A DNA stretch of 64,000 bases from Alicyclobacillus sp. ALC3. Its GTDB lineage: Bacteria; Bacillota; Bacilli; Alicyclobacillales; Alicyclobacillaceae. Each line of letters opens with the position of its first letter. Positions within the stretch are counted from its first letter, which is position 1. The position numbers were made by a program, and so were the translations under genes. This document shows, one piece after another, positions 1 to 64,000 of the stretch. The notes beneath the pieces are model-generated. The model saw nothing but the letters and a program-made list of their open reading frames with translations. It was not told the origin of the DNA and ran no database searches. The DNA is taken from contig NZ_CP066784.1 in assembly GCF_028751195.1 (NCBI RefSeq), forward strand, positions 868,001-932,000, written 5' to 3'.

Positions 1-77
1 GCTCCCGCTGAGCCGCATCCCACAACGCCCAAAATGGTGGTAGCCGCCAAAGCACCAAGCACGTACTTTTTGGACAC
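1..77 (-). CDS. Lipoprotein, N-terminal fragment (runs off window)
   Basis: Only the first 25 codons are inside the window. A GTG at 77-75 follows a purine-rich stretch (AGGGGGG) and opens a typical lipoprotein signal: basic start MSKKY, hydrophobic stretch LGALAATTILGV, then lipobox VVGC. The mature protein would be lipid-anchored outside the membrane, most likely as a transporter-binding protein, but that is inference because the rest is missing. A good sigma-A type promoter lies upstream at 185-213. Confidence 0.6.
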   Translation of the reverse strand, partial: MSKKYVLGALAATTILGVVGCGSAG

Positions 78-184
78 TTGAAACCCCCCTGCCTATTTGG
101 CCGAATCTGTCGCCATCTCCGAAAACCTTTCCGGAAAAACAGCTAGACACCCCCGTAAATTCCGACATTTGTTACAATGGGTAC

Positions 185-213
185 ATCATATAACTAAACT
201 GAAACGCTTTCAA
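185..213 (-). promoter_or_regulatory. Sigma-A type promoter upstream of the lipoprotein gene
   Basis: On the minus strand TTGAAA (213-208) and TATGAT (190-185) are separated by 17 bases. The -35 box is part of a 13-base palindrome, TGAAAGCGTTTCA. This resembles a CcpA cre site but is one base short of the consensus, so catabolite control is only a possibility. Confidence 0.6.
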
Positions 214-602
214 GCACGATTTTTGATATTTTTCTGATGTTTAACCCCGAATATCTACTCTGAAATGGAAAATAAGTATGCTAAAATCGTTTTCGATCAT
301 TTTCGAAACACCTGCCCAAGCAGCCCTACACAAAGGCGTTGCGGAAGGTTTTGCAGTGGAAAACGAAGCATTTACATGGAATGTGATCGGAGGATTCAGT
401 CAAATGGCAGACAAAGACGCGGCAGCCCTTGTCCTGCCGGGGTGGTTTCAGTCCTGTACGGGTCTGTAGTGAGGCATAGGCTGCGTCATACACGGCCACG
501 GCGGAGACGATTTCGCAGCTCATTTCGACGCAGCCGACCTCGGCTGTACGCGCAAAAGGCAAAAGGCAAACAGAGGCCAGTCGGTTAATCCACGCCAAGG
601 TG
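214..602. other. Intergenic stretch, no convincing gene
   Basis: An ATG at 278 opens 63 codons on the plus strand (begins MLKSFSIIFETPAQ), but there is no Shine-Dalgarno site and no recognisable family. It may be a gene remnant. No hairpin with a T tract was found. Confidence 0.3.
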
Positions 603-1397
603 TCAGATTGACCCGGGAGCGATGAGCCGCGCAATGTCACCTGCCGCCCCGAGCACGGCGTCGATGAACCTCCGGCGCGCGGTTTCTGTTCTTCGGAATA
701 CGGGTCCTGCGACGGCGACACCGGCCAGAAGGGCCCCACCCGGCGACAACACAGGGGCCGCTATGGCATAGGCCCCTTCATCCAACTCCTCTACACTTTC
801 AGCAAACCCGTTTTCGCAAATCTCCGCAAGCTCCCGCCGCAGCTTTGTGAGTTCTGCCGGAGACAGGTCAATCTGAGCCCGTACTAACACCGCTTCCTGG
901 TCGTGTTGCTCTGCAAAGGCGAGCAACACTTTGCGCGTCGCCCCCCAGTACAACGGCCGGACGCTGCCGACGCGAGTCGTCAGTTTAATCTGCGCCGGGC
1001 TGTCAATGGAAGCAATGCACACGCCTTCCAAACTCGCCAGGTCAATCACGTTCAAGCTCACCGTCTCCCCCGTCTGCGTGGCCAGTCGCTCAAGCACCGG
1101 ATGCGCGATACGACGCAGTTCCTCAGCCGGGTTGGCTCTGAGTCCGAGCAAGTACGCACGAAGACCAAGACGGTATTGACGGGTGACTGGCTGTTGCACC
1201 AGGTAACCGGCCTCAACCAACGTGGCGACCAGTCTCGCTACGTTGGTCTGCGGCAGGTTCAGTCGACCCGCCAAGTCTTTAATCCCGAGTTCGCGCTCGA
1301 CACCTGTCAGGAAGCAGTCAAGCACCTGCAGCCCACGTGCCAGCGTCTGGCTCGTCCGCGCGCGCTCGGACCCCGGCCGATTCACTGCCCGTTCCAC
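603..1397 (-). CDS. IclR-family transcriptional regulator
   Basis: 264 residues, the usual length of the family. An N-terminal winged helix (about residues 17-80; LAGRLNLPQTNVARLVATL is the recognition region) is followed by the IclR effector domain, with SLNVIDL, CIASIDSP and GFAESVEELDEGAYAIAAPV as characteristic segments. It overlaps the stop of the acyl-CoA dehydrogenase gene by 16 bases and is the last gene of a caiB-acd-iclR unit, so it probably senses a CoA thioester or its parent acid and controls its own operon. The 15-bp palindrome at 3791-3805 upstream of caiB is the likely operator. The start (GTG at 1397) has a weak Shine-Dalgarno site, and a second GTG four codons in is possible. 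Confidence 0.88.
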   Translation of the reverse strand: MERAVNRPGSERARTSQTLARGLQVLDCFLTGVERELGIKDLAGRLNLPQTNVARLVATLVEAGYLVQQPVTRQYRLGLRAYLLGLRANPAEELRRIAHPVLERLATQTGETVSLNVIDLASLEGVCIASIDSPAQIKLTTRVGSVRPLYWGATRKVLLAFAEQHDQEAVLVRAQIDLSPAELTKLRRELAEICENGFAESVEELDEGAYAIAAPVLSPGGALLAGVAVAGPVFRRTETARRRFIDAVLGAAGDIARLIAPGSI

Positions 1398-2575
1398 GCC
1401 GGGAGCATCTTGTTGAGCGGTCTATCTTGGCGATACCCAAGCGCGTACTCAGCCTGCATCACGGTGTGAATTTCTCGGGTGCCCTCGTAAATCACCAGCG
1501 CCTTGGCGTTTCGCATGTAGCGCTCGACCGGGTACTCGTTGGAATACCCGTAGGCGCCGTGTACTTGAATGGCGTCAGAGGCACTCTCGAATGCGATGTC
1601 CGACGAAATCCACTTAGCAAGCGATGTCTCGCGCGTGTTTCGCACACCCTGGTTCTTCAGCCAGCCAGCCCGATAGACCAGTAGTTGCGACGTCTGGTAG
1701 CCAGCCTCCATCTTGGCGATCATCTGCTGAACGAGTTGATGCTTGCCGATCTCGACGCCAAACGTGTGGCGCTCATGCGCGTATTTCACCGACGCATCGA
1801 GGCACGCGCGCGTGAGTCCCGTTGCTCCGGCAGCGACAGTGAAGCGCCCGTTATCGAGGGCAGACATGGCAATTTTGAACCCTTCTCCTTCTTCACCAAG
1901 CCGATTCGCTGCAGGCACGCGCACATCCTCGAGAATGACCTCGCCGGTGTTGCCGCCGTGAATGCCGAGCTTTCCCTTAATCGGCCTCGTCGTGACGCCC
2001 GGAAACTCCCGCTCGACAATGAACGCCGTGATGCCGCGGTGTTTCTTGTCCGGGTCAACTGTCGCAAAGATGAGGAAGTTGTCCGCGTAGTCGGCCATCG
2101 AGATCCAAATCTTCGCCCCGTTCAAGATGTAGCTGTCGCCATCTTTGATGGCTCGAGTCTGGAGCGCCCCCGCATCGGACCCTGCGTTTGGCTCGGTCAA
2201 CCCGAATGCGGCCACCTTCTTGCCTTCCGCCTGCGGCTTCAGGTACTGTTCCTTCTGTTCTTCGCTGCCCCACTGCAAAAGTGTCATGCTGTTGAGACCG
2301 GTGTGCACGGAGACGGCCGTGCGGTATGCGGTGTCGCCGTACTCGAGTTCCTCGCAGACAATCGCGAGCGCATTGTAGTCCATACCGGCCCCGCCGTACT
2401 GCTCCGGAATGCAGACGCCCATCAAACCGAGGTCGGCCAGTTTGTTGACAACGCCGAGGTCAAAGTGATGGTCCTCGTCCCACTGTTGCATGAACGGCGA
2501 AATCTCCGCCTTCGTAAACTTGCGTACCATCGACTGCAGTTCGAGTTGTTCCGCGCTGAGAGAGAAATCAATCAT
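1382..2575 (-). CDS. Acyl-CoA dehydrogenase
   Basis: A 397-residue flavoprotein that removes two hydrogens from an acyl-CoA to give the 2-enoyl-CoA and passes electrons to ETF. Visible motifs are the FAD/substrate segment FGLTEPNAGSDAGALQT, then WISMADYADNF, and the C-terminal IYEGTREIHTVMQAEYALG, whose YEGT glutamate is the usual catalytic base. I chose the ATG at 2575 (MIDFSLSAEQ) because AAAGGGG lies nine bases upstream; the longer reading has no family match. It overlaps the end of caiB by 8 bases. The pairing with a class III CoA transferase suggests breakdown of a carboxylic acid first activated by CoA transfer. The substrate cannot be read from sequence. Confidence 0.92.
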   Translation of the reverse strand: MIDFSLSAEQLELQSMVRKFTKAEISPFMQQWDEDHHFDLGVVNKLADLGLMGVCIPEQYGGAGMDYNALAIVCEELEYGDTAYRTAVSVHTGLNSMTLLQWGSEEQKEQYLKPQAEGKKVAAFGLTEPNAGSDAGALQTRAIKDGDSYILNGAKIWISMADYADNFLIFATVDPDKKHRGITAFIVEREFPGVTTRPIKGKLGIHGGNTGEVILEDVRVPAANRLGEEGEGFKIAMSALDNGRFTVAAGATGLTRACLDASVKYAHERHTFGVEIGKHQLVQQMIAKMEAGYQTSQLLVYRAGWLKNQGVRNTRETSLAKWISSDIAFESASDAIQVHGAYGYSNEYPVERYMRNAKALVIYEGTREIHTVMQAEYALGYRQDRPLNKMLPAWNGQ

Positions 2576-3749
2576 GGACAATAACCCCTTTCGCTTGCAT
2601 GGACTGTATGTCCGTGTCGTTGAAACCAAGTTCGCGCAGAATTGCCGCTGTGTGTTCGCCATGTACTGGCGGCGGCAGGCGCAGTTCAGGCGGTGTCTCA
2701 GACAGCTTGAGCGGACTACCGACGAGGCGAATTTGTCCGGACAGTGTGTGCACCGTTTCCCAGATTAAATCCCGTTCGGCGGTCTCTGGCGCTGACAGTG
2801 CCTCTGCGACAGTGCGCACAGGCCCACATGGAACGCTGGCCCGTTCCAGTCGCGAGAGGACGTCGTCTGTTTCAAGCGCTGCGATGTGCGACTCAAGCAG
2901 AGGACAGAGGTTGTCGCGGTTTGCCACCCGGGCAGGGTTGGTGGCGTAGCGCTCGTCTTCGTAGAGCTTCGGCAAATCCAAGTGATCGCAGAAACTGCGA
3001 AACTGCCTGTCATTCCCGACCGTCGCAATCACAGCGCCGTCCTTCGTCTGAAACAACTGATAGGGGACAATGTTTGGGTGTCCGTTGCCAAGCCGCTGTG
3101 CGTCTTTGCCACCGATGAGAACGTTGCTTGCGACGTTGGCGAGCATCGCAATCTGCGCGTCGTAGAGCGCCATGTCAATCGCTTGGCCCATCCCCGTCTG
3201 TGTGCGGTGAATGAGCGCTGCTTGCACGGCAACGGTCGCGTACAGCCCGGTGAACAGGTCAGTGATAGCAACGCCGACTTTCATCGGCTGTCCAGCGGGA
3301 TGTCCTGTGATGCTCATCAGTCCTCCCATCGCCTGCAGGATATAGTCGTAACCTGGTCGGCTAGACGCCTGCCCATAACCGGAAATGGCGAGGTAAACGA
3401 CATCAGGGCGGATACTGCGGACTTGTTCATACGAGAGGCCCAGCTTCTCTGCGGACTTCGGTAGAAAGTTGTGCAGGACAACATCAGCTTCTGCGATCAA
3501 TCGACGCGCCACAGAGTTCCCTGCCTCTGTCTGGAGGTCGATCGCGATTGAGCGCTTGTTGCGATTCACGCATAAGAAGTAGGCGCTTTCCCCACTGGCG
3601 AACGGCGGGCCCCAACCGCGTGTCTCGTCGCCAGCGAGAGACTCCACTTTAATCACGTCTGCCCCGAGGTCCGCGAGGTTCATGGTGCAGAATGGCCCGG
3701 CCAGTACGCGGGTAAAATCCAGAACACGCACCCCTGACAGTGGAAGCAA
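2568..3749 (-). CDS. CaiB/BaiF (class III) CoA-transferase
   Basis: 393 residues, full length for the family. It moves CoA between acyl groups through an aspartyl-CoA anhydride, and the conserved catalytic Asp lies in VAITDLFTGLY. The N-terminus LSGVRVLDFTRVLAGPFCTMNLADLGADVIKVE is diagnostic. It is first in an operon with an acyl-CoA dehydrogenase (8-bp overlap) and an IclR regulator. Together they would activate and oxidise a short or branched organic acid in the cytoplasm. The identity of donor and acceptor is unknown. Confidence 0.92.
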   Translation of the reverse strand: MLPLSGVRVLDFTRVLAGPFCTMNLADLGADVIKVESLAGDETRGWGPPFASGESAYFLCVNRNKRSIAIDLQTEAGNSVARRLIAEADVVLHNFLPKSAEKLGLSYEQVRSIRPDVVYLAISGYGQASSRPGYDYILQAMGGLMSITGHPAGQPMKVGVAITDLFTGLYATVAVQAALIHRTQTGMGQAIDMALYDAQIAMLANVASNVLIGGKDAQRLGNGHPNIVPYQLFQTKDGAVIATVGNDRQFRSFCDHLDLPKLYEDERYATNPARVANRDNLCPLLESHIAALETDDVLSRLERASVPCGPVRTVAEALSAPETAERDLIWETVHTLSGQIRLVGSPLKLSETPPELRLPPPVHGEHTAAILRELGFNDTDIQSMQAKGVIVHD

Positions 3750-3790
3750 CCGTTTCCACCCCTCTCCAGTCTGCTCGTCTTCCTTTTTAA

Positions 3791-3805
3791 TTCCGATAAT
3801 CGGAA
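3791..3805. promoter_or_regulatory. Palindromic operator, probable IclR-family site
   Basis: TTCCGATAATCGGAA is a perfect 15-bp palindrome 42 bases upstream of caiB, and a third half site, TTCCTAT, follows at 3811. TTCCG...CGGAA repeats are typical IclR-family targets, and the regulator is encoded in the same operon. Confidence 0.6.
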
Positions 3806-3876
3806 CTAAATTCCTATAATTAATGTTAGCTAAATTTCAGATAGATGGCAAGAGAAACATGTAGTACGTCCTCAAC

Positions 3877-3909
3877 GCAAAAACTCGGCGGTGTAAAATC
3901 CGCCGAGTT
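3877..3909 (-). terminator. Intrinsic terminator after the AarF/UbiB-like gene
   Basis: On the minus strand a 10-bp perfect stem, AACTCGGCGG/CCGCCGAGTT with an 8-base loop, runs into a T tract. It lies 46 bases past the stop of the 3956-5863 gene. Confidence 0.8.
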
Positions 3910-3955
3910 AACATAAATGCGTTTCAAAACCTCATTCGGGACGACTGCGCGTCGT

Positions 3956-5863
3956 TTATGCCTGGTCGCCCGTCGATGCCGAATTCGTCTCCGTGCGCTC
4001 GCCCTGTTCCATTGAACTCGCACTCGCAGCATCCTGCCTAGCTGAAGTCCGGTCCGGACCATTCCCGTGCGGTCGCCTGCCACCGGTCCGCCCAGGACCG
4101 CGGCGCTGGGCAGAGTTCATATTGCGGCCGCGCGCGCCGTGCCTACGATTCCTGCGTGCGCCTTCTGTGTTACCTCTGCGAAGCCAAGTCCCAAACCAGA
4201 TGACAACACCGACGCCGGTCAGCGCCCACGCCACGTCGGCCTGCCAAAGCCACGCCCGATGTTGCAGCCACGCAGCCGCAAGCCCGGCCACGACGCTGAA
4301 CAACAGCCACGTCAACCGAGCGAACAGCCGCTCCATACTCTCCATCCGGGACAGCGCATCATCGAGATCGAGCCGGACCTGTAAGTTTCCCGTTTCCAGT
4401 TTGTCCAAGGTCCGGTCGAGACGTCCGGGCAGACGCAGTCCGAGGCGCGCCAGGCCCCCCGCTTGATTGACAACCAGTTTCAGCCCTTCAGAAGCTGCTT
4501 GTCCAAAGGTGTCCGCGACCCAATCCGCGATTGGCGTCAGCCAACGCGGGGTCTCGGCGTCGCCGTCACGGCCAAGGCGTGCGACGAACGGCAGAGCGCG
4601 TTCGCGCAGCAAGGGTCCCCATTCAAGGTCAGGCGCCAACGTGTTGATGAGGCCGATGACCATGCCAAGCGCACGGCCGAGGAACATGTACTTTGACGGG
4701 ATCTGGATGGGCTCATCGAGAAGGAAGTCGTTGAACTCTTCCAGGAAAGCGTCAAGTTCCGGTCCTGCGTGCAGCTGCACGTTGTTGAAGCTGTCGAGCA
4801 TGAACGCGAGCGCCCGCTGCAAAAACGCGCGGTCGGCGTGTGGCTGAAGAAAACCCAGCTCGTCCACCGCGGTGACGGCACCTGCAAAATCTCGCTGCAG
4901 GAGACTTTGCACAAGTCGAGCAAAAGACTTCGCATCCGCCTTGGGGAGGTCAGTCATCATCCCGAAATCGAGAAAACACAGCCGCCCGTCAGAGAGCACC
5001 AAGAGATTGCCTGGGTGCGGGTCGACGTGGATGAGCCCGGTTTCAAGCAACTGCCGCAGGTAGCTGTCCAGCAGCATTTCGACAACCCCGGTCGGCGCGA
5101 CGCCCCACAGGGCTAAAGCATCCGTATCGTTGGCCTTGACACCTTCGATGAACTGCATCACTAAGACGCTGTCTGTAGAAACGTCCTCGTACACGCGCGG
5201 CACAACGATTCGTGGGTGAACTGCCACGTTCTCGGCGAACCGCTTGAGGTTGCTTGCTTCGTGCTTGTAATCGAGTTCTTCGTAGACCATCGACGTAAAC
5301 TCGAGGTAAATCTGCCACAGGTTCATACGCCGACCGAACTTTGTAAACCGGTGCAACACCCAGACCACTTTGCGCAGCGCTGACAGGTCAACTTGCGCAA
5401 GGCGTTCGATCCCAGGGCGCAACACCTTCACAGCGACGTCTGCGCCATCCGGCAGCTGCGCTCTGTAGACCTGCCCAAGTGATGCCGATGCAATCGCTGT
5501 CGTGTTGAACACGGGAAACACATCTTCGATGCGACCCTCTAGCTCACGTTCGAGCAAGATTCGCACCGGTTCAAACGCAGACGGCGGCACTTCGTCCTGA
5601 AGTTGCCGCAGTTCGCGCGTAAAGGCTGCGGGCAAGACGTCTGTCCGCGCACTCAGAAACTGTCCAACTTTCACAATGAGCCCTTTGAGGTCAAAGGCTG
5701 CGGCGCGTACGCGGCGACCTGCCCGACCGTACGCCTCCGCTAAACGCTGTGACCGCTCGGCGCCTTGGAAACGGCGGGTCACCCTGCGAATTCTGCGGTA
5801 GTCTCGATAGAGTCCGAGCGCAAGCGCAAAAATCCGCAGGGTCCGCCCTAGCTGTGTGGCCAC
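3956..5863 (-). CDS. AarF/UbiB-family atypical kinase, membrane-anchored
   Basis: 635 residues with the ABC1/UbiB kinase-like core: KVGQFLSARTDVLP (the KxGQ motif), the Ala-rich loop ASASLGQVYRAQL, VAVKVLRPGI with the ATP lysine, HVDPHPGNLLV as catalytic loop and CFLDFGMM as the metal-binding DFG. Two membrane segments near the C-terminus (LLFSVVAGLAAAWL and ADVAWALTGVGVVIWFGTWL) are followed by a long Arg/Gly-rich polar tail of about 65 residues, unusual for the family. Relatives support quinone or isoprenoid lipid metabolism. I prefer the GTG at 5863 (MATQLGRTLR), which has GAGGAG seven bases upstream. Upstream in-frame ATGs exist at 5893 and 5932 but lack such a site. Confidence 0.88.
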   Translation of the reverse strand: MATQLGRTLRIFALALGLYRDYRRIRRVTRRFQGAERSQRLAEAYGRAGRRVRAAAFDLKGLIVKVGQFLSARTDVLPAAFTRELRQLQDEVPPSAFEPVRILLERELEGRIEDVFPVFNTTAIASASLGQVYRAQLPDGADVAVKVLRPGIERLAQVDLSALRKVVWVLHRFTKFGRRMNLWQIYLEFTSMVYEELDYKHEASNLKRFAENVAVHPRIVVPRVYEDVSTDSVLVMQFIEGVKANDTDALALWGVAPTGVVEMLLDSYLRQLLETGLIHVDPHPGNLLVLSDGRLCFLDFGMMTDLPKADAKSFARLVQSLLQRDFAGAVTAVDELGFLQPHADRAFLQRALAFMLDSFNNVQLHAGPELDAFLEEFNDFLLDEPIQIPSKYMFLGRALGMVIGLINTLAPDLEWGPLLRERALPFVARLGRDGDAETPRWLTPIADWVADTFGQAASEGLKLVVNQAGGLARLGLRLPGRLDRTLDKLETGNLQVRLDLDDALSRMESMERLFARLTWLLFSVVAGLAAAWLQHRAWLWQADVAWALTGVGVVIWFGTWLRRGNTEGARRNRRHGARGRNMNSAQRRGPGRTGGRRPHGNGPDRTSARQDAASASSMEQGERTETNSASTGDQA

Positions 5864-5944
5864 GACGATGCTCCTCTGGTGATCACTCCCCATGCCTAAA
5901 GGCGAGCTAAAGCAAGGGGTTTTACGGCGCATTTGATAAACACG

Positions 5945-6178
5945 TCAGTCTTTGTCTTGCTGTTCGTCGGTCCCGGTCGACTCCTCAGCATCTGCTTCCT
6001 CGTCGTCCCATACCGCATACGCTTCTCTCATTTTCGTTCGGAACCGGCGCGCCTTCGCTCGGTACTCTTGGCGCCCCTCGTCTGTCAGGTGGGGACGGGA
6101 ATGCGTCACAGCCTTCACGCCCAAGAGCAACAACAGCAGTTGAAACAGGCCGCAATGGCGGCGGCGACGAAAGAACAT
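5945..6178 (-). CDS. Small single-pass membrane protein with acidic tail
   Basis: 77 residues: basic start MFFRRRRH, hydrophobic helix LFQLLLLLLGVKAV, then a charged region ending in a run of Asp/Glu. The start follows GGGAGG with good spacing. It precedes the AarF/UbiB-like gene on the same strand by 81 bases and may be cotranscribed with it. No family recognised. Confidence 0.55.
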   Translation of the reverse strand: MFFRRRRHCGLFQLLLLLLGVKAVTHSRPHLTDEGRQEYRAKARRFRTKMREAYAVWDDEEADAEESTGTDEQQDKD

Positions 6179-6337
6179 GTCAATCACCCTCCCACATCTT
6201 TCTGTCACTAAACTACCTCTCTATTGCGGCGGTGTCAAACGCTTCTTGACCCAGTCCAAGTAGACCACAGACGATACGCAAAGGGCTCCACCGCTACGAC
6301 GCGGCAGAGCCCACTTGCAAAACGGAAACTCCTCTAC

Positions 6338-7810
6338 TCACTCCTGCACAGGTTTCGCGAATGCGGCACCCGCGCGCTGCGGGCGACCTGCAATCAAGAA
6401 GTAGACAATGCCTGTCACAATCGGAGCAGTGAAGGCTGTCAAATCGGCGCCGCCAAACACCACGGTTGACAATGTATATTTATTCAACTGCGCGATGGAA
6501 CTGTTGACCGTCAGTGCAGTGGCGACGACGCCAATGAACCAAGCAATCATTGCGCGCCAATTGACCCCGTTGGTGTACCAGTAACTCGATGAAGGACCAT
6601 CTTCGGCAAGTCCAGCAGCGTCGTACTTACCGCCGACGAGGCGGTGGTGAATCAGGTATATCGCGGCCCACGGGCCGATGAAGACAATCATCAGGTCGAG
6701 GAAGTTCTGGAACTTCGACACGAAGTCCGTCGCGAGGAAGTAAATAGCGAGCACGGTGCAGATGGCGCCATCAATCACAACTGCCCAGTACCGATTGATC
6801 TTAATGCCCATTGACAAGAAGCTCATGCCAGAACTGTAGGCGTTCAAGTAGTTGGCAGTAATGTCGCCGACAACAACCGCGATGAGGAACGGAACCGCTG
6901 CCCAAGTCGGGACGGCTTTTGCAATGGCCATGACAGGGTTCGCGAGGAACGCATTCCCATTGATAAACGTACCGAGCAAGATGCCTCCGCCCATCATCAC
7001 AAAACTTGCGATGCCACCGCTCGCGAACGTCACGCCGACAATTTTCTTTGTTGGTGTCTTTGTCGGCAGGTAACGCGAGTAGTCAGCGGAGAAGTTCACC
7101 CAACCGTAGAATGTCGTGGCAAGCCCAATCGACAGCGCGAACAGCGTAGTCCATACCGGCCCTTGAGCCCACATGTCCTTCACCGGCGGAGCAAACGACC
7201 AGTTGACGTGTGGGAGAATCGCGACAACGACGAGCAGGACACAGATGCCGAGTAAAAACGACAACCACCGTTGCATCGTAACCAGCGTCGCGTGGCCAAG
7301 GAAAGGCACGGAGTACGTGAGCAGGAGCGTGATGACAATTGCGATGGCAGTCGGACCCGCGCCAGAAGACGGTAGCCCGGCGAACTGTGCGAGACTCAAG
7401 AGCGCTAGCACCGTGAGTACCATGGTGACGCTCTCCCAGCCGACGGCCGTGATCCAGCTGAAAAACGCCGTGACGCGCGCGCCACGGACGCCAAACGCTG
7501 CTTTGGAGATGGTCAGTGTGACCGTGCCGCCGCGAGGTCCAGTGGAAGACGCATAGCCGAGCGCAGCGAACGACAAAGAACAAAGGACTGCGACGAGCAG
7601 ACTTTCCCAGACGTTCAGGCCCATCGCGGTGAACAGTTGGCCTGTGACGACGCCTGTGTAGGTAAGAACCGCTGCGAACCAAACGAAGAATAATTCCCGT
7701 GGTACCCCGTGCCGCCGACTTTCAGCGATGACCCCCGTACCCTCGGTCTCAAGTTGAAATGCGCCGTCGCGCTGCTCAACTGAGGCCTGCGAGGCAACAG
7801 CCTTGCCCAT
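6338..7810 (-). CDS. NCS1-family nucleobase permease
   Basis: A 490-residue integral membrane protein with about 12 hydrophobic segments and NCS1 signatures such as GPRGGTVTLTISKAAFGVRG near TM2-3 and NFLDLMIVFIGPWAAIYLIHH late. NCS1 proteins import purines, pyrimidines, allantoin or thiamine with a cation. Its leader carries a guanine-class purine riboswitch and an intrinsic terminator, so the substrate is probably a purine base and expression is shut off when guanine or a relative is plentiful. The ATG at 7810 follows AGGGGAGAG; the ORF extends further upstream only because the riboswitch leader happens to be open. Confidence 0.9.
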   Translation of the reverse strand: MGKAVASQASVEQRDGAFQLETEGTGVIAESRRHGVPRELFFVWFAAVLTYTGVVTGQLFTAMGLNVWESLLVAVLCSLSFAALGYASSTGPRGGTVTLTISKAAFGVRGARVTAFFSWITAVGWESVTMVLTVLALLSLAQFAGLPSSGAGPTAIAIVITLLLTYSVPFLGHATLVTMQRWLSFLLGICVLLVVVAILPHVNWSFAPPVKDMWAQGPVWTTLFALSIGLATTFYGWVNFSADYSRYLPTKTPTKKIVGVTFASGGIASFVMMGGGILLGTFINGNAFLANPVMAIAKAVPTWAAVPFLIAVVVGDITANYLNAYSSGMSFLSMGIKINRYWAVVIDGAICTVLAIYFLATDFVSKFQNFLDLMIVFIGPWAAIYLIHHRLVGGKYDAAGLAEDGPSSSYWYTNGVNWRAMIAWFIGVVATALTVNSSIAQLNKYTLSTVVFGGADLTAFTAPIVTGIVYFLIAGRPQRAGAAFAKPVQE

Positions 7811-7833
7811 TTTGGTCTCTCCCCTCGAATAAT

Positions 7834-7890
7834 AAAAAAACACTCGATAACTCCAGTGGCGACAAGGACGCAGACTGGAGGCGCCGAGTG
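7834..7890 (-). terminator. Riboswitch-controlled intrinsic terminator
   Basis: On the minus strand CACTCG and CTCCAGT pair with ACTGGAG and CGAGTG in a long two-part stem, followed by seven Ts, 24 bases before the permease start. It is placed to act as the expression platform of the purine aptamer at 7999-8065. Confidence 0.8.
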
Positions 7891-7998
7891 CATGGTCAGG
7901 GAAAACCGTGATGTCAAGGAATCGCCACCGCCTCGAGGCTTGGACCTGCCACAAGTGAAGGCAAATTGCCCTGTTCTCCCAACTCATGAACCGAACGT

Positions 7999-8065
7999 CC
8001 TCGTAGTCAAGCGATTCCGGTCGCCTGGTAGAGACTGCCGAGCCAATTCCCGGCACTATACGAGG
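7999..8065 (-). promoter_or_regulatory. Purine riboswitch aptamer (guanine class)
   Basis: The minus-strand RNA has a 7-bp P1 (CCTCGTA/TACGAGG), a P2 hairpin (TGCCGGG/CTCGGCA, loop AATTGG), the J2/3 core GTCTCTACC, a P3 hairpin (CAGGCGA/TCGCTTG) and J3/1 TGACTAC. The discriminating pyrimidine in GACTA is C, as in guanine/hypoxanthine binders; adenine sensors have U. It lies upstream of the NCS1 permease with a terminator in between, so purine binding should cause premature termination. Confidence 0.88.
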
Positions 8066-8130
8066 TCTCTTGGATTACGACAAAAGCATACAGGACTCGG
8101 CAATTTTGGTCAACAGCTTGTCTAGCAGGG

Positions 8131-8589
8131 TTATGGCAGGTTCGCCAGCCCCATTTCCTGCCTTTGCTGTTCAGACAAAATCAGCATTCTGGCCTGCGAA
8201 CATGCCTTCAACTCGCCATCCACGGCGTAAACAAAAGCCTCTACTTCAACCACTCGCCGCGTCACCTTTGTCGCGTGCGCCGCTACCTCGACGTGTTCGC
8301 GGATTCGTATCGGATCTCGAAAGTCAACCTGCAACTGTGCAGTCAACGCTACAGTGCCCATGAAAGACGTCACATATGCTGTCGCCTCGTCGAGAATGGA
8401 GCTAGCGACGCCGCCGTGAGTGATTCCCCTACCAAATATTCGTTCCCAGAAATAAGGCGATCGTCCAAGCGTCATTAGACTGGCGTTCATATGATCGGAC
8501 ATCACGGTGGAGGGCAAGGGCGAGGTGCCTCCCGGGTACAGTGGCGGCACATTCGGGGGATACAACCTTAGCGGCTGTCTTTTCGCCAA
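8131..8589 (-). CDS. PaaI-like hotdog-fold thioesterase
   Basis: 152 residues with the hotdog signature THGGVASSILDEATAY (HGG plus the acidic catalytic residue), then TAQLQVDFRDPIRI and a C-terminal beta strand ending ACSQARMLIL. Such enzymes hydrolyse acyl- or aryl-CoA. The TTG at 8589 has GAGGTGG six bases upstream and gives the usual family length. An ATG further in (MSDHMNAS) lacks a ribosome site. It diverges from the small gene at 8626 with only 36 bases between them. Confidence 0.8.
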   Translation of the reverse strand: MAKRQPLRLYPPNVPPLYPGGTSPLPSTVMSDHMNASLMTLGRSPYFWERIFGRGITHGGVASSILDEATAYVTSFMGTVALTAQLQVDFRDPIRIREHVEVAAHATKVTRRVVEVEAFVYAVDGELKACSQARMLILSEQQRQEMGLANLP

Positions 8590-8625
8590 CGACAGCCACC
8601 TCGTCCGACGAAAGGAGGTCAATTG

Positions 8626-8913
8626 ATGGTCACACGTGGACACTGCTCGCGCTTTATCGGACAGCATGTTGTCTTTCGGACCAGTGACGGGATGCACCAT
8701 GGCATCCTACATTCGATGACGGATGATGGCATTGTCGTGCGTCCGGTTGGACGGACGACGAGATTGGCGAGTTCTACAGTCGATACCGACGAGATAAGTG
8801 TGCTCTGCGACAACCAAGTTCCTGACAATGACGTGGTTGAAGCATGGTTTCCATTCGCTTTCTTTCCACTTTTCGCGCTTTGGTGGTTATGGCCGTGGGG
8901 GTACTGGTGGTAA
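8626..8913 (+). CDS. Small protein with an LSm-like motif and a Trp/Phe-rich tail
   Basis: 95 residues. AGGAGG lies seven bases before the ATG. The first half (FIGQHVVFRTSDGMHHGILH followed by DDGIVVRPV) looks like a small beta-barrel of the type seen in short Bacillus proteins. The C-terminus is strikingly aromatic: FPFAFFPLFALWWLWPWGYWW. It may be a membrane- or spore-surface protein; function unknown. Confidence 0.7.
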   Translation: MVTRGHCSRFIGQHVVFRTSDGMHHGILHSMTDDGIVVRPVGRTTRLASSTVDTDEISVLCDNQVPDNDVVEAWFPFAFFPLFALWWLWPWGYWW

Positions 8914-9309
8914 ACGGGAATGTCGAGCGCGGGACGACAAGACCAGTGAAGGTGTGAGGGAAAGCAATCGAGGCCGGAGTTGCCAATGACAGCACCTCCG
9001 GTCCCGTAGGTTACCCAGCGGTCGCTATTGTGGCAAAAAGGGAAAACACTATAGCTGTCGGCCCCAATGCCGACGGTTCGTCGTATACATGTCTGTGGTA
9101 TCAGCCGACGACATTCAGAGAACACTGAACACGCTGAGCCATAGAGGAGCAGATTCAGAACAGAAGCTACCACAACAGATGAAAACTCAGGACCTTGACT
9201 GTTTGCAGCAGAACCTCTGCAGGCAAACTAGATTGTTGAGACGATGGTGCAGTGTGCACATGGTGTGGCTCGAGTTTGCGGCATATAATGCATGGAAAGG
9301 GAATCCGGG
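8914..9309. other. Gene-free leader region with a -10 element
   Basis: No supported gene in about 400 bases. A hairpin-forming stretch (CCGGAG ... CTCCGG, about 8972-9001) lacks a T tract. TATAAT at 9283-9288 is a likely -10 box for the gene starting at 9310; no strong -35 is seen. Confidence 0.4.
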
Positions 9310-9531
9310 ATGGACTTTGTCATACAATTGTTCTTGATGAGCGATGCCAACCTAGTCGCATTGATATTTCTAATCACAGGAGTCGTTGTGTATTTCGTCG
9401 ACTATAAGATGTTCAAGCAAAAGTCCGCTCACCACCGCGAAGCCAAGTTCAGCCGTGGGGCGGCTTATGTGTACATGCTCGGCGGCGCTGTCCTGATGAT
9501 GGGCTTACAAGTTGTCGATTGGCTCTCTTAG
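9310..9531 (+). CDS. Small two-helix membrane protein
   Basis: 73 residues with two hydrophobic segments (LVALIFLITGVVVYFV and AAYVYMLGGAVLMMGLQVV) joined by a basic loop. The ATG at 9310 is preferred to that at 9292, because TATAAT ends only three bases before the latter, which would put the start upstream of the transcript. It ends overlapping the stop of the convergent gerC gene by 4 bases. Unknown function. Confidence 0.6.
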   Translation: MDFVIQLFLMSDANLVALIFLITGVVVYFVDYKMFKQKSAHHREAKFSRGAAYVYMLGGAVLMMGLQVVDWLS

Positions 9532-10724
9532 TGCGCGGACATTCCCTGTCGACGAATGTACACTTTGACATGGGTTCGAATCGGCAAGCGGGCATAAACT
9601 GCGTCCCACTGCTCACGAGTCTTGATGTCGTGAAGCCAGTATTCAGGCTGTTGGCCCCGCACAAACTCACCAATGCCAAATATGTCTGCCCCGAGGTCCT
9701 GCGTTTTCTGAATCAACTTGTCCTGGCCCTGTGTAAGAAACTTACTGGTCTCAGCGGAAACTTGTGATATCACAGAATCTACGGCGACATTCCCGGTTCT
9801 TTCTTCAATATTCGCTTCCATCCGAGAGTATACATCGACCGATAATTTGTGATGCGCGACACGTAGCTTGATCTTTGTTTTACGGTCGTAACCTTTGATG
9901 ATTATACTATGCGCTTCATCCCCAGGTACTGGGATGGCAGCACCGTAGCCTGCCTTACGTTGATCCATGATTTCCATGAATGCAGCACTTTCAAGCGGTC
10001 CGAGGTTACCAACCATCTTGGTCCCTCTAAAGATAGCTAAGCCTTCCGTTTCAATGCGGTCTTCCCCTCTCACAGAAATGATGGGCAATACGGGCTCTTG
10101 CCCTTTAGACGACAGAACAGACCAGAAATTCCCCAGAAACACATTTGGCAATTTGCCCATTTCAACGGCGTGGTCCATTGTGCCCACCAAGTACAAAGTC
10201 GGCACCCGTTCCAATTTCGGGGCAGCCTCCATCGCTTCGTTTGCATCTCCTGTGGATAACAGGAGCCAAGCCAGTCTCCGGATTTCGGCGTTCCTGCGTA
10301 AAAAATCTTGTATGTCTTGTAAACCCGGTGACTTCGCCAAAGATTGGTTCACGATAATAACTCTCAGGTGTCCTAGAAACAGTTTATCCGCCAGTTCCTT
10401 TTGCATAGCGTTCATGGCGTCACTAATGGTTTTCCCAGTGGTACTGACCACCCACACGGGGCGTTGTGATCCTGATCCCGAAGTTCCTTCCCCAGGTCCC
10501 AGTGGAATACGTCCAGGAATCGCGATTTGAGCTGTTAATTTGTACCCGGTTCCTTCTCCTTGCGCATAACTTCCGGTGGCACTCTCCACGTCATTTCCAG
10601 CGGGGTCGATGGCCAACCCCAGAATGGTTCCCCGGTCTTCAATTTCAAGCCGATCCCAACAACCAGTCACGAAGGGGCTTAGGATGAGGACTGCGCCGAC
10701 GAGACGTACCCAATGTTTCATCAT
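9528..10724 (-). CDS. gerC: Ger(x)C-family spore germination lipoprotein
   Basis: 398 residues. The N-terminus MMKHWVRLVGAVLILSPFVTGCWD is a lipoprotein signal with lipobox VTGC followed by the family's invariant WDRLEIEDRG. The C-subunit of GerA-type germinant receptors sits on the outer face of the spore inner membrane and is needed for receptor function. Its start overlaps the end of gerB by 4 bases, so the two are translationally coupled. It is the third gene of a gerA-gerB-gerC operon. Confidence 0.93.
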   Translation of the reverse strand: MMKHWVRLVGAVLILSPFVTGCWDRLEIEDRGTILGLAIDPAGNDVESATGSYAQGEGTGYKLTAQIAIPGRIPLGPGEGTSGSGSQRPVWVVSTTGKTISDAMNAMQKELADKLFLGHLRVIIVNQSLAKSPGLQDIQDFLRRNAEIRRLAWLLLSTGDANEAMEAAPKLERVPTLYLVGTMDHAVEMGKLPNVFLGNFWSVLSSKGQEPVLPIISVRGEDRIETEGLAIFRGTKMVGNLGPLESAAFMEIMDQRKAGYGAAIPVPGDEAHSIIIKGYDRKTKIKLRVAHHKLSVDVYSRMEANIEERTGNVAVDSVISQVSAETSKFLTQGQDKLIQKTQDLGADIFGIGEFVRGQQPEYWLHDIKTREQWDAVYARLPIRTHVKVYIRRQGMSAH

Positions 10725-11848
10725 GCGGCGCCAACCCCTCTACGCTTTGATTGCGGTTGATGGGTTTTAAACCGCGAGAGCACCGTCAAAACGAGTGGAT
10801 AACCTAGGGTTAGCGGCAATCCAGCCAGGCCAATATTCTTCACGACTGTATACAACTCCACGATGTTTGATGGCTGCCGTGACAAGACAAGTGCAACAGG
10901 CAGCCCCATGAGAGCCAATGCACGGTGGTCCTGAAAGCGAAAGATATGACTGAAGGCTTTGATGGACAGATAGTAAGCCGCAAACATCGCGCAGAATACT
11001 GCAGTTACCCACACGGCGAGAAACACGGGGTCCAACCGTTCGACAAAGAAAGCAGGGAGTGCGGCAGTCTTGGCCAGTTCAAGCGTGGGCCACAGTAGGT
11101 TCTTTATTTCTTCCAGTCCGAACACACCCAGAGTTGAGTAAATGAGGATGATGTATAACGAGCCTGCGACGACAATGCCGAGAGTTGTGCTTTTCCAGGC
11201 TCTTTTTGGTTGATACATGAACGGAATAATCAATCCAGTAATCATGAAGTTTTGAAACAGGGCCGTCACGACACCCGTAGACACCACGATGTTTTGGAAG
11301 CTAACACCATGAAATAACCCTAGTACGGGCATGACGTTCTCTACCCGGGCACTCTTTAAACTAAGCACTACAATTACTAAAGCTGGGAAATAGACAATCG
11401 GCATGTAAAAAGTCAGGATGCGCACAAATTTGGCGATGTCATTGCGTGACGCAATCACTACGAGGATGAGAATGACGAGAATCGTGACTGGAACTGGCGT
11501 CCTCGGAAGTACGGAAGTGACAACAACTTCGCCGAATTCACGGGCAGCCAGCGCAGTAAGTTCCAAGAAATAGCTGCCTATTAATAGGAGAACGATGGAT
11601 CCAACCCACTTTCCGACGAGGTGGTCCGCATACTCGTAAATGGTTTCATCCGGATACCTATTCCCCAAGTACGCTAGCATGAGTCCGCCAAGAACCGCCG
11701 CAAACACCGCAATGAGCGTGGTCAACGGCGCGCCTGTCGACACTAAGGTCACCGTGATCCGCGGGAAAGCAAGAATGCCTACACCAATGATCGCAGTACC
11801 GATGCTCATCCCCAACTGAAGTTGGGTGACAGTCTTCGGCTTGTTCAC
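10721..11848 (-). CDS. gerB: GerB-type germinant receptor permease subunit
   Basis: 375 residues and about ten membrane helices of the amino-acid/polyamine transporter superfamily, the class of GerAB/GerBB. The segment GTAIIGVGILAFPR is the unwound first helix that lines the ligand pocket in this family. The GTG at 11848 (MNKPKTVTQLQLG) has GGGAAGGGAG upstream; the longer ORF runs into the intergenic region. It lies 52 bases downstream of gerA and overlaps gerC by 4 bases. It is inferred to bind the germinant, whose identity cannot be read. Confidence 0.93.
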   Translation of the reverse strand: MNKPKTVTQLQLGMSIGTAIIGVGILAFPRITVTLVSTGAPLTTLIAVFAAVLGGLMLAYLGNRYPDETIYEYADHLVGKWVGSIVLLLIGSYFLELTALAAREFGEVVVTSVLPRTPVPVTILVILILVVIASRNDIAKFVRILTFYMPIVYFPALVIVVLSLKSARVENVMPVLGLFHGVSFQNIVVSTGVVTALFQNFMITGLIIPFMYQPKRAWKSTTLGIVVAGSLYIILIYSTLGVFGLEEIKNLLWPTLELAKTAALPAFFVERLDPVFLAVWVTAVFCAMFAAYYLSIKAFSHIFRFQDHRALALMGLPVALVLSRQPSNIVELYTVVKNIGLAGLPLTLGYPLVLTVLSRFKTHQPQSKRRGVGAA

Positions 11849-11900
11849 GCTCAGGACTCCCTTCCCAAGACATTCAGGTTCCGGCCTGCGGAAAACGCGG

Positions 11901-13574
11901 CTAGCGTTGCCGATTTCTGCGAAGGTTCCGTTGCTGTTCGCTTTTATCACGAATGGGTGACAACGGTCTCCCATGCCCCCCCTGCGGGGCCGGGTCCACG
12001 CGTGTTGTATCTTGCGTATGGAGCTGCTGCGGACGTTTTTTCATTGACCACACCGGCATGCGCACAACCGTGTCCTTTAAACCTGATGCGGAGGTTGGAA
12101 CAACGGGGCTCAAGTACGGGACGCCAAACGACTCCAAAGCATTGAGGTGATTTGTAATGAGAATCAATCCGGCCATGACACCGTAGAGCCCAAACATGCC
12201 TGCTAATATCATCAGCGGGAAGCGCAGCATACGTAATGCGATGGCTGCATTATAGGCTGGTGTGGCAAAAGACCCAATCGTAGTGAGGGCGACAATGACG
12301 ACAGTAATCGGGCTCACGAAGCCTGCCTGCACAGCTGCCTGGCCGATGACGAGGACACCTACGATAGATAATGCGCCGCCAATCTGCTGGGGCAGACGGA
12401 TGGTCGCCTCACGGAGAATTTCCATGATTAATTCCAACCCGAAGATCTCTGCAATGGCCGGAAACGGCACGCCCGCACGCCCACCTGCGACTGCTACCGC
12501 AAACTTTGTCGGAATCATCTCGGGATTAAAGGAAATTAGCGAAACGTACAAGGAAGGGAAAATCAAAGAAAACAGGAGCGCAACCACCCGAATGACTCTA
12601 ATCATGCTCGCCATGAGAAAACGTGTATCGTAGTCCTCGGTAGTTTGATAAAACTGGGAGAACACAGCTGGGACGATGAGGCTGAACGGTGTGCCGTCAA
12701 CAATAATTACGACGCGCCCCTCGAGCAGGGCTGCAATCGCCTTGTCCGGCCTTTCGGTGTTTTGTATTTGTGGAAACGGTGAGTAATGATTGTCTTCGAT
12801 AAACTGCTCCAGGTATCCAGCTCCATATATCGCGTCAGTTTTGACGCCCTGCAAGCGACGCTGGACTTCATCCACGAGGTCAGGGTTCACGATGCCTTTC
12901 ATGTAACAGTAGACGACGTTCGTTGCAGTTTCTTCGCCCAACTGTATCAGTTCTATGTGAAGGTTACTTGAACGCATTCGTTTTCGAAGTAAGGACACAT
13001 TCGTACCGATTGACTCAATGAAGCCTTCCCTGGACCCCTGAATCACTTGTTCTGTCTGTGGCTGTTCGACGGACCTTTCTTTGAAAGCCTGGGTACTCAG
13101 ACCGATGGCAGAAGCAACGCCGTCTAGGAAGAGCACTGAGTTACCTGACAGCAACCAATTTGCAGCCCCTACAGCAGTGTCCTTGATTGCGACGTCAGCG
13201 TAAGGAATGCACTGTGAAACAACTATGTTAACTACCGAGTCCTTTGACTGAATACTCGTGTCCATCCCAATCATGAGTGCACGCAGAATATCATTCAGGT
13301 CCGATTTTGAAGAGGCCCCGTCCAGATACACTAATCCACAACTTATCTTGCTTTTGCGCACCTGAATCACAAATCTCCGTATTAACAAATCGACATTGCC
13401 GCCAAGTGCGTCTTCGAAAATCGCCAAGTTTTTCTCCAAATTATTGCAAAGTTCCGCACGATCGAAGCGAACAGTCGACGTTTGACTTCGACCGTTATCT
13501 TCATTCGATTGCCCTTTGTAACGACTCATATTCGCTGTAGGTTTTCTGTATTTAAGATTCCAGAACGGGTTCAT
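11901..13574 (-). CDS. gerA: GerA-type germinant receptor subunit A
   Basis: 557 residues. A soluble N-terminal half of about 290 residues (FEDALGGNVDLLIRRF; EGRVVIIVDGTPFSLIVP closes it) is followed by a membrane half with GRAGVPFPAIAEIFGLELIMEILREA and RLPQQIGGALSIVGVLVIGQAAVQAG, both diagnostic of the family. GerA subunits oligomerise into an ion channel in the spore inner membrane. It is first in the gerABC operon. The C-terminal tail is basic and polar. The ATG at 13574 follows AGGTGA with a short spacer; a second ATG 15 codons in is possible. Confidence 0.93.
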   Translation of the reverse strand: MNPFWNLKYRKPTANMSRYKGQSNEDNGRSQTSTVRFDRAELCNNLEKNLAIFEDALGGNVDLLIRRFVIQVRKSKISCGLVYLDGASSKSDLNDILRALMIGMDTSIQSKDSVVNIVVSQCIPYADVAIKDTAVGAANWLLSGNSVLFLDGVASAIGLSTQAFKERSVEQPQTEQVIQGSREGFIESIGTNVSLLRKRMRSSNLHIELIQLGEETATNVVYCYMKGIVNPDLVDEVQRRLQGVKTDAIYGAGYLEQFIEDNHYSPFPQIQNTERPDKAIAALLEGRVVIIVDGTPFSLIVPAVFSQFYQTTEDYDTRFLMASMIRVIRVVALLFSLIFPSLYVSLISFNPEMIPTKFAVAVAGGRAGVPFPAIAEIFGLELIMEILREATIRLPQQIGGALSIVGVLVIGQAAVQAGFVSPITVVIVALTTIGSFATPAYNAAIALRMLRFPLMILAGMFGLYGVMAGLILITNHLNALESFGVPYLSPVVPTSASGLKDTVVRMPVWSMKKRPQQLHTQDTTRVDPAPQGGHGRPLSPIRDKSEQQRNLRRNRQR

Positions 13575-13909
13575 CTCGTCACCTTGAGTCTGACATTTGG
13601 AATTAGACTCACCATTTGTCGGCTTCCGTATTCAGACCCGGAGTTGATTCAACAATTTCGCCACTTAGGCGAAATCTGTTTAACCGGCGCCGTCCCCTGG
13701 CTCTCTGGGAGATGCGACCCTAGTCTGGGTGTTTTGAACGAGTGAAAGAACGCACTGATAGGGGCTTTGCAGGCAGGGGCTGCATGTTAGGTATGCACAT
13801 GCAGAATGCAAAGTGCTCGATGCGGGTTGGACAACGGCGTCGGGGTCAGCGTACTTCGCGAGTTGCCGGATTCCTCACACCTGCTTGTCGTCGAGCGTGA
13901 GCCTCGCTC
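13575..13909. other. Intergenic region upstream of gerA
   Basis: No gene supported. A perfect 7-bp hairpin, TTTCGCC/GGCGAAA with a 5-base loop, lies at 13656-13674 without a clear T tract. Germination operons are normally read by the forespore sigma factor, but I could not identify a convincing sigma-G promoter by eye. Confidence 0.4.
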
Positions 13910-15154
13910 TCAGCCAGAGGTTCCATCGCTCGATGGAGGATCGCTCGTCAGTTTAAAGCGTCCTACGATGTGCTCGAGTGAAGTCGGACGGCTGTAAATG
14001 TAACCTTGTACCATATCACAGTGGTCACGAACAAATTCTAATTGCTGCGGAGTCTCCACTCCTTCAGCAGTCACCGACAGCCCCAATCTCCGACCTAAAA
14101 TAGCAATAATTTCAACTATGGCGGTCCCCTTCTGGTCACTGGGGATTGATGATATGAATGAGCGGTCAATTTTCAACATATCTACCGGGAGGTCCTTTAA
14201 GTAACTGAGCGAAGAATAACCAGTGCCAAAGTCATCAATGGCAAACTTCACCCCCCTCGAACGCAAGGTATGTAGAATATCACGGGCGGTGTCGATATCC
14301 TCCATCAGCGCGCTCTCCGTAATTTCGATTACTAACTGTTCAGGAGGGAGCCGCACATCGGATAGAACCGCATTGACATCGTCAACGAAACCTCGCCTAA
14401 GCAGATGTTGCGCTGACACATTCACCCCAACGTGAAGTCGAGGCGTTCCAGCCTTCTTTACTGCACTACAAGCTTGATACATCATCCATAAGTCCATTTC
14501 TACCAAGCACCCCAACTGCTCTGCAGCTGGCACAAACGCTACCGGCGAGATGAGTCCCACATCCGGGTGATTCCATCGAATCAGAGCTTCAACGCCTTGT
14601 ACTGACCCGGTTTTAGGAGAGATCAGTGGCTGGTACTCTGCAAACAGTTGATTGCTCTGCATGGCGACCCTCAGTGTCTGGTCGGTTACATGAATTTGAT
14701 GGTTGCCGTGTTGAACCCGAGCTATTCGTTCTTCAGTGTTACTGAACAGCGACTCTAAAATTCGACGCGCACCTTGGATCCGTTGCGTTGTTGCCTGATC
14801 CATCTCCTGAGGTATCTCTGCGATTAAGTACTGACATCTACCTGAACTATCAAGGATCGGCATGACAATCGCTTCTTGGACTAGCGACCCAGCATCGGAT
14901 TGTAGGATGTCCCTAAATATGACTGGCCTTTTGGTTTGAACGGCATACAAATACTTCTCGCGTAGAAATGACGCGTACTCTGGAGTGTGCACCTCTGACA
15001 CTAATTTCCCGATTTTGTTTTCCGAAAACATACCCTTCCAGTATGCAGCCCTACTCGCATGTTCATATCGAAACCGTTGATGAGCCTCCACCTTAAGTAG
15101 CACCATCACATCGGATAAAGAGTCAAAGAAATCGTGCAACGTCGAAATTCCCAT
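13910..15154 (-). CDS. EAL-domain cyclic-di-GMP phosphodiesterase
   Basis: 414 residues. The N-terminal ~160 residues are PAS/GAF-like (LHDFFDSLSDVMVLLKVE). The EAL domain follows with all catalytic motifs present: EALIRW, NVSAQHL, EITESAL, IDDFGTGYSSLSYL, KIDRSFI, TAEGVET and the end QGYIYSRP. It should be an active enzyme that cleaves c-di-GMP to pGpG. A c-di-GMP-I riboswitch lies in its leader, so the gene is tuned by its own substrate. I place the start at ATG 15154 (GTG 15157 is adjacent), downstream of the aptamer. The longer ORF to 15364 would translate through the riboswitch. Confidence 0.9.
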   Translation of the reverse strand: MGISTLHDFFDSLSDVMVLLKVEAHQRFRYEHASRAAYWKGMFSENKIGKLVSEVHTPEYASFLREKYLYAVQTKRPVIFRDILQSDAGSLVQEAIVMPILDSSGRCQYLIAEIPQEMDQATTQRIQGARRILESLFSNTEERIARVQHGNHQIHVTDQTLRVAMQSNQLFAEYQPLISPKTGSVQGVEALIRWNHPDVGLISPVAFVPAAEQLGCLVEMDLWMMYQACSAVKKAGTPRLHVGVNVSAQHLLRRGFVDDVNAVLSDVRLPPEQLVIEITESALMEDIDTARDILHTLRSRGVKFAIDDFGTGYSSLSYLKDLPVDMLKIDRSFISSIPSDQKGTAIVEIIAILGRRLGLSVTAEGVETPQQLEFVRDHCDMVQGYIYSRPTSLEHIVGRFKLTSDPPSSDGTSG

Positions 15155-15240
15155 CACTATCCAATCACCACCTATTTGGACAAAATAATACCCCTTATGG
15201 CATGCATGGCCAAAAGAGGTCGGTCTTGATAAAGAGCTTT

Positions 15241-15325
15241 GCAACCCGGCTATCGTGAACGAACCCGTCTTTAGACCCGTGGCTTTGCGTCTCCGCCTTT
15301 CGGCGAATTTGCCATATGCTGTTGT
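15241..15325 (-). promoter_or_regulatory. Cyclic-di-GMP-I (GEMM) riboswitch
   Basis: The minus-strand RNA carries the hallmark GGCAAA, then a GAAA-tetraloop hairpin (CGCC GAAA GGCG), then GACGCAAAGCCACGGGTCTA and a second hairpin ending ATAGCCGGGTTGC. These match the conserved core of the GEMM-I class. It ends about 85 bases before the EAL gene. The expression platform is not obvious: a short TGGC/GCCA hairpin at about 15196-15210 precedes the ribosome site, so translational control is possible. Confidence 0.9.
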
Positions 15326-15525
15326 TATATTCATTACTATAATTGTTCTTAAATTCCTTGTCACCTCTGCAGCAAATCTCTCAGCCTAATCGGCACAAAA
15401 CAAAACCGTTCTTTCATAGCTGTGCAACCAACAACGGGTCTTTATGACTCACACTACTTGTTCTGATCCCGAAGCCACTCCGCCAGCTCCTCTGTGCAAC
15501 TCCACCATGCGGCGGCCGTACATAC

Positions 15526-15555
15526 GTAACTTTATCACGGCATGAGTGCGTCTAA
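15526..15555 (+). promoter_or_regulatory. Possible ECF-type promoter
   Basis: GTAACTT and CGTCTAA are spaced about as in ECF-sigma promoters and lie just before the ECF sigma gene, suggesting autoregulation. The spacing is one or two bases longer than usual, so this is tentative. Confidence 0.35.
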
Positions 15556-15576
15556 TGCGTGAGGAGGTGACACATC

Positions 15577-15903
15577 ATTCCCACAAACTCTGAGGCAGTT
15601 CTAAACGAACAAGATACTATCTGCCAATTGGAGAGACTGGCTTCAGATGATTACCATCGATTTGTCAAATTTGCTTATGTCACGGTAAGAAACGTCCATT
15701 CAGCTGAAGATTGTGTACAAGAGGCATTTTTTACTGCTATCCGGAAAGCTCACCAGTACCGAGGAGAATCCACTATAGACACCTGGTTTACGACCATATT
15801 ATTAAACACCTGTCGCACCTTTCGACGTTCGAAAATTCCAAAAACGGGCCTAAAATTTTTCCGACCGCAATTCTGGCCTACTTTGGAAAATATTTCTGCG
15901 TAA
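15577..15903 (+). pseudogene. Truncated ECF sigma-70 factor (region 2 only)
   Basis: Codons after 15628 read MERLASDDYHRFVKFAYVTV, then SAEDCVQEAFFTAIRKAHQY and STIDTWFTTILLNTCRTFRR. This is the sigma-2 domain of an ECF factor, including its core-binding helix and the W-x-x-x-I segment. Region 4, which reads the -35 box, is missing: the frame ends at 109 codons where ECF factors have 160-190. No ATG/GTG/TTG fits the strong ribosome site GAGGAGG at 15561-15567; the in-frame ATT at 15577 is at the right distance and would be a rare start, with TTG 15628 as the alternative. Probably a remnant at the edge of the accessory region. Confidence 0.65.
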
Positions 15904-16263
15904 CAGTGGCCTGATAGTGGTTTTTTGCAAATATAGTGACCGGGATATCCTCCCGTGTTAATTTATGGGTTTTGAATTGTTATCCGATATGTTCAACCTT
16001 ACTGTGGCTTAAGAAACAATCATGGGATAATTTAACTTGTGGTGACCAGTAGAATTTAGAAAACCCGTAGTTCCAGGCTTTTTAGGCCTTCGAGCCGAAA
16101 GTTGGGTTAACGCATTCGCACTGCTCACGAGAAAAGGATGACGCAAGGTATTCCATACCTCTACCAACTTCATCTTATGGGCGGCAGAGGTACCTACAGT
16201 CAAAAGGAACCGGAACAATCCCCCCAAGCACGCATCCCCAAAATGCACCAACAAAATGCTCAT
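15904..16263. other. AT-rich stretch without a supported gene
   Basis: A minus-strand frame of 88 codons (16009-16275) begins inside the insertion-sequence end and has no recognisable motif or ribosome site. Treated as decayed DNA. Confidence 0.35.
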
Positions 16264-17186
16264 CATACATCTCAAGCCTCGTAAGTGACTTGGGTCAGGT
16301 CCCCACTTTCAAGGAATAAGGGGAATGGGCGAGGGTTGTTTGTGCACTGGCCTTGAAGTTGCTGATTGCCTTGTCCAGCCATTGGAATGTCTCATTCTTG
16401 TTCCCGTCTCTTGACCGGGTTATCAGGTGACTTTGCACCCCTAAGTCCTCTGCACAACTGGCGTAGGTCGGCCATCCGTCGGTCTCCAAGATGACGCCTC
16501 TGGTGAGTCGTCCAGAGAGAACCTCCAGTACGGAGTGTTTGCTGAGATCGTTCACCAGATCCATGAACAGATATTCCGGCTTCCCCTTTTTCATGGAGAC
16601 ACCGGTCACCACAGGGACCTAGTCCGTTCCCCTCCCGCGTTTGCCTTCGCTCTCACCGCCGAGATAGAAATCGTCAACCTGGACAATGCCCTCGAGTCTG
16701 TACTTCGCATTGCGATCTGCCATTGCGACGCCAATCTTGCGCAACGTCAGCCACGCGGTCGGATACGACACACCCAACGCCCGTTCCAGCGTTGTAGCGG
16801 CGATACCGCTTTCATCATTGGCCACCAAATAAATGGCGACAAACCACTTCGTCAGCGGCGTTTGATTCTTGTGAAAGATTGTACCCGACGTGACGGACGG
16901 TTGACGATGACAATCCTTACACTAGGAAAGGGGCACCCGGTTCACTGCGTTCCTTCGATGTGCTGCTTGCACCCGCATTGCGTTACGACTGCCACACTTG
17001 GGGCAGCAGAACCCCGACGACCACCGAAGTGCAATCAGGTGTTCCTGCTGCAGATTCACTGGAGAAACGATTCGTGAAATCGACCAAGTTCATCTATGAC
17101 CGCCCCGATGCGAACGTATGTTCTTAATCGAGTTTACGACTCATTCCCCACTTTGACTACAGAACTTACGAGGCTTGAGATGTATG
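16264..17186 (-). mobile_element. Degraded IS1595-family element (type 2)
   Basis: It is bounded by inverted ends CATACATCTCAAGCCTCGTA at 16264 and its complement ending at 17186. These are related to, but distinct from, the ends of the three 1,043-bp copies further right. Flanking 8-mers do not match. The transposase inside is broken. Confidence 0.75.
16295..17090 (-). pseudogene. IS1595-family transposase, inactivated
   Basis: The central part (16828-16622) reads WLTLRKIGVAMADRNAKYRL followed by EGIVQVDDFYLGGESEGKRG, the ISXO2-like DDE region with its first Asp. An in-frame TAG follows GRGTD at 16619-16621, then reading resumes with VPVVTGVSMKKGKPEYLFMD and a second catalytic segment VILETDGW. 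After KAISNF about 45 codons are missing compared with the relic at 26776-26986, which retains them. The N-terminal zinc-ribbon part (above 16830) is frame-disrupted. Confidence 0.8.
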
Positions 17187-17571
17187 TATTCAATTTCATC
17201 GCCCTTGGCAAAGAGGTGGTATAGTCGACCGTCTGCCTTCACGTGGTCGCAAACAGCACGCTTCAATACGATTGTCACTCTGTCGCCGCACGTTCTGCGT
17301 ATTCACATCATTATGCCACACTTGCCGAGCATCGAACTCACTCTAGTGGACAGACGCGTGACGGTCTTGTGTCGAGACCCGTTTGAAATCGTATGTGATA
17401 TTTACATGAAATCCAATCCATTTTCAACATTATGGATATTATTAATGCACTCGTGGACTGCGCGAATTTCGTCGCTGGTGCTTCGTACAACTGGTAGAAG
17501 TTGAGGCAGTTCGGCGGACGGAAGCTACACTCAGCTGGAACACGAACGTAAAAATCCCAGAAAACGATGCG
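17187..17571. other. No supported gene
   Basis: A plus-strand frame of 109 codons (17175-17504) has no ribosome site and no recognisable motif. Nothing else seen. Confidence 0.35.
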
Positions 17572-18882
17572 TCACTCGTTTTCCCTATCTATAGCGGTGA
17601 ATTCTAAAGCCTTGCTGAGCGAAATTTCTTTACTGATATACGCTCTATAAGAAATCATTGCCTCATTCCGGAGGTCGTCTGCGTGCGGGAGGTCTATATG
17701 GTATTTGATATAAAGCGTAGACAGTATTTCACATGCAAGAGCATGTTGTAACTCGTAACAGCTTATTGTTACATCGTATGCTCTGCGGGCACTTGCTATT
17801 TTCTGTTCAGGGGTTGGGAGTATCCCCGAGGCCAATATATACGTCATTGCGATTGTACGGGGGTCATTCGAGAGGTCAGCTGAGTCACAGGCCTGCCGCA
17901 TGTGATGGACGGTAAGGAATGAATTCCCAGTCCCTAAATTCACTCGAGCCAGAATGCTGTGCAACGAGCTTCTTGTCATGTCATCAGTATCTCTCCCCAA
18001 TGCCATCTTGCACCATGTTTCCGCCTCCTTGCTGGCGTTTAACGATTCACAAACGTTGGCCAGGTTGAGCTCCATGCGTGCCAATTGCTGGTCAGTGGAA
18101 CTACACTTCAACATAATCTCATAGGCACCTTCGAATGACTTCTGTGCGTCCGGATGACGACCGAGACGGGATTGAACCGTCCCCAATAGCCCTAATGAAC
18201 TTGCGTACCCCGGGAGGTCGGACAGTTGCAAGAATTCGCTCTTCGACTGTTGGACGTACCACATCGCGGCCCCATAGATGTCCAATTGACAGTATATATA
18301 ACCGAGACTATAGAGCAGTCTCGCCCGCATTCCATTGCTCAGGGAGGACATATTGTGTTCGGCTTGAGATAGGACAGATAATGACTTCGTATTATTGCCC
18401 ATAAACAGGAGTGCAGTTCCGTGGTAATAGAGAAAAATCGGCCCCCAAGTCTCATCCAGTCCATTAATAATGGCAGCCTCCGACAGAAAGCCTAGAGCTT
18501 CATATTGATCCGTGGCATAATAGTGTTCACAGAGTTGTGATGCAAGTTGCAGATGCCCGTTTGTCCAGGCGGTTTTGTTGGACGTGAGGAAACAAGCAAG
18601 TTCTTCATTTTCCTTTGAAGAGAGCAATTCCAAGTCCATGTTGCCTGTTTGTAACATCTCGACGTACGTGTTTAGAATGGGGTCACTTAACCGTTCCGAA
18701 ATGAGTCGCAGTGTTTCAACGCTAGGCAGTTGCCTCCCACTTTCAATCTGGCTCATCATGGATTGCCCAATGATGCCATGAGCTATTCGGGACTGGGATA
18801 GGTGCCTAGTTTGGCGTATCTCATGAATCCGGTGACCAATTATGACTGCGAGTAGGCTCTGACTTGTGTTTATCTTTGACAC
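17572..18882 (-). CDS. HTH-TPR regulator of the RRNPP (peptide-receptor) type
   Basis: 436 residues. An N-terminal Xre-type helix-turn-helix (about residues 10-65; HLSQSRIAHGIIGQSMMSQI, then ESGRQLPSVETLRLISERL) is followed by about 350 residues of helical repeats resembling TPRs, e.g. ARLLYSLGYIYCQLDIYGAA and YASSLGLLGTVQSRLGRHPD. This is the build of NprR, PlcR and Rgg-like receptors that bind a short re-imported peptide. A divergent gene for a 40-residue secreted propeptide starts 21 bases away, making a receptor-signal pair likely. The GTG start has an oddly close ribosome site. Targets are unknown; the RiPP cassettes nearby are candidates by position only. Confidence 0.82.
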   Translation of the reverse strand: MSKINTSQSLLAVIIGHRIHEIRQTRHLSQSRIAHGIIGQSMMSQIESGRQLPSVETLRLISERLSDPILNTYVEMLQTGNMDLELLSSKENEELACFLTSNKTAWTNGHLQLASQLCEHYYATDQYEALGFLSEAAIINGLDETWGPIFLYYHGTALLFMGNNTKSLSVLSQAEHNMSSLSNGMRARLLYSLGYIYCQLDIYGAAMWYVQQSKSEFLQLSDLPGYASSLGLLGTVQSRLGRHPDAQKSFEGAYEIMLKCSSTDQQLARMELNLANVCESLNASKEAETWCKMALGRDTDDMTRSSLHSILARVNLGTGNSFLTVHHMRQACDSADLSNDPRTIAMTYILASGILPTPEQKIASARRAYDVTISCYELQHALACEILSTLYIKYHIDLPHADDLRNEAMISYRAYISKEISLSKALEFTAIDRENE

Positions 18883-18903
18883 CTCACCGAAAGGAGAATC
18901 TTT

Positions 18904-19026
18904 ATGAAGAAAATTATACCACTGGTGTTAGCTGTTTCAACGGTGCTGTTGTTTGTTGTAGCTATTACTCCTGCGGATAATTCCCTGCCGCCGTTGCCGG
19001 TGAAGGGTATCGTAAAACTATCGTGA
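18904..19026 (+). CDS. Secreted signalling propeptide candidate, 40 residues
   Basis: AAAGGAG seven bases upstream of an ATG opens MKKIIPLVLAVSTVLLFVVA, a clean Sec signal with two lysines and a hydrophobic core. A short tail follows, ITPADNSLPPLPVKGIVKLS, then a TGA and an intrinsic terminator at 19088. Length and layout match Phr/NprX/PapR/SHP-type precursors, whose last 5-10 residues are released and re-imported. It is divergent from the RRNPP receptor gene with only 21 bases between starts, as in rgg-shp pairs. The mature signal would lie in the C-terminal LPVKGIVKLS, which is inference. It is too short for most gene finders. Confidence 0.72.
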   Translation: MKKIIPLVLAVSTVLLFVVAITPADNSLPPLPVKGIVKLS

Positions 19027-19087
19027 GTACATGTTTTGCGTGACTTTTTAGTGCCGAAGACGGGCACTCGACGCGGTTGCGCGAAAG

Positions 19088-19110
19088 GAGGCCAGAGGGC
19101 CTCTTTTTTT
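19088..19110 (+). terminator. Intrinsic terminator of the propeptide gene
   Basis: GAGGCC/GGCCTC stem with loop AGAG, followed directly by seven Ts, 62 bases after the propeptide stop. Confidence 0.85.
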
Positions 19111-19158
19111 GCTCACACTCACCACTACGTTTGCAAAAGGAAAGACAAAATAATTTTT

Positions 19159-20201
19159 CATACATATCGACTCTCGTAAGTTGGCCTTGAAAAGTGGGGA
19201 CTGAGTGGTAAACTCGGAACAGGAACAAACGTTCGTGTGCCGAGGTGATACTCATGAATCTCCTGGAATTTGCGCAACGGTTCTCTGATGAGAAATCCTG
19301 TGAGGAACGTCTTATTGAACTGCGATGGAAGGAAGGCTTCACCTGCCCCAAGTGTAATCATCCAGAAGCCATACTGGTTCATGCGACTCACAGGCGTGAC
19401 GCCGACCGCAGAGTTCCGCTGTTCGAGTGCAAACAGTGTCACCGTCAGACTTCCGTCACCTCTGGAACCATCTTTCATAAGACCAAAACGCCGCTCTATA
19501 AGTGGTTCCTAGCGATATACCTGGCTAGCAATGACAAGCGTGGTGTTTCTGCGAAAACACTTCAGCGTCACATTAGCGTCTCCTACGATACGGTTTGGAA
19601 TATGCTCCATAAAATCCGTCATGCGATGGGGGAGCGCAACGCCAAGTACAACTGGAGGGCATCGTTCAAGTCGATGACTTCTACCTTGGTGGTAAAAGCA
19701 AAGGCAAACGGGGACGTGGCACAGCACAGTCACCCATGCTCATGGGCGTTTCACTCAAGAAAGGCAAGCCCCAATACTGTTTTGTTGAAGCAGTTGACGA
19801 CCTGAGCAAAAATTCGATACTGCCTGTTCTACAGCGCAATCTGGGGGCTGATGTCGTCTTAGAAACGGACGGGAATTGGTCGTATGGCACCAGTGCAAAG
19901 GAAATGGATATCCCGCATGTGGTGACGTTGTCCAGTGACGAAAGCGCTCATGAAACGTTCCACTGGGTCGATACTTTGATTAGCAACCTAAAGGCGTTCA
20001 TTGACGGCACATACCATGGACGGGAGCAGTACAAGCAGCTGTACGCTGCCGAATTTACGTACCGATTGAACCGTCGTCATATGGGGCACAACCTCGTAGA
20101 GCGTCTGCTCAAAACCTGCGCGTTGGCACACCCAGTAAATGTTAGCCAAACTGCCTAAGTGGGGGCTCAGCCCAAGTCACTTACGAGACTAGATATGTGG
20201 G
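19159..20201 (+). mobile_element. IS1595-family element, copy A (1,043 bp)
   Basis: It has the same length and ends as copies B and C: left end CATACATATCGACTCTCGTA and right end (complement) beginning CCCACATATCTAGTCTCGTA. Unlike B and C, the 8-mers outside it differ: TAATTTTT on the left and TTTTTTAA on the right. The right one is part of the exporter gene that this copy interrupts. The missing left duplicate means the DNA to the left was swapped after insertion, probably by recombination between copies. Confidence 0.85.
19254..20158 (+). pseudogene. IS1595-family transposase, frameshifted (copy A)
   Basis: The ATG at 19254 follows GAGGTGA. The N-terminus has the transposase zinc ribbon (CPKCNHPEA ... 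CKQCHRQTSVTSGTIFHKTK) and a helical segment to HAMGERNAKYN. The DDE domain (LEGIVQVDDFYLGG, VVLETDGNWSYG, SDESAHETFHWVD) continues in the -1 frame from about 19650. A single lost C in TACAACTGG explains it; no canonical slippery heptamer is present, so programmed frameshifting is less likely. It is identical in all three copies. Confidence 0.82.
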
Positions 20202-20251
20202 TTTTTTAATATGAAGAATAGTGTTCTTACATTAGTCCCATTCATATACAT
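20202..20251 (-). pseudogene. 5' stub of the cassette exporter gene
   Basis: It carries the first 16 codons (MYMNGTNVRTLFFILK) of the ABC exporter that is complete at 27991-29655. Here the gene is cut by IS1595-A at a TTTTTTAA target. Copy 1 therefore lacks its own exporter and the downstream 241-residue protein, and would depend on copy 2 for export. Confidence 0.85.
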
Positions 20252-20282
20252 TCAGCCCCGTCTCGCCGTAAGGGTAGGACTA

Positions 20283-20304
20283 GAGGGTTCCGTGAAGAAC
20301 CCTC
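20283..20304 (-). promoter_or_regulatory. Hairpin between precursor 3 and exporter
   Basis: Perfect 8-bp stem GAGGGTTC/GAACCCTC with a 6-base loop, and no T tract on the minus strand. It sits just after the stop of precursor 3 and may slow or partly stop transcription, or protect the precursor mRNA, favouring peptide over exporter. Confidence 0.6.
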
Positions 20305-20320
20305 CAGAGCAATGCTTGCA

Positions 20321-20479
20321 TTAACCGTAGATATTGCACTGATGCCCCACATTGATAGCACATACGTAAACTTCGCCGCACCCGACATTCGGAGTGCAAT
20401 AATTATATTCACATCCTGCATTCCCATTACAAGCAAGTCTGTCTGGTGACACAGCATCAGAGGGATACAATTCTTCCAT
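20321..20479 (-). CDS. RiPP precursor 3, copy-1 allele (52 aa)
   Basis: Leader MEELYPSDAVSPDRLA, then core CNGNAGCEYNYCTPNVGC and GEVYVCAINVGHQCNIYG. The six cysteines are at 17, 23, 28, 34, 40 and 48. It shares the ExLxxSDxVxPDR leader motif and the GCEYN core motif with precursors 1 and 2. Compared with its twin at 29725-29877, the last half of the core differs by five substitutions and a 2-residue insertion, all altering the protein. GGGGTGACGAT precedes the ATG. Confidence 0.82.
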   Translation of the reverse strand: MEELYPSDAVSPDRLACNGNAGCEYNYCTPNVGCGEVYVCAINVGHQCNIYG

Positions 20480-20547
20480 ATCGTCACCCCACTAGTATAC
20501 GATTGTAGCGGTCTACAGCACCCACTCTGCAACTATGCATTTTAGGA

Positions 20548-20579
20548 ACTAGGCGAGGCTCGCGGTGAGCCCCGCTAGT
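20548..20579 (-). promoter_or_regulatory. Hairpin between precursors 2 and 3
   Basis: A long near-perfect stem (ACTAGGCGAGGCTC pairing with GAGCCCCGCTAGT around a 5-base loop) with no T tract on the minus strand. Probably a stability or attenuation element that sets the ratio of upstream to downstream precursors. Confidence 0.6.
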
Positions 20580-20590
20580 CTCAAAAACAG

Positions 20591-20749
20591 TCAGTTAATG
20601 CCGCAGGCGGTATTGTGTACGTTAACGCCACAAGTGTACTCCTGGGCGCACGCGTTATTGACGTCGCAGGTATTGTACTCACACCCATAGTTGCCTCCAC
20701 ATACAATCCTGTCTGGCTGGACCAAATCGGACGAGTGTAACTCTTGCAT
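20591..20749 (-). CDS. RiPP precursor 2 (52 aa, copy 1)
   Basis: AAAGGAAG precedes the ATG. Leader MQELHSSDLVQPDRIV, core CGGNYGCEYNTCDVNNAC then AQEYTCGVNVHNTACGIN. Cysteines lie at 17, 23, 28, 34, 40 and 49. The first 27 residues are identical to precursor 1, after which the core diverges. It lies 14 bases after precursor 1. The peptide is rich in Gly, Asn and Tyr and has no Lys. Same sequence as 29989-30147. Confidence 0.82.
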   Translation of the reverse strand: MQELHSSDLVQPDRIVCGGNYGCEYNTCDVNNACAQEYTCGVNVHNTACGIN

Positions 20750-20763
20750 ATTCTCACTTCCTT

Positions 20764-20922
20764 TCACGAATGGATGTTACAGCCATTGTATGCATTGTAA
20801 CCACATACGACTTCCTGAGCACATGAATTGTTAGCAACGCAATAATTGTACTCACACCCATAGTTGCCTCCACATACAATCCTGTCTGGCTGGACCAAAT
20901 CTGATGAGTGCAACTCTTGCAA
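20764..20922 (-). CDS. RiPP precursor 1 (52 aa, copy 1)
   Basis: The best start is the TTG at 20922, six bases after AAAGGAGG. A 15-codon extension to an upstream ATG would run through that ribosome site. Leader MQELHSSDLVQPDRIV, core CGGNYGCEYNYCVANNSC then AQEVVCGYNAYNGCNIHS. Cysteines are at 17, 23, 28, 34, 40 and 48, a C-x5-C-x4-C-x5-C-x5-C-x7-C pattern. Such Cys-rich peptides next to a radical SAM/SPASM enzyme are usually thioether-crosslinked (sactipeptide or ranthipeptide types). The crosslink type here is unknown. Same sequence as 30162-30320. Confidence 0.83.
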   Translation of the reverse strand: MQELHSSDLVQPDRIVCGGNYGCEYNYCVANNSCAQEVVCGYNAYNGCNIHS

Positions 20923-20956
20923 ATTCTCACCTCCTTTCCAAAAATCAGATTGTATC

Positions 20957-20984
20957 ATTGTGTGCAATCTGGATTTGAAGTCAA
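20957..20984 (-). promoter_or_regulatory. Candidate internal promoter for the precursor genes (copy 1)
   Basis: TTGACT and CACAAT with 16 bases between, 35 bases upstream of precursor 1, in a 353-base gap after the radical SAM gene. It would allow precursors to be made in excess of the enzyme. The rest of the gap (to 21275) holds no supported gene. Confidence 0.45.
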
Positions 20985-21275
20985 ACCACTAGATAAGCAT
21001 GCACACCAACGCCCCGTTTTCCTTGCTACTATACCGGCCAATTTTGTCCACATCCTAAATACTCATTCAAAACGCATTCAATGCAAAGTTCAGTATCCGA
21101 GAACATTTATCCTCAGATCTGTGGCAAGCAATCGGTCCAACAGAACCACAAACATGCGGTTCTTCCGGAAAGAAGACCACACTTCCGTGGTAGAGGAATT
21201 GAGTCCTTGTTCCCGTGTCTAAAACGTGGTCGGGAGTATTTAATTAGAAGATAATTTGTCAGATGGATGATAAAT

Positions 21276-22619
21276 TCAACAACTTTCTATCAAGTGATTT
21301 GCTGACTCATCTAATGTCCCAGAGAGTTTCTCTTTTATCCATACAGATAACGCCTCATGTAAGCCAAATTTCCACTCCGAACACTCCGGTTCACCGTTTT
21401 CTCTGTTGAACGCCACGTGCGCACATCCCCCCATGCACAATGGCAACACTTTACACTCTCGGCACTTTGAGAACATCATCGGCCCCCAAGAGACCCATTT
21501 GTCAATTGCTTGTTCATTGAACTCCATTCTATTAATATTCCCTACGGCTTGATCCGCTTCATTAATTGTATCCCAGCACTTGTGTAAATCACCGTTAGGT
21601 GCAATCACCCAGAAGTTCGCTTGGGGGACACCGCAGAAGGCACGAATGGCGGCTGGGTAGTTGAGAACGCGTGCACCGTGCACTAGTGCTTCTTTATGAA
21701 GATCAACCTTATCTCTCATGTAGTCTTTTTGTGATTTGTAGGTCTGCTCCCAGGACACGTCACCATCATCCCTCATGACTGCTGGATAGATATACAATTT
21801 CCCTTTCATACCATATTCATCGTTTAATTTACGAACAAGTGGGACGTATGTGTTGCGATTTTCCTTGTCGACGTTGACACGAACAGTTATCGACAAAATG
21901 TCACAGCTTTCCTTTAGATTTGAGACAATTTGCGCAAACGTTGGGTGCCCACCTTTTCTAAACCTGCGTTGATCGTGATGTTCTGGCATTCCATCAAGCG
22001 TGACCTGAGCGGAGACAACACCCAGAGATCTGAGTTTCAAGGCAATTTTTTGTGTCAGTCCATATCCATTAGTAATAATTCCAGCTGAATACTGATTGAT
22101 CTGGTTCGGTATTAGGATTTCTTGTTGTATCAAATCCGTGAGATGTTCGATTTGGGGAAGACCTAGCAGTGGTTCTCCTCCAAACCAAGTGATATTCAAT
22201 CTGTGGGTAGATTCGGTAATCATTGACTTGATGAATGAGATGACCGACCTCATTGTTTTCTCACTCATCCGCAACTTAGGTTTGTCGTCTCCCTCAAAAC
22301 AATAGGGACATCCAAAATTACAATCAATTGTTGGAGCAATCGTAAGGGAAATAACAGATTTGTCGGATGTCACCGACTCTCTCTCCTGCATCAGGGAAGT
22401 ATGCTCATTCAAGTCATCGTCGATTATAAATCCATTCTTTTTCAGAGTGTCAATGTGACTATCCTCGATGTTTGAATCCCACCCTGCGTCACCACACTCC
22501 AATGCTTTTAATGCATCGATTACTTCCCTCTCTACCTTAAACAGTCCGCGATGATAAGCATTGAAGATAAATGATTCTTGGTCTACATCGAAATAGTGAT
22601 TAAAAACCGAAGTTTTCAA
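21276..22619 (-). CDS. Radical SAM/SPASM RiPP maturase (copy 1)
   Basis: 447 residues from the TTG at 22619, which has AAAGGTGGG at proper distance; a GTG at 22631 in the same frame is too close to it. Residues 1-85 look like a PqqD-type precursor-recognition domain. CNFGCPYCFE at about 100 is the radical SAM cluster motif (CxxxCxxC), with WFGGEPLL following. The C-terminal SPASM region binds auxiliary clusters: CGVPQANFW, PNGDLHKCW, CRECKVLPLCMGGC and a last Cys in PECSEW. It is inferred to crosslink the six-Cys precursors encoded directly downstream. The protein is identical to the copy at 30674. Confidence 0.9.
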   Translation of the reverse strand: MKTSVFNHYFDVDQESFIFNAYHRGLFKVEREVIDALKALECGDAGWDSNIEDSHIDTLKKNGFIIDDDLNEHTSLMQERESVTSDKSVISLTIAPTIDCNFGCPYCFEGDDKPKLRMSEKTMRSVISFIKSMITESTHRLNITWFGGEPLLGLPQIEHLTDLIQQEILIPNQINQYSAGIITNGYGLTQKIALKLRSLGVVSAQVTLDGMPEHHDQRRFRKGGHPTFAQIVSNLKESCDILSITVRVNVDKENRNTYVPLVRKLNDEYGMKGKLYIYPAVMRDDGDVSWEQTYKSQKDYMRDKVDLHKEALVHGARVLNYPAAIRAFCGVPQANFWVIAPNGDLHKCWDTINEADQAVGNINRMEFNEQAIDKWVSWGPMMFSKCRECKVLPLCMGGCAHVAFNRENGEPECSEWKFGLHEALSVWIKEKLSGTLDESANHLIESC

Positions 22620-22649
22620 ACCATCCCCCACCTTTCGCTGAATGGTTAT

Positions 22650-22677
22650 ATTGTATTTATTATGAATAGATTTTCAA
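22650..22677 (-). promoter_or_regulatory. Promoter of the RiPP cassette (copy 1)
   Basis: TTGAAA and TACAAT separated by 16 bases, 31 bases before the maturase start, in a very AT-rich leader. The IS91-like element begins only 32 bases further upstream, so more distant control sites were lost or replaced here. Confidence 0.55.
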
Positions 22678-22855
22678 TTCATTTCCTGTATTATTAATAA
22701 ATACTATAGGACTAAACCGCTGCGCGGTGGTAAAAGAGCGTGCCTTCCGTTGACCTGTGCCCGCTGAATTTACTTTCTTTGCATCTTGAGTTCCCTTAAG
22801 ATTCGCGCTATGCAGCCCTATTTCGACTGCAAATGAATCTTGAGGAGAATGTGAG

Positions 22856-23743
22856 ATGGACGAACAAAGACAACGAGTGTTAAAACGGTTGGCAGAGGAT
22901 ATTCGGCTTCGGGGGTTATCGGCGAATACACTGGTGAGCTATACCTCGCATGCACGAATTTTTCTGGAGTTTGCCAGCCGTCGATCCTTGGAACAACTCA
23001 ATACGGAAGATATCCGCCGATTCCTGTTGCACTTAGTCCATGAAAGAAAGTTGTCGCCCGGAACCGTAAACGTCTATAGCGCTGCGATTCGTTTTCTCTT
23101 TGCTGTCACGTTAATTCGCACGCTAAATTACCTCCAAATTCCCCGTCAGAAGAAACGCAAGACACTACCTGAAGTGCTCACCAGAGATGAGGTGCACTCG
23201 ATTCTGGAGGGTTGCCAAAATATCAAACACAAGGCCATGTTGACGGTAATCTATAGTTCAGGGTTGCGGGTCAGTGAGGTTGCAGCCCTCAAAATACAGC
23301 ACATTGATTCGAAAAACAGGCGTCTGTTTGTGCAAAACGGTAAAGGTGGTAAAGACCGCTACACTTTACTGTCAGACGCCTGCCTATACGTCTTGCGTGA
23401 GTACTGGAAGGAATACCGGCCAAGGCACCCCGCGGGGTGGCTGTTTCTTGGCACGTACAATGTGACCCATATTACCCCTGACGCCATCGGAGATGCTTTC
23501 AATAAAGCGGTCCAAAGAGGTCACATTGCCAAACAAGTGTCCATCCACGCACTAAGACATTCCTTCGCCACGCACCTACCGGAAGACGGCGCCACACTGT
23601 TGCAGATCAAATCATTGCTCGGACATGCCAGTGTCCAGTCCACGACAATCTATTTGCATCTAGCGAATATGCCATCTGGTATCGTGAGTCCGCTGGACAG
23701 TCATTCCACAGACGCTCGGTTTGAGGTTTCTTCACATGCCTGA
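22856..23743 (+). CDS. XerC/D-like tyrosine recombinase of the IS91-like element
   Basis: 295 residues. A SAM-like N-terminal domain (LAEDIRLRGLSANTLVSYTS) binds DNA. The catalytic domain has the Arg in SSGLRVSEVAALK, HALRHSFATHL (HxxR), LLGHASVQSTTIYLHL (H plus nucleophilic Tyr). All catalytic residues are present, although HLPEDG replaces the usual HLLExG. It overlaps the HUH transposase gene by 8 bases, so the two were translationally coupled. Confidence 0.88.
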   Translation: MDEQRQRVLKRLAEDIRLRGLSANTLVSYTSHARIFLEFASRRSLEQLNTEDIRRFLLHLVHERKLSPGTVNVYSAAIRFLFAVTLIRTLNYLQIPRQKKRKTLPEVLTRDEVHSILEGCQNIKHKAMLTVIYSSGLRVSEVAALKIQHIDSKNRRLFVQNGKGGKDRYTLLSDACLYVLREYWKEYRPRHPAGWLFLGTYNVTHITPDAIGDAFNKAVQRGHIAKQVSIHALRHSFATHLPEDGATLLQIKSLLGHASVQSTTIYLHLANMPSGIVSPLDSHSTDARFEVSSHA

Positions 23744-24868
23744 ATTACAAGACGTCTTCGCACAGCATGGAGACGCGTATCAAGTCGAACACCGCCTTCC
23801 ACCTGACCAGCAGAAAGTAATTCTTGCGATTCGAAACTGTAGAACTGCTGCGTTAGGCGGACATGTGGATGAATGTGACGAATGTGGATTCGTGCGGATC
23901 TCTTACAATTCGTGTCGTAGTCGTCATTGTCCCAAATGCCAAACGCTCACCAAGGAACGTTGAATTGAGGCTCGAAAAGACGACTTGCTCAATGTTGGCT
24001 ATTTTCATGTCGTGTTTACTCTGCCTGACCTACTAAATTCCGTTGCGTATCAAAATCCCAGGACCATCTACAGCCTTCTCTTCAAGGCGGCAGCCGACAC
24101 CCTGTCCGAACTCGCCGCCGACCCCAAATATTTGGGTGCACAAATTGGTTTCGCAGCAGTCCTCCATACGTGGGGGCAGAACCTGATGCATCATCCGCAT
24201 CTGCACTGCATTGTGCCTGGCGGCGGGCTGAGTTCTAATGGCAGATGGGTGAACTCGAGAAAGAAGTTTTTCATCCCAGTGAAAGTGATGTCTCGGAAAT
24301 TCAGGGGCAAGTTCCTACATTATTTAAGACGGGCCAAACTTGAGTTTTACGGCTCCATCGTGCATTTTCACGAGCAGAGTCAGTTTCAGGATTGGATGTC
24401 TTCTCTGTACCAAAAGGAATGGGTGGTCTATTGCAAACCGCCTTTCAAAAACGCTGGACACGTTGTGGAATACCTTGGGCGCTACACTCACCGTGTGGCT
24501 ATTTCCAATCATCGTATTGTCAATTTGCAAGCGGGAATGGTGACGTTCAAGTGGCGGGACTACAGAGATAACAACCAACAGAAGGAGATGAGTCTCACCG
24601 CGGATGAATTCATCCGTCGTCTTTTGGTTCATGTGTTACCTACCGGATTCACGAGGATTCGGCGCGCTAAAGGCTACTCAGTCCCAGAAATAAAGCAACC
24701 AAGCTGAAACTGTGTAAAAGACTTACTAAGACAGCCGTAAGAATCACTCCACTCCCCAAGCTGTCCGCTCTGGACTTCTTGGAGAAGCTCACTGGCAGAG
24801 ATTTCACCGTTTGTCCTTGCTGCGGTATTGGCCATCTCAGAGCTTCGCCAGAACGAGGAATTGCATAG
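23736..24868 (+). pseudogene. IS91-family HUH transposase, two disabling mutations
   Basis: The N-terminal zinc-binding domain (CDECGFVRISYNSCRSRHCP, CQ) and the catalytic domain (HPHLHCIVPGGGLSSNG with the HUH histidines, then the YLGRYTHRVAISN tyrosine segment) are clear. A TGA at 23961-23963 replaces the expected Trp of the KERWIEAR motif. A frameshift near 24690 displaces the C-terminal tail, which ends CPCCGIGHLR in another frame. The element is probably immobile unless helped in trans. Confidence 0.85.
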
Positions 24869-25123
24869 CCATGCTCGAACGCCTCTTGATTGGGGAGGGG
24901 GAAACTGTGTCCACTTGTCATATTATGCAGCCAATCATCACCTGTTCCCGCCAATTAGCTTCTCTGAACCTGCAACATCGGTTTATCAAGACGCCATGAG
25001 CCTGTTTCTTTCCCCATAGTGGCTAGCGACCGCAGTTTAGTCCAATAGAATTATCCAAAATCGGCGTTCCTTCACGGAATGCCACCTCTTTTTACTCGAT
25101 TTTCGATAATTCTCTATTCATTA

Positions 25124-26166
25124 CCAACATATCTAGTCTCGTAAGTGACTTGGGCTGAGCCCCCACTTAGGCAGTTTGGCTAACATTTATTAGGTGTGCC
25201 AACGCGCAGGTTTTGAGCAGACGCTCTACGAGGTTGTGCCCCATATGACGACGGTTCAATCGGTACGTAAATTCGGCAGCGTACAGCTGCTTGTACTGCT
25301 CCCGTCCATGGTATGTGCCGTCAATGAACGCCTTTAGGTTGCTAATCAAAGTATCGACCCAGTGGAACGTTTCATGAGCGCTTTCGTCACTGGACAACGT
25401 CACCACATGCGGGATATCCATTTCCTTTGCACTGGTGCCATACGACCAATTCCCGTCCGTTTCTAAGACGACATCAGCCCCCAGATTGCGCTGTAGAACA
25501 GGCAGTATCGAATTTTTGCTCAGGTCGTCAACTGCTTCAACAAAACAGTATTGGGGCTTGCCTTTCTTGAGTGAAACGCCCATGAGCATGGGTGACTGTG
25601 CTGTGCCACGTCCCCGTTTGCCTTTGCTTTTACCACCAAGGTAGAAGTCATCGACTTGAACGATGCCCTCCAGTTGTACTTGGCGTTGCGCTCCCCCATC
25701 GCATGACGGATTTTATGGAGCATATTCCAAACCGTATCGTAGGAGACGCTAATGTGACGCTGAAGTGTTTTCGCAGAAACACCACGCTTGTCATTGCTAG
25801 CCAGGTATATCGCTAGGAACCACTTATAGAGCGGCGTTTTGGTCTTATGAAAGATGGTTCCAGAGGTGACGGAAGTCTGACGGTGACACTGTTTGCACTC
25901 GAACAGCGGAACTCTGCGGTCGGCGTCACGCCTGTGAGTCGCACGAACCAGTATGGCTTCTGGATGATTACACTTGGGGCAGGTGAAGCCTTCCTTCCAT
26001 CGCAGTTCAATAAGACGTTCCTCACAGAATTTCTCATCAGAGAACCGTTGCGCAAATTCCAGGAGATTCATGAGTATCACCTCGGCATACGAACGTTTGT
26101 TCCTATTCCGAGTTTACCACTCAGTCCCCACTTTTCACGGCCAACTTACGAGAGTCGATATGTATG
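25124..26166 (-). mobile_element. IS1595-family element, copy B (1,043 bp)
   Basis: Flanked by perfect 8-bp duplications ATTCATTA (25116-25123 and 26167-26174), the family's usual target-site length. It inserted between the right flank of the IS91-like element and a truncated IS66 relic. Its ends match copies A and C. Confidence 0.92.
25167..26071 (-). pseudogene. IS1595-family transposase, frameshifted (copy B)
   Basis: Same gene as in copies A and C with the same -1 frameshift near 25675. It differs by a few residues, e.g. FCEE for SCEE and RATHRR for HATHRR in the zinc-ribbon part and ALAHLIN for ALAHPVN near the end, so this copy is slightly older or from another lineage. Confidence 0.82.
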
Positions 26167-26193
26167 ATTCATTATTATGACGTCGTAATAACT

Positions 26194-26368
26194 GCAGGAT
26201 CTTGACCTTGTCTCGTTGACGATTGCAGAAGACAAAGACACAAGGCGAGAACGGGTCCAACTCAAACCCCTGCTGGACCAGAATAGCCAACCCGTCGATG
26301 GACTTACGCATGTCTGTGTACCCTGTGGCCAGATATACCCGCTGTTCCGCTGTCAGTTCGTTTAACAC
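26194..26368 (-). pseudogene. IS66 TnpB fragment
   Basis: MLNELTAEQRVYLATGYTDM, RKSIDGLAILVQQGFELDPF and CVFVFCNRQRDKVKILQ are unmistakable TnpB. The sequence leaves the family after KILQ, about halfway through the normal length. Confidence 0.85.
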
Positions 26369-26695
26369 AACTCACTCAACACCTGAACGACGCGTTGCAG
26401 CGCCTGCGGATTGAAGTTGTCTGGAACTTCCACACGCCACTCCCCAACGCAAACGGAGAGGCGAGATGAATCGTGGTTCTTAGGCGAAGGTGATTCACGC
26501 ACGTCAACGGACAGCCACCGCACTGGCGTGGACGACGGAGCAAGGGGAAGGAAATTTCCGCATCCAGTAACGAAGCTGATGGATGTTGAAATGCTGTTCA
26601 CTGCACCACGTCGTGGCAGACTGACCGCTCTCTCGAAACGCACGAACTCGACCTTCCCACAGCTGACGCAGCCCTACTCTCGACATGCTGAACAC
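26362..26695 (-). pseudogene. IS66 TnpA remnant, frameshifted
   Basis: The N-terminal part reads LRQLWEGRVRAFRESGQSAT and QLRYWMRKF, an IS66 TnpA-like helix-turn-helix. A frameshift near 26530 moves the rest (RVEVPDNFNPQALQRVVQVL) to another frame. It overlaps tnpB by 7 bases. Confidence 0.7.
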
Positions 26696-26775
26696 GCTCC
26701 CCGATTCATGATGGGGAGATTATCTCGCCACTACCAACTCAGATCGAGATGGGTTTGGTTTGACGCTTACACTTC

Positions 26776-26986
26776 AAGAAATTCATCGATGGCACATATC
26801 ATGGTCGTCAGCTCGATGACCAACGTACATAGAGGAATATACGTATCGGTACAACCGCCGGAACTTTGGTCACCGACTGGTGGAACGCCTGTTAGTAGCC
26901 AGTGCACAAACAACCCTCGCCCAGTCCCCTTATTCCTTGAAAGTGGGGACCTGACCCAAGTCACTTACGAGGCTTGAGATGTATGA
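26776..26986 (+). mobile_element. IS1595-family relic, right end only
   Basis: It encodes the transposase tail FKKFIDGTYHGRQLDDQRT, then in another frame YRYNRRNFGHRLVERLLVAS and AQTTLAQSPYSLKVGT, and ends with the same terminus as the type-2 element at 16264. A direct sister of that element; the N-terminal three quarters are gone. Confidence 0.75.
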
Positions 26987-27039
26987 AACTTATATCTCCT
27001 CTGTTTTGGGGTGTCCGTTCTATTGACTTAATACCACTC

Positions 27040-27165
27040 GCACAGCTGTTGCTATGGTCGGACACGTTACCTGATTCAGTGCGGACGCCGCTCCGATAGC
27101 CTCACCTGCAAGTACACATGCCGCTCCCCACTGAGAAAGACAGGTGGGGACTTTTTGACGCTTAC
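27040..27165 (+). mobile_element. IS66 right-end relic
   Basis: The last 19 codons of TnpC (AQLLLWSDTLPDSVRTPLR, stop at 27097-27099) are followed by the terminal repeat, whose complement reads GTAAGCGTCAAAAAG. An inverted, similar relic lies at 34041-34328 on the other side of cassette 2. Confidence 0.7.
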
Positions 27166-27248
27166 AAATTACCAACTCAGACCCTGCCAGAAGGAGCAGA
27201 AGATTCCTGAACATCAATTATCGGACAACTCACTTCAGTGTCCGAACG

Positions 27249-27974
27249 TTATTCGATAACTGTAACAGAATATCTTTCAGCTAGAACTCTAATAATGTTC
27301 CCCCAGCTTGACTGGGGATTTCCAATTATAACTTTATACATATCGTAGGCTCGCTTGGATTTTTCTCTTAACTCTTCAACAGTTGTCACTTCAGTGATAT
27401 GGGAAGAAGTCACGCAAAAACAATATAGGGTTGCCAGCCTCAAGTCATGAATCACATCAACATCGGATTTATCAACAGGAATGTTCTTTTTAATTACATA
27501 ATACCAAAATCCTCGTGCAATAATTTGTCCCACAGCGGATAAATCTGTGTGCAATCCGGGGAAGCCAAAGCTTAAGAAAATTTCATTGCTCTCTTCGTTT
27601 AGAAATCCAACCCGTCCAACCTGGTGCATCAGCGAGGGAAGTGCTAAGGAGACAACTAAGTTCATTTTTGTTGTCTCTGGTTTTTCACCCCACAGTCTAT
27701 TGGGAAAGTCCCAAATGTATTCAAGTTCCAATGAATGCAAGCCTGACTTATGCAACATCTCATTGTCCGAAAGGGAAAGTTCATGAATATGTCCCAAAGC
27801 TAGGACGAGACCTTCCTTCCCTGACTTGGAGCCTAAAATATTTAACAATTTTAATTGTTCACTTCTATGTACATTTTTAATAATCTCTTTGCGCTCTCTT
27901 AAGAAACTGTACTCGTTGCACCATCCGCACACAAATGTCGCATAATCATATGCACTATAAAAGAGAATTTCCAC
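27249..27974 (-). CDS. Unrecognised 241-residue protein of the RiPP operon
   Basis: The GTG at 27974 (MEILFYSAYDYATFVCGWCN) has AAGGAGAG just upstream, 16 bases past the exporter stop. A longer frame back to 28091 overlaps the exporter and is rejected. No signal peptide and no clear membrane helix. A CGWC motif near residues 14-17 is the only notable element, and most of the rest is helix-prone and mildly acidic. It might be an immunity, sensor or second maturation protein, but nothing in the sequence decides. It is the last gene of the cassette and present only in copy 2. Confidence 0.75.
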   Translation of the reverse strand: MEILFYSAYDYATFVCGWCNEYSFLRERKEIIKNVHRSEQLKLLNILGSKSGKEGLVLALGHIHELSLSDNEMLHKSGLHSLELEYIWDFPNRLWGEKPETTKMNLVVSLALPSLMHQVGRVGFLNEESNEIFLSFGFPGLHTDLSAVGQIIARGFWYYVIKKNIPVDKSDVDVIHDLRLATLYCFCVTSSHITEVTTVEELREKSKRAYDMYKVIIGNPQSSWGNIIRVLAERYSVTVIE

Positions 27975-27990
27975 AAATCTCTCTCCTTGT

Positions 27991-29655
27991 TTAATTGTTA
28001 AGTGCGACCGGTGGCAGACCTTCACCACCGAAACATAGTTCTGAGTCCTTGAACGGAACGAGGACTTGATCTGAAAAACGGATTGTTTCATCCGGACCCC
28101 AGAGGTTAGGGTAGTGGGTTACCGCGACAACTAATCTGAACCTGTCCTTAATGGCTTGAATAATTGTGTCAGGTTTATCAAGACCGGACTCTATTTCGTC
28201 CAAAATGATTACATTAGCATTAGAGAGGAAAGCTCGCGCAAGCCCTATTCTCTTTCTTTGCCCTCCTGACGGGGGGGAGGCCGAAGCGAATTCTTGTTCC
28301 AGGTTAAGTTCCCCAGTCCAACCTAACATCCTTAATAGCTCCTCAATATTCTCACACATTAAATCATGACCCAGTACGATGTTATCGTACAAAGAGCAGT
28401 TAAATACCGGAACATTCTGTGGAACATAGGCTATACCTCCATTCTGTTCGATTGCCTTGTTCCAAGTCACATAACCCTTGTCCAAACGCTGAAGTCCGAC
28501 TAAGCATTTCGTCAAGGTCGATTTCCCTACTCCATTATCCCCCGTCACGATTACAGTCCCTGAGTCAGGAATAGACAAATTTGCTTCCTCTAGTAGCACA
28601 CGTTCCCCAATCTTAACCGTCACATTGTGAAAATCCACTGACGCTACTTTTGAATTTTGCGAGTACGGAAATTTAAATGGTTTAAATTGAATGTGCTCTC
28701 TCAACCTCTCAAGTGAAACCTGTATGGAAGTAAAAACATTTGGTGATTCAGCTGCGACCGATGCAACTCCGCGAATTCTATCAGTGTATAGAACAAACGC
28801 CAATATTTCCGAGACTGAAGTAGTTCCGTGTTTTGAGATCAGGAGTCCAATCAGCACCAAGCCACAAATTGAGCTATAATTCAGTATCTGCTGAACAAGC
28901 GAGAGGTAGCCACGCGCAACTGTAAATTTGACAGTAATTCTGGACAAGTCATTCCACTTATCCTTCGCGTTACTATTCATCCACGACGCTGACGTTGTGG
29001 AGAACAACTTGGTGACTTCAAGTCCTTCAAGTAATGAGCCCACAAATGAAATTGCACTGGCCCTCGAGTTTTTTAATGATTTTTGAATTCTGTAGAATTT
29101 TCTCCTAAAAATAACCGGCATTAATAGGTATAACAGAACGTACCCTATTAAAATTAGACAAAGGATATAGTTGAAGTGATATGATAAAACAATTAGAGTG
29201 ACTATTGCGGACATGATAGACAGTACAATCTCAAATACATTTACAAGATTCACTATGAGGGTAGCAGTATCCTCCATCAGTCTAGTTATGACTTGCCCAC
29301 TAGTGTTCGAATAATCAACAGTTTTCGGTTCGCCGAATGCAATTTGGTTTGTAATCTCGGTCCGCAAGTTAACTGAAATTCTGTTCGCCATTATACTCTT
29401 CGTAATGTTTAGAACAAACGCAGATAATGTGGATATTGTACCAAGAGTCATCACGGTAAGAACCGAGGTAGATATGTTGTTAGCCGGTTCACCTAGGGAA
29501 GTTATCATTGCGGACATGGCAAACGGCAGGTATATAGATGATGCAGAATGTACTGCAAATAAAATGAAGAGTAGCACAAAAGTTCGCCAGTATGGAACGA
29601 AGTGTTTTTTTAATATGAAGAATAGTGTTCTTACATTAGTCCCATTCATATACAT
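27991..29655 (-). CDS. ABC exporter (membrane plus ATPase domains) of the RiPP cassette
   Basis: 554 residues. Six membrane helices in the first ~310 residues, then an ATPase with Walker A GDNGVGKST, Q-loop YVPQNVPVF, signature SPPSGGQRKR, Walker B VIILDEIES and H-loop VVAVTHYP. There is no N-terminal C39 peptidase, so leader removal must be done by another protease. It begins 69 bases after the third precursor stop, past a hairpin. Probably exports the modified peptides as a homodimer. Confidence 0.88.
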   Translation of the reverse strand: MYMNGTNVRTLFFILKKHFVPYWRTFVLLFILFAVHSASSIYLPFAMSAMITSLGEPANNISTSVLTVMTLGTISTLSAFVLNITKSIMANRISVNLRTEITNQIAFGEPKTVDYSNTSGQVITRLMEDTATLIVNLVNVFEIVLSIMSAIVTLIVLSYHFNYILCLILIGYVLLYLLMPVIFRRKFYRIQKSLKNSRASAISFVGSLLEGLEVTKLFSTTSASWMNSNAKDKWNDLSRITVKFTVARGYLSLVQQILNYSSICGLVLIGLLISKHGTTSVSEILAFVLYTDRIRGVASVAAESPNVFTSIQVSLERLREHIQFKPFKFPYSQNSKVASVDFHNVTVKIGERVLLEEANLSIPDSGTVIVTGDNGVGKSTLTKCLVGLQRLDKGYVTWNKAIEQNGGIAYVPQNVPVFNCSLYDNIVLGHDLMCENIEELLRMLGWTGELNLEQEFASASPPSGGQRKRIGLARAFLSNANVIILDEIESGLDKPDTIIQAIKDRFRLVVAVTHYPNLWGPDETIRFSDQVLVPFKDSELCFGGEGLPPVALNN

Positions 29656-29686
29656 TCAGCCCCGTCTCGCCGTAAGGGTAGGACTA

Positions 29687-29708
29687 GAGGGTTCCGTGAA
29701 GAACCCTC
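29687..29708 (-). promoter_or_regulatory. Hairpin between precursor 3 and exporter (copy 2)
   Basis: Same 8-bp perfect stem as at 20283-20304, no T tract. It lies between the precursor stop and the exporter start. Confidence 0.6.
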
Positions 29709-29724
29709 CAGAGCAATGCTTGCA

Positions 29725-29877
29725 TTAACCGTAGACACTGCACTGAGCATTGATAGTACATACGTAAAGGTCGCCGCACCCGACATTCGGAGTGCAATAA
29801 TTATATTCACATCCTGCATTCCCATTACAAGCAAGTCTGTCTGGTGACACAGCATCAGAGGGATACAATTCTTCCAT
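29725..29877 (-). CDS. RiPP precursor 3, copy-2 allele (50 aa)
   Basis: The first 35 residues are identical to the copy-1 allele (leader MEELYPSDAVSPDRLA, core start CNGNAGCEYNYCTPNVGCG). It then reads DLYVCTINAQCSVYG where copy 1 has EVYVCAINVGHQCNIYG. The cysteines are at 17, 23, 28, 34, 40 and 46, so the last loop is two residues shorter. Six base changes plus a 6-base deletion fall within about 50 bases, against a single difference elsewhere in 2.5 kb. Confidence 0.82.
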   Translation of the reverse strand: MEELYPSDAVSPDRLACNGNAGCEYNYCTPNVGCGDLYVCTINAQCSVYG

Positions 29878-29945
29878 ATCGTCACCCCACTAGTATACGA
29901 TTGTAGCGGTCTACAGCACCCACTCTGCAACTATGCATTTTAGGA

Positions 29946-29977
29946 ACTAGGCGAGGCTCGCGGTGAGCCCCGCTAGT
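29946..29977 (-). promoter_or_regulatory. Hairpin between precursors 2 and 3 (copy 2)
   Basis: Same long stem as 20548-20579 (ACTAG ... CTAGT outer pairs). Confidence 0.6.
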
Positions 29978-29988
29978 CTCAAAAACAG

Positions 29989-30147
29989 TCAGTTAATGCC
30001 GCAGGCGGTATTGTGTACGTTAACGCCACAAGTGTACTCCTGGGCGCACGCGTTATTGACGTCGCAGGTATTGTACTCACACCCATAGTTGCCTCCACAT
30101 ACAATCCTGTCTGGCTGGACCAAATCGGACGAGTGTAACTCTTGCAT
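29989..30147 (-). CDS. RiPP precursor 2 (52 aa, copy 2)
   Basis: Identical to 20591-20749: leader MQELHSSDLVQPDRIV and core with cysteines at 17, 23, 28, 34, 40 and 49. The ATG follows AAAGGAAG. It lies 14 bases after precursor 1. Confidence 0.82.
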   Translation of the reverse strand: MQELHSSDLVQPDRIVCGGNYGCEYNTCDVNNACAQEYTCGVNVHNTACGIN

Positions 30148-30161
30148 ATTCTCACTTCCTT

Positions 30162-30320
30162 TCACGAATGGATGTTACAGCCATTGTATGCATTGTAACC
30201 ACATACGACTTCCTGAGCACATGAATTGTTAGCAACGCAATAATTGTACTCACACCCATAGTTGCCTCCACATACAATCCTGTCTGGCTGGACCAAATCT
30301 GATGAGTGCAACTCTTGCAA
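30162..30320 (-). CDS. RiPP precursor 1 (52 aa, copy 2)
   Basis: Identical to 20764-20922: TTG start after AAAGGAGG, core with cysteines at 17, 23, 28, 34, 40 and 48. This is the first precursor of the complete operon. Confidence 0.83.
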   Translation of the reverse strand: MQELHSSDLVQPDRIVCGGNYGCEYNYCVANNSCAQEVVCGYNAYNGCNIHS

Positions 30321-30354
30321 ATTCTCACCTCCTTTCCAAAAATCAGATTGTATC

Positions 30355-30382
30355 ATTGTGTGCAATCTGGATTTGAAGTCAA
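30355..30382 (-). promoter_or_regulatory. Candidate internal promoter for precursor genes (copy 2)
   Basis: TTGACT, 16 bases, CACAAT, as in copy 1. Confidence 0.45.
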
Positions 30383-30673
30383 ACCACTAGATAAGCATGC
30401 ACACCAACGCCCCGTTTTCCTTGCTACTATACCGGCCAATTTTGTCCACATCCTAAATACTCATTCAAAACGCATTCAATGCAAAGTTCAGTATCCGAGA
30501 ACATTTATCCTCAGATCTGTGGCAAGCAATCGGTCCAACAGAACCACAAACATGCGGTTCTTCCGGAAAGAAGACCACACTTCCGTGGTAGAGGAATTGA
30601 GTCCTTGTTCCCGTGTCTAAAACGTGGTCGGGAGTATTTAATTAGAAGATAATTTGTCAGATGGATGATAAAT

Positions 30674-32017
30674 TCAACAACTTTCTATCAAGTGATTTGC
30701 TGACTCATCTAATGTCCCAGAGAGTTTCTCTTTTATCCATACAGATAACGCCTCATGTAAGCCAAATTTCCACTCCGAACACTCCGGTTCACCGTTTTCT
30801 CTGTTGAACGCCACGTGCGCACATCCCCCCATGCACAATGGCAACACTTTACACTCTCGGCACTTTGAGAACATCATCGGCCCCCAAGAGACCCATTTGT
30901 CAATTGCTTGTTCATTGAACTCCATTCTATTAATATTCCCTACGGCTTGATCCGCTTCATTAATTGTATCCCAGCACTTGTGTAAATCACCGTTAGGTGC
31001 AATCACCCAGAAGTTCGCTTGGGGGACACCGCAGAAGGCACGAATGGCGGCTGGGTAGTTGAGAACGCGTGCACCGTGCACTAGTGCTTCTTTATGAAGA
31101 TCAACCTTATCTCTCATGTAGTCTTTTTGTGATTTGTAGGTCTGCTCCCAGGACACGTCACCATCATCCCTCATGACTGCTGGATAGATATACAATTTCC
31201 CTTTCATACCATATTCATCGTTTAATTTACGAACAAGTGGGACGTATGTGTTGCGATTTTCCTTGTCGACGTTGACACGAACAGTTATCGACAAAATGTC
31301 ACAGCTTTCCTTTAGATTTGAGACAATTTGCGCAAACGTTGGGTGCCCACCTTTTCTAAACCTGCGTTGATCGTGATGTTCTGGCATTCCATCAAGCGTG
31401 ACCTGAGCGGAGACAACACCCAGAGATCTGAGTTTCAAGGCAATTTTTTGTGTCAGTCCATATCCATTAGTAATAATTCCAGCTGAATACTGATTGATCT
31501 GGTTCGGTATTAGGATTTCTTGTTGTATCAAATCCGTGAGATGTTCGATTTGGGGAAGACCTAGCAGTGGTTCTCCTCCAAACCAAGTGATATTCAATCT
31601 GTGGGTAGATTCGGTAATCATTGACTTGATGAATGAGATGACCGACCTCATTGTTTTCTCACTCATCCGCAACTTAGGTTTGTCGTCTCCCTCAAAACAA
31701 TAGGGACATCCAAAATTACAATCAATTGTTGGAGCAATCGTAAGGGAAATAACAGATTTGTCGGATGTCACCGACTCTCTCTCCTGCATCAGGGAAGTAT
31801 GCTCATTCAAGTCATCGTCGATTATAAATCCATTCTTTTTCAGAGTGTCAATGTGACTATCCTCGATGTTTGAATCCCACCCTGCGTCACCACACTCCAA
31901 TGCTTTTAATGCATCGATTACTTCCCTCTCTACCTTAAACAGTCCGCGATGATAAGCATTGAAGATAAATGATTCTTGGTCTACATCGAAATAGTGATTA
32001 AAAACCGAAGTTTTCAA
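30674..32017 (-). CDS. Radical SAM/SPASM RiPP maturase (copy 2)
   Basis: The protein is identical to that at 21276-22619: CNFGCPYC radical SAM motif and a full SPASM set of cysteines. TTG start at 32017 with AAAGGTGGG upstream. It is the first gene of the only complete cassette: maturase, three precursors, exporter, unknown protein. Its A+T-rich codon use differs from the GC-rich core genes either side of the accessory region, a sign of horizontal origin. Confidence 0.9.
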   Translation of the reverse strand: MKTSVFNHYFDVDQESFIFNAYHRGLFKVEREVIDALKALECGDAGWDSNIEDSHIDTLKKNGFIIDDDLNEHTSLMQERESVTSDKSVISLTIAPTIDCNFGCPYCFEGDDKPKLRMSEKTMRSVISFIKSMITESTHRLNITWFGGEPLLGLPQIEHLTDLIQQEILIPNQINQYSAGIITNGYGLTQKIALKLRSLGVVSAQVTLDGMPEHHDQRRFRKGGHPTFAQIVSNLKESCDILSITVRVNVDKENRNTYVPLVRKLNDEYGMKGKLYIYPAVMRDDGDVSWEQTYKSQKDYMRDKVDLHKEALVHGARVLNYPAAIRAFCGVPQANFWVIAPNGDLHKCWDTINEADQAVGNINRMEFNEQAIDKWVSWGPMMFSKCRECKVLPLCMGGCAHVAFNRENGEPECSEWKFGLHEALSVWIKEKLSGTLDESANHLIESC

Positions 32018-32047
32018 ACCATCCCCCACCTTTCGCTGAATAGTTAT

Positions 32048-32075
32048 ATTGTATTTATTATGAATAGATTTTCAA
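32048..32075 (-). promoter_or_regulatory. Promoter of the RiPP cassette (copy 2)
   Basis: TTGAAA, 16 bases, TACAAT. Only one base (32042) differs from copy 1 in the surrounding leader. Confidence 0.55.
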
Positions 32076-32145
32076 TTCATTTCCTGTATTATTAATAAAT
32101 ACTATAATACTTGTGCGAAATAGCATTACGCAGCTCAAATACATA

Positions 32146-33188
32146 CATACATATCGACTCTCGTAAGTTGGCCTTGAAAAGTGGGGACTGAGTGGTAAAC
32201 TCGGAACAGGAACAAACGTTCGTGTGCCGAGGTGATACTCATGAATCTCCTGGAATTTGCGCAACGGTTCTCTGATGAGAAATCCTGTGAGGAACGTCTT
32301 ATTGAACTGCGATGGAAGGAAGGCTTCACCTGCCCCAAGTGTAATCATCCAGAAGCCATACTGGTTCATGCGACTCACAGGCGTGACGCCGACCGCAGAG
32401 TTCCGCTGTTCGAGTGCAAACAGTGTCACCGTCAGACTTCCGTCACCTCTGGAACCATCTTTCATAAGACCAAAACGCCGCTCTATAAGTGGTTCCTAGC
32501 GATATACCTGGCTAGCAATGACAAGCGTGGTGTTTCTGCGAAAACACTTCAGCGTCACATTAGCGTCTCCTACGATACGGTTTGGAATATGCTCCATAAA
32601 ATCCGTCATGCGATGGGGGAGCGCAACGCCAAGTACAACTGGAGGGCATCGTTCAAGTCGATGACTTCTACCTTGGTGGTAAAAGCAAAGGCAAACGGGG
32701 ACGTGGCACAGCACAGTCACCCATGCTCATGGGCGTTTCACTCAAGAAAGGCAAGCCCCAATACTGTTTTGTTGAAGCAGTTGACGACCTGAGCAAAAAT
32801 TCGATACTGCCTGTTCTACAGCGCAATCTGGGGGCTGATGTCGTCTTAGAAACGGACGGGAATTGGTCGTATGGCACCAGTGCAAAGGAAATGGATATCC
32901 CGCATGTGGTGACGTTGTCCAGTGACGAAAGCGCTCATGAAACGTTCCACTGGGTCGATACTTTGATTAGCAACCTAAAGGCGTTCATTGACGGCACATA
33001 CCATGGACGGGAGCAGTACAAGCAGCTGTACGCTGCCGAATTTACGTACCGATTGAACCGTCGTCATATGGGGCACAACCTCGTAGAGCGTCTGCTCAAA
33101 ACCTGCGCGTTGGCACACCCAGTAAATGTTAGCCAAACTGCCTAAGTGGGGGCTCAGCCCAAGTCACTTACGAGACTAGATATGAGGG
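32146..33188 (+). mobile_element. IS1595-family element, copy C (1,043 bp)
   Basis: Flanked by 8-bp duplications AATACATA (32138-32145 and 33189-33196). It inserted 39 bases past the right limit of the cassette duplication. The interior looks identical to copy A. Confidence 0.9.
32241..33145 (+). pseudogene. IS1595-family transposase, frameshifted (copy C)
   Basis: Same as copy A, with the -1 frameshift near 32637. Intact zinc ribbon and DDE motifs in two frames. Confidence 0.82.
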
Positions 33189-33479
33189 AATACATAAAGC
33201 TCATCTTTGACAGCGTTGTTGGCCTAGCAAGGTATTGTAGGTGGGATTTTGCCCTACAGCTCAAAGAGTCCCAGAATGTAGGGCTCAATCAGGAGCGATT
33301 CTCGCTAAACGAGTGTGCCTGAGGATGTGTCGCGCAGATGAATTGCCTTCGCCGGTAGCGGGATGGCTAGTGCCGTGAGCACCGCGCTCAGAGTCTGCGA
33401 CTGAAGGGGAACACTAAGGAAATCTTCCCCAAGAAACTCGGCTTCATTACATGCCACCGAGAGATGTCCTTCATGATTC

Positions 33480-34005
33480 GCTTACCAGTGTACTAGCGGT
33501 TGTTCAACTCTTCGAGTCGCTGATCACGTTCCAAGTCGTCTTCCATCTAAGCAACTTCAGCTTCATGTTGCTCCCACCAGCGGCGGTTCATGATCTGGAC
33601 CTCTTGCTAAAACAGATATGCAAGCACGCAGACAAAGATATGACCGCGAATACGTTTCTCGTTCCAGTGGTGCACCGGACCGTCATCCGGAAACTACGTG
33701 CATGAGTGTTTTGTCGTGGTGACAACCTGGTCAGGTAGTTCCGCGTTGGTCGTAATCACGAACTTCCCATCACGGAGCGCTTCCTTGGCAAGAGCGTCCT
33801 CATTGCGCGTGTATGAGATCCTCAATTCGCTAGACTCGACTTCTAGAAACGTCTGCACACCTTTTCTCGTGAAGATGTCACTGACTTTGAGCAGTATTGG
33901 GCTGAGTGACGGGCTTGCGTCCGCGGTGCGCCTTTTCCAGCCACGCTTGGTATTGTGTCTGTGCTTTCTCCGCCTCTTCGGGTGCTGATACACGGAAGGC
34001 TTCAT
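33480..34005 (-). pseudogene. IS4/IS1634-like transposase remnant
   Basis: The minus strand reads ISYTRNEDALAKEALRDGKF and VITTNAELPDQVV, then, in another frame with an internal TAG, VHHWNEKRIRGHIFVCVLAY. This is the C-terminal half of an IS1634-type transposase. Several frameshifts and stops. The part between 33197 and 33480 holds nothing identifiable. Confidence 0.65.
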
Positions 34006-34040
34006 CTGCTTCCACCTTGTGCGGGTTGTAACAGAGGATG

Positions 34041-34328
34041 GTAAGCGTCAAAAAGTGCCCACCTGTCTTTCTCAGTGGGGATCGGTATGTGTACTTGTAG
34101 GTGAGGCTATCGGCGTGGGGTCCGCACTGAATCAGGTAACGTGTCCGACCACGGCAACAGCTGTGCGAGTGCTTCGGGGTCCTTTGTGTTCACGTTCGGC
34201 ATCCGTGTAAACAGGTACTCGAGATACGCGAATGGTTTGTTCTCTTTCGCTGTTTCGACGATGCTGTAGGTGATCGAATTCGCCCTTGCTCCACGTGGCG
34301 TGTTGCTGAATATCCAGTTCTTCCGATC
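34041..34328 (-). mobile_element. IS66 right-end relic with TnpC C-terminus
   Basis: The terminus GTAAGCGTCAAAAAG at 34041 and TnpC tail RKNWIFSNTPRGARANSITY, SIVETAKENKPFAYLEYLF, LLPWSDTLPDSVRTPRR (stop at 34107). Inverted relative to the relic at 27040-27165. Confidence 0.78.
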
Positions 34329-34751
34329 ATGCCCGCGCGAACATAATCGAAATGATGCTGTCCACATTTGTTGGTTGCGTGTCAGAAATATTGCCTATAT
34401 CAGAGAGCCGAATGCACAACACCTTTTGTCTGACTGGGTCAAAACTATAGGGATACAAAGATGTTTTATCGCCATGTAATGCGGCCAATATTGTACCAAA
34501 GTCTGCATGCAGCAAGGTGTCTGACTCAATGAGGATGCACGGGACAGATTGGCTCTCTGCATTTCAGAATATAGGCATTCATTATTCCATGTTGGCTGTA
34601 GACTCTCATGATTTGTCCCGATCAACTTCAGCGGGCAATCTACCTCGTATACATCTAACGGCTTCACGTTGTTCACTGAGTTTCCACGCTGACTCCCACC
34701 TTCCCGCGTTTCAAGCAGCATCTGTCACAATCAGTTTCCTCGCCTCACACC
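34329..34751. other. Decayed stretch, nothing identified
   Basis: Overlapping short frames on both strands, none with a ribosome site or family motif. Confidence 0.3.
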
Positions 34752-34940
34752 TCACTGGTTTCCCTCAGTGGTGGTCAAGGTGTGCTTGACGAATCTCTGA
34801 ATGTCCGCATCCGTGATACGGTGTCGGTTCCCGAACCTAGCCGCACGAAATTTTCCCATGCGTATGTATTCATAGATGTGTGTCGAAGTTCAACGCAGTT
34901 TCTGTGCCACTTCCTGTGGCGTATAAAACTCGACATCCAC
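34752..34940 (-). pseudogene. Excisionase-type HTH protein, nonsense mutation
   Basis: GTG at 34940 with GGAGG seven bases upstream. Reads MDVEFYTPQEVAQKLR, then TGA at codon 17, then TSTHIYEYIRMGKFRAARFG and NRHRITDADIQRFVKHTL. Together these give a MerR-type Xis domain (YTPxEVAxxL ... IYxxIRxGxxxAxRxG). A CGA-to-TGA change restores the usual Arg. It lies 11 bases after the broken integrase gene. Confidence 0.75.
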
Positions 34941-34951
34941 GAGGTCACCTC

Positions 34952-35912
34952 CTACAGTCCCACCTGTATCGCCATCGCCGGGTTGTTCTTCATGCGGTCG
35001 GTGACATGCGCATAAGGGGCTGTCGTCTTAGGTTCGGCGTGTCCGAGCATTTCCTGCACACCGCGCAAATCTTGTGTGTACTTGTATGCCAGTGTGGCAG
35101 CCGTATGGCGTAGAGCATGGTCTGAAATGCCAATGCGCTTGACGTCGGCTTTCTTGAGGTAGAAGTCCACCACTTGCCGAATGCCACGACGCGAGATGCC
35201 ATTGCCACCGGCGCGATTCCCGCACGCAGTGAACATTGGCAGCCCATTGCTGTCTGCGAACGCATCTTTGCGAGTGGCCAGATAGGCACACAAGATGACT
35301 GCGACATCTGGACGCAAGTAGATGACGCGGTCATGGTTCTTGCCTAGGACTAACAACGACGCCGTTCCACCGCTTATCTTGAGGTCATCCACGTTCGCAC
35401 GTTCAATCTCGACCGTCCGCAGGCCTTGAAGCCCCATCATGGCGATGGTGGCCCTGTCTTGAAGGCTTTTCTCATCCGTTCCTTTGCCAATGGCACGAAT
35501 CAAGAGCGTATAATCCACTTCGTTCAAGTAGTGAAAGTCGTCCTGTGCTCGCTTTTCTTTCGGCGGCTTGATGCCTACAGCTGGATTATCAGTGCGCAGA
35601 CCGTTGCCTGCAGTTGCGGCATAAGAAACGGCGAATAATGGTCAGCTTGTGCGCGATGCTGGACGCCTTGTATCCGTTCTGGACCAGGTGCAAACGGTAC
35701 GCCTTCACATAGGCCGGCATTGCGTGTACCGGGTCGATGTCACTTGTGCGGCACCATTCCACCCACTGAGTGACCTGTGTCTTGTATCCCCGAACGGTGT
35801 CCGCTGGTGCATTTCCGTTCGCCACATCCATCCGCAAGAACGCCGCGAACGCATCCGTCAGGCTAGGTTGCGCGCTTGTCACTTGCTGCTCGACAATCAC
35901 CAATTCGTCCAC
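34952..35912 (-). pseudogene. Tyrosine integrase, frameshifted
   Basis: The N-terminal core-binding domain (LTDAFAAFLRMDVANGNAPA, YKASSIAHKLTIIRRFL) is followed by a frameshift near 35615 within FL|YAATAGNGLRTDNPAVG. The catalytic domain (GLQGLRTVEIERANVDDL, DHALRHTAATLAY, MLGHAEPKTTAPYAH) is intact in the next frame. Full length would be about 320 residues. With the broken excisionase it marks a dead integrative element. Confidence 0.82.
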
Positions 35913-36148
35913 TCATCCGCCCCTTCCTCTTACTTCTATTGTACATTTACGTGTATTGAGTTGCGAATAGTTTCATTTAGTTTTTAATACCGACAATTAC
36001 ACTTGTGGGAATTAGGACGTTTGCAGGTCATATCTGCACCTTGAAGCTACCTTCGCGAGATATGCAACATTCAACGACCATTCATTTTTCGTGCTAATGT
36101 CAGAGGCGTGACAACCAGAATCATGAAGAAAGAGAGGTGAAAGAAACC

Positions 36149-36298
36149 ATGAGTGTAAATGCGCTTGGACTCTTGGCGGTGTTCGGCGGCGCGGCCATTG
36201 CAAACGAACTAGCCACCACACCACGCCAACAGCGATTGGTGGACGTGGCCATCAGGGGATTGAAAGACGGCCTACGCGAAGCGACCAAAAAGCAATAG
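36149..36298 (+). CDS. Small protein, 49 aa
   Basis: The ATG follows GAGAGGTGA. It has a hydrophobic N-terminal half (MSVNALGLLAVFGGAAIANE) and a basic C-terminal half ending GLREATKKQ. Length and location in an integrated element suggest a phage or plasmid small membrane protein; no family recognised. Confidence 0.55.
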   Translation: MSVNALGLLAVFGGAAIANELATTPRQQRLVDVAIRGLKDGLREATKKQ

Positions 36299-36342
36299 AG
36301 GTGTCTGGTACGCCGGTAATCCAAAAGTCACTGTCAGAACGC

Positions 36343-36372
36343 AAAAGTGGAGCGGGGACGCCCCCACTCCAC
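36343..36372 (-). terminator. Intrinsic terminator
   Basis: On the minus strand the stem GTGGAGTGGGG/CCCCGCTCCAC with a short loop is followed by TTTT. It ends the small gene at 36390-36566. Confidence 0.75.
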
Positions 36373-36389
36373 CTCAGCGTTTCCATGTC

Positions 36390-36566
36390 CTACAGCAATG
36401 TCATCGCAGTCTTGCGTGACGCTGCGTCGTTCAATGGATGAAACGAGACTATGTGGCTTCCGCACAATACCACTACAAAGTCTGGAACACCGTTCTTTGT
36501 GCCAGCTATAGCCCGACAGCCCGATGGAACCCTCCACGGGGCTGTCATGACCTTGTTGGATAACAT
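36390..36566 (-). CDS. Small hypothetical protein, 58 aa
   Basis: The ATG at 36566 follows AGGGGGTGA and the gene is closed by a terminator 18 bases downstream. The centre reads KNGVPDFVVVLCGSHIVSFH, a possible beta-hairpin. Unknown. Confidence 0.5.
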   Translation of the reverse strand: MLSNKVMTAPWRVPSGCRAIAGTKNGVPDFVVVLCGSHIVSFHPLNDAASRKTAMTLL

Positions 36567-36710
36567 GCCGTCACCCCCTTCGAAATCGTACACGCATGCA
36601 ACACCGCCTGCAATCTCAAGTTAACCGACGTCCGTGTCACTAGCGACGCGAATCAAGATGTTTACAGGCGAAGGAACTCAATTGATAATGACCGTGGAGG
36701 TGAGAACATC

Positions 36711-37226
36711 ATGGGACATTCAAGTTTGATTCACTGGTACTACGTCGCAGGTGTGGCAACGCCGATTGTTGGTGTACTTGGATTCGTGTTCCTTGCCGCA
36801 CAAAATATATTGATGGGGCGACAATTGCGCGTTTCAAGAGAGCAATTCACCCGCCAACTAGACATCCAGCGCCGTGGACTCATGCCGTTGCCTCGGATGG
36901 TCATTGATAATTGCACTGACGATGAATCAACCGAGTACCTAACCTTCAAGGTCACCATTTTCAATGACGGGATGGGTCCTGCGCGAAGCGTGAGACTGTA
37001 CGTAGAGTCCCTGGACGGTGAAACGGTGGTAGATACCCAGTCTATCCCGCGCCTTGCTATTGGAGCTAACACTTCTGATTCGCAGTTTGGTTTCTTCAGT
37101 CCTACCACGGATATCCGAGTCACTGCATTCTGTAATGACTTGCTAGGATACAGTTATAGAACCATATGGATCGCACGAAGAGAGTCCTTACTCGAAATTC
37201 ACGAAACCATTCTCGCTGAAGCGTGA
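36711..37226 (+). CDS. Membrane-anchored protein of unknown function, 171 aa
   Basis: GGAGGTGAG precedes the ATG. One N-terminal helix (YVAGVATPIVGVLGFVFLAA), a basic coiled stretch, then a beta-rich domain (FKVTIFNDGMGPARSVRLYV) resembling proteins whose soluble part follows a short anchor in mobile elements. No named family. Confidence 0.6.
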   Translation: MGHSSLIHWYYVAGVATPIVGVLGFVFLAAQNILMGRQLRVSREQFTRQLDIQRRGLMPLPRMVIDNCTDDESTEYLTFKVTIFNDGMGPARSVRLYVESLDGETVVDTQSIPRLAIGANTSDSQFGFFSPTTDIRVTAFCNDLLGYSYRTIWIARRESLLEIHETILAEA

Positions 37227-37324
37227 GTAGACAGGTGATGATATTCACTCGTGCTCGCCCCTTGCGACAGCGTCCCCGACAGTCCCATTTTCTACTTAGC
37301 GCGGCACCAATCCTCCGAACAGTC

Positions 37325-37441
37325 TCAACCGAGACTTTTCAGTTCGGCCTCGACAAACACAAACTGTTCCTGGAGTTCGCCTAAAGCAGGCATCCACCCC
37401 AGCGGCTCTCGACGCCAAAACGACGGAAACAACCCGCGCAC
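37325..37441 (-). pseudogene. Short fragment resembling the tail of the next upstream gene
   Basis: A 38-codon frame ends GWMPALGELQEQFVFVEAEL, similar in pattern to the end of the 376-residue protein at 37546 (GWTLSMPELQEQLKLINEVV). It lacks a ribosome site. Possibly a decayed partial duplicate of that gene; the rest of 37227-37545 shows nothing. Confidence 0.3.
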
Positions 37442-37545
37442 GCGTCACATTCGGCGGGACTAACATTCTCTAACATCTTCGCATGTACGCAAGAACTTCA
37501 ACATTTCTCAACAATGATGAAGGGGCGTCGTTAGAAGCACACTGC

Positions 37546-38670
37546 TCAACGGCGTTCCTCCACCACTTCGTTTATCAGCTTCAACTGTTCCTGCAACTCT
37601 GGCATGCTGAGTGTCCACCCGATTGTGTTGCCAGAATGGATCGATGTCTCCATGCGGTCTTTCAATTGCAGTAAAGCAGGCATGGACATGTTCATGTACC
37701 GTCGCTTGTGTTCCTCAATTTTGTCCGCTATGCGCTGCTTAGACTGATTCATGTGCTGCTGAGTGTGCGCGGTTGTTTCTATGAGCCACGGCACGACCGT
37801 GCGTACTAAACGTTCTGCGCTTACAAACGTACGATGGGCGCCACGACCTGATGAGCGAAACGGGCATACGTATGGACGCTGGCCTGAACCAGTCTCTAAT
37901 CCTGTATGCTCATCTTGTGCGTTGCGGAACAAGCCTCGGATGAAACTGTCCTGAACTGCCTGTAAAACATCCTGGTTGGCGTCAATCAATGCGCTCTCTT
38001 CGGCCCATATCGCTTCTACCTGGGCTCTCGTCAACTCTTGTGTGTCATCCGTCACCTGTCCAGACGCGACGATTCCGGCAGTCTCACCTTCGTCAGAATT
38101 CTGCCGAGGCTTGAACTTGTTACGCTCTATTTCCTCTGCGTACCCAAGCGTTGCAAGCCGTCTCAGAACGGGCAGTGTGTGACTAGACGCTGACTTGTTG
38201 GGATACCCCATTCTGCGCCCAAGAGACAGCGCAGTGACCCATCTATCACCCTGACACTCTTGTCTGAGCGCCAACAACACCGCCTGCTGATTGGCAGTTA
38301 AGCCGTGAACGTCGTCATCCTGTGCGGTTTCAATCGAATCCACGGTTGTGTCCGCGACTTCCATATCCTCTTCAAATTCGATGAGCCCAGACGGGCCACG
38401 CTTAGCCAATTGCCCCCGCAGTTCTTCGACCAAGGCACGCAGCCTTGTGTTCTCACTGCGCAGAGTAGCCATTTCGGCACTTGTGTTTTCTTGTGTATCC
38501 TCGCCAGGTGCGTTCTTGCCAAAGTAGCGGCTCACACGACGCCCATCTACCGTCTTTGTGCCGTAGTAGTAAGGCCCGTGCCCGCGTCCTTCTGCGCACA
38601 CCTTACAGCCATTTTTGCCGCACTTGCGATACTGCGCGACAACACTCCACCCGTCGTGTTGGATCGCCAC
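37546..38670 (-). CDS. Protein with N-terminal Cys/His-type motif and coiled coil
   Basis: About 374 residues. The N-terminus reads YRKCGKNGCKVCAEGRGHGP and YYYGTKTVDGRRVSRYFGK, a motif seen in mobile-element proteins of the DUF6788 type (C-x-x-x-x-C-x-x-C-GxGHGPY). A coiled coil (about 65-95) and a winged-helix-like segment (LTANQQAVLLALRQE) follow. Probably a DNA-binding accessory protein of the integrated element. A GTG at 38670 fits the ribosome site better than the one at 38676. Confidence 0.6.
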   Translation of the reverse strand: MAIQHDGWSVVAQYRKCGKNGCKVCAEGRGHGPYYYGTKTVDGRRVSRYFGKNAPGEDTQENTSAEMATLRSENTRLRALVEELRGQLAKRGPSGLIEFEEDMEVADTTVDSIETAQDDDVHGLTANQQAVLLALRQECQGDRWVTALSLGRRMGYPNKSASSHTLPVLRRLATLGYAEEIERNKFKPRQNSDEGETAGIVASGQVTDDTQELTRAQVEAIWAEESALIDANQDVLQAVQDSFIRGLFRNAQDEHTGLETGSGQRPYVCPFRSSGRGAHRTFVSAERLVRTVVPWLIETTAHTQQHMNQSKQRIADKIEEHKRRYMNMSMPALLQLKDRMETSIHSGNTIGWTLSMPELQEQLKLINEVVEERR

Positions 38671-38802
38671 GTTCACACCTTCATGTGTGCGTCTTGTATG
38701 TTATCAGTATATCTATATCACGTGGGAACATTCAAGCTTCCATCCATAAAATGGTTGTCACGCAGTACAGAAAGTGCAATATTTAGAAAGAGGGGTGATG
38801 AA

Positions 38803-39300
38803 ATGCTTACAAATATCCTTTACGTACTCTTTCTAATGGCTGTCATCGGCTTCATTCTATGGCTTGGATTTGCCCGACTAATGAAAAGAAGCGTAGAGTA
38901 TCAGAATAGGGCATTTCGTTCCGGAATGCATGAAGTAGATCAGATGGACGGTCGCACCTTCGAAACGAAGTTGGGTCTCCATTTTGCCCAACGGGGCTTT
39001 GAGGTCGAGACCACACCAACATCCGGTGATTACGGAGCTGACCTCGTCCTCACCGACGCAAACGGAAACCGGACCGTAGTTCAGGCGAAGCGATACAGTG
39101 GGGCTGTGGGTGTCAAGGCTGTTCAAGAAGTTTCTGCAGCACGAGCAATGTATGGGGCTACTGGTGCAATCGTCATCACAAACTCACACTTCACGAAGAA
39201 CGCGATGATCCTAGCCGCCAATACTGGGGTGTATCTGTGGGATAGAGAACGGTTGATCGATGAGTTCAGTCTAAATACGGGCTCTGCAAACACCCTATAA
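38803..39300 (+). CDS. Membrane-anchored Mrr-like restriction endonuclease
   Basis: 165 residues. AGAGGGGTGATG precedes the ATG. A single N-terminal helix (LYVLFLMAVIGFILWLGFA) is followed by the Mrr_cat fold: DGRTFETKLGLHFAQRGFEV, then the catalytic Asp in GDYGADLVLT and QAK in VVQAKRYSG (a D-QxK variant of PD-(D/E)xK), and EVSAARAMYGATGAIVITN. Such proteins attack modified or foreign DNA; the membrane anchor is common in Bacillota homologues. An in-frame extension upstream to 38305 overlaps the previous gene in antisense and is not real. Confidence 0.82.
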   Translation: MLTNILYVLFLMAVIGFILWLGFARLMKRSVEYQNRAFRSGMHEVDQMDGRTFETKLGLHFAQRGFEVETTPTSGDYGADLVLTDANGNRTVVQAKRYSGAVGVKAVQEVSAARAMYGATGAIVITNSHFTKNAMILAANTGVYLWDRERLIDEFSLNTGSANTL

Positions 39301-39512
39301 CAGCCAGACAACGGATGCATCATCGACGTTTTCCTCTTCTGGCATGCTATGTGTATGTCTATGTGTGAAGGGTCAACGGACACCCCGTCGCTCTCACGAT
39401 CGCGCGTTGCATCAAAGACTACACCATTCCAGAGGTCGCTAAAAGCGCCCTCCGCAAGCAACTCTTCATCCCTGATGTAAATTTGAACAAAAATCTCCCC
39501 AAGGGGTGACAA

Positions 39513-40283
39513 GTGGTGCGGGGTTCTAACAGAAAATATGTGTCTCCGAAATTCACCTGCTGGTCGTACCACGCCATGTCTGAGGCAACTCAAAATGCAA
39601 TTGAAAAAATAAAGAAAAATACCAGACATGGTCAAAAACCCAACTTCCCGTGGAAGAGCGCAATCGCCTGCTTTGTCATTCTGATACTCGCACGATTCAT
39701 CATTCCACTGCCGGGAGGTTCTACAAGCACGGGCAACATCGAAACCATTTATATAGCCGTATTTTCTTTCGAAGGAGCTATAAGTCTTGGATTGATAGCG
39801 GCAGCCCAACTAATTAGCCAAATCCAAGTTACTCTCATAGTCGTTTTTTGGGGGCGTTTAGTGGAAGTTGGATTCATCCGCAACTACACAGGCGAAGTGG
39901 ATGAAAAGGGCTCACCAATCCCGTTCCTGCTGTCCAAATCTGAGAAGGACAGGTACTCCATGGCCGTCCTGACCAGCAAAAACGTGGGTTCTGGCATTGT
40001 CTTGTTACTAGGTTCAATCATTGCGTTGCCAATGTCAATTTGGCTCTCCACCCGTTGGCAAATTGCTGTCTTGGTCATGTATCTGTTTGTTGTAATAATG
40101 ACTCTAACATCATTGCTTTGGATAACAGTTCTCGCCTACTTTGAAAGCTTCACTACACGAGTTCTCCGGACGCTTGTGGTGAAGCACCATAGGTACGAGA
40201 AATCAAAGACATGTCCCCAATGCGCGCTATCAAACCGCGCCTACCTTAAAGAAATGACGGGGTATGTCTCGACACATGAATAA
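39513..40283 (+). CDS. Multi-pass membrane protein, unknown
   Basis: 256 residues. AAGGGGTGACAA precedes the GTG. Four hydrophobic segments, e.g. AIACFVILILARFIIPL, LGLIAAAQLISQIQVTLIVVFWG and VLVMYLFVVIMTLTSLLWITVLA. The C-terminus has one CPQC pair. No family recognised. It follows the Mrr-like gene after 212 bases in which nothing was found and could belong to a defence module, but there is no direct evidence. Confidence 0.6.
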   Translation: MVRGSNRKYVSPKFTCWSYHAMSEATQNAIEKIKKNTRHGQKPNFPWKSAIACFVILILARFIIPLPGGSTSTGNIETIYIAVFSFEGAISLGLIAAAQLISQIQVTLIVVFWGRLVEVGFIRNYTGEVDEKGSPIPFLLSKSEKDRYSMAVLTSKNVGSGIVLLLGSIIALPMSIWLSTRWQIAVLVMYLFVVIMTLTSLLWITVLAYFESFTTRVLRTLVVKHHRYEKSKTCPQCALSNRAYLKEMTGYVSTHE

Positions 40284-40308
40284 TTATGCCCTCTGAGGCT
40301 TGACGGTA

Positions 40309-40869
40309 TTAGACTCGAGCGAACATTATCCATGATTTGTCGTCTTGTTCCAAAACTCTGAACTTGAGCTTCGTGTAGAACTGAACTAGCCGCTCTCGTT
40401 CTTGGGAGACTCTCTCATTAGTCCAACCCTCTGTGTTTTTGCTAGGGGGTTGAGCAATCAACAATACATATCGAACCCGAAGACGTTTTAGCCATTGGAC
40501 CACTTGCTCCATGCAGGTTTTACCCACGCCACGGCCGCGTAACTCCGGTTTGATCTCAATAAGTTCAATGTATGCCGTTGGCTCTTCTCGTTTGTTCTGG
40601 GTGTTTAGCCAACTACTCAAGGTCTCGTAGGCAACTTGGCACTCTCCCGAGTAGCAATCCGCCGCGTCCCCCAGACCATCATGCACTTGTCGAGGGTCCA
40701 ATATCGTTACTAACGCCTCTCCAATTTCCGACTCGTCATACATGAAACTGACCCTCATCAGCACTACACAGCAATTCTCGTCCCAGGTGGCATTGACCTC
40801 GGAATAGATCAAACCTGGTTCTATTGAATCACTTGCCGGTACCGAATCCCTATCTTCGAATTCGTACAT
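40309..40869 (-). CDS. GNAT-family acetyltransferase
   Basis: 186 residues from the ATG at 40869, which has AAAGGAG nine bases upstream. The acetyl-CoA loop is clear: IELIEIKPELRGRGVGKTCM. The C-terminal ERLVQFYTKLKFRVLEQDD is the usual last helix-strand. Substrate unknown. It lies beside the integrase gene in the tRNA-linked element. Confidence 0.78.
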   Translation of the reverse strand: MYEFEDRDSVPASDSIEPGLIYSEVNATWDENCCVVLMRVSFMYDESEIGEALVTILDPRQVHDGLGDAADCYSGECQVAYETLSSWLNTQNKREEPTAYIELIEIKPELRGRGVGKTCMEQVVQWLKRLRVRYVLLIAQPPSKNTEGWTNERVSQERERLVQFYTKLKFRVLEQDDKSWIMFARV

Positions 40870-40977
40870 GTCCTTATACTCCTTTTGCAAAGCGGTATCA
40901 ATCCGTCTTGCCTCTCATTGCGTGTGATCTTCGCCCTCACTTGCAGTCGCGTTTTGCTTCAGATTTGGTTGTCGCGT

Positions 40978-42138
40978 TCACTCTTGTCCCGCATCCGGGA
41001 GTGGCCCATTTGGTGCCCCGGTTTTGGAGTCTTGAAGTGCGGCGTCCAGTGAATCAACAGCCTGTCTCGCCAAACTGCGATGCACATGTAGGTAACGGTT
41101 AAGCGTCATGGTCGCGTTCGCATGCCCCAACCGGTCGCTCACGGTCTTGATATGGACGTTTTCCTCAAGTAGCAGGCTCCCATGCGAGTGGCGAAGGCTA
41201 TAGAGAGGCATGGGCGGCAATCCGGCCCTGTTCAGGACCGTCTTCAGGTGTTTACGCACCGAACAGATGTCTACAGGCGTCCCACGATGCGTTGTAAACA
41301 CGAAACCGTTGTCCTCCCACTCGTCCTTCAGGACCCAACGAAGCCGTGCTTGTTCTTCCCTGTGCGCGCGCAACACGTCCGCGAGTAAGCGCCCGATGTC
41401 CAACTGACGTCGCGACTTTACGGTCTTTAGGTCAGTTAGTTCCCATCCACCGCCAGGTTTCTTCTTGTGTGCCTGACGAATGTTCACAGTACGCGCATTA
41501 AGGTCGACATCTGCCCACTTCAAGCCGAAGGCTTCTTCTGGGCGTGCTCCGGTCAACAATAGGAATGCGAACACGGAATAATATCGGTCAGATTTCGCGG
41601 TCTCGAGAAATTGCAGGCTCTGCTCCTTATTGAGGAATGGCCTCTCTGCCGTGCGGTCGCGTGGCTTCACAACGTCTTCCATGGGGTTCTTAGCGATGTA
41701 TCCGAGTTGACGCGCTTTGCGCAGCGCCTTCTGCATGATGAGGGCCACCATGACTGCGGTGCGCGTCTTTCCATCTGAAGCGATGCTGTTTATGAGTTTC
41801 TGGCACTCCATGGCATTTAATGTGGTCAGTTTACGTTCTCCGAATGATGGGATGATGTACTTCTTCACTCGGCGTGTATCTTCGACGTGACTTATCGCGC
41901 TTACCTCGTTACGGTGATAAACCTCAAGCCACTCATTAATGTACTCCGCAACTGTGGACTTCGATAGTTGCACAGAGTCCCCTTGGTCACGCCGATTCTC
42001 GAGCTCAAAGGCAAATTTCTGTGCCTGACGCTCGGTACCGTGGAATGTCCGTCCCACTTGTTTATCGTTGACGAATACCCGGACCAGCCATACGTCCTTC
42101 CCCTGCTTGTCCTTCCCTCGATGCTGCAAGGTGGCCAC
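40978..42138 (-). CDS. Phage-type tyrosine integrase
   Basis: About 386 residues. An AP2-like arm-binding N-terminus (KDVWLVRVFVNDKQVGRTFH), a core-binding domain (VAEYINEWLEVYHRNEVSAI), and a catalytic domain with Arg in LLTGARPEEAFGLKW, LYSLRHSHGSLLLE and RLGHANATMTLNRYLH. All catalytic residues are present. The GTG at 42138 has GAGGAGG upstream. It ends beside tRNA-Lys, whose 3' end is the probable attachment site, with short repeats (ACTAGATCA twice, around 42230-42250) between them as possible arm sites. Confidence 0.9.
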   Translation of the reverse strand: MATLQHRGKDKQGKDVWLVRVFVNDKQVGRTFHGTERQAQKFAFELENRRDQGDSVQLSKSTVAEYINEWLEVYHRNEVSAISHVEDTRRVKKYIIPSFGERKLTTLNAMECQKLINSIASDGKTRTAVMVALIMQKALRKARQLGYIAKNPMEDVVKPRDRTAERPFLNKEQSLQFLETAKSDRYYSVFAFLLLTGARPEEAFGLKWADVDLNARTVNIRQAHKKKPGGGWELTDLKTVKSRRQLDIGRLLADVLRAHREEQARLRWVLKDEWEDNGFVFTTHRGTPVDICSVRKHLKTVLNRAGLPPMPLYSLRHSHGSLLLEENVHIKTVSDRLGHANATMTLNRYLHVHRSLARQAVDSLDAALQDSKTGAPNGPLPDAGQE

Positions 42139-42331
42139 GCTACAAACCGCCTCCTCATGGGCTGTCCAACTGATTTGCACTCAGTATAGGTAAATATATG
42201 GCAACGTACAATGCACGAACTGCGCCGTGACTAGATCAAAACTAGATCAGATACCTCATATATGCGCAGAAAAGGCCACCCATTAAAGAGTGACCCTTCC
42301 CGCTAACCCTTGCTACTATTAGGTTTTCCTT

Positions 42332-42407
42332 TGGTGAGCCATGCTGGACTCGAACCAGCGACACCCTGATTAAAAGTCAGGTGCTCTACCAACTGAGCTA
42401 ATGGCTC
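42332..42407 (-). tRNA. tRNA-Lys (UUU)
   Basis: 76 bases including encoded CCA. Acceptor stem GAGCCAT/ATGGCTC, D-arm TAGCTCAGTTGGTAGAGC, anticodon loop CTTTTAA, T-arm CTGGTTCGAGTCCAG. The integrase gene lies 193 bases past its 3' end. Confidence 0.97.
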
Positions 42408-42527
42408 ATGCCCCAGTCCCCACATGAGTGACAACGCGATTCAATATACCACACATTTCGTCTTCCCGCAAATCAAAAGACGATGGTCGCCTCCACGAAA
42501 CGCACGTGGAGGCCCGAACGTCTGCCA

Positions 42528-43478
42528 CTAGTACTGAATACGCGGGTCGACAATGCCGTACAAAATGTCTGCTAAGAGGTTCCCAAGCACAGTAATGACA
42601 CCCAAGAACACAATCACACCCATGATGATGGGGTAGTCGCGCTGATTAATGGCATCCCAGTAGAGAAGACCCATGCCCGGATAATTGAAGACTTCCTCTA
42701 CGAACAGGGCCCCGGCCAGCATAGCGGGTAGAGTCATGCCGAAGAGTGTGATGAGCGGCAACACCGAGTTCCTCAATGCGTGAACGAATACAACGCGAAA
42801 CTCTTTGGCGCCCTTCATTCTCGCCGTACGAACATAGTCCTGGAGCAACGTTTCCCTCGTCGAGGACCGCATATACCTCGCCCAGGCCGCTAGTGACACG
42901 AGGAACAGGGTGGCGATGGGCAGTACTAGATGATTCGCGTAGTCTAGGAATCCTTGGTTCGCGACATTGCTGTTCACGATGCCCCCGGAAGGAAACCAGT
43001 GCAGGTTAATGGCAAAGAAAATAACCAATAGAACCCCCAACCAGAACTGCGGCATCGAGTACAGAAAGTAATTGATGACAGTCGCCACGCGGTCAAAAAC
43101 GCTGTCTTGATAATACGCCTGGAGAGCACCGAGCAGAACGGCAAACAAGTGTGCCGCCAGCACGGCAACCACTACGATGGCCAACGTGTGCGGTAATGCC
43201 TGCAAAATCATCTTTGTTACCGGCGCGTTGTACACGTACGAGTAGCCCATCTTTCCCCTGACTAGATTACCAAGCCAAATTACGTACTGGTCGAAAAGCG
43301 GCTTGTTTAATCCAAACTGTTTGTTCAGCTCCGCCGCCCTCTGAAGCGTATAATGATTTCCCAGCAAGATGCGCGCCGGATTACCGGGCACGATGTGTAT
43401 CAACACAAACGAAATCACCGTGACTCCGATGAGGGTAGGGATTGCCTCCAAAATCCGGCGAACGATGTACATTAGCAT
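42528..43478 (-). CDS. Oligopeptide/dipeptide ABC permease (DppB/OppB type)
   Basis: 316 residues, six helices. The N-terminus MYIVRRILEAIPTLIGVTVISFVLIH and the EAA loop MKGAKEFRVVFVHALRNSVLPL identify the family, and the end is LADILYGIVDPRIQY. Pairs with the next permease. The ATG at 43478 follows AGGGGGG. Last gene of the five-gene operon. Confidence 0.93.
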   Translation of the reverse strand: MLMYIVRRILEAIPTLIGVTVISFVLIHIVPGNPARILLGNHYTLQRAAELNKQFGLNKPLFDQYVIWLGNLVRGKMGYSYVYNAPVTKMILQALPHTLAIVVVAVLAAHLFAVLLGALQAYYQDSVFDRVATVINYFLYSMPQFWLGVLLVIFFAINLHWFPSGGIVNSNVANQGFLDYANHLVLPIATLFLVSLAAWARYMRSSTRETLLQDYVRTARMKGAKEFRVVFVHALRNSVLPLITLFGMTLPAMLAGALFVEEVFNYPGMGLLYWDAINQRDYPIIMGVIVFLGVITVLGNLLADILYGIVDPRIQY

Positions 43479-43517
43479 GCAACGGCCCCCCTATACCCAC
43501 TTCGATTGCCTCATGGC

Positions 43518-44405
43518 TCAAGCCTTGCGGGTCTCAATGGCATCGCGCATACCATCGCCGACCAGGTTGACTGACACCTGCGAAATGAGGATGGCGAGCC
43601 CCGGTGGATAGATAAGCCACCATGAGTTCTGGAAGATGTAGTTCATTCCGTCGTACAGCATACCGCCCCAGTTCGGCGTCGGGGGTGGCAACCCCAAGCC
43701 AAGGAAACTCAGTCCTGCCATGATGAGGATGGCATCGGCCACTTGCAGAGTAGCGGTCACGAGAATTGTGCCAATAAAATTTGGCACAAAATATCGACTC
43801 ATAATCCGCCACGTCCCGGCACCCAACGCGTGTGCAGCTTCCACGTACAGTTGGTTCTTCAGGCTCAAGACTTCGCCTCGTGCCAAACGACTGACACCCA
43901 GCCACGATGTCGAGGCAATGACGAAAATCATGATGACCAGATCGGGTTTGAACGCGACATTTAAAAACATCAAAATGAAGATGCTCGGAATGGACAAAAA
44001 AATATCAACAATTCGCATCATGATGGTGTCTGCCCAACCACCCAGCATGCCGCTAATCATGCCATACAGTGTCCCAAACACAACCGCCACAAAGGCCGCT
44101 GCGAAACCAACTTCCAAGGAAGACTGCCCACCCACCATCAGTTGAGCGAAAACGTTGTGCCCTAAACTGTCTGTGCCAAGTGGAAACCTCAGCGACGGTG
44201 TCGCAGCTGTGTCAAGGATGTGCGGATTGGTCGCACTGTGTCTGTAAATCAGCGGACCCACGAACGAGAACAGAACCAGCAACACCAACATCAACAGGCC
44301 AAGCTTGGTTGTCCACCCTTGCCAAAAGCGCTGCAAAAAACCTGGTCGTTCGCTGATGTCGGTCATGTTCCTCTGCGCATCGCGCAGCGCTTCCTGGTTT
44401 ACCAT
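43518..44405 (-). CDS. Oligopeptide/dipeptide ABC permease (DppC/OppC type)
   Basis: 295 residues. The ATG at 44405 (MVNQEALRDA) has AAAGGAG upstream; the longer ORF start does not. TFGTLYGMISGMLGGWADTI-type segments and an EAA-like loop (VEAAHALGAGTWRIMSRYFV) are diagnostic. Forms the heteromeric channel with the DppB-type subunit. Confidence 0.92.
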   Translation of the reverse strand: MVNQEALRDAQRNMTDISERPGFLQRFWQGWTTKLGLLMLVLLVLFSFVGPLIYRHSATNPHILDTAATPSLRFPLGTDSLGHNVFAQLMVGGQSSLEVGFAAAFVAVVFGTLYGMISGMLGGWADTIMMRIVDIFLSIPSIFILMFLNVAFKPDLVIMIFVIASTSWLGVSRLARGEVLSLKNQLYVEAAHALGAGTWRIMSRYFVPNFIGTILVTATLQVADAILIMAGLSFLGLGLPPPTPNWGGMLYDGMNYIFQNSWWLIYPPGLAILISQVSVNLVGDGMRDAIETRKA

Positions 44406-44481
44406 TGGGTCTCCTTTCATCCAGGGCGTGCAAGGCACGCCCTGGAATCAACCGCATCAACGGAGTTCTGGAGTTATCTGC

Positions 44482-46233
44482 TTATGACACCCACCAGTAC
44501 TGCATCTGTGGCAAGCCAGCGGAACCATCCAGGTACTTCATCACGTTATGCACTGTCGGCGCCGTGACATAGAGAATAGCGCTATTCTGGCCCCAGAGGA
44601 ACGGCAGAATCTTGGCGGTATAGTCCTCATAGGCGAAGAAGTGCTGCATTGTCTGTTGTTGTGTTGCATATGGCTGATGCGTCGCGGCAATCAGAGCGTC
44701 CTCTTGCGCGTTGCTAAACCCTGTGCCACTCGGCGCACCAGTGGCAAACAACTGACCTCCAGATGGATAGAAGCCCGGTCCGTTGTAAATCCAACCAGAT
44801 CCAGACGCGAGGTCCCACGAGGTATTCGACGGGCTACTGGTCGTGCTGATGTACGTACTGAACTGTTCAGGCTTCAGAGCGACTTTGACACCAATCTGTG
44901 CCCAGTCATGCTGCATGAGTTCTACGGAATCCGTAGTGGCAGTCTGTCCGCTAGGATATATCATGGTCAGGTCCATCTTCTGGGTGCCCTTTGTCATCAC
45001 ACCGTTGACCTCATGCCACCCGTGCGACGTCAGCAATGCCTTGGCCTTCTGCAGGTTGTATGGATACGGGTTCTTTTGCAACGTCGGATCGATGAACTGC
45101 GTGCTCGGCTGTGTTGGAATTGGCCCATCGAGTGGGACAGCGTATCCCTTGTAAATGTGCTTCGAAATTCCGACGTTGTCCATGCTCATCTGCAAGGCCT
45201 CACGGACATACAGTTGGTCAAACACGCTCTTCATGGGAGATTTTGGCCACATGTTCATTTCAGTCCAGTAGATACCAAATTGGTAGACTGGATTGACTTT
45301 GTATCCCTGTGAGGTCAATGACCCTTTAGACCCCAATTGCGTCGGGTCGATGTAGCCGACATTCACGGTACCGCTCTTGATAGCCGCAAATTCGGATGTG
45401 GATGACGCTTGATACCCAAAGACGACTTTGTTGACAAGGCTCTTGTGGCCATCGTAGTTCTTGTTCGGGACCAGCACCCAAGACTGGCTCGGATTAGCGC
45501 TCTGCGGTTTGAAAGGGCCGTCCACGACCGAGTCGAACATCAGGTTCCCTGCGTGTTGGCCAAGGTACGTGAGTTCCTGGGTCATATTGCTCTTGACATC
45601 CCAGGCATGCGCCGGCATCGGAGGCAACTGAATCAAGCCGTTGTATTCAAACCACTGCTGGTTCGCAGGTTTCTTCAACGTAAAGGTCAGTTCGTAGTTG
45701 TTGTTCGCCACTACGCTCTGAATGCCGTTCGGAATATCACCTGTACCGGCGCCAACAAATGGCCACGGCGTTGGTGCGTTTGAAGCGGAAGCGGCCTTGA
45801 CCACGTTCCACGTGAACATCACGTCCTTGGACGTGACGGGTACTCCGTCCGACCAGTGCCACTTCGGATTCAAATACACGTGATACACAGTGCCTTGCTT
45901 GTTATACGTAATCTTTTTAGCAATAGAAGATTGCCAGTTGATTGTGTAGTTGTTGTTCATCCACAACAGCGGCTTATACATTTGTACAACCAATTGGCTG
46001 TTATACAAGCTGTCGTCTGCCGCGTTCGTAATCGGCAAAAACCAGTTCAGATTCGTCTGTGGCGGAAGCGCATAGTCAATGGTTCCACCGGCCTTTGGCG
46101 TCGCGGCACTCGTTCCCGTGCCCGTCGTGCTGTTGGTCGAATTACTCGGTGAGCTCGTTCCGCAACCGGCAAGCAACATTCCGAGTCCAGCAGTGGTAGC
46201 AACCACCGCAGCAATAGATTTGGTCAATGCCAT
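44482..46233 (-). CDS. Peptide-binding lipoprotein of the ABC transporter (family 5)
   Basis: 583 residues. Signal and lipobox: MALTKSIAAVVATTAGLGML LAGC. Family-5 solute-binding features include VPVTSKDVMFTWNVVKAA, YVREALQMSMDN and PYNLQKAKALLTSHGW. AAAGGGGG precedes the ATG. It lies between the ATPase and permease genes. The ligand is a peptide or similar solute; it could also be nickel or a sugar oligomer, as in some relatives. Confidence 0.92.
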   Translation of the reverse strand: MALTKSIAAVVATTAGLGMLLAGCGTSSPSNSTNSTTGTGTSAATPKAGGTIDYALPPQTNLNWFLPITNAADDSLYNSQLVVQMYKPLLWMNNNYTINWQSSIAKKITYNKQGTVYHVYLNPKWHWSDGVPVTSKDVMFTWNVVKAASASNAPTPWPFVGAGTGDIPNGIQSVVANNNYELTFTLKKPANQQWFEYNGLIQLPPMPAHAWDVKSNMTQELTYLGQHAGNLMFDSVVDGPFKPQSANPSQSWVLVPNKNYDGHKSLVNKVVFGYQASSTSEFAAIKSGTVNVGYIDPTQLGSKGSLTSQGYKVNPVYQFGIYWTEMNMWPKSPMKSVFDQLYVREALQMSMDNVGISKHIYKGYAVPLDGPIPTQPSTQFIDPTLQKNPYPYNLQKAKALLTSHGWHEVNGVMTKGTQKMDLTMIYPSGQTATTDSVELMQHDWAQIGVKVALKPEQFSTYISTTSSPSNTSWDLASGSGWIYNGPGFYPSGGQLFATGAPSGTGFSNAQEDALIAATHQPYATQQQTMQHFFAYEDYTAKILPFLWGQNSAILYVTAPTVHNVMKYLDGSAGLPQMQYWWVS

Positions 46234-46374
46234 CCATAGATCCCCCTTTTACCTATCGTTCGTATCGTGCTTCACATTCAGCAAAACGCCACCCTATCCC
46301 CTTGTCGCGCGAGTTGTCGCGTTTACTTACGCGACCCGCGATGCATTCCCCCTCTCCATGTGTTGCATTCCAGA

Positions 46375-47340
46375 CTACGCGTAGTGACAAGCCACAAGGT
46401 GGCCATTTGTTACCTCGCGCCACTCGGGAATTTCCTGCGTACACCTTTCCTGCGCTACAGGACAGCGTGTGTGAAACACACAGCCTGTTGGTGGATTGGC
46501 TGGACTTGGCAGGTCACCCTTCAAAATGACTCGCTCCCGTTTGAGGGTAGGGTTTGGGATGGGCACTGCCGACAACAGGGCTTTCGTGTACGGATGAAGT
46601 GGATTTTGAAACAACTCGTCCGATGTCGCCTGCTCGGCCATGTGGCCCAAGTACATCACGAGGACGCGGTCGCTGATGTGCTTGACCACCGACAAATCGT
46701 GCGCTACGAAGATGAACGCCAACCCGTACTCCGCTTGAATGTCTTCGAGGAGGTTAATCACCTGCGACTGCACAGACACGTCCAAAGCCGCAACGGGTTC
46801 ATCCAACACCATCAGTTTCGGATTGAGAATCAGCGCGCGGGCGATGCCGATACGCTGGCGCTGTCCTCCAGAGAACTCGTGTGGGAATCGGCTTGCATAA
46901 GACGGATCTAACCCGACGCGTTCGAGAATAACCTTTACCAGGCGCTTACGCTCACGTGCGTCGTGAACACCGTGAATCGCCAAGGGCTCGGTCAGTGTTT
47001 GCTCAATCGTGTAACGCGGGTTGAGGGAGGCATACGGGTCTTGGAAGACAATTTGCATTTGCCGGCGCATGTTTCGCATCTGGCTCTTCGACAACTTCCG
47101 GATGTCGACGCCATCAAACTGGATATCTCCGTTGCTAGGTTCAATGAGACGAAGGATGCTGCGGCCCATGGTCGACTTTCCGCAGCCGGATTCTCCAACC
47201 ACACCGAGGGTTTCCCCCGCGTGAACGTGGAAAGAGACACCATCCACTGCACGCACAGCCTGCGATGTGCCGCCAAGAAACCCTCGGCGAATCGGAAAGT
47301 ACTTTTTCAAATCACTCACTTGCAACAGTGGTTCACTCAA
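46375..47340 (-). CDS. Oligopeptide ABC ATPase (OppF type)
   Basis: About 321 residues. Walker [10 protein letters not shown], signature FSGGQRQR, Walker [13 protein letters not shown], and the C-terminal C-rich segment [17 protein letters not shown] of Opp/Dpp ATPases. The TTG at 47340 ([10 protein letters not shown]) overlaps the end of the OppD-type gene. An ATG at 47364 is in frame but without a ribosome site. Confidence 0.92.
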
Positions 47341-48319
47341 CGGTGCGCACTCCCTCCGATTCATTCAACCAGCATCTTGAAGTATGACGGTCATGTACGG
47401 TAAATAGGCTCGGAGCTTCATCGACACACTGCTGTGTAGCGAACGGACAACGCGGTGCGAAGTGGCACCCCGTCGGCATCTTCGTCAAGGAAGGAACGGT
47501 ACCATCAATCGGCTGGAGTCGCTGTTTGGAGGTAGCGTCAATCTTTGGGATGGCGTTTAGTAGCCCTCGAGTATACGGGTGTTGGGGTTCGAAGAAGATT
47601 TCTTCGACCGTACCCTCCTCCACGATTTGACCAGCGTACATGACAGCGACGCGCTCACACGTCTCGGCAACGACACCAAGGTCGTGCGTAATCAACAGCG
47701 TTGAGGTCCCGAAGCTTTCGGATACTTCCTTCATGAGTTCGAGAATCTGAGCCTGAATGGTGACGTCCAACGCAGTTGTCGGTTCGTCCGCGATTAATAG
47801 ACGAGGATTACACGCCATTGCGATGGCGATCATAATGCGCTGCCGCATGCCACCGGACAACTGGTGTGGGTATTCTTCGAGGATTTCTTTGGGCCTCGGG
47901 ATGCCGACCTTTTGGAGCATCTCCAAAGACTGATTGAAGGCCTCGCGGCGTGAAACGTCCTTGTGCAGGAGTATGACCTCGGCAATTTGCGCTCCGATTT
48001 TGTAGACCGGATTCAGTGACGTCATGGGTTCTTGAAAAATCATGCTGATCTCGTTGCCGCGAACTTCTCGCATGGCGTCCTGTGGAAACGTCAAAAGGTC
48101 CTTGTCGTCGTACATCACCTGTCCGCTAATCCGGGCCGACCTTGCGAGCAGTCTTACAATCGCCAGCGAAGTCACGCTTTTACCACACCCGGACTCGCCG
48201 ACCAACCCCAAAGTCTCACCTGGCCGAATGTAGAACGACACGTCGCGAACCGCGTGAAAGTACGTCCCATTGACGTTGAATTCCACATTTAATGATTTGA
48301 CATCTAAGACGTTAGCCAA
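47333..48319 (-). CDS. Oligopeptide ABC ATPase (OppD type)
   Basis: 328 residues. TTG start after TAGGAGG. Walker [10 protein letters not shown], signature LSGGMRQR, Walker [13 protein letters not shown], and C-terminal [18 protein letters not shown]. First gene of the operon oppD-oppF-binding protein-permease-permease. Confidence 0.93.
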
Positions 48320-48667
48320 TGGTTTGCCTCCTACGAAGCCCGCATTCTTCTAACACAAAAAACGACAATCAATCCAATCGCAATTTTAATAAGTCCTCAT
48401 ATAATTGTAAATGTCAGCTTTTACACACGGAGTGTTTTTTGAACATGCAACCTGCATGTATATACATATTGAAGGACAGTGAGTTTCGTACTAATGTTCA
48501 CCTTCTACGAGAAAATGTCAATATTAAATCGACATTTTTCTAGTTCTCACAGTCGCATGATAGCACTTTCTGGAGCAACTACAATCGTCATCTAGAATAA
48601 ATATTAATATTAGACAATTTTCTCAAGTGCGTTCAAAAAGTCTGCAAAACGCACATCAATGCCGTGC
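48320..48667. other. AT-rich control region upstream of the peptide transporter
   Basis: No gene. It holds an inverted repeat GAAAATGTC ... GACATTTTTC (48511-48540) that could be an operator or a hairpin, and several T-rich runs. The region is far more AT-rich than its neighbours, typical of a regulated promoter. No -35/-10 pair was chosen with confidence. Confidence 0.4.
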
Positions 48668-48720
48668 AAAAGGAAACCGACAGGCGCTGATGACTGCTCA
48701 GAGCCAGTCGGTTCCTTTTT
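48668..48720 (-). terminator. Terminator of the first korAB operon
   Basis: On the minus strand AAAAAGGAACCGACTGGC pairs with GCCTGTCGGTTTCCTTTT, with a T-rich end. It lies 15 bases after the korB-type stop and is symmetrical enough to work both ways. Confidence 0.75.
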
Positions 48721-48735
48721 ACATTTTTGGAGCAA

Positions 48736-49602
48736 TTAACGAAAAGTATCCAAAATATCTTGATAATCGTCCTGAGACAACGTCCAGTCCTCGTGCGCGA
48801 TTGGAGTCTCCGGGTACCCGTGGGCCGTCTCCTCGTAACTTAGCCGCTCGGCGTCTTCGTACACGAGGCCAGTGACGAGGTTGTTCGCCTGTGCAACCTT
48901 CGTCAAAGCGTGTACACGGTCGTGCGGGTTGTATTCCGGTTCTTCATCGAGATTCACTAGATTGCTCTTGTAAAAGTCATACGTCTGGGTCTTGTTGAAC
49001 GTCACGCAAGGGCTGAAGACGTTAACCAACGAGAACCCTCTGTGCTTGATAGCGCGCTCGATGAGACTAGTCAACTGTTTGATATTTCCAGAGAACGCTT
49101 GGGCGATAAAACCGCAGTTTTGCGCCAGCGCCAGTTGCAGCGGCGCGATTGGTTGCTCCACGGAGCCCTCCGGTGAGGTCTTCGTCCGCGATCCGATATC
49201 ACTTGTCGGCGATGCTTGCCCCGTCGTCAAACCGTAGATATGGTTGTCCATGACGACGTACGTAATGTCGACGTTGCGACGCATGGCGTGGATGAAATGC
49301 CCCATGCCGATGCCGTAGCCGTCTCCATCGCCACCTGCCGCCATTACCGTCAGACTCCGGTTTGCGAGTTTGACCGCCTGTGCTGTTGGTAGAGACCTGC
49401 CATGCAGAGAATGTAGCCCATAGCCGCCGAAGTGCTGCGACATCTTGCCTGAACAGCCAATTCCAGACACAACGGCCACGTCTTCGGGAGCGATGCCCAG
49501 GTTCACAGCCGCCTTTTGCATGGCGTTCAGAACACCAAAGTCACCGCATCCTGGGCACCAAGTCGGGCGCTCGGATTGAAAGTCCTGAATGGATACCGCC
49601 AT
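48736..49602 (-). CDS. korB: 2-oxoacid:ferredoxin oxidoreductase, beta subunit (set 1)
   Basis: 288 residues. Binds thiamine diphosphate (GGDGDGYGIGMGHFIHAMRR and NIYGLT-like VMDNHIYGLTTGQ) and a 4Fe-4S cluster through WCPGCGD, GIGCSG and SPCVTF. It oxidises a 2-oxo acid, probably 2-oxoglutarate, to the acyl-CoA with ferredoxin as acceptor. Its start overlaps the alpha stop (ATGA), so the pair is translated together. A second set lies at 52671-55262. Confidence 0.92.
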   Translation of the reverse strand: MAVSIQDFQSERPTWCPGCGDFGVLNAMQKAAVNLGIAPEDVAVVSGIGCSGKMSQHFGGYGLHSLHGRSLPTAQAVKLANRSLTVMAAGGDGDGYGIGMGHFIHAMRRNVDITYVVMDNHIYGLTTGQASPTSDIGSRTKTSPEGSVEQPIAPLQLALAQNCGFIAQAFSGNIKQLTSLIERAIKHRGFSLVNVFSPCVTFNKTQTYDFYKSNLVNLDEEPEYNPHDRVHALTKVAQANNLVTGLVYEDAERLSYEETAHGYPETPIAHEDWTLSQDDYQDILDTFR

Positions 49603-51356
49603 CAGTTCAACACCTCCACACTCTGTACTTCCTGAACACGCGTGAGAATTTCACGCAGAGTCAAAGGATCACCGTCGTACTTAAGGCAAGAGACCAACTG
49701 CCTATGACAGTTGACATGTTTCTTCATTAATTCGGCCAACTGGCTTGTGCTGTTCAACTCGACGACAAGCGCGGTCTGAACCCCCACCAGCGCCTCTGCA
49801 AGTTCTGCAGCTGGGAACGGCGCAACACGCGAGAAGTGAATGTGTTTCGCCATGAGACCATGGGCTTCCAGCGCCTCTCGCGCTTCTTCAAGCACTCCCC
49901 AGGTACTGCCAAAGCCAACGAGCGCAAACTCTGCATCTTCGTGCCCATCGACTGTGAGGCCGCTCTCATGCCGGAAATTGGCAAGCTTCTTGTGTCGCTT
50001 CTCGACCTGCGCCAGCCGGGTCGGCTGGTCTTCGACCTCCATGCCAATCCCATTGTGTTCGTTGCCAAGCGCGACGTATCGAGCATTGCGCTGACCTGGC
50101 AACGCGCGCGGCGACACGCCGTCGTCTGTAGCAGTGTCATAGCGCTGATAGGAAAAGCGCGCAAGTTTGGCGAGTTCGTCGTCAGTGAGCAACTTCCCAC
50201 GGTCAATCTTCACACGGTCGAGTGGCAGGTCGTCGACTGACTGAGAGGACATACCGGTGTAGAGGTCGGTCAAGACAATCACCGGGACTTGGTACTTTTC
50301 CGCCAAGTTGAAGGCTTCAGCTGTGTAGTAAAAACACTCTTCGACGGTGCGGGGCGTGAGTACAATGCGCTCTATATCCCCGTGTGTACCGTGCACCGCT
50401 TCGTTGAGGTCGCTCTGTTCCGTCTTGGTCGGAAGTCCGGTAGAGGGACCGCTGCGCTGTACGTCGACGATGACAAGCGGTGTTTCGGAAATCCCGGCTA
50501 GCCCTAGCGCCTCCATCATCAAGGAGAAGCCAGGCCCCGAAGTCGACGTCATCGCGCGGACGCCTGCGAAGTTCGCGCCAATGGCCATGTTCACAGCCGC
50601 AATCTCGTCTTCTGCCTGCAGCACCAGACCACCGTGCTTTGGAAACTGCGAGATGACCCAGTACATGATTTCGGTCGCTGGGGTGATTGGATACGCGGCG
50701 AGCAGACGGCACCCCCCTGCAAGCGCGCCAAAACCAGTTGCCTGGTTGCCGGACAAGTACAGGTGCTCACCACGCGCTTCGGGCCGTGCCGGGGCGGAAA
50801 GAAAGACGTCGTGGTGCTCCAGGTAGTAGCGATACCCCGCGCGCAAAGCGTCCATGTTGCTGTCTACCACAGACTGTCCTTTGCGCCCGAACTTTTCTGC
50901 CACGACGGGGGTAAACTCTTCTGCATCAAGCTGAGCGATAGCCGCACTGACTCCAATCGCCACCATGTTTTTCATAATCGAGTTTCCGGCGGACTTCGCG
51001 ATGTCCGTGAGTGGCACACCGTACAAGTGCACGTTGCGGTCATCCGGAGCTTTCGCGGTAAACGCTGTGCTGTCGCTAATGACCACGCCGCCGTCCACCA
51101 TCTCATGCCAATTGACGTCAACCGTAGTCTGATCAAAGGCCACGAGAACGCTTACACTGTCACCATGATGACGAACCAGTTGGTCAGCTATGCGGATTTT
51201 GTAGTTCGTGTGCCCGCCCTTAATGAGCGACATAAAGTGACGGTACGTGAAGGTGTAGTACCCCATGCGGTGCAGTGCGATGGCAAAAATGTCACCCGTA
51301 CTGTCGATGCCTTCCCCCTGCTTCCCTCCGACTTTCCACCCGAAGTCTCGCATCAT
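49602..51356 (-). CDS. korA: 2-oxoacid:ferredoxin oxidoreductase, alpha subunit with fused gamma domain (set 1)
   Basis: 584 residues. The N-terminal gamma domain (WKVGGKQGEGIDSTGDIFAI) is fused to the pyrimidine-binding alpha domain (AAYPITPATEIMYWVI, TSTSGPGFSLMMEALGLAGI, RSGPSTGLPTKTEQSD). The start is the ATG pair at 51356, with GGGAGG upstream; the ORF reads further only by chance. Divergent from the 3D-domain gene at 51418. Confidence 0.92.
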   Translation of the reverse strand: MMRDFGWKVGGKQGEGIDSTGDIFAIALHRMGYYTFTYRHFMSLIKGGHTNYKIRIADQLVRHHGDSVSVLVAFDQTTVDVNWHEMVDGGVVISDSTAFTAKAPDDRNVHLYGVPLTDIAKSAGNSIMKNMVAIGVSAAIAQLDAEEFTPVVAEKFGRKGQSVVDSNMDALRAGYRYYLEHHDVFLSAPARPEARGEHLYLSGNQATGFGALAGGCRLLAAYPITPATEIMYWVISQFPKHGGLVLQAEDEIAAVNMAIGANFAGVRAMTSTSGPGFSLMMEALGLAGISETPLVIVDVQRSGPSTGLPTKTEQSDLNEAVHGTHGDIERIVLTPRTVEECFYYTAEAFNLAEKYQVPVIVLTDLYTGMSSQSVDDLPLDRVKIDRGKLLTDDELAKLARFSYQRYDTATDDGVSPRALPGQRNARYVALGNEHNGIGMEVEDQPTRLAQVEKRHKKLANFRHESGLTVDGHEDAEFALVGFGSTWGVLEEAREALEAHGLMAKHIHFSRVAPFPAAELAEALVGVQTALVVELNSTSQLAELMKKHVNCHRQLVSCLKYDGDPLTLREILTRVQEVQSVEVLN

Positions 51357-51417
51357 CGCGCCCTCCCTTTCTCCTCGTCCACGCATAATCCAGTGCAAAC
51401 AGAGTAGCCTGTCAGGT

Positions 51418-52068
51418 ATGGACAAACCATTCAGAACCGCGGGTTTGGTCTGCGTGCTGATGCTGTGCCTTGCGCTCCCGTTTGCTGCACGACCTAACTC
51501 TGCAGCGGAGACGCAAGCCCAACCCGCCCTCAGCAAACTGAATATGAATATGGTAGCACAGTTTCAGAATTTTGCATATGACAGTCAGCGGAATCCAGGC
51601 TCATCAGGAGATGAAATGAAGGTGCGGCAAGGGTTTCAACACAAATCACCTGTATCAAACACACAGCAAAACTGTATTAATACAGCTGACAGGACAGCCA
51701 CCCGACCGACCTCGAAAACTTCCCCGCTGGCGCTGCAGAAGTCACTTCGTCACGTCATTGGCGACTTCACATTAACCGCCTACACACTCGACTACCACTG
51801 CACAGGGAAGCGCCCATCCGAGCCCGGTTTCGGGATTACCGCAAGCGGTACGCACGCGCTCGTCGGACGCACTATCGCAGTGGACCCGCGGGTGATCCCG
51901 ATCGGCAGCCGGGTATTTATTGAAGGAATTGGGTCAAGAATTGCAGAGGATACGGGTGGAGGGGTCAAGGGCCGACACCTCGACATCCTGTTTCCATCGG
52001 AACATGCTGCCGTAACCTTCGGCGTCAAGCGACACGTCCGAGTCTATCTGGAGGAAATACCGAGGTAA
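51418..52068 (+). CDS. Secreted 3D-domain protein (YocH/Sps-like hydrolase fold)
   Basis: 216 residues. Signal peptide MDKPFRTAGLVCVLMLCLAL PFAA, a variable linker, then a C-terminal 3D domain (double-psi barrel): TAYTLDYHCTGKRPSEPGFG, AVDPRVIPIGSRVFIEGIG, and RHLDILFPSE with the conserved aspartates. Related proteins are cell-wall lytic transglycosylases, e.g. in spore cortex or stationary-phase wall turnover. The ribosome site is weak. It ends overlapping the convergent HepT-like gene by 25 bases. Confidence 0.85.
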   Translation: MDKPFRTAGLVCVLMLCLALPFAARPNSAAETQAQPALSKLNMNMVAQFQNFAYDSQRNPGSSGDEMKVRQGFQHKSPVSNTQQNCINTADRTATRPTSKTSPLALQKSLRHVIGDFTLTAYTLDYHCTGKRPSEPGFGITASGTHALVGRTIAVDPRVIPIGSRVFIEGIGSRIAEDTGGGVKGRHLDILFPSEHAAVTFGVKRHVRVYLEEIPR

Positions 52069-52481
52069 TCCCGCACGGAATGGACAAATGGAGCAAACAG
52101 CGGCGCGCAGGTTTGGACGGCGCGTACAACGTCAGCAGGCTGTAGTTGATGGTATTCACGCACAAGTTGATTTCGGAATGTGAGGGCGTCGGAGAATTGT
52201 TCAGGAAAAGTTCGATCGACGACGCCCTCCTCCGCAATGACTCGGACAATGTCCGCGTAACTGCCGGGTTCCCGCATCACCAGGGCATCGATAATCAAAT
52301 TGGCAGCGTCCGTCACACACTCGATAGCTACGTGCAGTGCCCGTTCCGCGGCCCAAATCCGCGTTACGTCCTGCCAATCAGCTTCATTCCAATTGAGTGC
52401 TGCCGTCAAAAAGCGCGAACGTTCGTCCACGGTTCGGAGCCTCAGATCGACTGCCTCCCTGAGCTCATCGGTCACAAACAC
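52044..52481 (-). CDS. HepT-like (DUF86) protein, YutE type
   Basis: About 145 residues. RNQLVREYHQL matches the RX4-6H active site of HepT RNase/toxin-like proteins, preceded by SYADIVRVIAEEGVV and LTFRNQ. No MNT-type nucleotidyltransferase partner is next to it, as with chromosomal YutE. The GTG at 52481 with GAGG upstream gives the usual N-terminus; the ORF extends to a TTG at 52508. Confidence 0.75.
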   Translation of the reverse strand: MFVTDELREAVDLRLRTVDERSRFLTAALNWNEADWQDVTRIWAAERALHVAIECVTDAANLIIDALVMREPGSYADIVRVIAEEGVVDRTFPEQFSDALTFRNQLVREYHQLQPADVVRAVQTCAPLFAPFVHSVRDYLGISSR

Positions 52482-52670
52482 TGTGAAACACCTCGACTTT
52501 GCGGACAAATTCCGCGAAATTGTGGCCCATCTGTTTCTTTGACGATCCTAGTTAAGTATAATGGACTGTGGCGTGGAACCAAAGTCAGGAACTACGCCCG
52601 CCGCGTGAACCCGCGCGGCTCAGAAATGATCACATCACACCGTGTGTGGTCAAGAGGAGTGGACTGCTGC

Positions 52671-54395
52671 ATGCTAGATCAACTTTCGTGGAAAGTTGGC
52701 GGGCAACAAGGCGAAGGTGTAGAAAGCACTGGCGAAACGTTCGCGATCGCATTGAATCGGCAAGGGTACTACGTATACTCCTTTCGGCATTTTTCCTCCC
52801 GCATCAAAGGTGGGCACTCAAACGACAAGGTTCGGGTCAGTCTTCAGCAATTCCGTGCCGCCGCGGACTACACAGACGTTCTCCTAGCGTTTGACCAGGA
52901 ATCTATCGATTTGAACGTCGGAGAGGTCCGAGAGGGCGGCATCGTTATTGCAGACGCTAAGTTCAATCCGACAGCGCCAGATCACGTTCGATTGTTCGTG
53001 GTGCCGCTGACGAAACTAGCGGAAGAAGCCGGATCGGCGATTATGAAGAACATGGTATCGCTCGGCGCTTCTGCGTGTGTTCTGGGTCTCCCCATCGACA
53101 TCTTCAAAGATGTCGTGGAAGAACGGTTCAGCCGCAAAGGCCAGCGTATTGTCGACCAGAACATGCAGGCCATTCAGGCTGGATTTAACCATATTAGAGA
53201 CCTCGGCGGTGAAGACCCAAACTTCGCCTTGAAGCCGGCTGATGGAACCAAGCGCTTGTTCATGATGGGGAACGACGCTGTCGCACTTGGGGCGCTGGCT
53301 GCCGGCGCGCGTGTGATGGCTGCCTATCCGATTACTCCGGCGTCGGACGTGATGGAGTATCTCATCAAGAAACTGCCAAAAGTTGGCGGTGTGGTCGTGC
53401 AGACGGAAGATGAAATTGCGGCTATGACGATGACCATCGGCGCTGCGTATGGCGGGACTCGCGCACTGACGGCGACATCCGGCCCTGGTCTCGCTCTGAT
53501 GATGGAAGCCATCGGCCTCTCCGGTATGACCGAGACACCAGTCGTCATCGTTGACACGCAGCGCGGCGGACCCTCGACGGGACTACCGACAAAACAGGAA
53601 CAGTCCGATATGCTCGCTGCACTGTTTGGGACGCATGGCGAAATTCCGAAGATCGTGCTTAACCCCGCAACGCCGGAAGAGTGCTTCTACATGATGGCGG
53701 ATGCATTTAACCTCGCCGAACACTACCAGTGCCCGGTCATTGTCATGACCGACCTCCAACTGTCACTCAGCAAGCAGTCAACGGAAGTCTTGCGCCTGGA
53801 CAACGTTGACATTGACCGCGGCGCCTTGATTCAGTCGTCGACAATTGACACCCCAGCTGGCGCGGAGTTCAAGCGCTATGAAATCACTGAATCGGGCATC
53901 TCCCCACGCGCCATTCCTGGCACAAAGGGTGGTTTGCACCACGTCACAGGTGTCGAGCACGTCGAAACTGGTCGGCCGAACGAGACGGCTCACAACCGTA
54001 AAGAGATGATGGATAAGCGCATGCGCAAACTCCACGGCGTTGAACTGCCGGGCAGTGTGAAACGCTCTGGCGATGCGGATCCGGACATCCTGCTGATTGG
54101 CATCGGCGCCACCTACGGCAGCATTAGCGAAGCGGTTGGCAAGCTCCAGGAAGATGGACTCAAGGTGGCTCATGCGCACATCCATGCGCTGCTGCCGTTC
54201 CCGGTCCACTTGCTTGAGGAAGCGATGCAAGGCGCGAAACAGGTTGTCGTCATTGAAAACAACGCAACTGGCCAACTGCGCAGCCTGTTGTCGTTCAACA
54301 ACGTCCACCACGACCACATTACCAGCATGTTGAAGTATGACGGAACCCCATTCCTGCCGGTCGAAATCTCCCGGCACTGCAAGGAGTTGGTATAA
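52671..54395 (+). CDS. korA: 2-oxoacid:ferredoxin oxidoreductase, alpha subunit with fused gamma domain (set 2)
   Basis: 574 residues. Same order as set 1: WKVGGQQGEGVESTGETFAI, KGGHSNDKVRVSLQQ, AAYPITPASDVMEYLIKKL, TSGPGLALMMEAIGLSGMTE and GPSTGLPTKQEQSD. The ATG at 52671 is the first after AAGAGGAG, with a longish spacer. Its stop touches the beta-subunit ATG (TAAATG). The two alpha proteins are clearly paralogous but not recent copies. Confidence 0.93.
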   Translation: MLDQLSWKVGGQQGEGVESTGETFAIALNRQGYYVYSFRHFSSRIKGGHSNDKVRVSLQQFRAAADYTDVLLAFDQESIDLNVGEVREGGIVIADAKFNPTAPDHVRLFVVPLTKLAEEAGSAIMKNMVSLGASACVLGLPIDIFKDVVEERFSRKGQRIVDQNMQAIQAGFNHIRDLGGEDPNFALKPADGTKRLFMMGNDAVALGALAAGARVMAAYPITPASDVMEYLIKKLPKVGGVVVQTEDEIAAMTMTIGAAYGGTRALTATSGPGLALMMEAIGLSGMTETPVVIVDTQRGGPSTGLPTKQEQSDMLAALFGTHGEIPKIVLNPATPEECFYMMADAFNLAEHYQCPVIVMTDLQLSLSKQSTEVLRLDNVDIDRGALIQSSTIDTPAGAEFKRYEITESGISPRAIPGTKGGLHHVTGVEHVETGRPNETAHNRKEMMDKRMRKLHGVELPGSVKRSGDADPDILLIGIGATYGSISEAVGKLQEDGLKVAHAHIHALLPFPVHLLEEAMQGAKQVVVIENNATGQLRSLLSFNNVHHDHITSMLKYDGTPFLPVEISRHCKELV

Positions 54396-55262
54396 ATGGC
54401 CACAGTCAAGGATTTTCGTAACGATGTCCGGCCAAACTGGTGCCCTGGGTGTGGAGATTTCTCTGTCCAGGCGTCTCTGCAGCGCGCGCTCGCGTCGATG
54501 GGTAAAGAACCGCATGAAGTCGCCATTATTTCTGGAATCGGTTGTTCCGGCCGCATCTCCGGCTATGTGAATACGTACGGTTTCCACGGTGTGCACGGTC
54601 GCTCACTGCCGACTGCGCAGGGCGTGAAGCTCGCAAACCGCGATTTGACAGTGATCGCCTCCGGTGGCGACGGCGACGGCTTTGGCATCGGCCTCAACCA
54701 CTTCATGCACGCCGTTCGCCGCAACATCGACATCACGTATATTGTGATGGATAACCAGATTTACGGCTTGACGAAGGGCCAGCACTCGCCGACGAGCGCT
54801 CACGGCTTTAAAGCCAAGACGACGCCAGCGGGCAACATCGAAAACGCCCTCGTGCCGACGCAGATTGCGCTGGCCGCCGGGATCGGCTTCCTCGGTCAAG
54901 GCTTTTCGAGCGACGTCAACCAACTAGTTTCCCTGATTCAGCAGGCCATCGAGTACAAAGGCTTCTCGCTCATCAACGTGTTCAGCCCATGTGTGACGTA
55001 CAACAAGGTGAACACGTACGACTGGTACCGGGAGAACGTCGTCAACCTCGACAATCGCCCCAATTACGACCCGGCTGACCGCGCGACGGCGATGCGGACC
55101 GTGATTGAGACACATGGACTGTGTACGGGTCTCATCTACAAGGACGACTCACGCGTCGCCTACGAAGACCAGATTCAGGGCTACGCCAGTCGCCCGCTCT
55201 CCGAGGCAGACCTGCGACTTGAGCGCAAAGTGTTCGAAGAGGCCCTGCACGAGTTCGCGTAA
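54396..55262 (+). CDS. korB: 2-oxoacid:ferredoxin oxidoreductase, beta subunit (set 2)
   Basis: 288 residues. Cluster ligands WCPGCGD, GIGCSG and SPCVTY; ThDP segment GGDGDGFGIGLNHFMHAVRR and NQIYGLTKGQ. Same length as set 1 and aligned along its full length. No separate ferredoxin or delta subunit gene is nearby. Confidence 0.93.
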   Translation: MATVKDFRNDVRPNWCPGCGDFSVQASLQRALASMGKEPHEVAIISGIGCSGRISGYVNTYGFHGVHGRSLPTAQGVKLANRDLTVIASGGDGDGFGIGLNHFMHAVRRNIDITYIVMDNQIYGLTKGQHSPTSAHGFKAKTTPAGNIENALVPTQIALAAGIGFLGQGFSSDVNQLVSLIQQAIEYKGFSLINVFSPCVTYNKVNTYDWYRENVVNLDNRPNYDPADRATAMRTVIETHGLCTGLIYKDDSRVAYEDQIQGYASRPLSEADLRLERKVFEEALHEFA

Positions 55263-55348
55263 CGAAACAGATTGATATATGGGTGTGTGAATCACGAGGT
55301 CAGGAGCATACGCCCCTGACCTCTTCCGCCTTGTGAGGAGATGAACGA

Positions 55349-55840
55349 TTGAGGAAATTGTTGCAGTGGATCTTTTCGCTCGACCTCGCCCTCTGGTTTG
55401 GCGGCGGTGTGTACTTCTCCGCGATGGCAGCCGAGGAACTCTCCAATCAACTGAGTCTCTCGCAATTTGGGCACGTCATCGGCATCCTCTTCCCGCCGTT
55501 TTTTACCCTGATGGCGATCACGGCCGTCATCGGCTCCATCCTCTACATCGTGATCGGGCGAAGCAGCGGTATGCACTCGAAGTCGTACACGGTGGGCCTC
55601 TGGCTGGTACTGTTCGGCGCGCTCGCCGCCCTCGTCAACTGGCTCATTCTACTGCCGAAGGTACAGCACATCGAACAGGCGATAGGCCCGCTCGCAAGCG
55701 CGAGCAGCGCAGAGTTGCAGCAGTTCGGGATGTGGCACGGTCTGTCGCTCGGTCTGCACTTTCTCGAGATGGCGGCCGTAGCCTTGGTCTGGCTTTGCTT
55801 TTCACTCAACACATCGACGACGGGGAGGAAATCTGCATGA
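55349..55840 (+). CDS. DUF4149-type four-helix membrane protein
   Basis: 163 residues. TTG start after GAGGAG. Four hydrophobic helices with the opening LALWFGGGVYFSAMAAEE and late WHGLSLGLHFLEMAAVALVW, typical of DUF4149. It overlaps the next gene by 4 bases. Unknown function. Confidence 0.7.
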   Translation: MRKLLQWIFSLDLALWFGGGVYFSAMAAEELSNQLSLSQFGHVIGILFPPFFTLMAITAVIGSILYIVIGRSSGMHSKSYTVGLWLVLFGALAALVNWLILLPKVQHIEQAIGPLASASSAELQQFGMWHGLSLGLHFLEMAAVALVWLCFSLNTSTTGRKSA

Positions 55841-56175
55841 CAGGAGCAGGAGAAAACCACCGCATCGATAGTCTGTCTTGGCATGCTGTACGCTTGCCTG
55901 AAGGCAGTACACTCGTTCGCAAGCATACGTTTGAATACACCACAGCGGCGAACATGTACGACCTCGAGTTGTACGAGCACCAGGACAAGACATGGCACGC
56001 GATTGCTCTTCCCCGCGGCGGTAGTCGGGTGATCATCTACGGTTCGAACGTGGTCGACACCGCACAAATGGCCATCCAAGTTGTAGTGGACAAGATTCGC
56101 CGCGAAGGCCTCGAAGCGTGGGACGAGCCCGCTGTCTCCGAAACGGATGCAGAGGACACCGAATCCGAGCATTGA
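55837..56175 (+). CDS. Small soluble acidic protein, 112 aa
   Basis: GGGAGGAAATCTGC precedes the ATG and it overlaps the previous stop (ATGA). The centre reads FEYTTAANMYDLELYEHQDK and HAIALPRGGSRVIIYGSNVV, and the tail is Asp/Glu-rich. No recognised family. Coupled translation suggests it works with the DUF4149-like protein. Confidence 0.7.
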   Translation: MTGAGENHRIDSLSWHAVRLPEGSTLVRKHTFEYTTAANMYDLELYEHQDKTWHAIALPRGGSRVIIYGSNVVDTAQMAIQVVVDKIRREGLEAWDEPAVSETDAEDTESEH

Positions 56176-56181
56176 CGGAAG

Positions 56182-56215
56182 CGGGAGCCTGGGGCGGGAG
56201 CCTGGGGCGGGAGCC
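56182..56215 (+). repeat. Tandem 13-bp repeat
   Basis: CGGGAGCCTGGGG occurs twice followed by a partial third unit, just before the terminator. Confidence 0.8.
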
Positions 56216-56231
56216 ATTATCGATTCCGCGA

Positions 56232-56269
56232 CCGCGATAACCGCACAGAACAGCTTATCGCGGGTTTTT
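56232..56269 (+). terminator. Intrinsic terminator
   Basis: CCGCGATAA/TTATCGCGG perfect 9-bp stem followed by GTTTTT; it ends the korAB-55837 group on the plus strand. Confidence 0.82.
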
Positions 56270-56432
56270 GCGGGGTGACAAGGTGGAATAGCCAGTTGAT
56301 TACCGCTTAAACGGCCGTGATCGGCTGGATTTCCACCATATTTAGCGCCCGAAGCGGTTCTGGACCGCTAACTCGTCCCCTGCGAACCCATTTTCGAATG
56401 AATAAGCCACCCTGCGCCGCTATTTCGTCGGC

Positions 56433-56474
56433 CATCGAGCCTGCCCCATCGAGCCTGCCCCATCGAGCCTGCCC
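56433..56474. repeat. Tandem 14-bp repeat, three units
   Basis: CATCGAGCCTGCCC three times in perfect tandem, abutting the stop of the YuiD-like gene. Confidence 0.85.
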
Positions 56475-56475
56475 A

Positions 56476-56964
56476 TTACCACCACTTGCCAAATACGGCG
56501 CCGATCAGTACGCCGATGATTGCCCCGATAACAACTTCCTGCGGTTCGTGTCCGAGAATCTCCTTTAAGCGTTCGCCCTCTTCGGTTGCGGACGCTTCTA
56601 CGGTCATCCCTGACTGCGACATTTCAACCGCGATGCGATTCAGCAACACGGCGTGTTCACCGGCATGTCGGCGGATCCCGCCCGCGTCGTATAACACGAT
56701 CGCTGAAAAAACGACTGCCGTCGCGAAGATCGGCGACTTCACGCCCACGACATACGCGAGTGCTGTCGTCAGCGCACAGACACCTGCGGCGTGAGAACTC
56801 GGCATTCCGCCCGCGTCGATGACTTTATGAAAATCCCATTTGCGGTGCGTCACAAAGTGAATCGGGACCTTGGAGAGCTGCGCGAGAATGATGGCCGTAA
56901 AAGCGCCCATCAGCGGAGCATTGTGCCAAAGGCCTAATAAAATGCGTATGAAATCTGTTTTCAT
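56476..56964 (-). CDS. Divergent PAP2 family membrane protein (YuiD-like)
   Basis: 162 residues. Family core AQLSKVPIHFVTHRKWDFHK, then GGMPSSHAAGVCALTTALAY (the PSSHA motif of PAP2 enzymes), YDAGGIRRHAGEHA and GHEPQEVVIGAIIGVLIGAV. A probable phospholipid or isoprenoid phosphate phosphatase-like membrane protein. The ATG at 56964 follows GGTGGGTG. Confidence 0.9.
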   Translation of the reverse strand: MKTDFIRILLGLWHNAPLMGAFTAIILAQLSKVPIHFVTHRKWDFHKVIDAGGMPSSHAAGVCALTTALAYVVGVKSPIFATAVVFSAIVLYDAGGIRRHAGEHAVLLNRIAVEMSQSGMTVEASATEEGERLKEILGHEPQEVVIGAIIGVLIGAVFGKWW

Positions 56965-57033
56965 ATTCACCCACCACTACTCGTCCAAAGTCGGCTTTCC
57001 AGCAATACCATCGTATCACAACCTGCGCACGCA

Positions 57034-57100
57034 CGCCTCATCGCCTCATCGCCTCATCGCCTCATCGCCTCATCGCCTCATCGCCTCATCGCCTCATCGC
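57034..57100. repeat. Octanucleotide tandem repeat (CGCCTCAT x8)
   Basis: Eight perfect CGCCTCAT units plus CGC between the YuiD-like and YunC-like genes. It is not translated in any gene I support. It could change length by slippage. Confidence 0.9.
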
Positions 57101-57271
57101 CTCATCGCAGGGCCCAAGCCACCACGCGTCCGGGCGCAGCGCACGCTTCACCACAGAGCGAGCGATGGGCCGGGGCTTTTGTACTACACTCGCGCACGGG
57201 CGAGGACATACGCTGAGTCAGCAGGGGTCGATCCGCTCGACGGCCCAGCCCAAAACGAGGAGGAACCCTAC

Positions 57272-57592
57272 ATGTTGCGTGTTCATGATGTGTATATCAA
57301 CGACGAACGGTTCCAGGCAACCGAAGTCAACCTGCCCAAGACCAACCTACTGATGATCGAGTCCGCATCCGGGTATGTCATGTGCGGTGCACTCGACGTG
57401 GAACTGCTGCGCACGAAGCTCGTCAGCCGCGGAATCATCGCGGCTCGGGCCGTTGGCGTGAAGACGATGGACGACCTCCTGAACGGGACGGTTGAATCGT
57501 GCACGCAGGCGGCAGAAGGCATCGGGATTTGCGAGGGGATGCCGATTCGAGAAGCGCTTTTGTGCATGCGCGAACATGAAACACACGCCTAA
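57272..57592 (+). CDS. DUF1805 protein (YunC-like)
   Basis: 106 residues. GAGGAGG precedes the ATG. The text LLMIESASGYVMCGALDVEL and MPIREALLCMREHET is typical of YunC proteins. Unknown role. The longer ORF through the octamer repeat is not used. Confidence 0.85.
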   Translation: MLRVHDVYINDERFQATEVNLPKTNLLMIESASGYVMCGALDVELLRTKLVSRGIIAARAVGVKTMDDLLNGTVESCTQAAEGIGICEGMPIREALLCMREHETHA

Positions 57593-57665
57593 GTACACTT
57601 CTTCTATTCCGTTTTGGCCCAGTTTCCTGTACGATGTGGACTGTGACATCTGACGGAGGTGCCGC

Positions 57666-58283
57666 ATGTCCGCACAACACTTAGGGCTCTTTATTTCTCA
57701 CTATGGCAATGTCGCGGTGTTTTTGTTGATGACGCTGGAGAGCGCGTGTATTCCAATCCCCAGCGAAGTGGTCATGCCGCTCGCAGGCTACCACGCTTTC
57801 ACTGCACACCAGAGCTTCATTGTCCCGGTTCTAATCGGCACCTTGGCAAACGTCGTCGGCGGGCTCATTGCCTACGCCGTAGGGCGGGCTGGCGGGCGAC
57901 CTTTCATCCACCGCTACGGCCGTTACATTCTACTCAACGACCGACACCTCGAACGGGCCGAACAATGGTTTGCCCGGCGAGGGGAGATCACGGTGTTTGT
58001 AACCCGGCTGCTTCCTGCTCTGCGCACCTTCATTTCGCTGCCGGCCGGTGTCGCCAAAATGGGACTGTGGCGGTTCACCATCTACACAGCCATCGGCTCG
58101 TTCATTTGGAACTTTGCGTTGACAGACGCAGGCTACCAACTTGGACAGCACTGGGAGACGGTCGCGAAGTACACCAAGCCACTCACGTACATCGGCGCAG
58201 TGCTCTTGGTGGCAGCCGTAGTGTGGTTTTGGTTTGGCCGTCGGCGCGCCAGCGCAGCACAGAGAACCCGCCAACAACGGTAG
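57666..58283 (+). CDS. DedA-family membrane protein
   Basis: 205 residues. FLLMTLESACIPIPSEVVMP (E-xxx-P-x-P-E) and FVTRLLPALRTFISLPAGVAKM are family signatures (the R-x-x-P-x-x-R motif). DedA proteins are lipid (undecaprenyl phosphate/phosphatidylethanolamine) flippases. GGAGG precedes the ATG. Confidence 0.92.
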   Translation: MSAQHLGLFISHYGNVAVFLLMTLESACIPIPSEVVMPLAGYHAFTAHQSFIVPVLIGTLANVVGGLIAYAVGRAGGRPFIHRYGRYILLNDRHLERAEQWFARRGEITVFVTRLLPALRTFISLPAGVAKMGLWRFTIYTAIGSFIWNFALTDAGYQLGQHWETVAKYTKPLTYIGAVLLVAAVVWFWFGRRRASAAQRTRQQR

Positions 58284-59543
58284 CTAGAGTGTTCGGTTGA
58301 ACAAGATGGAGCGAACGCGATCAAACTGAGGGCCTGTGCCCTCCACCACTTCCTTCGGGACAAACACGCGGTACTCGCTGTCGGGCAGGAGCGCACGCAC
58401 AACGCGCGACTCCCGGCTGAGTTCCGTGCGCGTTCCGTCCTCGCGCAGCAGCAAGATACCCTCGCCACGGTACACATACCCTGCAATCTCGGATGCCCTG
58501 CCAGAGACGTAATAGTCCGGATGGAAGCCAAGCGACCGTGCCGCAGTACGCAGCACCGCCCACTCCTCCACATTTGGCTCTGACCGCAGAACAGGTGAAA
58601 AGAGGCGCCTGTGCAGAAACCTTCGTGACAAGTCTGCCAGCACTTCATCGTGACACTTGGACCAGGTCCGAAACGCGTACAACAGCGTCGACTCATCCAT
58701 CGCGAGGTAATCCGCCACAGACACGTTGGCTTCGTCCGCGCCGATAATCGCGAGAAGTTCTGCAGGCACATCCGGCAGTTCGCCAGCTTTGATGACTTCA
58801 GCCGCACGCCGTAGGATTTGAAACACCAACACGTCACTGCCCACCGTCACCGGGTGCAGATACACCTGTGTGTACATAAAATAGCGGGCCAGGATATACT
58901 GCTCGACGGTATGCAGGGCGTTTGCGCGCAACAAGATTTGACCGTCGACCAGTGTGAGCGACCGCAGCAGGCGAGCCAGTTCAAACCGCCCATAACTCAC
59001 GCCCGTGTTGAGCGCGTCACGCAGCAGGTAATCCATGCGGTCCACGTCAAGTTGGCTCGTGATTAGCGGTTCGACCATCGGGTGGCGACCGTTCTTCTGC
59101 AGAATCCCCACGAGGTCGAGTGGAAAGTCCTCGTCTACTTCGCTTAAGATGCTGCGAATTTCATCGTCTTCCAGAATGATTCGGTGCGTCCAGTGTTCGT
59201 GGTGGACGGGGTAAATTGCTTCGAAGGTGTGTGAAAACGGTCCATGCCCGACATCGTGCAACAGCGCGGCCGACAAGGCCAACTTGCGATCACGCTCGTC
59301 AGACGGCCACCCGCACTCTTGCTGAAGGTGAATCAGCAGCCGCCGCATCGTTTCGTAGGCGCCGAGCGAGTGTGTAAAGCGGCTGTGCTCAGCCCCGTGA
59401 AAAGTGAGATACGACGTGCCGAGTTGGCGGATTCTGCGCAATCGCTGTACTGCGGCGGTGTTCACCAACTGCCAAATCCACGGGTCCTCCACCAGGATTT
59501 CATCATGGACGGGGTCCTTCAGGACCTTTTCAAAGTGTGGCAT
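58284..59543 (-). CDS. HD-domain phosphohydrolase (YwfO-like)
   Basis: 419 residues. HD residues are in FHGAEHSRFTHSLGAYETMR and LSAALLHDVGHGPFSHTFEA, with the later LDVDRMDYLLRDALNTGVSY, all conserved in dNTP triphosphohydrolase-like YwfO. Probably hydrolyses a nucleotide. It ends 1 base after the convergent DedA stop. Confidence 0.9.
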   Translation of the reverse strand: MPHFEKVLKDPVHDEILVEDPWIWQLVNTAAVQRLRRIRQLGTSYLTFHGAEHSRFTHSLGAYETMRRLLIHLQQECGWPSDERDRKLALSAALLHDVGHGPFSHTFEAIYPVHHEHWTHRIILEDDEIRSILSEVDEDFPLDLVGILQKNGRHPMVEPLITSQLDVDRMDYLLRDALNTGVSYGRFELARLLRSLTLVDGQILLRANALHTVEQYILARYFMYTQVYLHPVTVGSDVLVFQILRRAAEVIKAGELPDVPAELLAIIGADEANVSVADYLAMDESTLLYAFRTWSKCHDEVLADLSRRFLHRRLFSPVLRSEPNVEEWAVLRTAARSLGFHPDYYVSGRASEIAGYVYRGEGILLLREDGTRTELSRESRVVRALLPDSEYRVFVPKEVVEGTGPQFDRVRSILFNRTL

Positions 59544-59607
59544 GTCGTCACTCCCGCTTTCGACTCGGCTTGTCCGCTCAAATCCCTGGTTTATCTCTCA
59601 CTTTCGC

Positions 59608-59656
59608 AAAAACCCCCAGCCCTCGCCGCCCAAAGTGGGCAGACAAGTACTGGGGG
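59608..59656 (-). terminator. Terminator after the A-type Fe-S carrier gene
   Basis: CCCCCAG/CTGGGGG outer stem with internal GCCCA/TGGGC, followed by TTTTT on the minus strand, 8 bases past the stop. Confidence 0.85.
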
Positions 59657-59663
59657 TCTGTCG

Positions 59664-60020
59664 TCAGTCGCAGGAGCCCGGTTGGCCTGCGTCCTCCGCC
59701 GTCCGAAAACTTGCGCCACAGCCGCACGTCGTCGTAGCGTTGGGATTGTTGATTTTAAACCCTTGCCCGGTCAGGTCGTCGACGAAGTCGAGTTGTGCCC
59801 CGTCAATCAGGCGCTCGCTCGCTTTCTCCACGGCAATCTGGATACCTTTGAGCGCAAACACATCGTCACCAGGTTGAACGGCATCTAGCGCCATGCCGTA
59901 ACTAAAACCGGAACACCCACCCGGTTTCGTATAAATGCGCAGCGCACTGACACCTTCCTCTGCATCCGCCAACATCTCCCGCAGTTTCTCGGCTGCGCTG
60001 TCCGATAAAGTCAACACCAT
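59664..60020 (-). CDS. A-type iron-sulfur carrier (HesB/IscA/ErpA family)
   Basis: 118 residues. KPGGCSGFSYGMALD and TCGCGASF give the three cluster-binding cysteines (C-x~65-C-x-C). Start ATG 60020 (MVLTLSDSA) with GAGGTGAG; GTG 60032 is the alternative. Delivers Fe-S clusters to apo-proteins. Confidence 0.92.
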   Translation of the reverse strand: MVLTLSDSAAEKLREMLADAEEGVSALRIYTKPGGCSGFSYGMALDAVQPGDDVFALKGIQIAVEKASERLIDGAQLDFVDDLTGQGFKINNPNATTTCGCGASFRTAEDAGQPGSCD

Positions 60021-60056
60021 AAGAAGGCTCACCTCACTTGGATTTCTATGCTTTTA

Positions 60057-60536
60057 TTATACTCCAGGTGCCAAGGCGCGCACGTCTGCGAGTACGGCAT
60101 CGGCATGACCGTCTACCTTGACCTTCGGGTAGACCTTCGCGACGCGCCCGTCCTGGCCGATCACGAACGTTGTCCGCACAATCCCGCGCGTCACGCGGCC
60201 GTACATGTTCTTGTCCTGTATCACACCATACGCTTCGCAAACAGAGGCGTCCTCGTCCGCGAGCAGCGGAAAGTTGAGTTCATACTTCTGGGCGAACTTA
60301 ACATGGGATTTGACCGAGTCCTTGGACACGCCGAACACAACAGCGCCTGCGTCTTTCAGTTCGCGGTTCAGGTCTCGAAATGAACAGGCTTCTTTGGTGC
60401 AACCCGGTGTGTCGTCTTTCGGGTAAAAATACAACACTACCACTTGTCCACGCAACGACTCGAGTGAAACCTCCTGCCCGGATTGGTCAGGCAACGTGAA
60501 CAGCGGTGCCATCTGTCCAACTTCCAGTTGTGCCAT
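60057..60536 (-). CDS. bcp: Thiol peroxidase, BCP/PrxQ type peroxiredoxin
   Basis: 159 residues. Peroxidatic Cys in DTPGCTKEACSFRD, with the resolving Cys five residues later, plus YPKDD and VVFGVSKDSVKSH. Reduces peroxides with thioredoxin. Cytoplasmic, full length. Confidence 0.93.
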   Translation of the reverse strand: MAQLEVGQMAPLFTLPDQSGQEVSLESLRGQVVVLYFYPKDDTPGCTKEACSFRDLNRELKDAGAVVFGVSKDSVKSHVKFAQKYELNFPLLADEDASVCEAYGVIQDKNMYGRVTRGIVRTTFVIGQDGRVAKVYPKVKVDGHADAVLADVRALAPGV

Positions 60537-60563
60537 CGTGACAAACCTCCCTAAATCAGTATA

Positions 60564-62363
60564 TCACGCAAGTTCCACATTCTTGTAGGCGTGGACGATG
60601 TCTGAACTGCCAATGATGCCAATCGGACGGTCACCGCGACAGACGAGCAGATAAGTGACACCGTGCCGGTTCATTTGGTCGAGCGCGTCAGCCAACGTCG
60701 CCCGTTCGTCCACACGGTGAATCACCTTCGGCAGCAACTTCGCGACCGCGTCACCCTTGCGGTGTTCGTCAGCGAGCGCTTCCAGCACCTGCGCGCGAGC
60801 GACGGAGCCGACGAGGTTTCCTTGCTCGTCGCGTACCCAGGCATACCACTCTCGACACGTGCCGAACTTATCCCACGCTTGCTTGACAGTCATCTCGGCG
60901 TGTAACGTCATTCGCTCGGGTGCGAGCGCCTCGCCCACAAACACAGCGCGCATTCGGTCTGGTTGACGGCGTCGTGCAATGTCGAGACCACGGCGGACCA
61001 GCTTCAAGGTGTAAATCGACTCCTTGCTCAGCGTCCCCGTCACAGTGGCGGCGAGCACGGACGTAATCATCAACGGCAGGATGATGCTGTAGTCCCCGGT
61101 CATCTCAAACAGCATCATGATGGCCGTGACAGGGGCCTGGGCACTGCCAGCAAACACACCAGCCATGGTGATGGCAGCGAGCGCCCCAGGGCTGATGGTG
61201 AGGTGTGGGAAGATGCGCAGCGCAACGAGTGCAAGCGCTCCACCAAGCATGGAGCCCTGGTACAAGCCAGGCGAGAACACACCGCCGGAACCACCGCCGC
61301 CAATGGTGATTGACGTAATGAGAAGTTTGAGCACCAACAAGACGAGTAACAGCCACAAGGCCAAGTGGTTCGACAACGCCTGGTCGACTGTGCCGTAGCC
61401 AACGCCGAGAACCTGTGGAAACCACATACCCGCGAGGCCCACCAGGAGTCCGGCGAACACAGCTTTGCTCCAGAACGGAATCTTGATGCGATCAAAGACG
61501 TCCTCCACCGCGTAGAGCACCTTGATGTACACGTACCCCCACACGCCAGCGAGCAATCCGAGTACGATGTAAATCCAATAAACGCGGAAGTCCCCCGTGT
61601 GAAATGGGAAGTTCGCGCGAAAGGAGGCATGATTGCCAAAAAAAACGCGGCCGATAGCCGCACTGACAACACTAGAGATGACGATGGCTGTAAAGTTCTG
61701 CAGTGCGAAACTGCCGAGAATGACCTCAGTGGCAAACATCACACCGCCGATGGGAGCGTTAAACGTGGCAGCGATACCGGCTCCCGCACCACACGCGACC
61801 ATCAGGCGCAGATAACGCTCCGGGAGGCCAAGGTACTGACCAAAGATTGAGCCGAACGCAGAGCCAATCTGGACGATGGGGCCTTCGCGCCCGACAGAAC
61901 CTCCGGATCCGATGTTAAGCGCTGACGCGATGGACTTGACGACGACCACGCGGCCGCGAATCTTGCTCCCGTTTTCGGCGATGGCTGCCATGACCTCTGG
62001 GACGCCGTGACCTTTTGCCTCTGGCGCAAAGTACTTCACAATAAAACTGACAATAACCAGGCCAATGACGGGTAGCAGCAGTACGTCGGCGCGTCCCAGA
62101 AACGACAACTGGGGCTTCAACTGACCAAAAAACAGGAATTGAAACACTTTGATAAGCTTCCGGAACCCGACCGCTCCAAATCCTCCGGCTAGCCCAATCA
62201 GCACAGCGTAGAGGAGCAACACCAATGGTTCTGGCATCAAGTGTGTGAGCCGACCGTGCACACCCTTGCGAGGCGTGGGCGGCTGTTTGGGCGATGATTG
62301 TTTCCCGGCGCTACGGTTCGTTATAGCACTGTCTGTAGTCGTGGGTGTCGTATTCCCAGACAC
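60564..62363 (-). CDS. ClC-family chloride channel/antiporter with CBS domains
   Basis: 599 residues. GSGGSVGREGPIVQIGSAFG carries the gating Glu of GREGP. GGGGSGGVFSPGLYQGSMLG is the GxFxP filter, and the core has about ten more helices. The last ~130 residues are two CBS motifs (EALAPERMTLHAEMTVKQAW, LADALDQMNRHGVTYLLVC), which bind nucleotides. Start ATG or GTG 62363. The N-terminal ~45 residues are polar. Confidence 0.92.
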   Translation of the reverse strand: MSGNTTPTTTDSAITNRSAGKQSSPKQPPTPRKGVHGRLTHLMPEPLVLLLYAVLIGLAGGFGAVGFRKLIKVFQFLFFGQLKPQLSFLGRADVLLLPVIGLVIVSFIVKYFAPEAKGHGVPEVMAAIAENGSKIRGRVVVVKSIASALNIGSGGSVGREGPIVQIGSAFGSIFGQYLGLPERYLRLMVACGAGAGIAATFNAPIGGVMFATEVILGSFALQNFTAIVISSVVSAAIGRVFFGNHASFRANFPFHTGDFRVYWIYIVLGLLAGVWGYVYIKVLYAVEDVFDRIKIPFWSKAVFAGLLVGLAGMWFPQVLGVGYGTVDQALSNHLALWLLLVLLVLKLLITSITIGGGGSGGVFSPGLYQGSMLGGALALVALRIFPHLTISPGALAAITMAGVFAGSAQAPVTAIMMLFEMTGDYSIILPLMITSVLAATVTGTLSKESIYTLKLVRRGLDIARRRQPDRMRAVFVGEALAPERMTLHAEMTVKQAWDKFGTCREWYAWVRDEQGNLVGSVARAQVLEALADEHRKGDAVAKLLPKVIHRVDERATLADALDQMNRHGVTYLLVCRGDRPIGIIGSSDIVHAYKNVELA

Positions 62364-62392
62364 TACTTCTCCCCTCCCCGCTTTACGCGCGC

Positions 62393-63961
62393 CTAGACGC
62401 GTGGTCGACCCAGCACCACTTTGACGTGACGAATTTCCGGGTCATCCGGCCCTTGCACTGGCAACCCAGCCCGTAAGTTCTCTTCAATGTAGTCGATGTT
62501 GTCCTGTGTAACGACTTCACCCGGCAGCAGAATTGGGATGCCTGGCGGGTAGACCATAATCATCTCCGCGATGGTCCGGCCGACCGACTCAGCGATTGGC
62601 ACGACTTCCGTCTTCGCGTAAAATGCCTCGCGTGGCGACATGCGCAACTCCGGCATGGACGGCGACTGCACAGGCATTAAGTGCAGGTCTGTGCGATCGC
62701 GGTACGACGCCGCGATTTCAGACAGCGCGTCCACCAACTGGTCTACGTCATCCTGCCTGTCACCCCAGGAGATGATGCACAAAATGTTGTAAAGGTCGCT
62801 CAACTCGACCTCGATATTGAACTCTTCTCGCAGCATACGCTCCACGTCGTATCCCCGCAGTCCGAGCTTGCGGACGGACACTGTGAGTTTTGTCGGGTCA
62901 AGCGCAAACGTCGCGCTGTCGGTGAGGATTTCGTTGCCGACGCAGTACAGACCCTCAATGTCATTGATGCGCTTACGCGCATCCTCCGCCAGCGCAATCG
63001 CAGTCGCGATGCGTTCGTGCCCAAACAACGCGAGCTCGCGCCGAGCCACGTCAAGCGAGGCCAGCAAGAGATAGGAGGTGGAGGTCGTCGTGAGCATGCT
63101 CATCACGACTTGTACGTGCCTTGGGTCGACGAGTCCGGCGCGAACATTGAGTACGCTCGACTGCGTCAGAGACCCGCCGAGCTTGTGCACGCTGGTGGCC
63201 GCCATGTCTGCTCCTGCAGCCATCGCTGACATCGGCAGGTCGCTGTGAAAGTGCGTCAACACACCGTGCGCTTCATCGACAAGCACCGGTACTGCAAGTC
63301 GATGCGCAGCTTCCACAATCGCAACGAGATCGGCGGCCACGCCAAAGTAGGTCGGATTGATGACAACCAGCGCCTTTGCGTCAGGGTGCGCCGCTAAGCC
63401 AGCTTCCACGACTTCCACTGACAGTCCGTGGGCAATCCCTAGATTCGCGTCAACTTCTGGCTGCAAAAACACCGGCCGCGCATCCGCCAACATAATGGCT
63501 GTCAAGACGGACTTGTGCACGTTGCGCGGGACAAGGATTGTATCTCCAGGTCCAACCGTCGCCAGTACCATCGCCATAATCGCCGTGCTTGTGCCCTGCA
63601 CAGAGAAATACGTAGCATCCGCGCCAAACGCCTCGGCTGCCAATTCTTGCGCCTGCTTGATTGCGCCTGTCGGGTGATGCAAGTCGTCGAGCGGCGCAAT
63701 ATTGATGAGGTCGAGAGCCAAAGCATCGTCACCCATCAACTGTTGAAACGTTGGCTCCATCCCGCGTCCGCGCTTGTGCCCGGGGATGTGGAACTGCACC
63801 GGCTGTCTCGCCGCGTGCCGAAGGAGCGTACTGAAAAGCGGTGTCTCTTGTTGTGGCAATCTGCCGCCCTCCTGTTCCTGATCGGGCACAGACGCTGAAG
63901 CGGTCTGCCACCGCTGCTCCGGTTGTCCCTGTTCCGCTTCGAGGTCAATGTGTGTCGTCAT
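62393..63961 (-). CDS. Orn/Lys/Arg decarboxylase (SpeA/YaaO-like)
   Basis: 522 residues. PLP-dependent fold: PGHKRG near the N-terminus, VDEAHGVLTHFH, PLP lysine in SVHKLGGSLTQSS, and the C-terminal YPPGIPILLPGEVVT. Makes a polyamine precursor from Arg or Lys; the substrate cannot be read. The ATG at 63961 overlaps the upstream stop by 4 bases. Confidence 0.93.
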   Translation of the reverse strand: MTTHIDLEAEQGQPEQRWQTASASVPDQEQEGGRLPQQETPLFSTLLRHAARQPVQFHIPGHKRGRGMEPTFQQLMGDDALALDLINIAPLDDLHHPTGAIKQAQELAAEAFGADATYFSVQGTSTAIMAMVLATVGPGDTILVPRNVHKSVLTAIMLADARPVFLQPEVDANLGIAHGLSVEVVEAGLAAHPDAKALVVINPTYFGVAADLVAIVEAAHRLAVPVLVDEAHGVLTHFHSDLPMSAMAAGADMAATSVHKLGGSLTQSSVLNVRAGLVDPRHVQVVMSMLTTTSTSYLLLASLDVARRELALFGHERIATAIALAEDARKRINDIEGLYCVGNEILTDSATFALDPTKLTVSVRKLGLRGYDVERMLREEFNIEVELSDLYNILCIISWGDRQDDVDQLVDALSEIAASYRDRTDLHLMPVQSPSMPELRMSPREAFYAKTEVVPIAESVGRTIAEMIMVYPPGIPILLPGEVVTQDNIDYIEENLRAGLPVQGPDDPEIRHVKVVLGRPRV

Positions 63962-64000
63962 GAGGCGTCCGTCTCTGTGATGGCGGCCGTCAAGTCGTGA
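63958..64000 (-). CDS. 3' end of an upstream gene (runs off window)
   Basis: The minus frame reads HDLTAAITETDAS then TGA, overlapping the decarboxylase start in an ATGA junction. The tail is too short to identify. Confidence 0.4.
   Translation of the reverse strand, partial: HDLTAAITETDAS

Follow-up and report, generated by a model that had tools for sequence, protein, structure and literature searches.

A duplicated RiPP cassette of Alicyclobacillus with a predicted Cys-to-Asn(i+3) linkage in its peptide cores

Freyrasin (PapA/PapB) and NxxcA/NxxcB are described systems in which a SPASM enzyme joins Cys, over a short distance, to a side chain that carries an acid or an amide. In the accounts given by PMC9413430 and PMC8326336, PapB forms its bond from Cys to the beta-carbon of an Asp that lies downstream, the reversed order being rejected, and NxxcB joins Cys to Asn, likewise at the beta-carbon. 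Closer in gene layout is the Clo7bot locus (TIGR04334) of Paraclostridium bifermentans plasmid NZ_CP079738.1 (L094), where Cys-rich precursors stand in tandem (seven are annotated) with a single maturase and a 570-aa fused ABC exporter. The TIGR04463/CefA type is represented here by a locus of Methylomagnum plasmid NZ_AP019784.1 (L095). A search of the open-access literature found no mention of Clo7bot, of a cysteine at every fifth position or of the model accessions.

Here we describe a locus in a 64,000-nt stretch of Alicyclobacillus sp. ALC3 DNA (the window). We read it as a duplicated RiPP cassette in which most core cysteines are predicted to be linked Cys-to-Asn(i+3), with export and trimming to follow, a prediction that we hold about as strongly as we doubt it.

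The cassette and its second copy

The whole of copy B lies on the minus strand at 27249-32106 (Table 1). A sequence-only reading had reported a maturase with CNFGCPYC and SPASM cysteines, three small precursors of 50-52 aa, a fused ABC exporter without C39 and a 241-residue CGWC protein, and all of these are present. The six-Cys spacing that it gave is also borne out (C-x5-C-x4-C-x5-C-x5-C-x7/8/5-C). A leader motif is indeed common to the precursors, in the form ELxxSDxVxPDR, with E beside L and not as ExL. A Shine-Dalgarno-like stretch stands ahead of each of P1, P2 and P3, and AAGGAG precedes the GTG of the orphan protein. The exporter matches ABC_membrane, ABC_tran and related P-loop models, and a domain search found no C39 peptidase match at E≤1. 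The orphan protein found only itself among 5.8 billion proteins in a search that needs shared 5-residue words, and nothing better than E=0.2 among PDB sequences; its single-sequence AlphaFold model has a pLDDT of 37. Promoter-like consensus sites are not more numerous than in shuffles, and an Rfam search of 16000-36500 gave no match at gathering score.

Table 1. Positions of the cassette genes, their second copy and neighboring elements in the window.
Feature	Position	Strand	Remark
IS1595-family element bordering copy A	19146..20202	+	PF12760, PF12762
Exporter 5' remnant, copy A, ~16 codons, cut at IS	20202..20251	-	repeat boundary
Precursor P3A (copy A), 52 aa	20321..20479	-	C-terminal core unlike P3B
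Precursor P2, copy A	20591..20749	-	identical to copy B
Precursor P1, copy A	20764..20922	-	identical to copy B
Maturase, copy A	21276..22631	-	gene identical to copy B
Inverted copy of IS1595-family element, between the two cassettes	25123..26179	-	
Orphan protein, 241 aa, CGWC near N-terminus, GTG start at 27974	27249..27974	-	
Fused ABC exporter, 554 aa, no C39 domain	27991..29655	-	domain matches
Precursor P3B (copy B), 50 aa	29725..29877	-	
Precursor P2, copy B, 52 aa	29989..30147	-	
Precursor P1, copy B, 52 aa, TTG start	30162..30320	-	
Maturase, copy B, radical SAM/SPASM, 451 aa, GTG start	30674..32029	-	CNFGCPYC + SPASM cysteines
Promoter-like TTGAAA-16-TACAAT, 5' of maturase, within duplicated stretch	32048..32075	-	consensus match only
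Further IS1595-family copy, 40 bp upstream of copy B	32146..33188	+	direct repeat of 19159-20201, 99.9%

The maturase and the three precursors recur at 20202-22708 with 99.5% identity over 2.5 kb; the sequence-only reading had included neither this second copy nor the C-x2-N pattern described below. Having lost its exporter, copy A would rely on that of copy B. Outside precursor 3, the copies differ by a single base over the 2.5 kb. P3A and P3B differ at 12 alignment columns, all within 41 columns of the C-terminal core, by clustered substitutions and an indel, and every changed codon changes the peptide. Nearly all the differences thus fall at the end of precursor 3, which suggests that the cassette diversifies its peptide cores while enzyme and leader are kept fixed. 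The twin copies would then be peptide diversification caught early, with one short tract altered and the remainder held. The chances are, however, evenly balanced that the host diversifies nothing, and that the difference either came in as a short tract when the DNA recombined with that of an unseen relative, or is older than the duplication and survived gene conversion of the remainder. Clustered substitutions and an indel within 41 columns, against one difference elsewhere, are the pattern expected of short tract exchange, and no third P3 allele was found in the genome, which holds six precursors and two maturases; on the other side, no donor sequence was found. The question concerns how the variant arose and is not in conflict with the RiPP mechanism.

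The maturase clade and its precursors

The maturase matches PF04055 (55 bits) and the SPASM model TIGR04085 (53.9 bits against a cut-off of 27), and its ten Fe-S cysteines are invariant in 18 aligned clade rows. Among NCBIfam models the best score is that of TIGR04463, 283 bits, under its 525-bit cut-off. Cut-offs are likewise not reached for the maturases of Clo7bot (TIGR04334, 225 of 600 bits) and SCIFF (TIGR03974, 78.8 of 425), for CefB (NF038107, 201 of 600) or for PapB (NF047865, 117.5 of 340). A sulfatase-type identity, named beforehand as evidence that would count against a RiPP cassette, is rejected (TIGR03942, 77.2 of 349 bits), and the RiPP reading survives.

In trees built with 17 of the 18 non-window proteins scoring above 400 bits (P0015 was left out), the maturase falls in a clade of 19 rows, with 100/100 support for its separation from 16 other rows and again from a set of 23 in which the Clo7bot maturase of L094 and the CefA-linked one of L095 are found; L008, L009 and L010 were left out of both outside sets. 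The clade is small; it neighbors the named TIGR04463 and Clo7bot families and is not part of either. The earlier opinion that the cassette matches no named family holds at curated cut-offs, but the enzyme adjoins the TIGR04463 and Clo7bot maturases, and a similar layout is seen at the Clo7bot locus. Related proteins that reach E≤1e-60 number 1556. Viral contigs carry distant enzymes only (best 32% identity), and plasmids gave eight records, all below 60% identity.

The AlphaFold model of the maturase (pLDDT 90.6) is matched best in the PDB by CteB (5why/5wgg), then by TigE and anSME, with SuiB also among the matches. We read the N-terminal ~90 residues of this model, made of strands and helices, as compatible with a leader-binding RRE-like domain.

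A search with a profile of the precursors found one 58-aa peptide elsewhere (E=1.6e-8), which speaks for more than a chance pattern. This peptide and a maturase 51% identical to that of the window both come from 33,648-bp contigs with the same kind of MAG name and, because the contigs are equal in length, we infer that the maturase (P0005) lies beside the precursor (P0003). At another locus (L012), an intact maturase relative has as its neighbor a Cys-rich peptide whose leader is related, a pair that breaks the +3 rule described below. Intact relatives whose surroundings are visible therefore adjoin such a peptide, as the RiPP reading had anticipated, by inference in the case of P0005/P0003. 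Loci lacking Cys-rich genes, which had been set in advance as its refutation, do exist (G030 and G033); their maturases are truncated in both, and we read them as decay. The leader begins M-x-E-L-Y-P in window P3, L012 and P0003, and M-x-x-[LIV]-x-x-P in the precursors of G525, G788, Clo7bot and CefA type. Nothing in the precursors of the clade is as constant as their cysteines. The four window precursors matched no NCBIfam precursor model at E≤10, and sister-family loci in further groups of 3, 3, 15 and 17 genomes gave nothing new.

Asx three residues after cysteine

In the window cores, Asn stands at +3 after 17 of 24 cysteines, a number reached by no shuffle; this count is post hoc, since the rule was first seen there. 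Taken singly, the four cores give p 0.0008-0.015 against shuffles. Nor did any shuffle reach the number of Asn or Asp at +3 in G525 (19/27), Clo7bot (21/52), CefA-type L095 (16/28), L015 (17/20), L029 (14/33) or L014 (7/15). Asx at +3 is thus enriched in seven of the ten precursor groups of the maturase superfamily, paralogues inside a group not being independent. The rule is not followed by L018 (3/22) or by four peptides from G788, G537 and G718 (2/25), and P0002 and P0003, the two precursors nearest to those of the window, are at chance level (3/14). In a SCIFF control, the best 30 peptides from the 122 genomes with a match, Asx is at +3 in 7 of 127 cases and the peak is at +4.

The counts leave out sites whose +3 is itself Cys and rest on 1000 shuffles per group. 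Of the 16 loci L014-L029, five were picked by a repeat criterion and four counted, L027, a wrong frame, being left out; the other eleven gave no candidate. Also left out were a 40-aa Cys-rich ORF (L084:5427-5549) and a Cys-less ORF (L094:3784-3909). The eighth peptide counted in L094 is annotated as hypothetical only, and those of G788, G537, G718 and L084 were picked from open frames and are not annotated as genes.

The reverse spacing also occurs: N is at -3 of 10 of 20 cysteines in the four window cores, C2 and C4 having it in every core, with p 0.027-0.33 against shuffles (significant at best in one core). Distances between an N and the Cys that follows it range from 1 to 5 in the window, and neither in the G525 peptides nor in L029 does any Cys come after the last C-x-x-D; together these point to an acceptor downstream of its cysteine. 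In CefA-type repeats, where a Cys comes every five residues, the +3 position coincides with -2 of the following Cys, and it is often Ala (11/28 in L095).

Linkage chemistry and known systems

Genes, duplication, enzyme clade, common leader and C-x2-N spacing are established at the level of sequence. From these we read the products as an Asn version of a ranthipeptide-like RiPP. The maturase would recognize the short leader common to the three precursors, probably binding it by its N-terminal region. Thioether bonds would form at C1, C2, C3 and C5, and the analogy of NxxcB and PapB would place them at the beta-carbon, while C4 may be joined to a nearby Glu or Asp or, with C6, be left as free thiol or disulfide. 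The modified peptides would leave through the ABC transporter of the cassette and would be trimmed by a protease after the PDR that ends the leader. The +3 spacing may govern where a largely unstudied group of enzymes stitches its peptides. In its widest form, toward which we are somewhat more skeptical than not, the rule would be a code by which a whole maturase superfamily (TIGR04463/CefA, Clo7bot, G525 type and the new clade) reads its substrates: C-x2-Asx would mark Cys(i)-Asx(i+3) thioether rings, the acceptor being Asp or Asn by family, and the two copies here would hold enzyme and leader fixed while one core end changes.

We have counted against this reading the groups that depart from the rule (above all P0002/P0003, then L018 and the G788, G537 and G718 peptides), the Ala at +3 of CefA-type peptides, which would suit an alpha-carbon bond equally, and the presence of NxxC, the known Asn-thioether motif. 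That Ala, which has no carbonyl side chain, together with the shared enzyme fold, favors sactipeptides, where sulfur is bonded to an alpha-carbon and the acceptor is set by position and not by side chain; sactipeptide acceptors are described as spanning all major residue groups (PMC8326336). We nevertheless consider this unlikely, as Asn or Asp at +3 exceeds every shuffle in most groups, and the maturase is nearer to CteB than to SkfB by sequence and fold, few sactisynthase structures existing for the comparison. Moreover, the known sactipeptides treated in PMC8326336 are hairpins with donors in the N-terminal part, whereas Cys and Asn alternate here.

The least probable of the alternatives, in our estimate, is that each Cys is joined to the Asn three residues upstream, as in NxxcA, C-x2-N being a by-product of Cys/Asn alternation. 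NxxcB is a documented Asn-Cys thioether enzyme (PMC8326336, PMC13361665), and the N at -3, constant at C2 and C4, would fit it; but its p values are weaker than those at +3, and the G525 peptides have Asp at -3 in only 1 of 23 cases and end in motifs with no later Cys. Very unlikely, too, is a different radical chemistry (e.g., on Tyr, Asn or Gly), with the cysteines forming disulfides or binding metal. SPASM maturases catalyze many reactions, TigE and SuiB are among the fold matches and the Asn rule fails in those precursors from elsewhere that are nearest to the window's; yet the constancy of the cysteines and a thioether-forming enzyme as best structural match speak against it. If the rule of Cys-to-Asx(i+3) linkage is true, the sequence predicts the ring map for a great many maturases whose chemistry is unstudied. 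The window lends itself well to a test, since its varying Asn-to-next-Cys distance separates a downstream from an upstream acceptor.

Among known systems, SCIFF resembles the window in having six Cys in ~50 aa, and its CteB is the nearest solved structure to the maturase; SCIFF peptides differ in lacking the +3 rule, and the precursor model TIGR03973 has no match in this genome. The CefA type shares Asx at +3, but in a 679-aa protein with a repeat tail as against a 50-aa window peptide. Clo7bot shares the +3 enrichment and a comparable leader start (MKFIKKP), whereas the window maturase belongs to another clade, with 30% identity to that of Clo7bot, and the Clo7bot locus has more precursors and, between maturase and exporter, a peptidase-like protein that is absent from the window. 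In mode of action, freyrasin and NxxcA are comparable, with the linkage in the window predicted from genes: PapA is described as CX3D, i.e., +4, whereas Asx, in each case N, is at +4 in 2 of 23 sites of the window cores, and NxxcA is described with a single upstream Asn.

Two cassette copies and where they differ

The sequence-only reading had described, in the cassette that we call copy B, three precursors (P1, P2 and P3) with six cysteines at near-constant spacing (C-x5-C-x4-C-x5-C-x5-C-x5/7/8-C) and an exporter lacking a C39 peptidase. The spacing is confirmed in all three peptides, and a domain search agrees that the exporter has no C39 domain. A ribosome-binding-like stretch precedes every precursor. 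For the orphan protein, the sole database match is its own sequence.

A second cassette (copy A), overlooked by that reading, has the maturase and all three precursors in the same orientation, but an IS1595-family element cuts its exporter gene off, leaving about 16 codons. The same element lies 40 bp past the upstream end of copy B as a direct repeat (99.9% identity), and a third copy, inverted, sits between both cassettes. The genome (two contigs, 5.07 Mb) holds only two maturases of this kind, both in the window (E<=1e-8), and only six precursors (E<=0.01); the enzyme is absent from both congeneric genomes searched, one of them 72% complete. About 0.1 kb from the IS bordering copy A lies a regulator with a divergent small peptide, which we take to resemble a peptide-sensing pair of the RRNPP type; the pair might control the cassette.

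Coordinates of features in the window and at related loci
Feature	Position	Strand	Description
Copy B maturase	within 27249-32106	minus	radical SAM/SPASM, 451 aa
Copy B P1, P2, P3	within 27249-32106	minus	52, 52 and 50 aa
Copy B exporter	within 27249-32106	minus	fused ABC exporter, 554 aa
Orphan protein	GTG start at 27974	minus	241 aa
Copy A	20202-22708	minus	maturase, P1, P2, P3
Regulator	17572-18882	minus	HTH + TPR (PF01381, PF13424)
Small peptide	18904-19026	plus	40 aa, hydrophobic signal-like stretch
Tyrosine recombinase, then Y2 transposase	22856-24707		PF00589, PF04986; between the copies
IS66 and integrase pieces	26135-26368 and 34952-35912
Rce1-like genes, G030	L088:3788-6889		three (PF02517)
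Rce1-like genes, G033	L089:7127-9009		at least two (PF02517)
Gene after G525 maturase	L084:8015-8902		beside C-x-x-D peptides; just sub-threshold match to B12-binding domain
G718 locus	L087:5536-13108		three related maturase genes in 8 kb, ABC-exporter-sized ORF, 43-aa Cys-rich ORF
Unnamed protein, Clo7bot locus	L094:5334-5954		HEFIH; sub-threshold Peptidase_MA match

The copies differ at 13 alignment columns over about 2.5 kb. One lies upstream of the maturase and the other 12 fall in 41 columns at the end of P3, the maturase genes, P1 and P2 being identical. P3A and P3B (the P3 of each copy) share their first 35 codons; past these, six codon positions are altered, one by a six-base indel, and every codon change alters the peptide, with no Cys affected. 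Seven of the eight change events lie within one 41-nt stretch, which none of 200,000 random placements matched. The divergence of P1 from P2 is of the same style: through EYN (26 codons) the differences are the start codon and three codons changed synonymously, and over the next 21 codons there are ten amino-acid changes. The host genome yielded no third P3 allele, so the P3 difference could be either the import of a short tract or local change under selection. Whichever the origin, the variable part is the end of the core; antagonism between strains would, as a guess, fit such changing cores.

Asparagine or aspartate three residues after cysteine

The window has four distinct cores with 24 Cys in all, and 17 of these have Asn three residues on (+3); at the other offsets Asn follows 4 Cys (+1), none (+2) and 2 of 23 (+4). 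The peptides of a more distant relative, G525, have Asp at +3 of 19 of 27 Cys. The window was counted first and G525 next, followed by Clo7bot and CefA, and one shuffle test was then run over all groups. Of the 10 groups, seven (window, G525, Clo7bot, CefA of L095, L015, L029, L014) had more Asx (Asn or Asp) at +3 than any of 1000 shuffles, and three (L018, the closest relatives P0002/P0003, and a mixed set of G788, G537 and G718) were at chance, both sorts being spread over all three main parts of the second tree described below. In a SCIFF control (30 peptides, L100-L129) Asx occurs at +3 in only 7 of 127, and the peak is at +4 (27 of 69 sites), where a CTVGNQ segment places Asn four residues after a Cys. 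Since the groups hold paralogues, the shuffles overstate significance per group, and more weight falls on the agreement of one group with another. What speaks most against a simple reading is that the nearest kin, P0002/P0003, fail the rule: either their acceptors are different, or the rule has more than one origin.

Both PapB and NxxcB form their bonds at the beta-carbon: PapB links Cys to a downstream Asp/Glu in CX3D motifs, the transposed order giving no product, and NxxcB links it to an Asn that lies upstream (PMC9413430, PMC8326336, PMC13361665, PMC11002830). This chemistry and the sequence pattern together suggest that the window maturase would form Cys-to-Asn(i+3) thioethers at C1, C2, C3 and C5. 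The residues after C4 (AQE, GD or GE) would allow it to bond with Glu or Asp; C6 lacks a constant partner. We propose that the N-terminal part of the maturase binds the leader, whose last residues in the window are PDR. Neither an Rce1-like nor a peptidase-like protein was seen beside the window cassette, though kin have one nearby, and the orphan protein is, by position only, a candidate for leader removal.

The open-access literature searched gave no paper on Clo7bot, on Cys at every fifth residue or three model accessions, or on CX2D/CXXD thioethers of radical SAM RiPPs; for Cys-Asn with thioether and radical SAM, one review mentions Cys-Asn. Because most subscription journals lie outside that literature, absence is no proof, and the rule may already be published.

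The maturase clade and its relatives

The best NCBIfam model for the maturase is TIGR04463 (283 of 525 bits), followed by Clo7bot (225/600), FlmE/OhkG (208/500) and CefB (201/600). All four stay under their curated cut-offs, at which the earlier statement that no named family matches holds. In structure, an AlphaFold model (pLDDT 90.6) most resembles CteB (5why/5wgg), with TigE and the sulfatase maturase next. A search at E<=1e-60 gave 1556 proteins; in the best 120, scores above 400 bits belong to 18 proteins other than the window's own, and the next scores fall to 363 and 318. Seventeen of the 18, the enzyme of locus L012 and the window maturase form a clade set apart by a 100/100-supported branch from 16 other rows, and again (100/100) in a second, checking tree from 23 rows, among them TIGR04463 enzymes and the Clo7bot maturase of L094. 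The clade is rare in genomes: of 59 searched in the order, 3 have it (E<=1e-60), as do 3 of 398 searched in the class (E<=1e-55), the window's own counted in each.

The L012 maturase (MAG DX2.bin20; 49% to the window's) accompanies a single seven-Cys precursor whose leader reads MNELYPADAASSQPD, followed by a gene for an Rce1-like membrane protease. P0003 (58 aa) has almost the same leader and probably comes from one contig with P0005, a maturase, as their contigs are equal in length and carry MAG names of one kind. Both G030 and G033 have a truncated maturase, and a tblastn search for a precursor there was negative; the Rce1-like proteins encoded beside these maturases may act as leader peptidases or in immunity. 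Among less close relatives, the G525 maturase is preceded by four precursors, with an ABC ATPase and permease upstream, and G788 has a maturase, ABC ATPase, permease and Cys-rich peptide. The G718 genes are a maturase duplication in another lineage. A Methylomagnum plasmid (L095) carries CefA with a TIGR04463 maturase.

The cassette lies outside the NCBIfam-named systems at curated cut-offs and belongs to a known kind, the Cys-rich RiPP with a radical SAM/SPASM maturase. Its nearest system in layout is Clo7bot, which on a Paraclostridium bifermentans plasmid (L094) comprises seven annotated peptides, a maturase and a fused ABC exporter; the unnamed protein encoded between the last two may be its leader peptidase.
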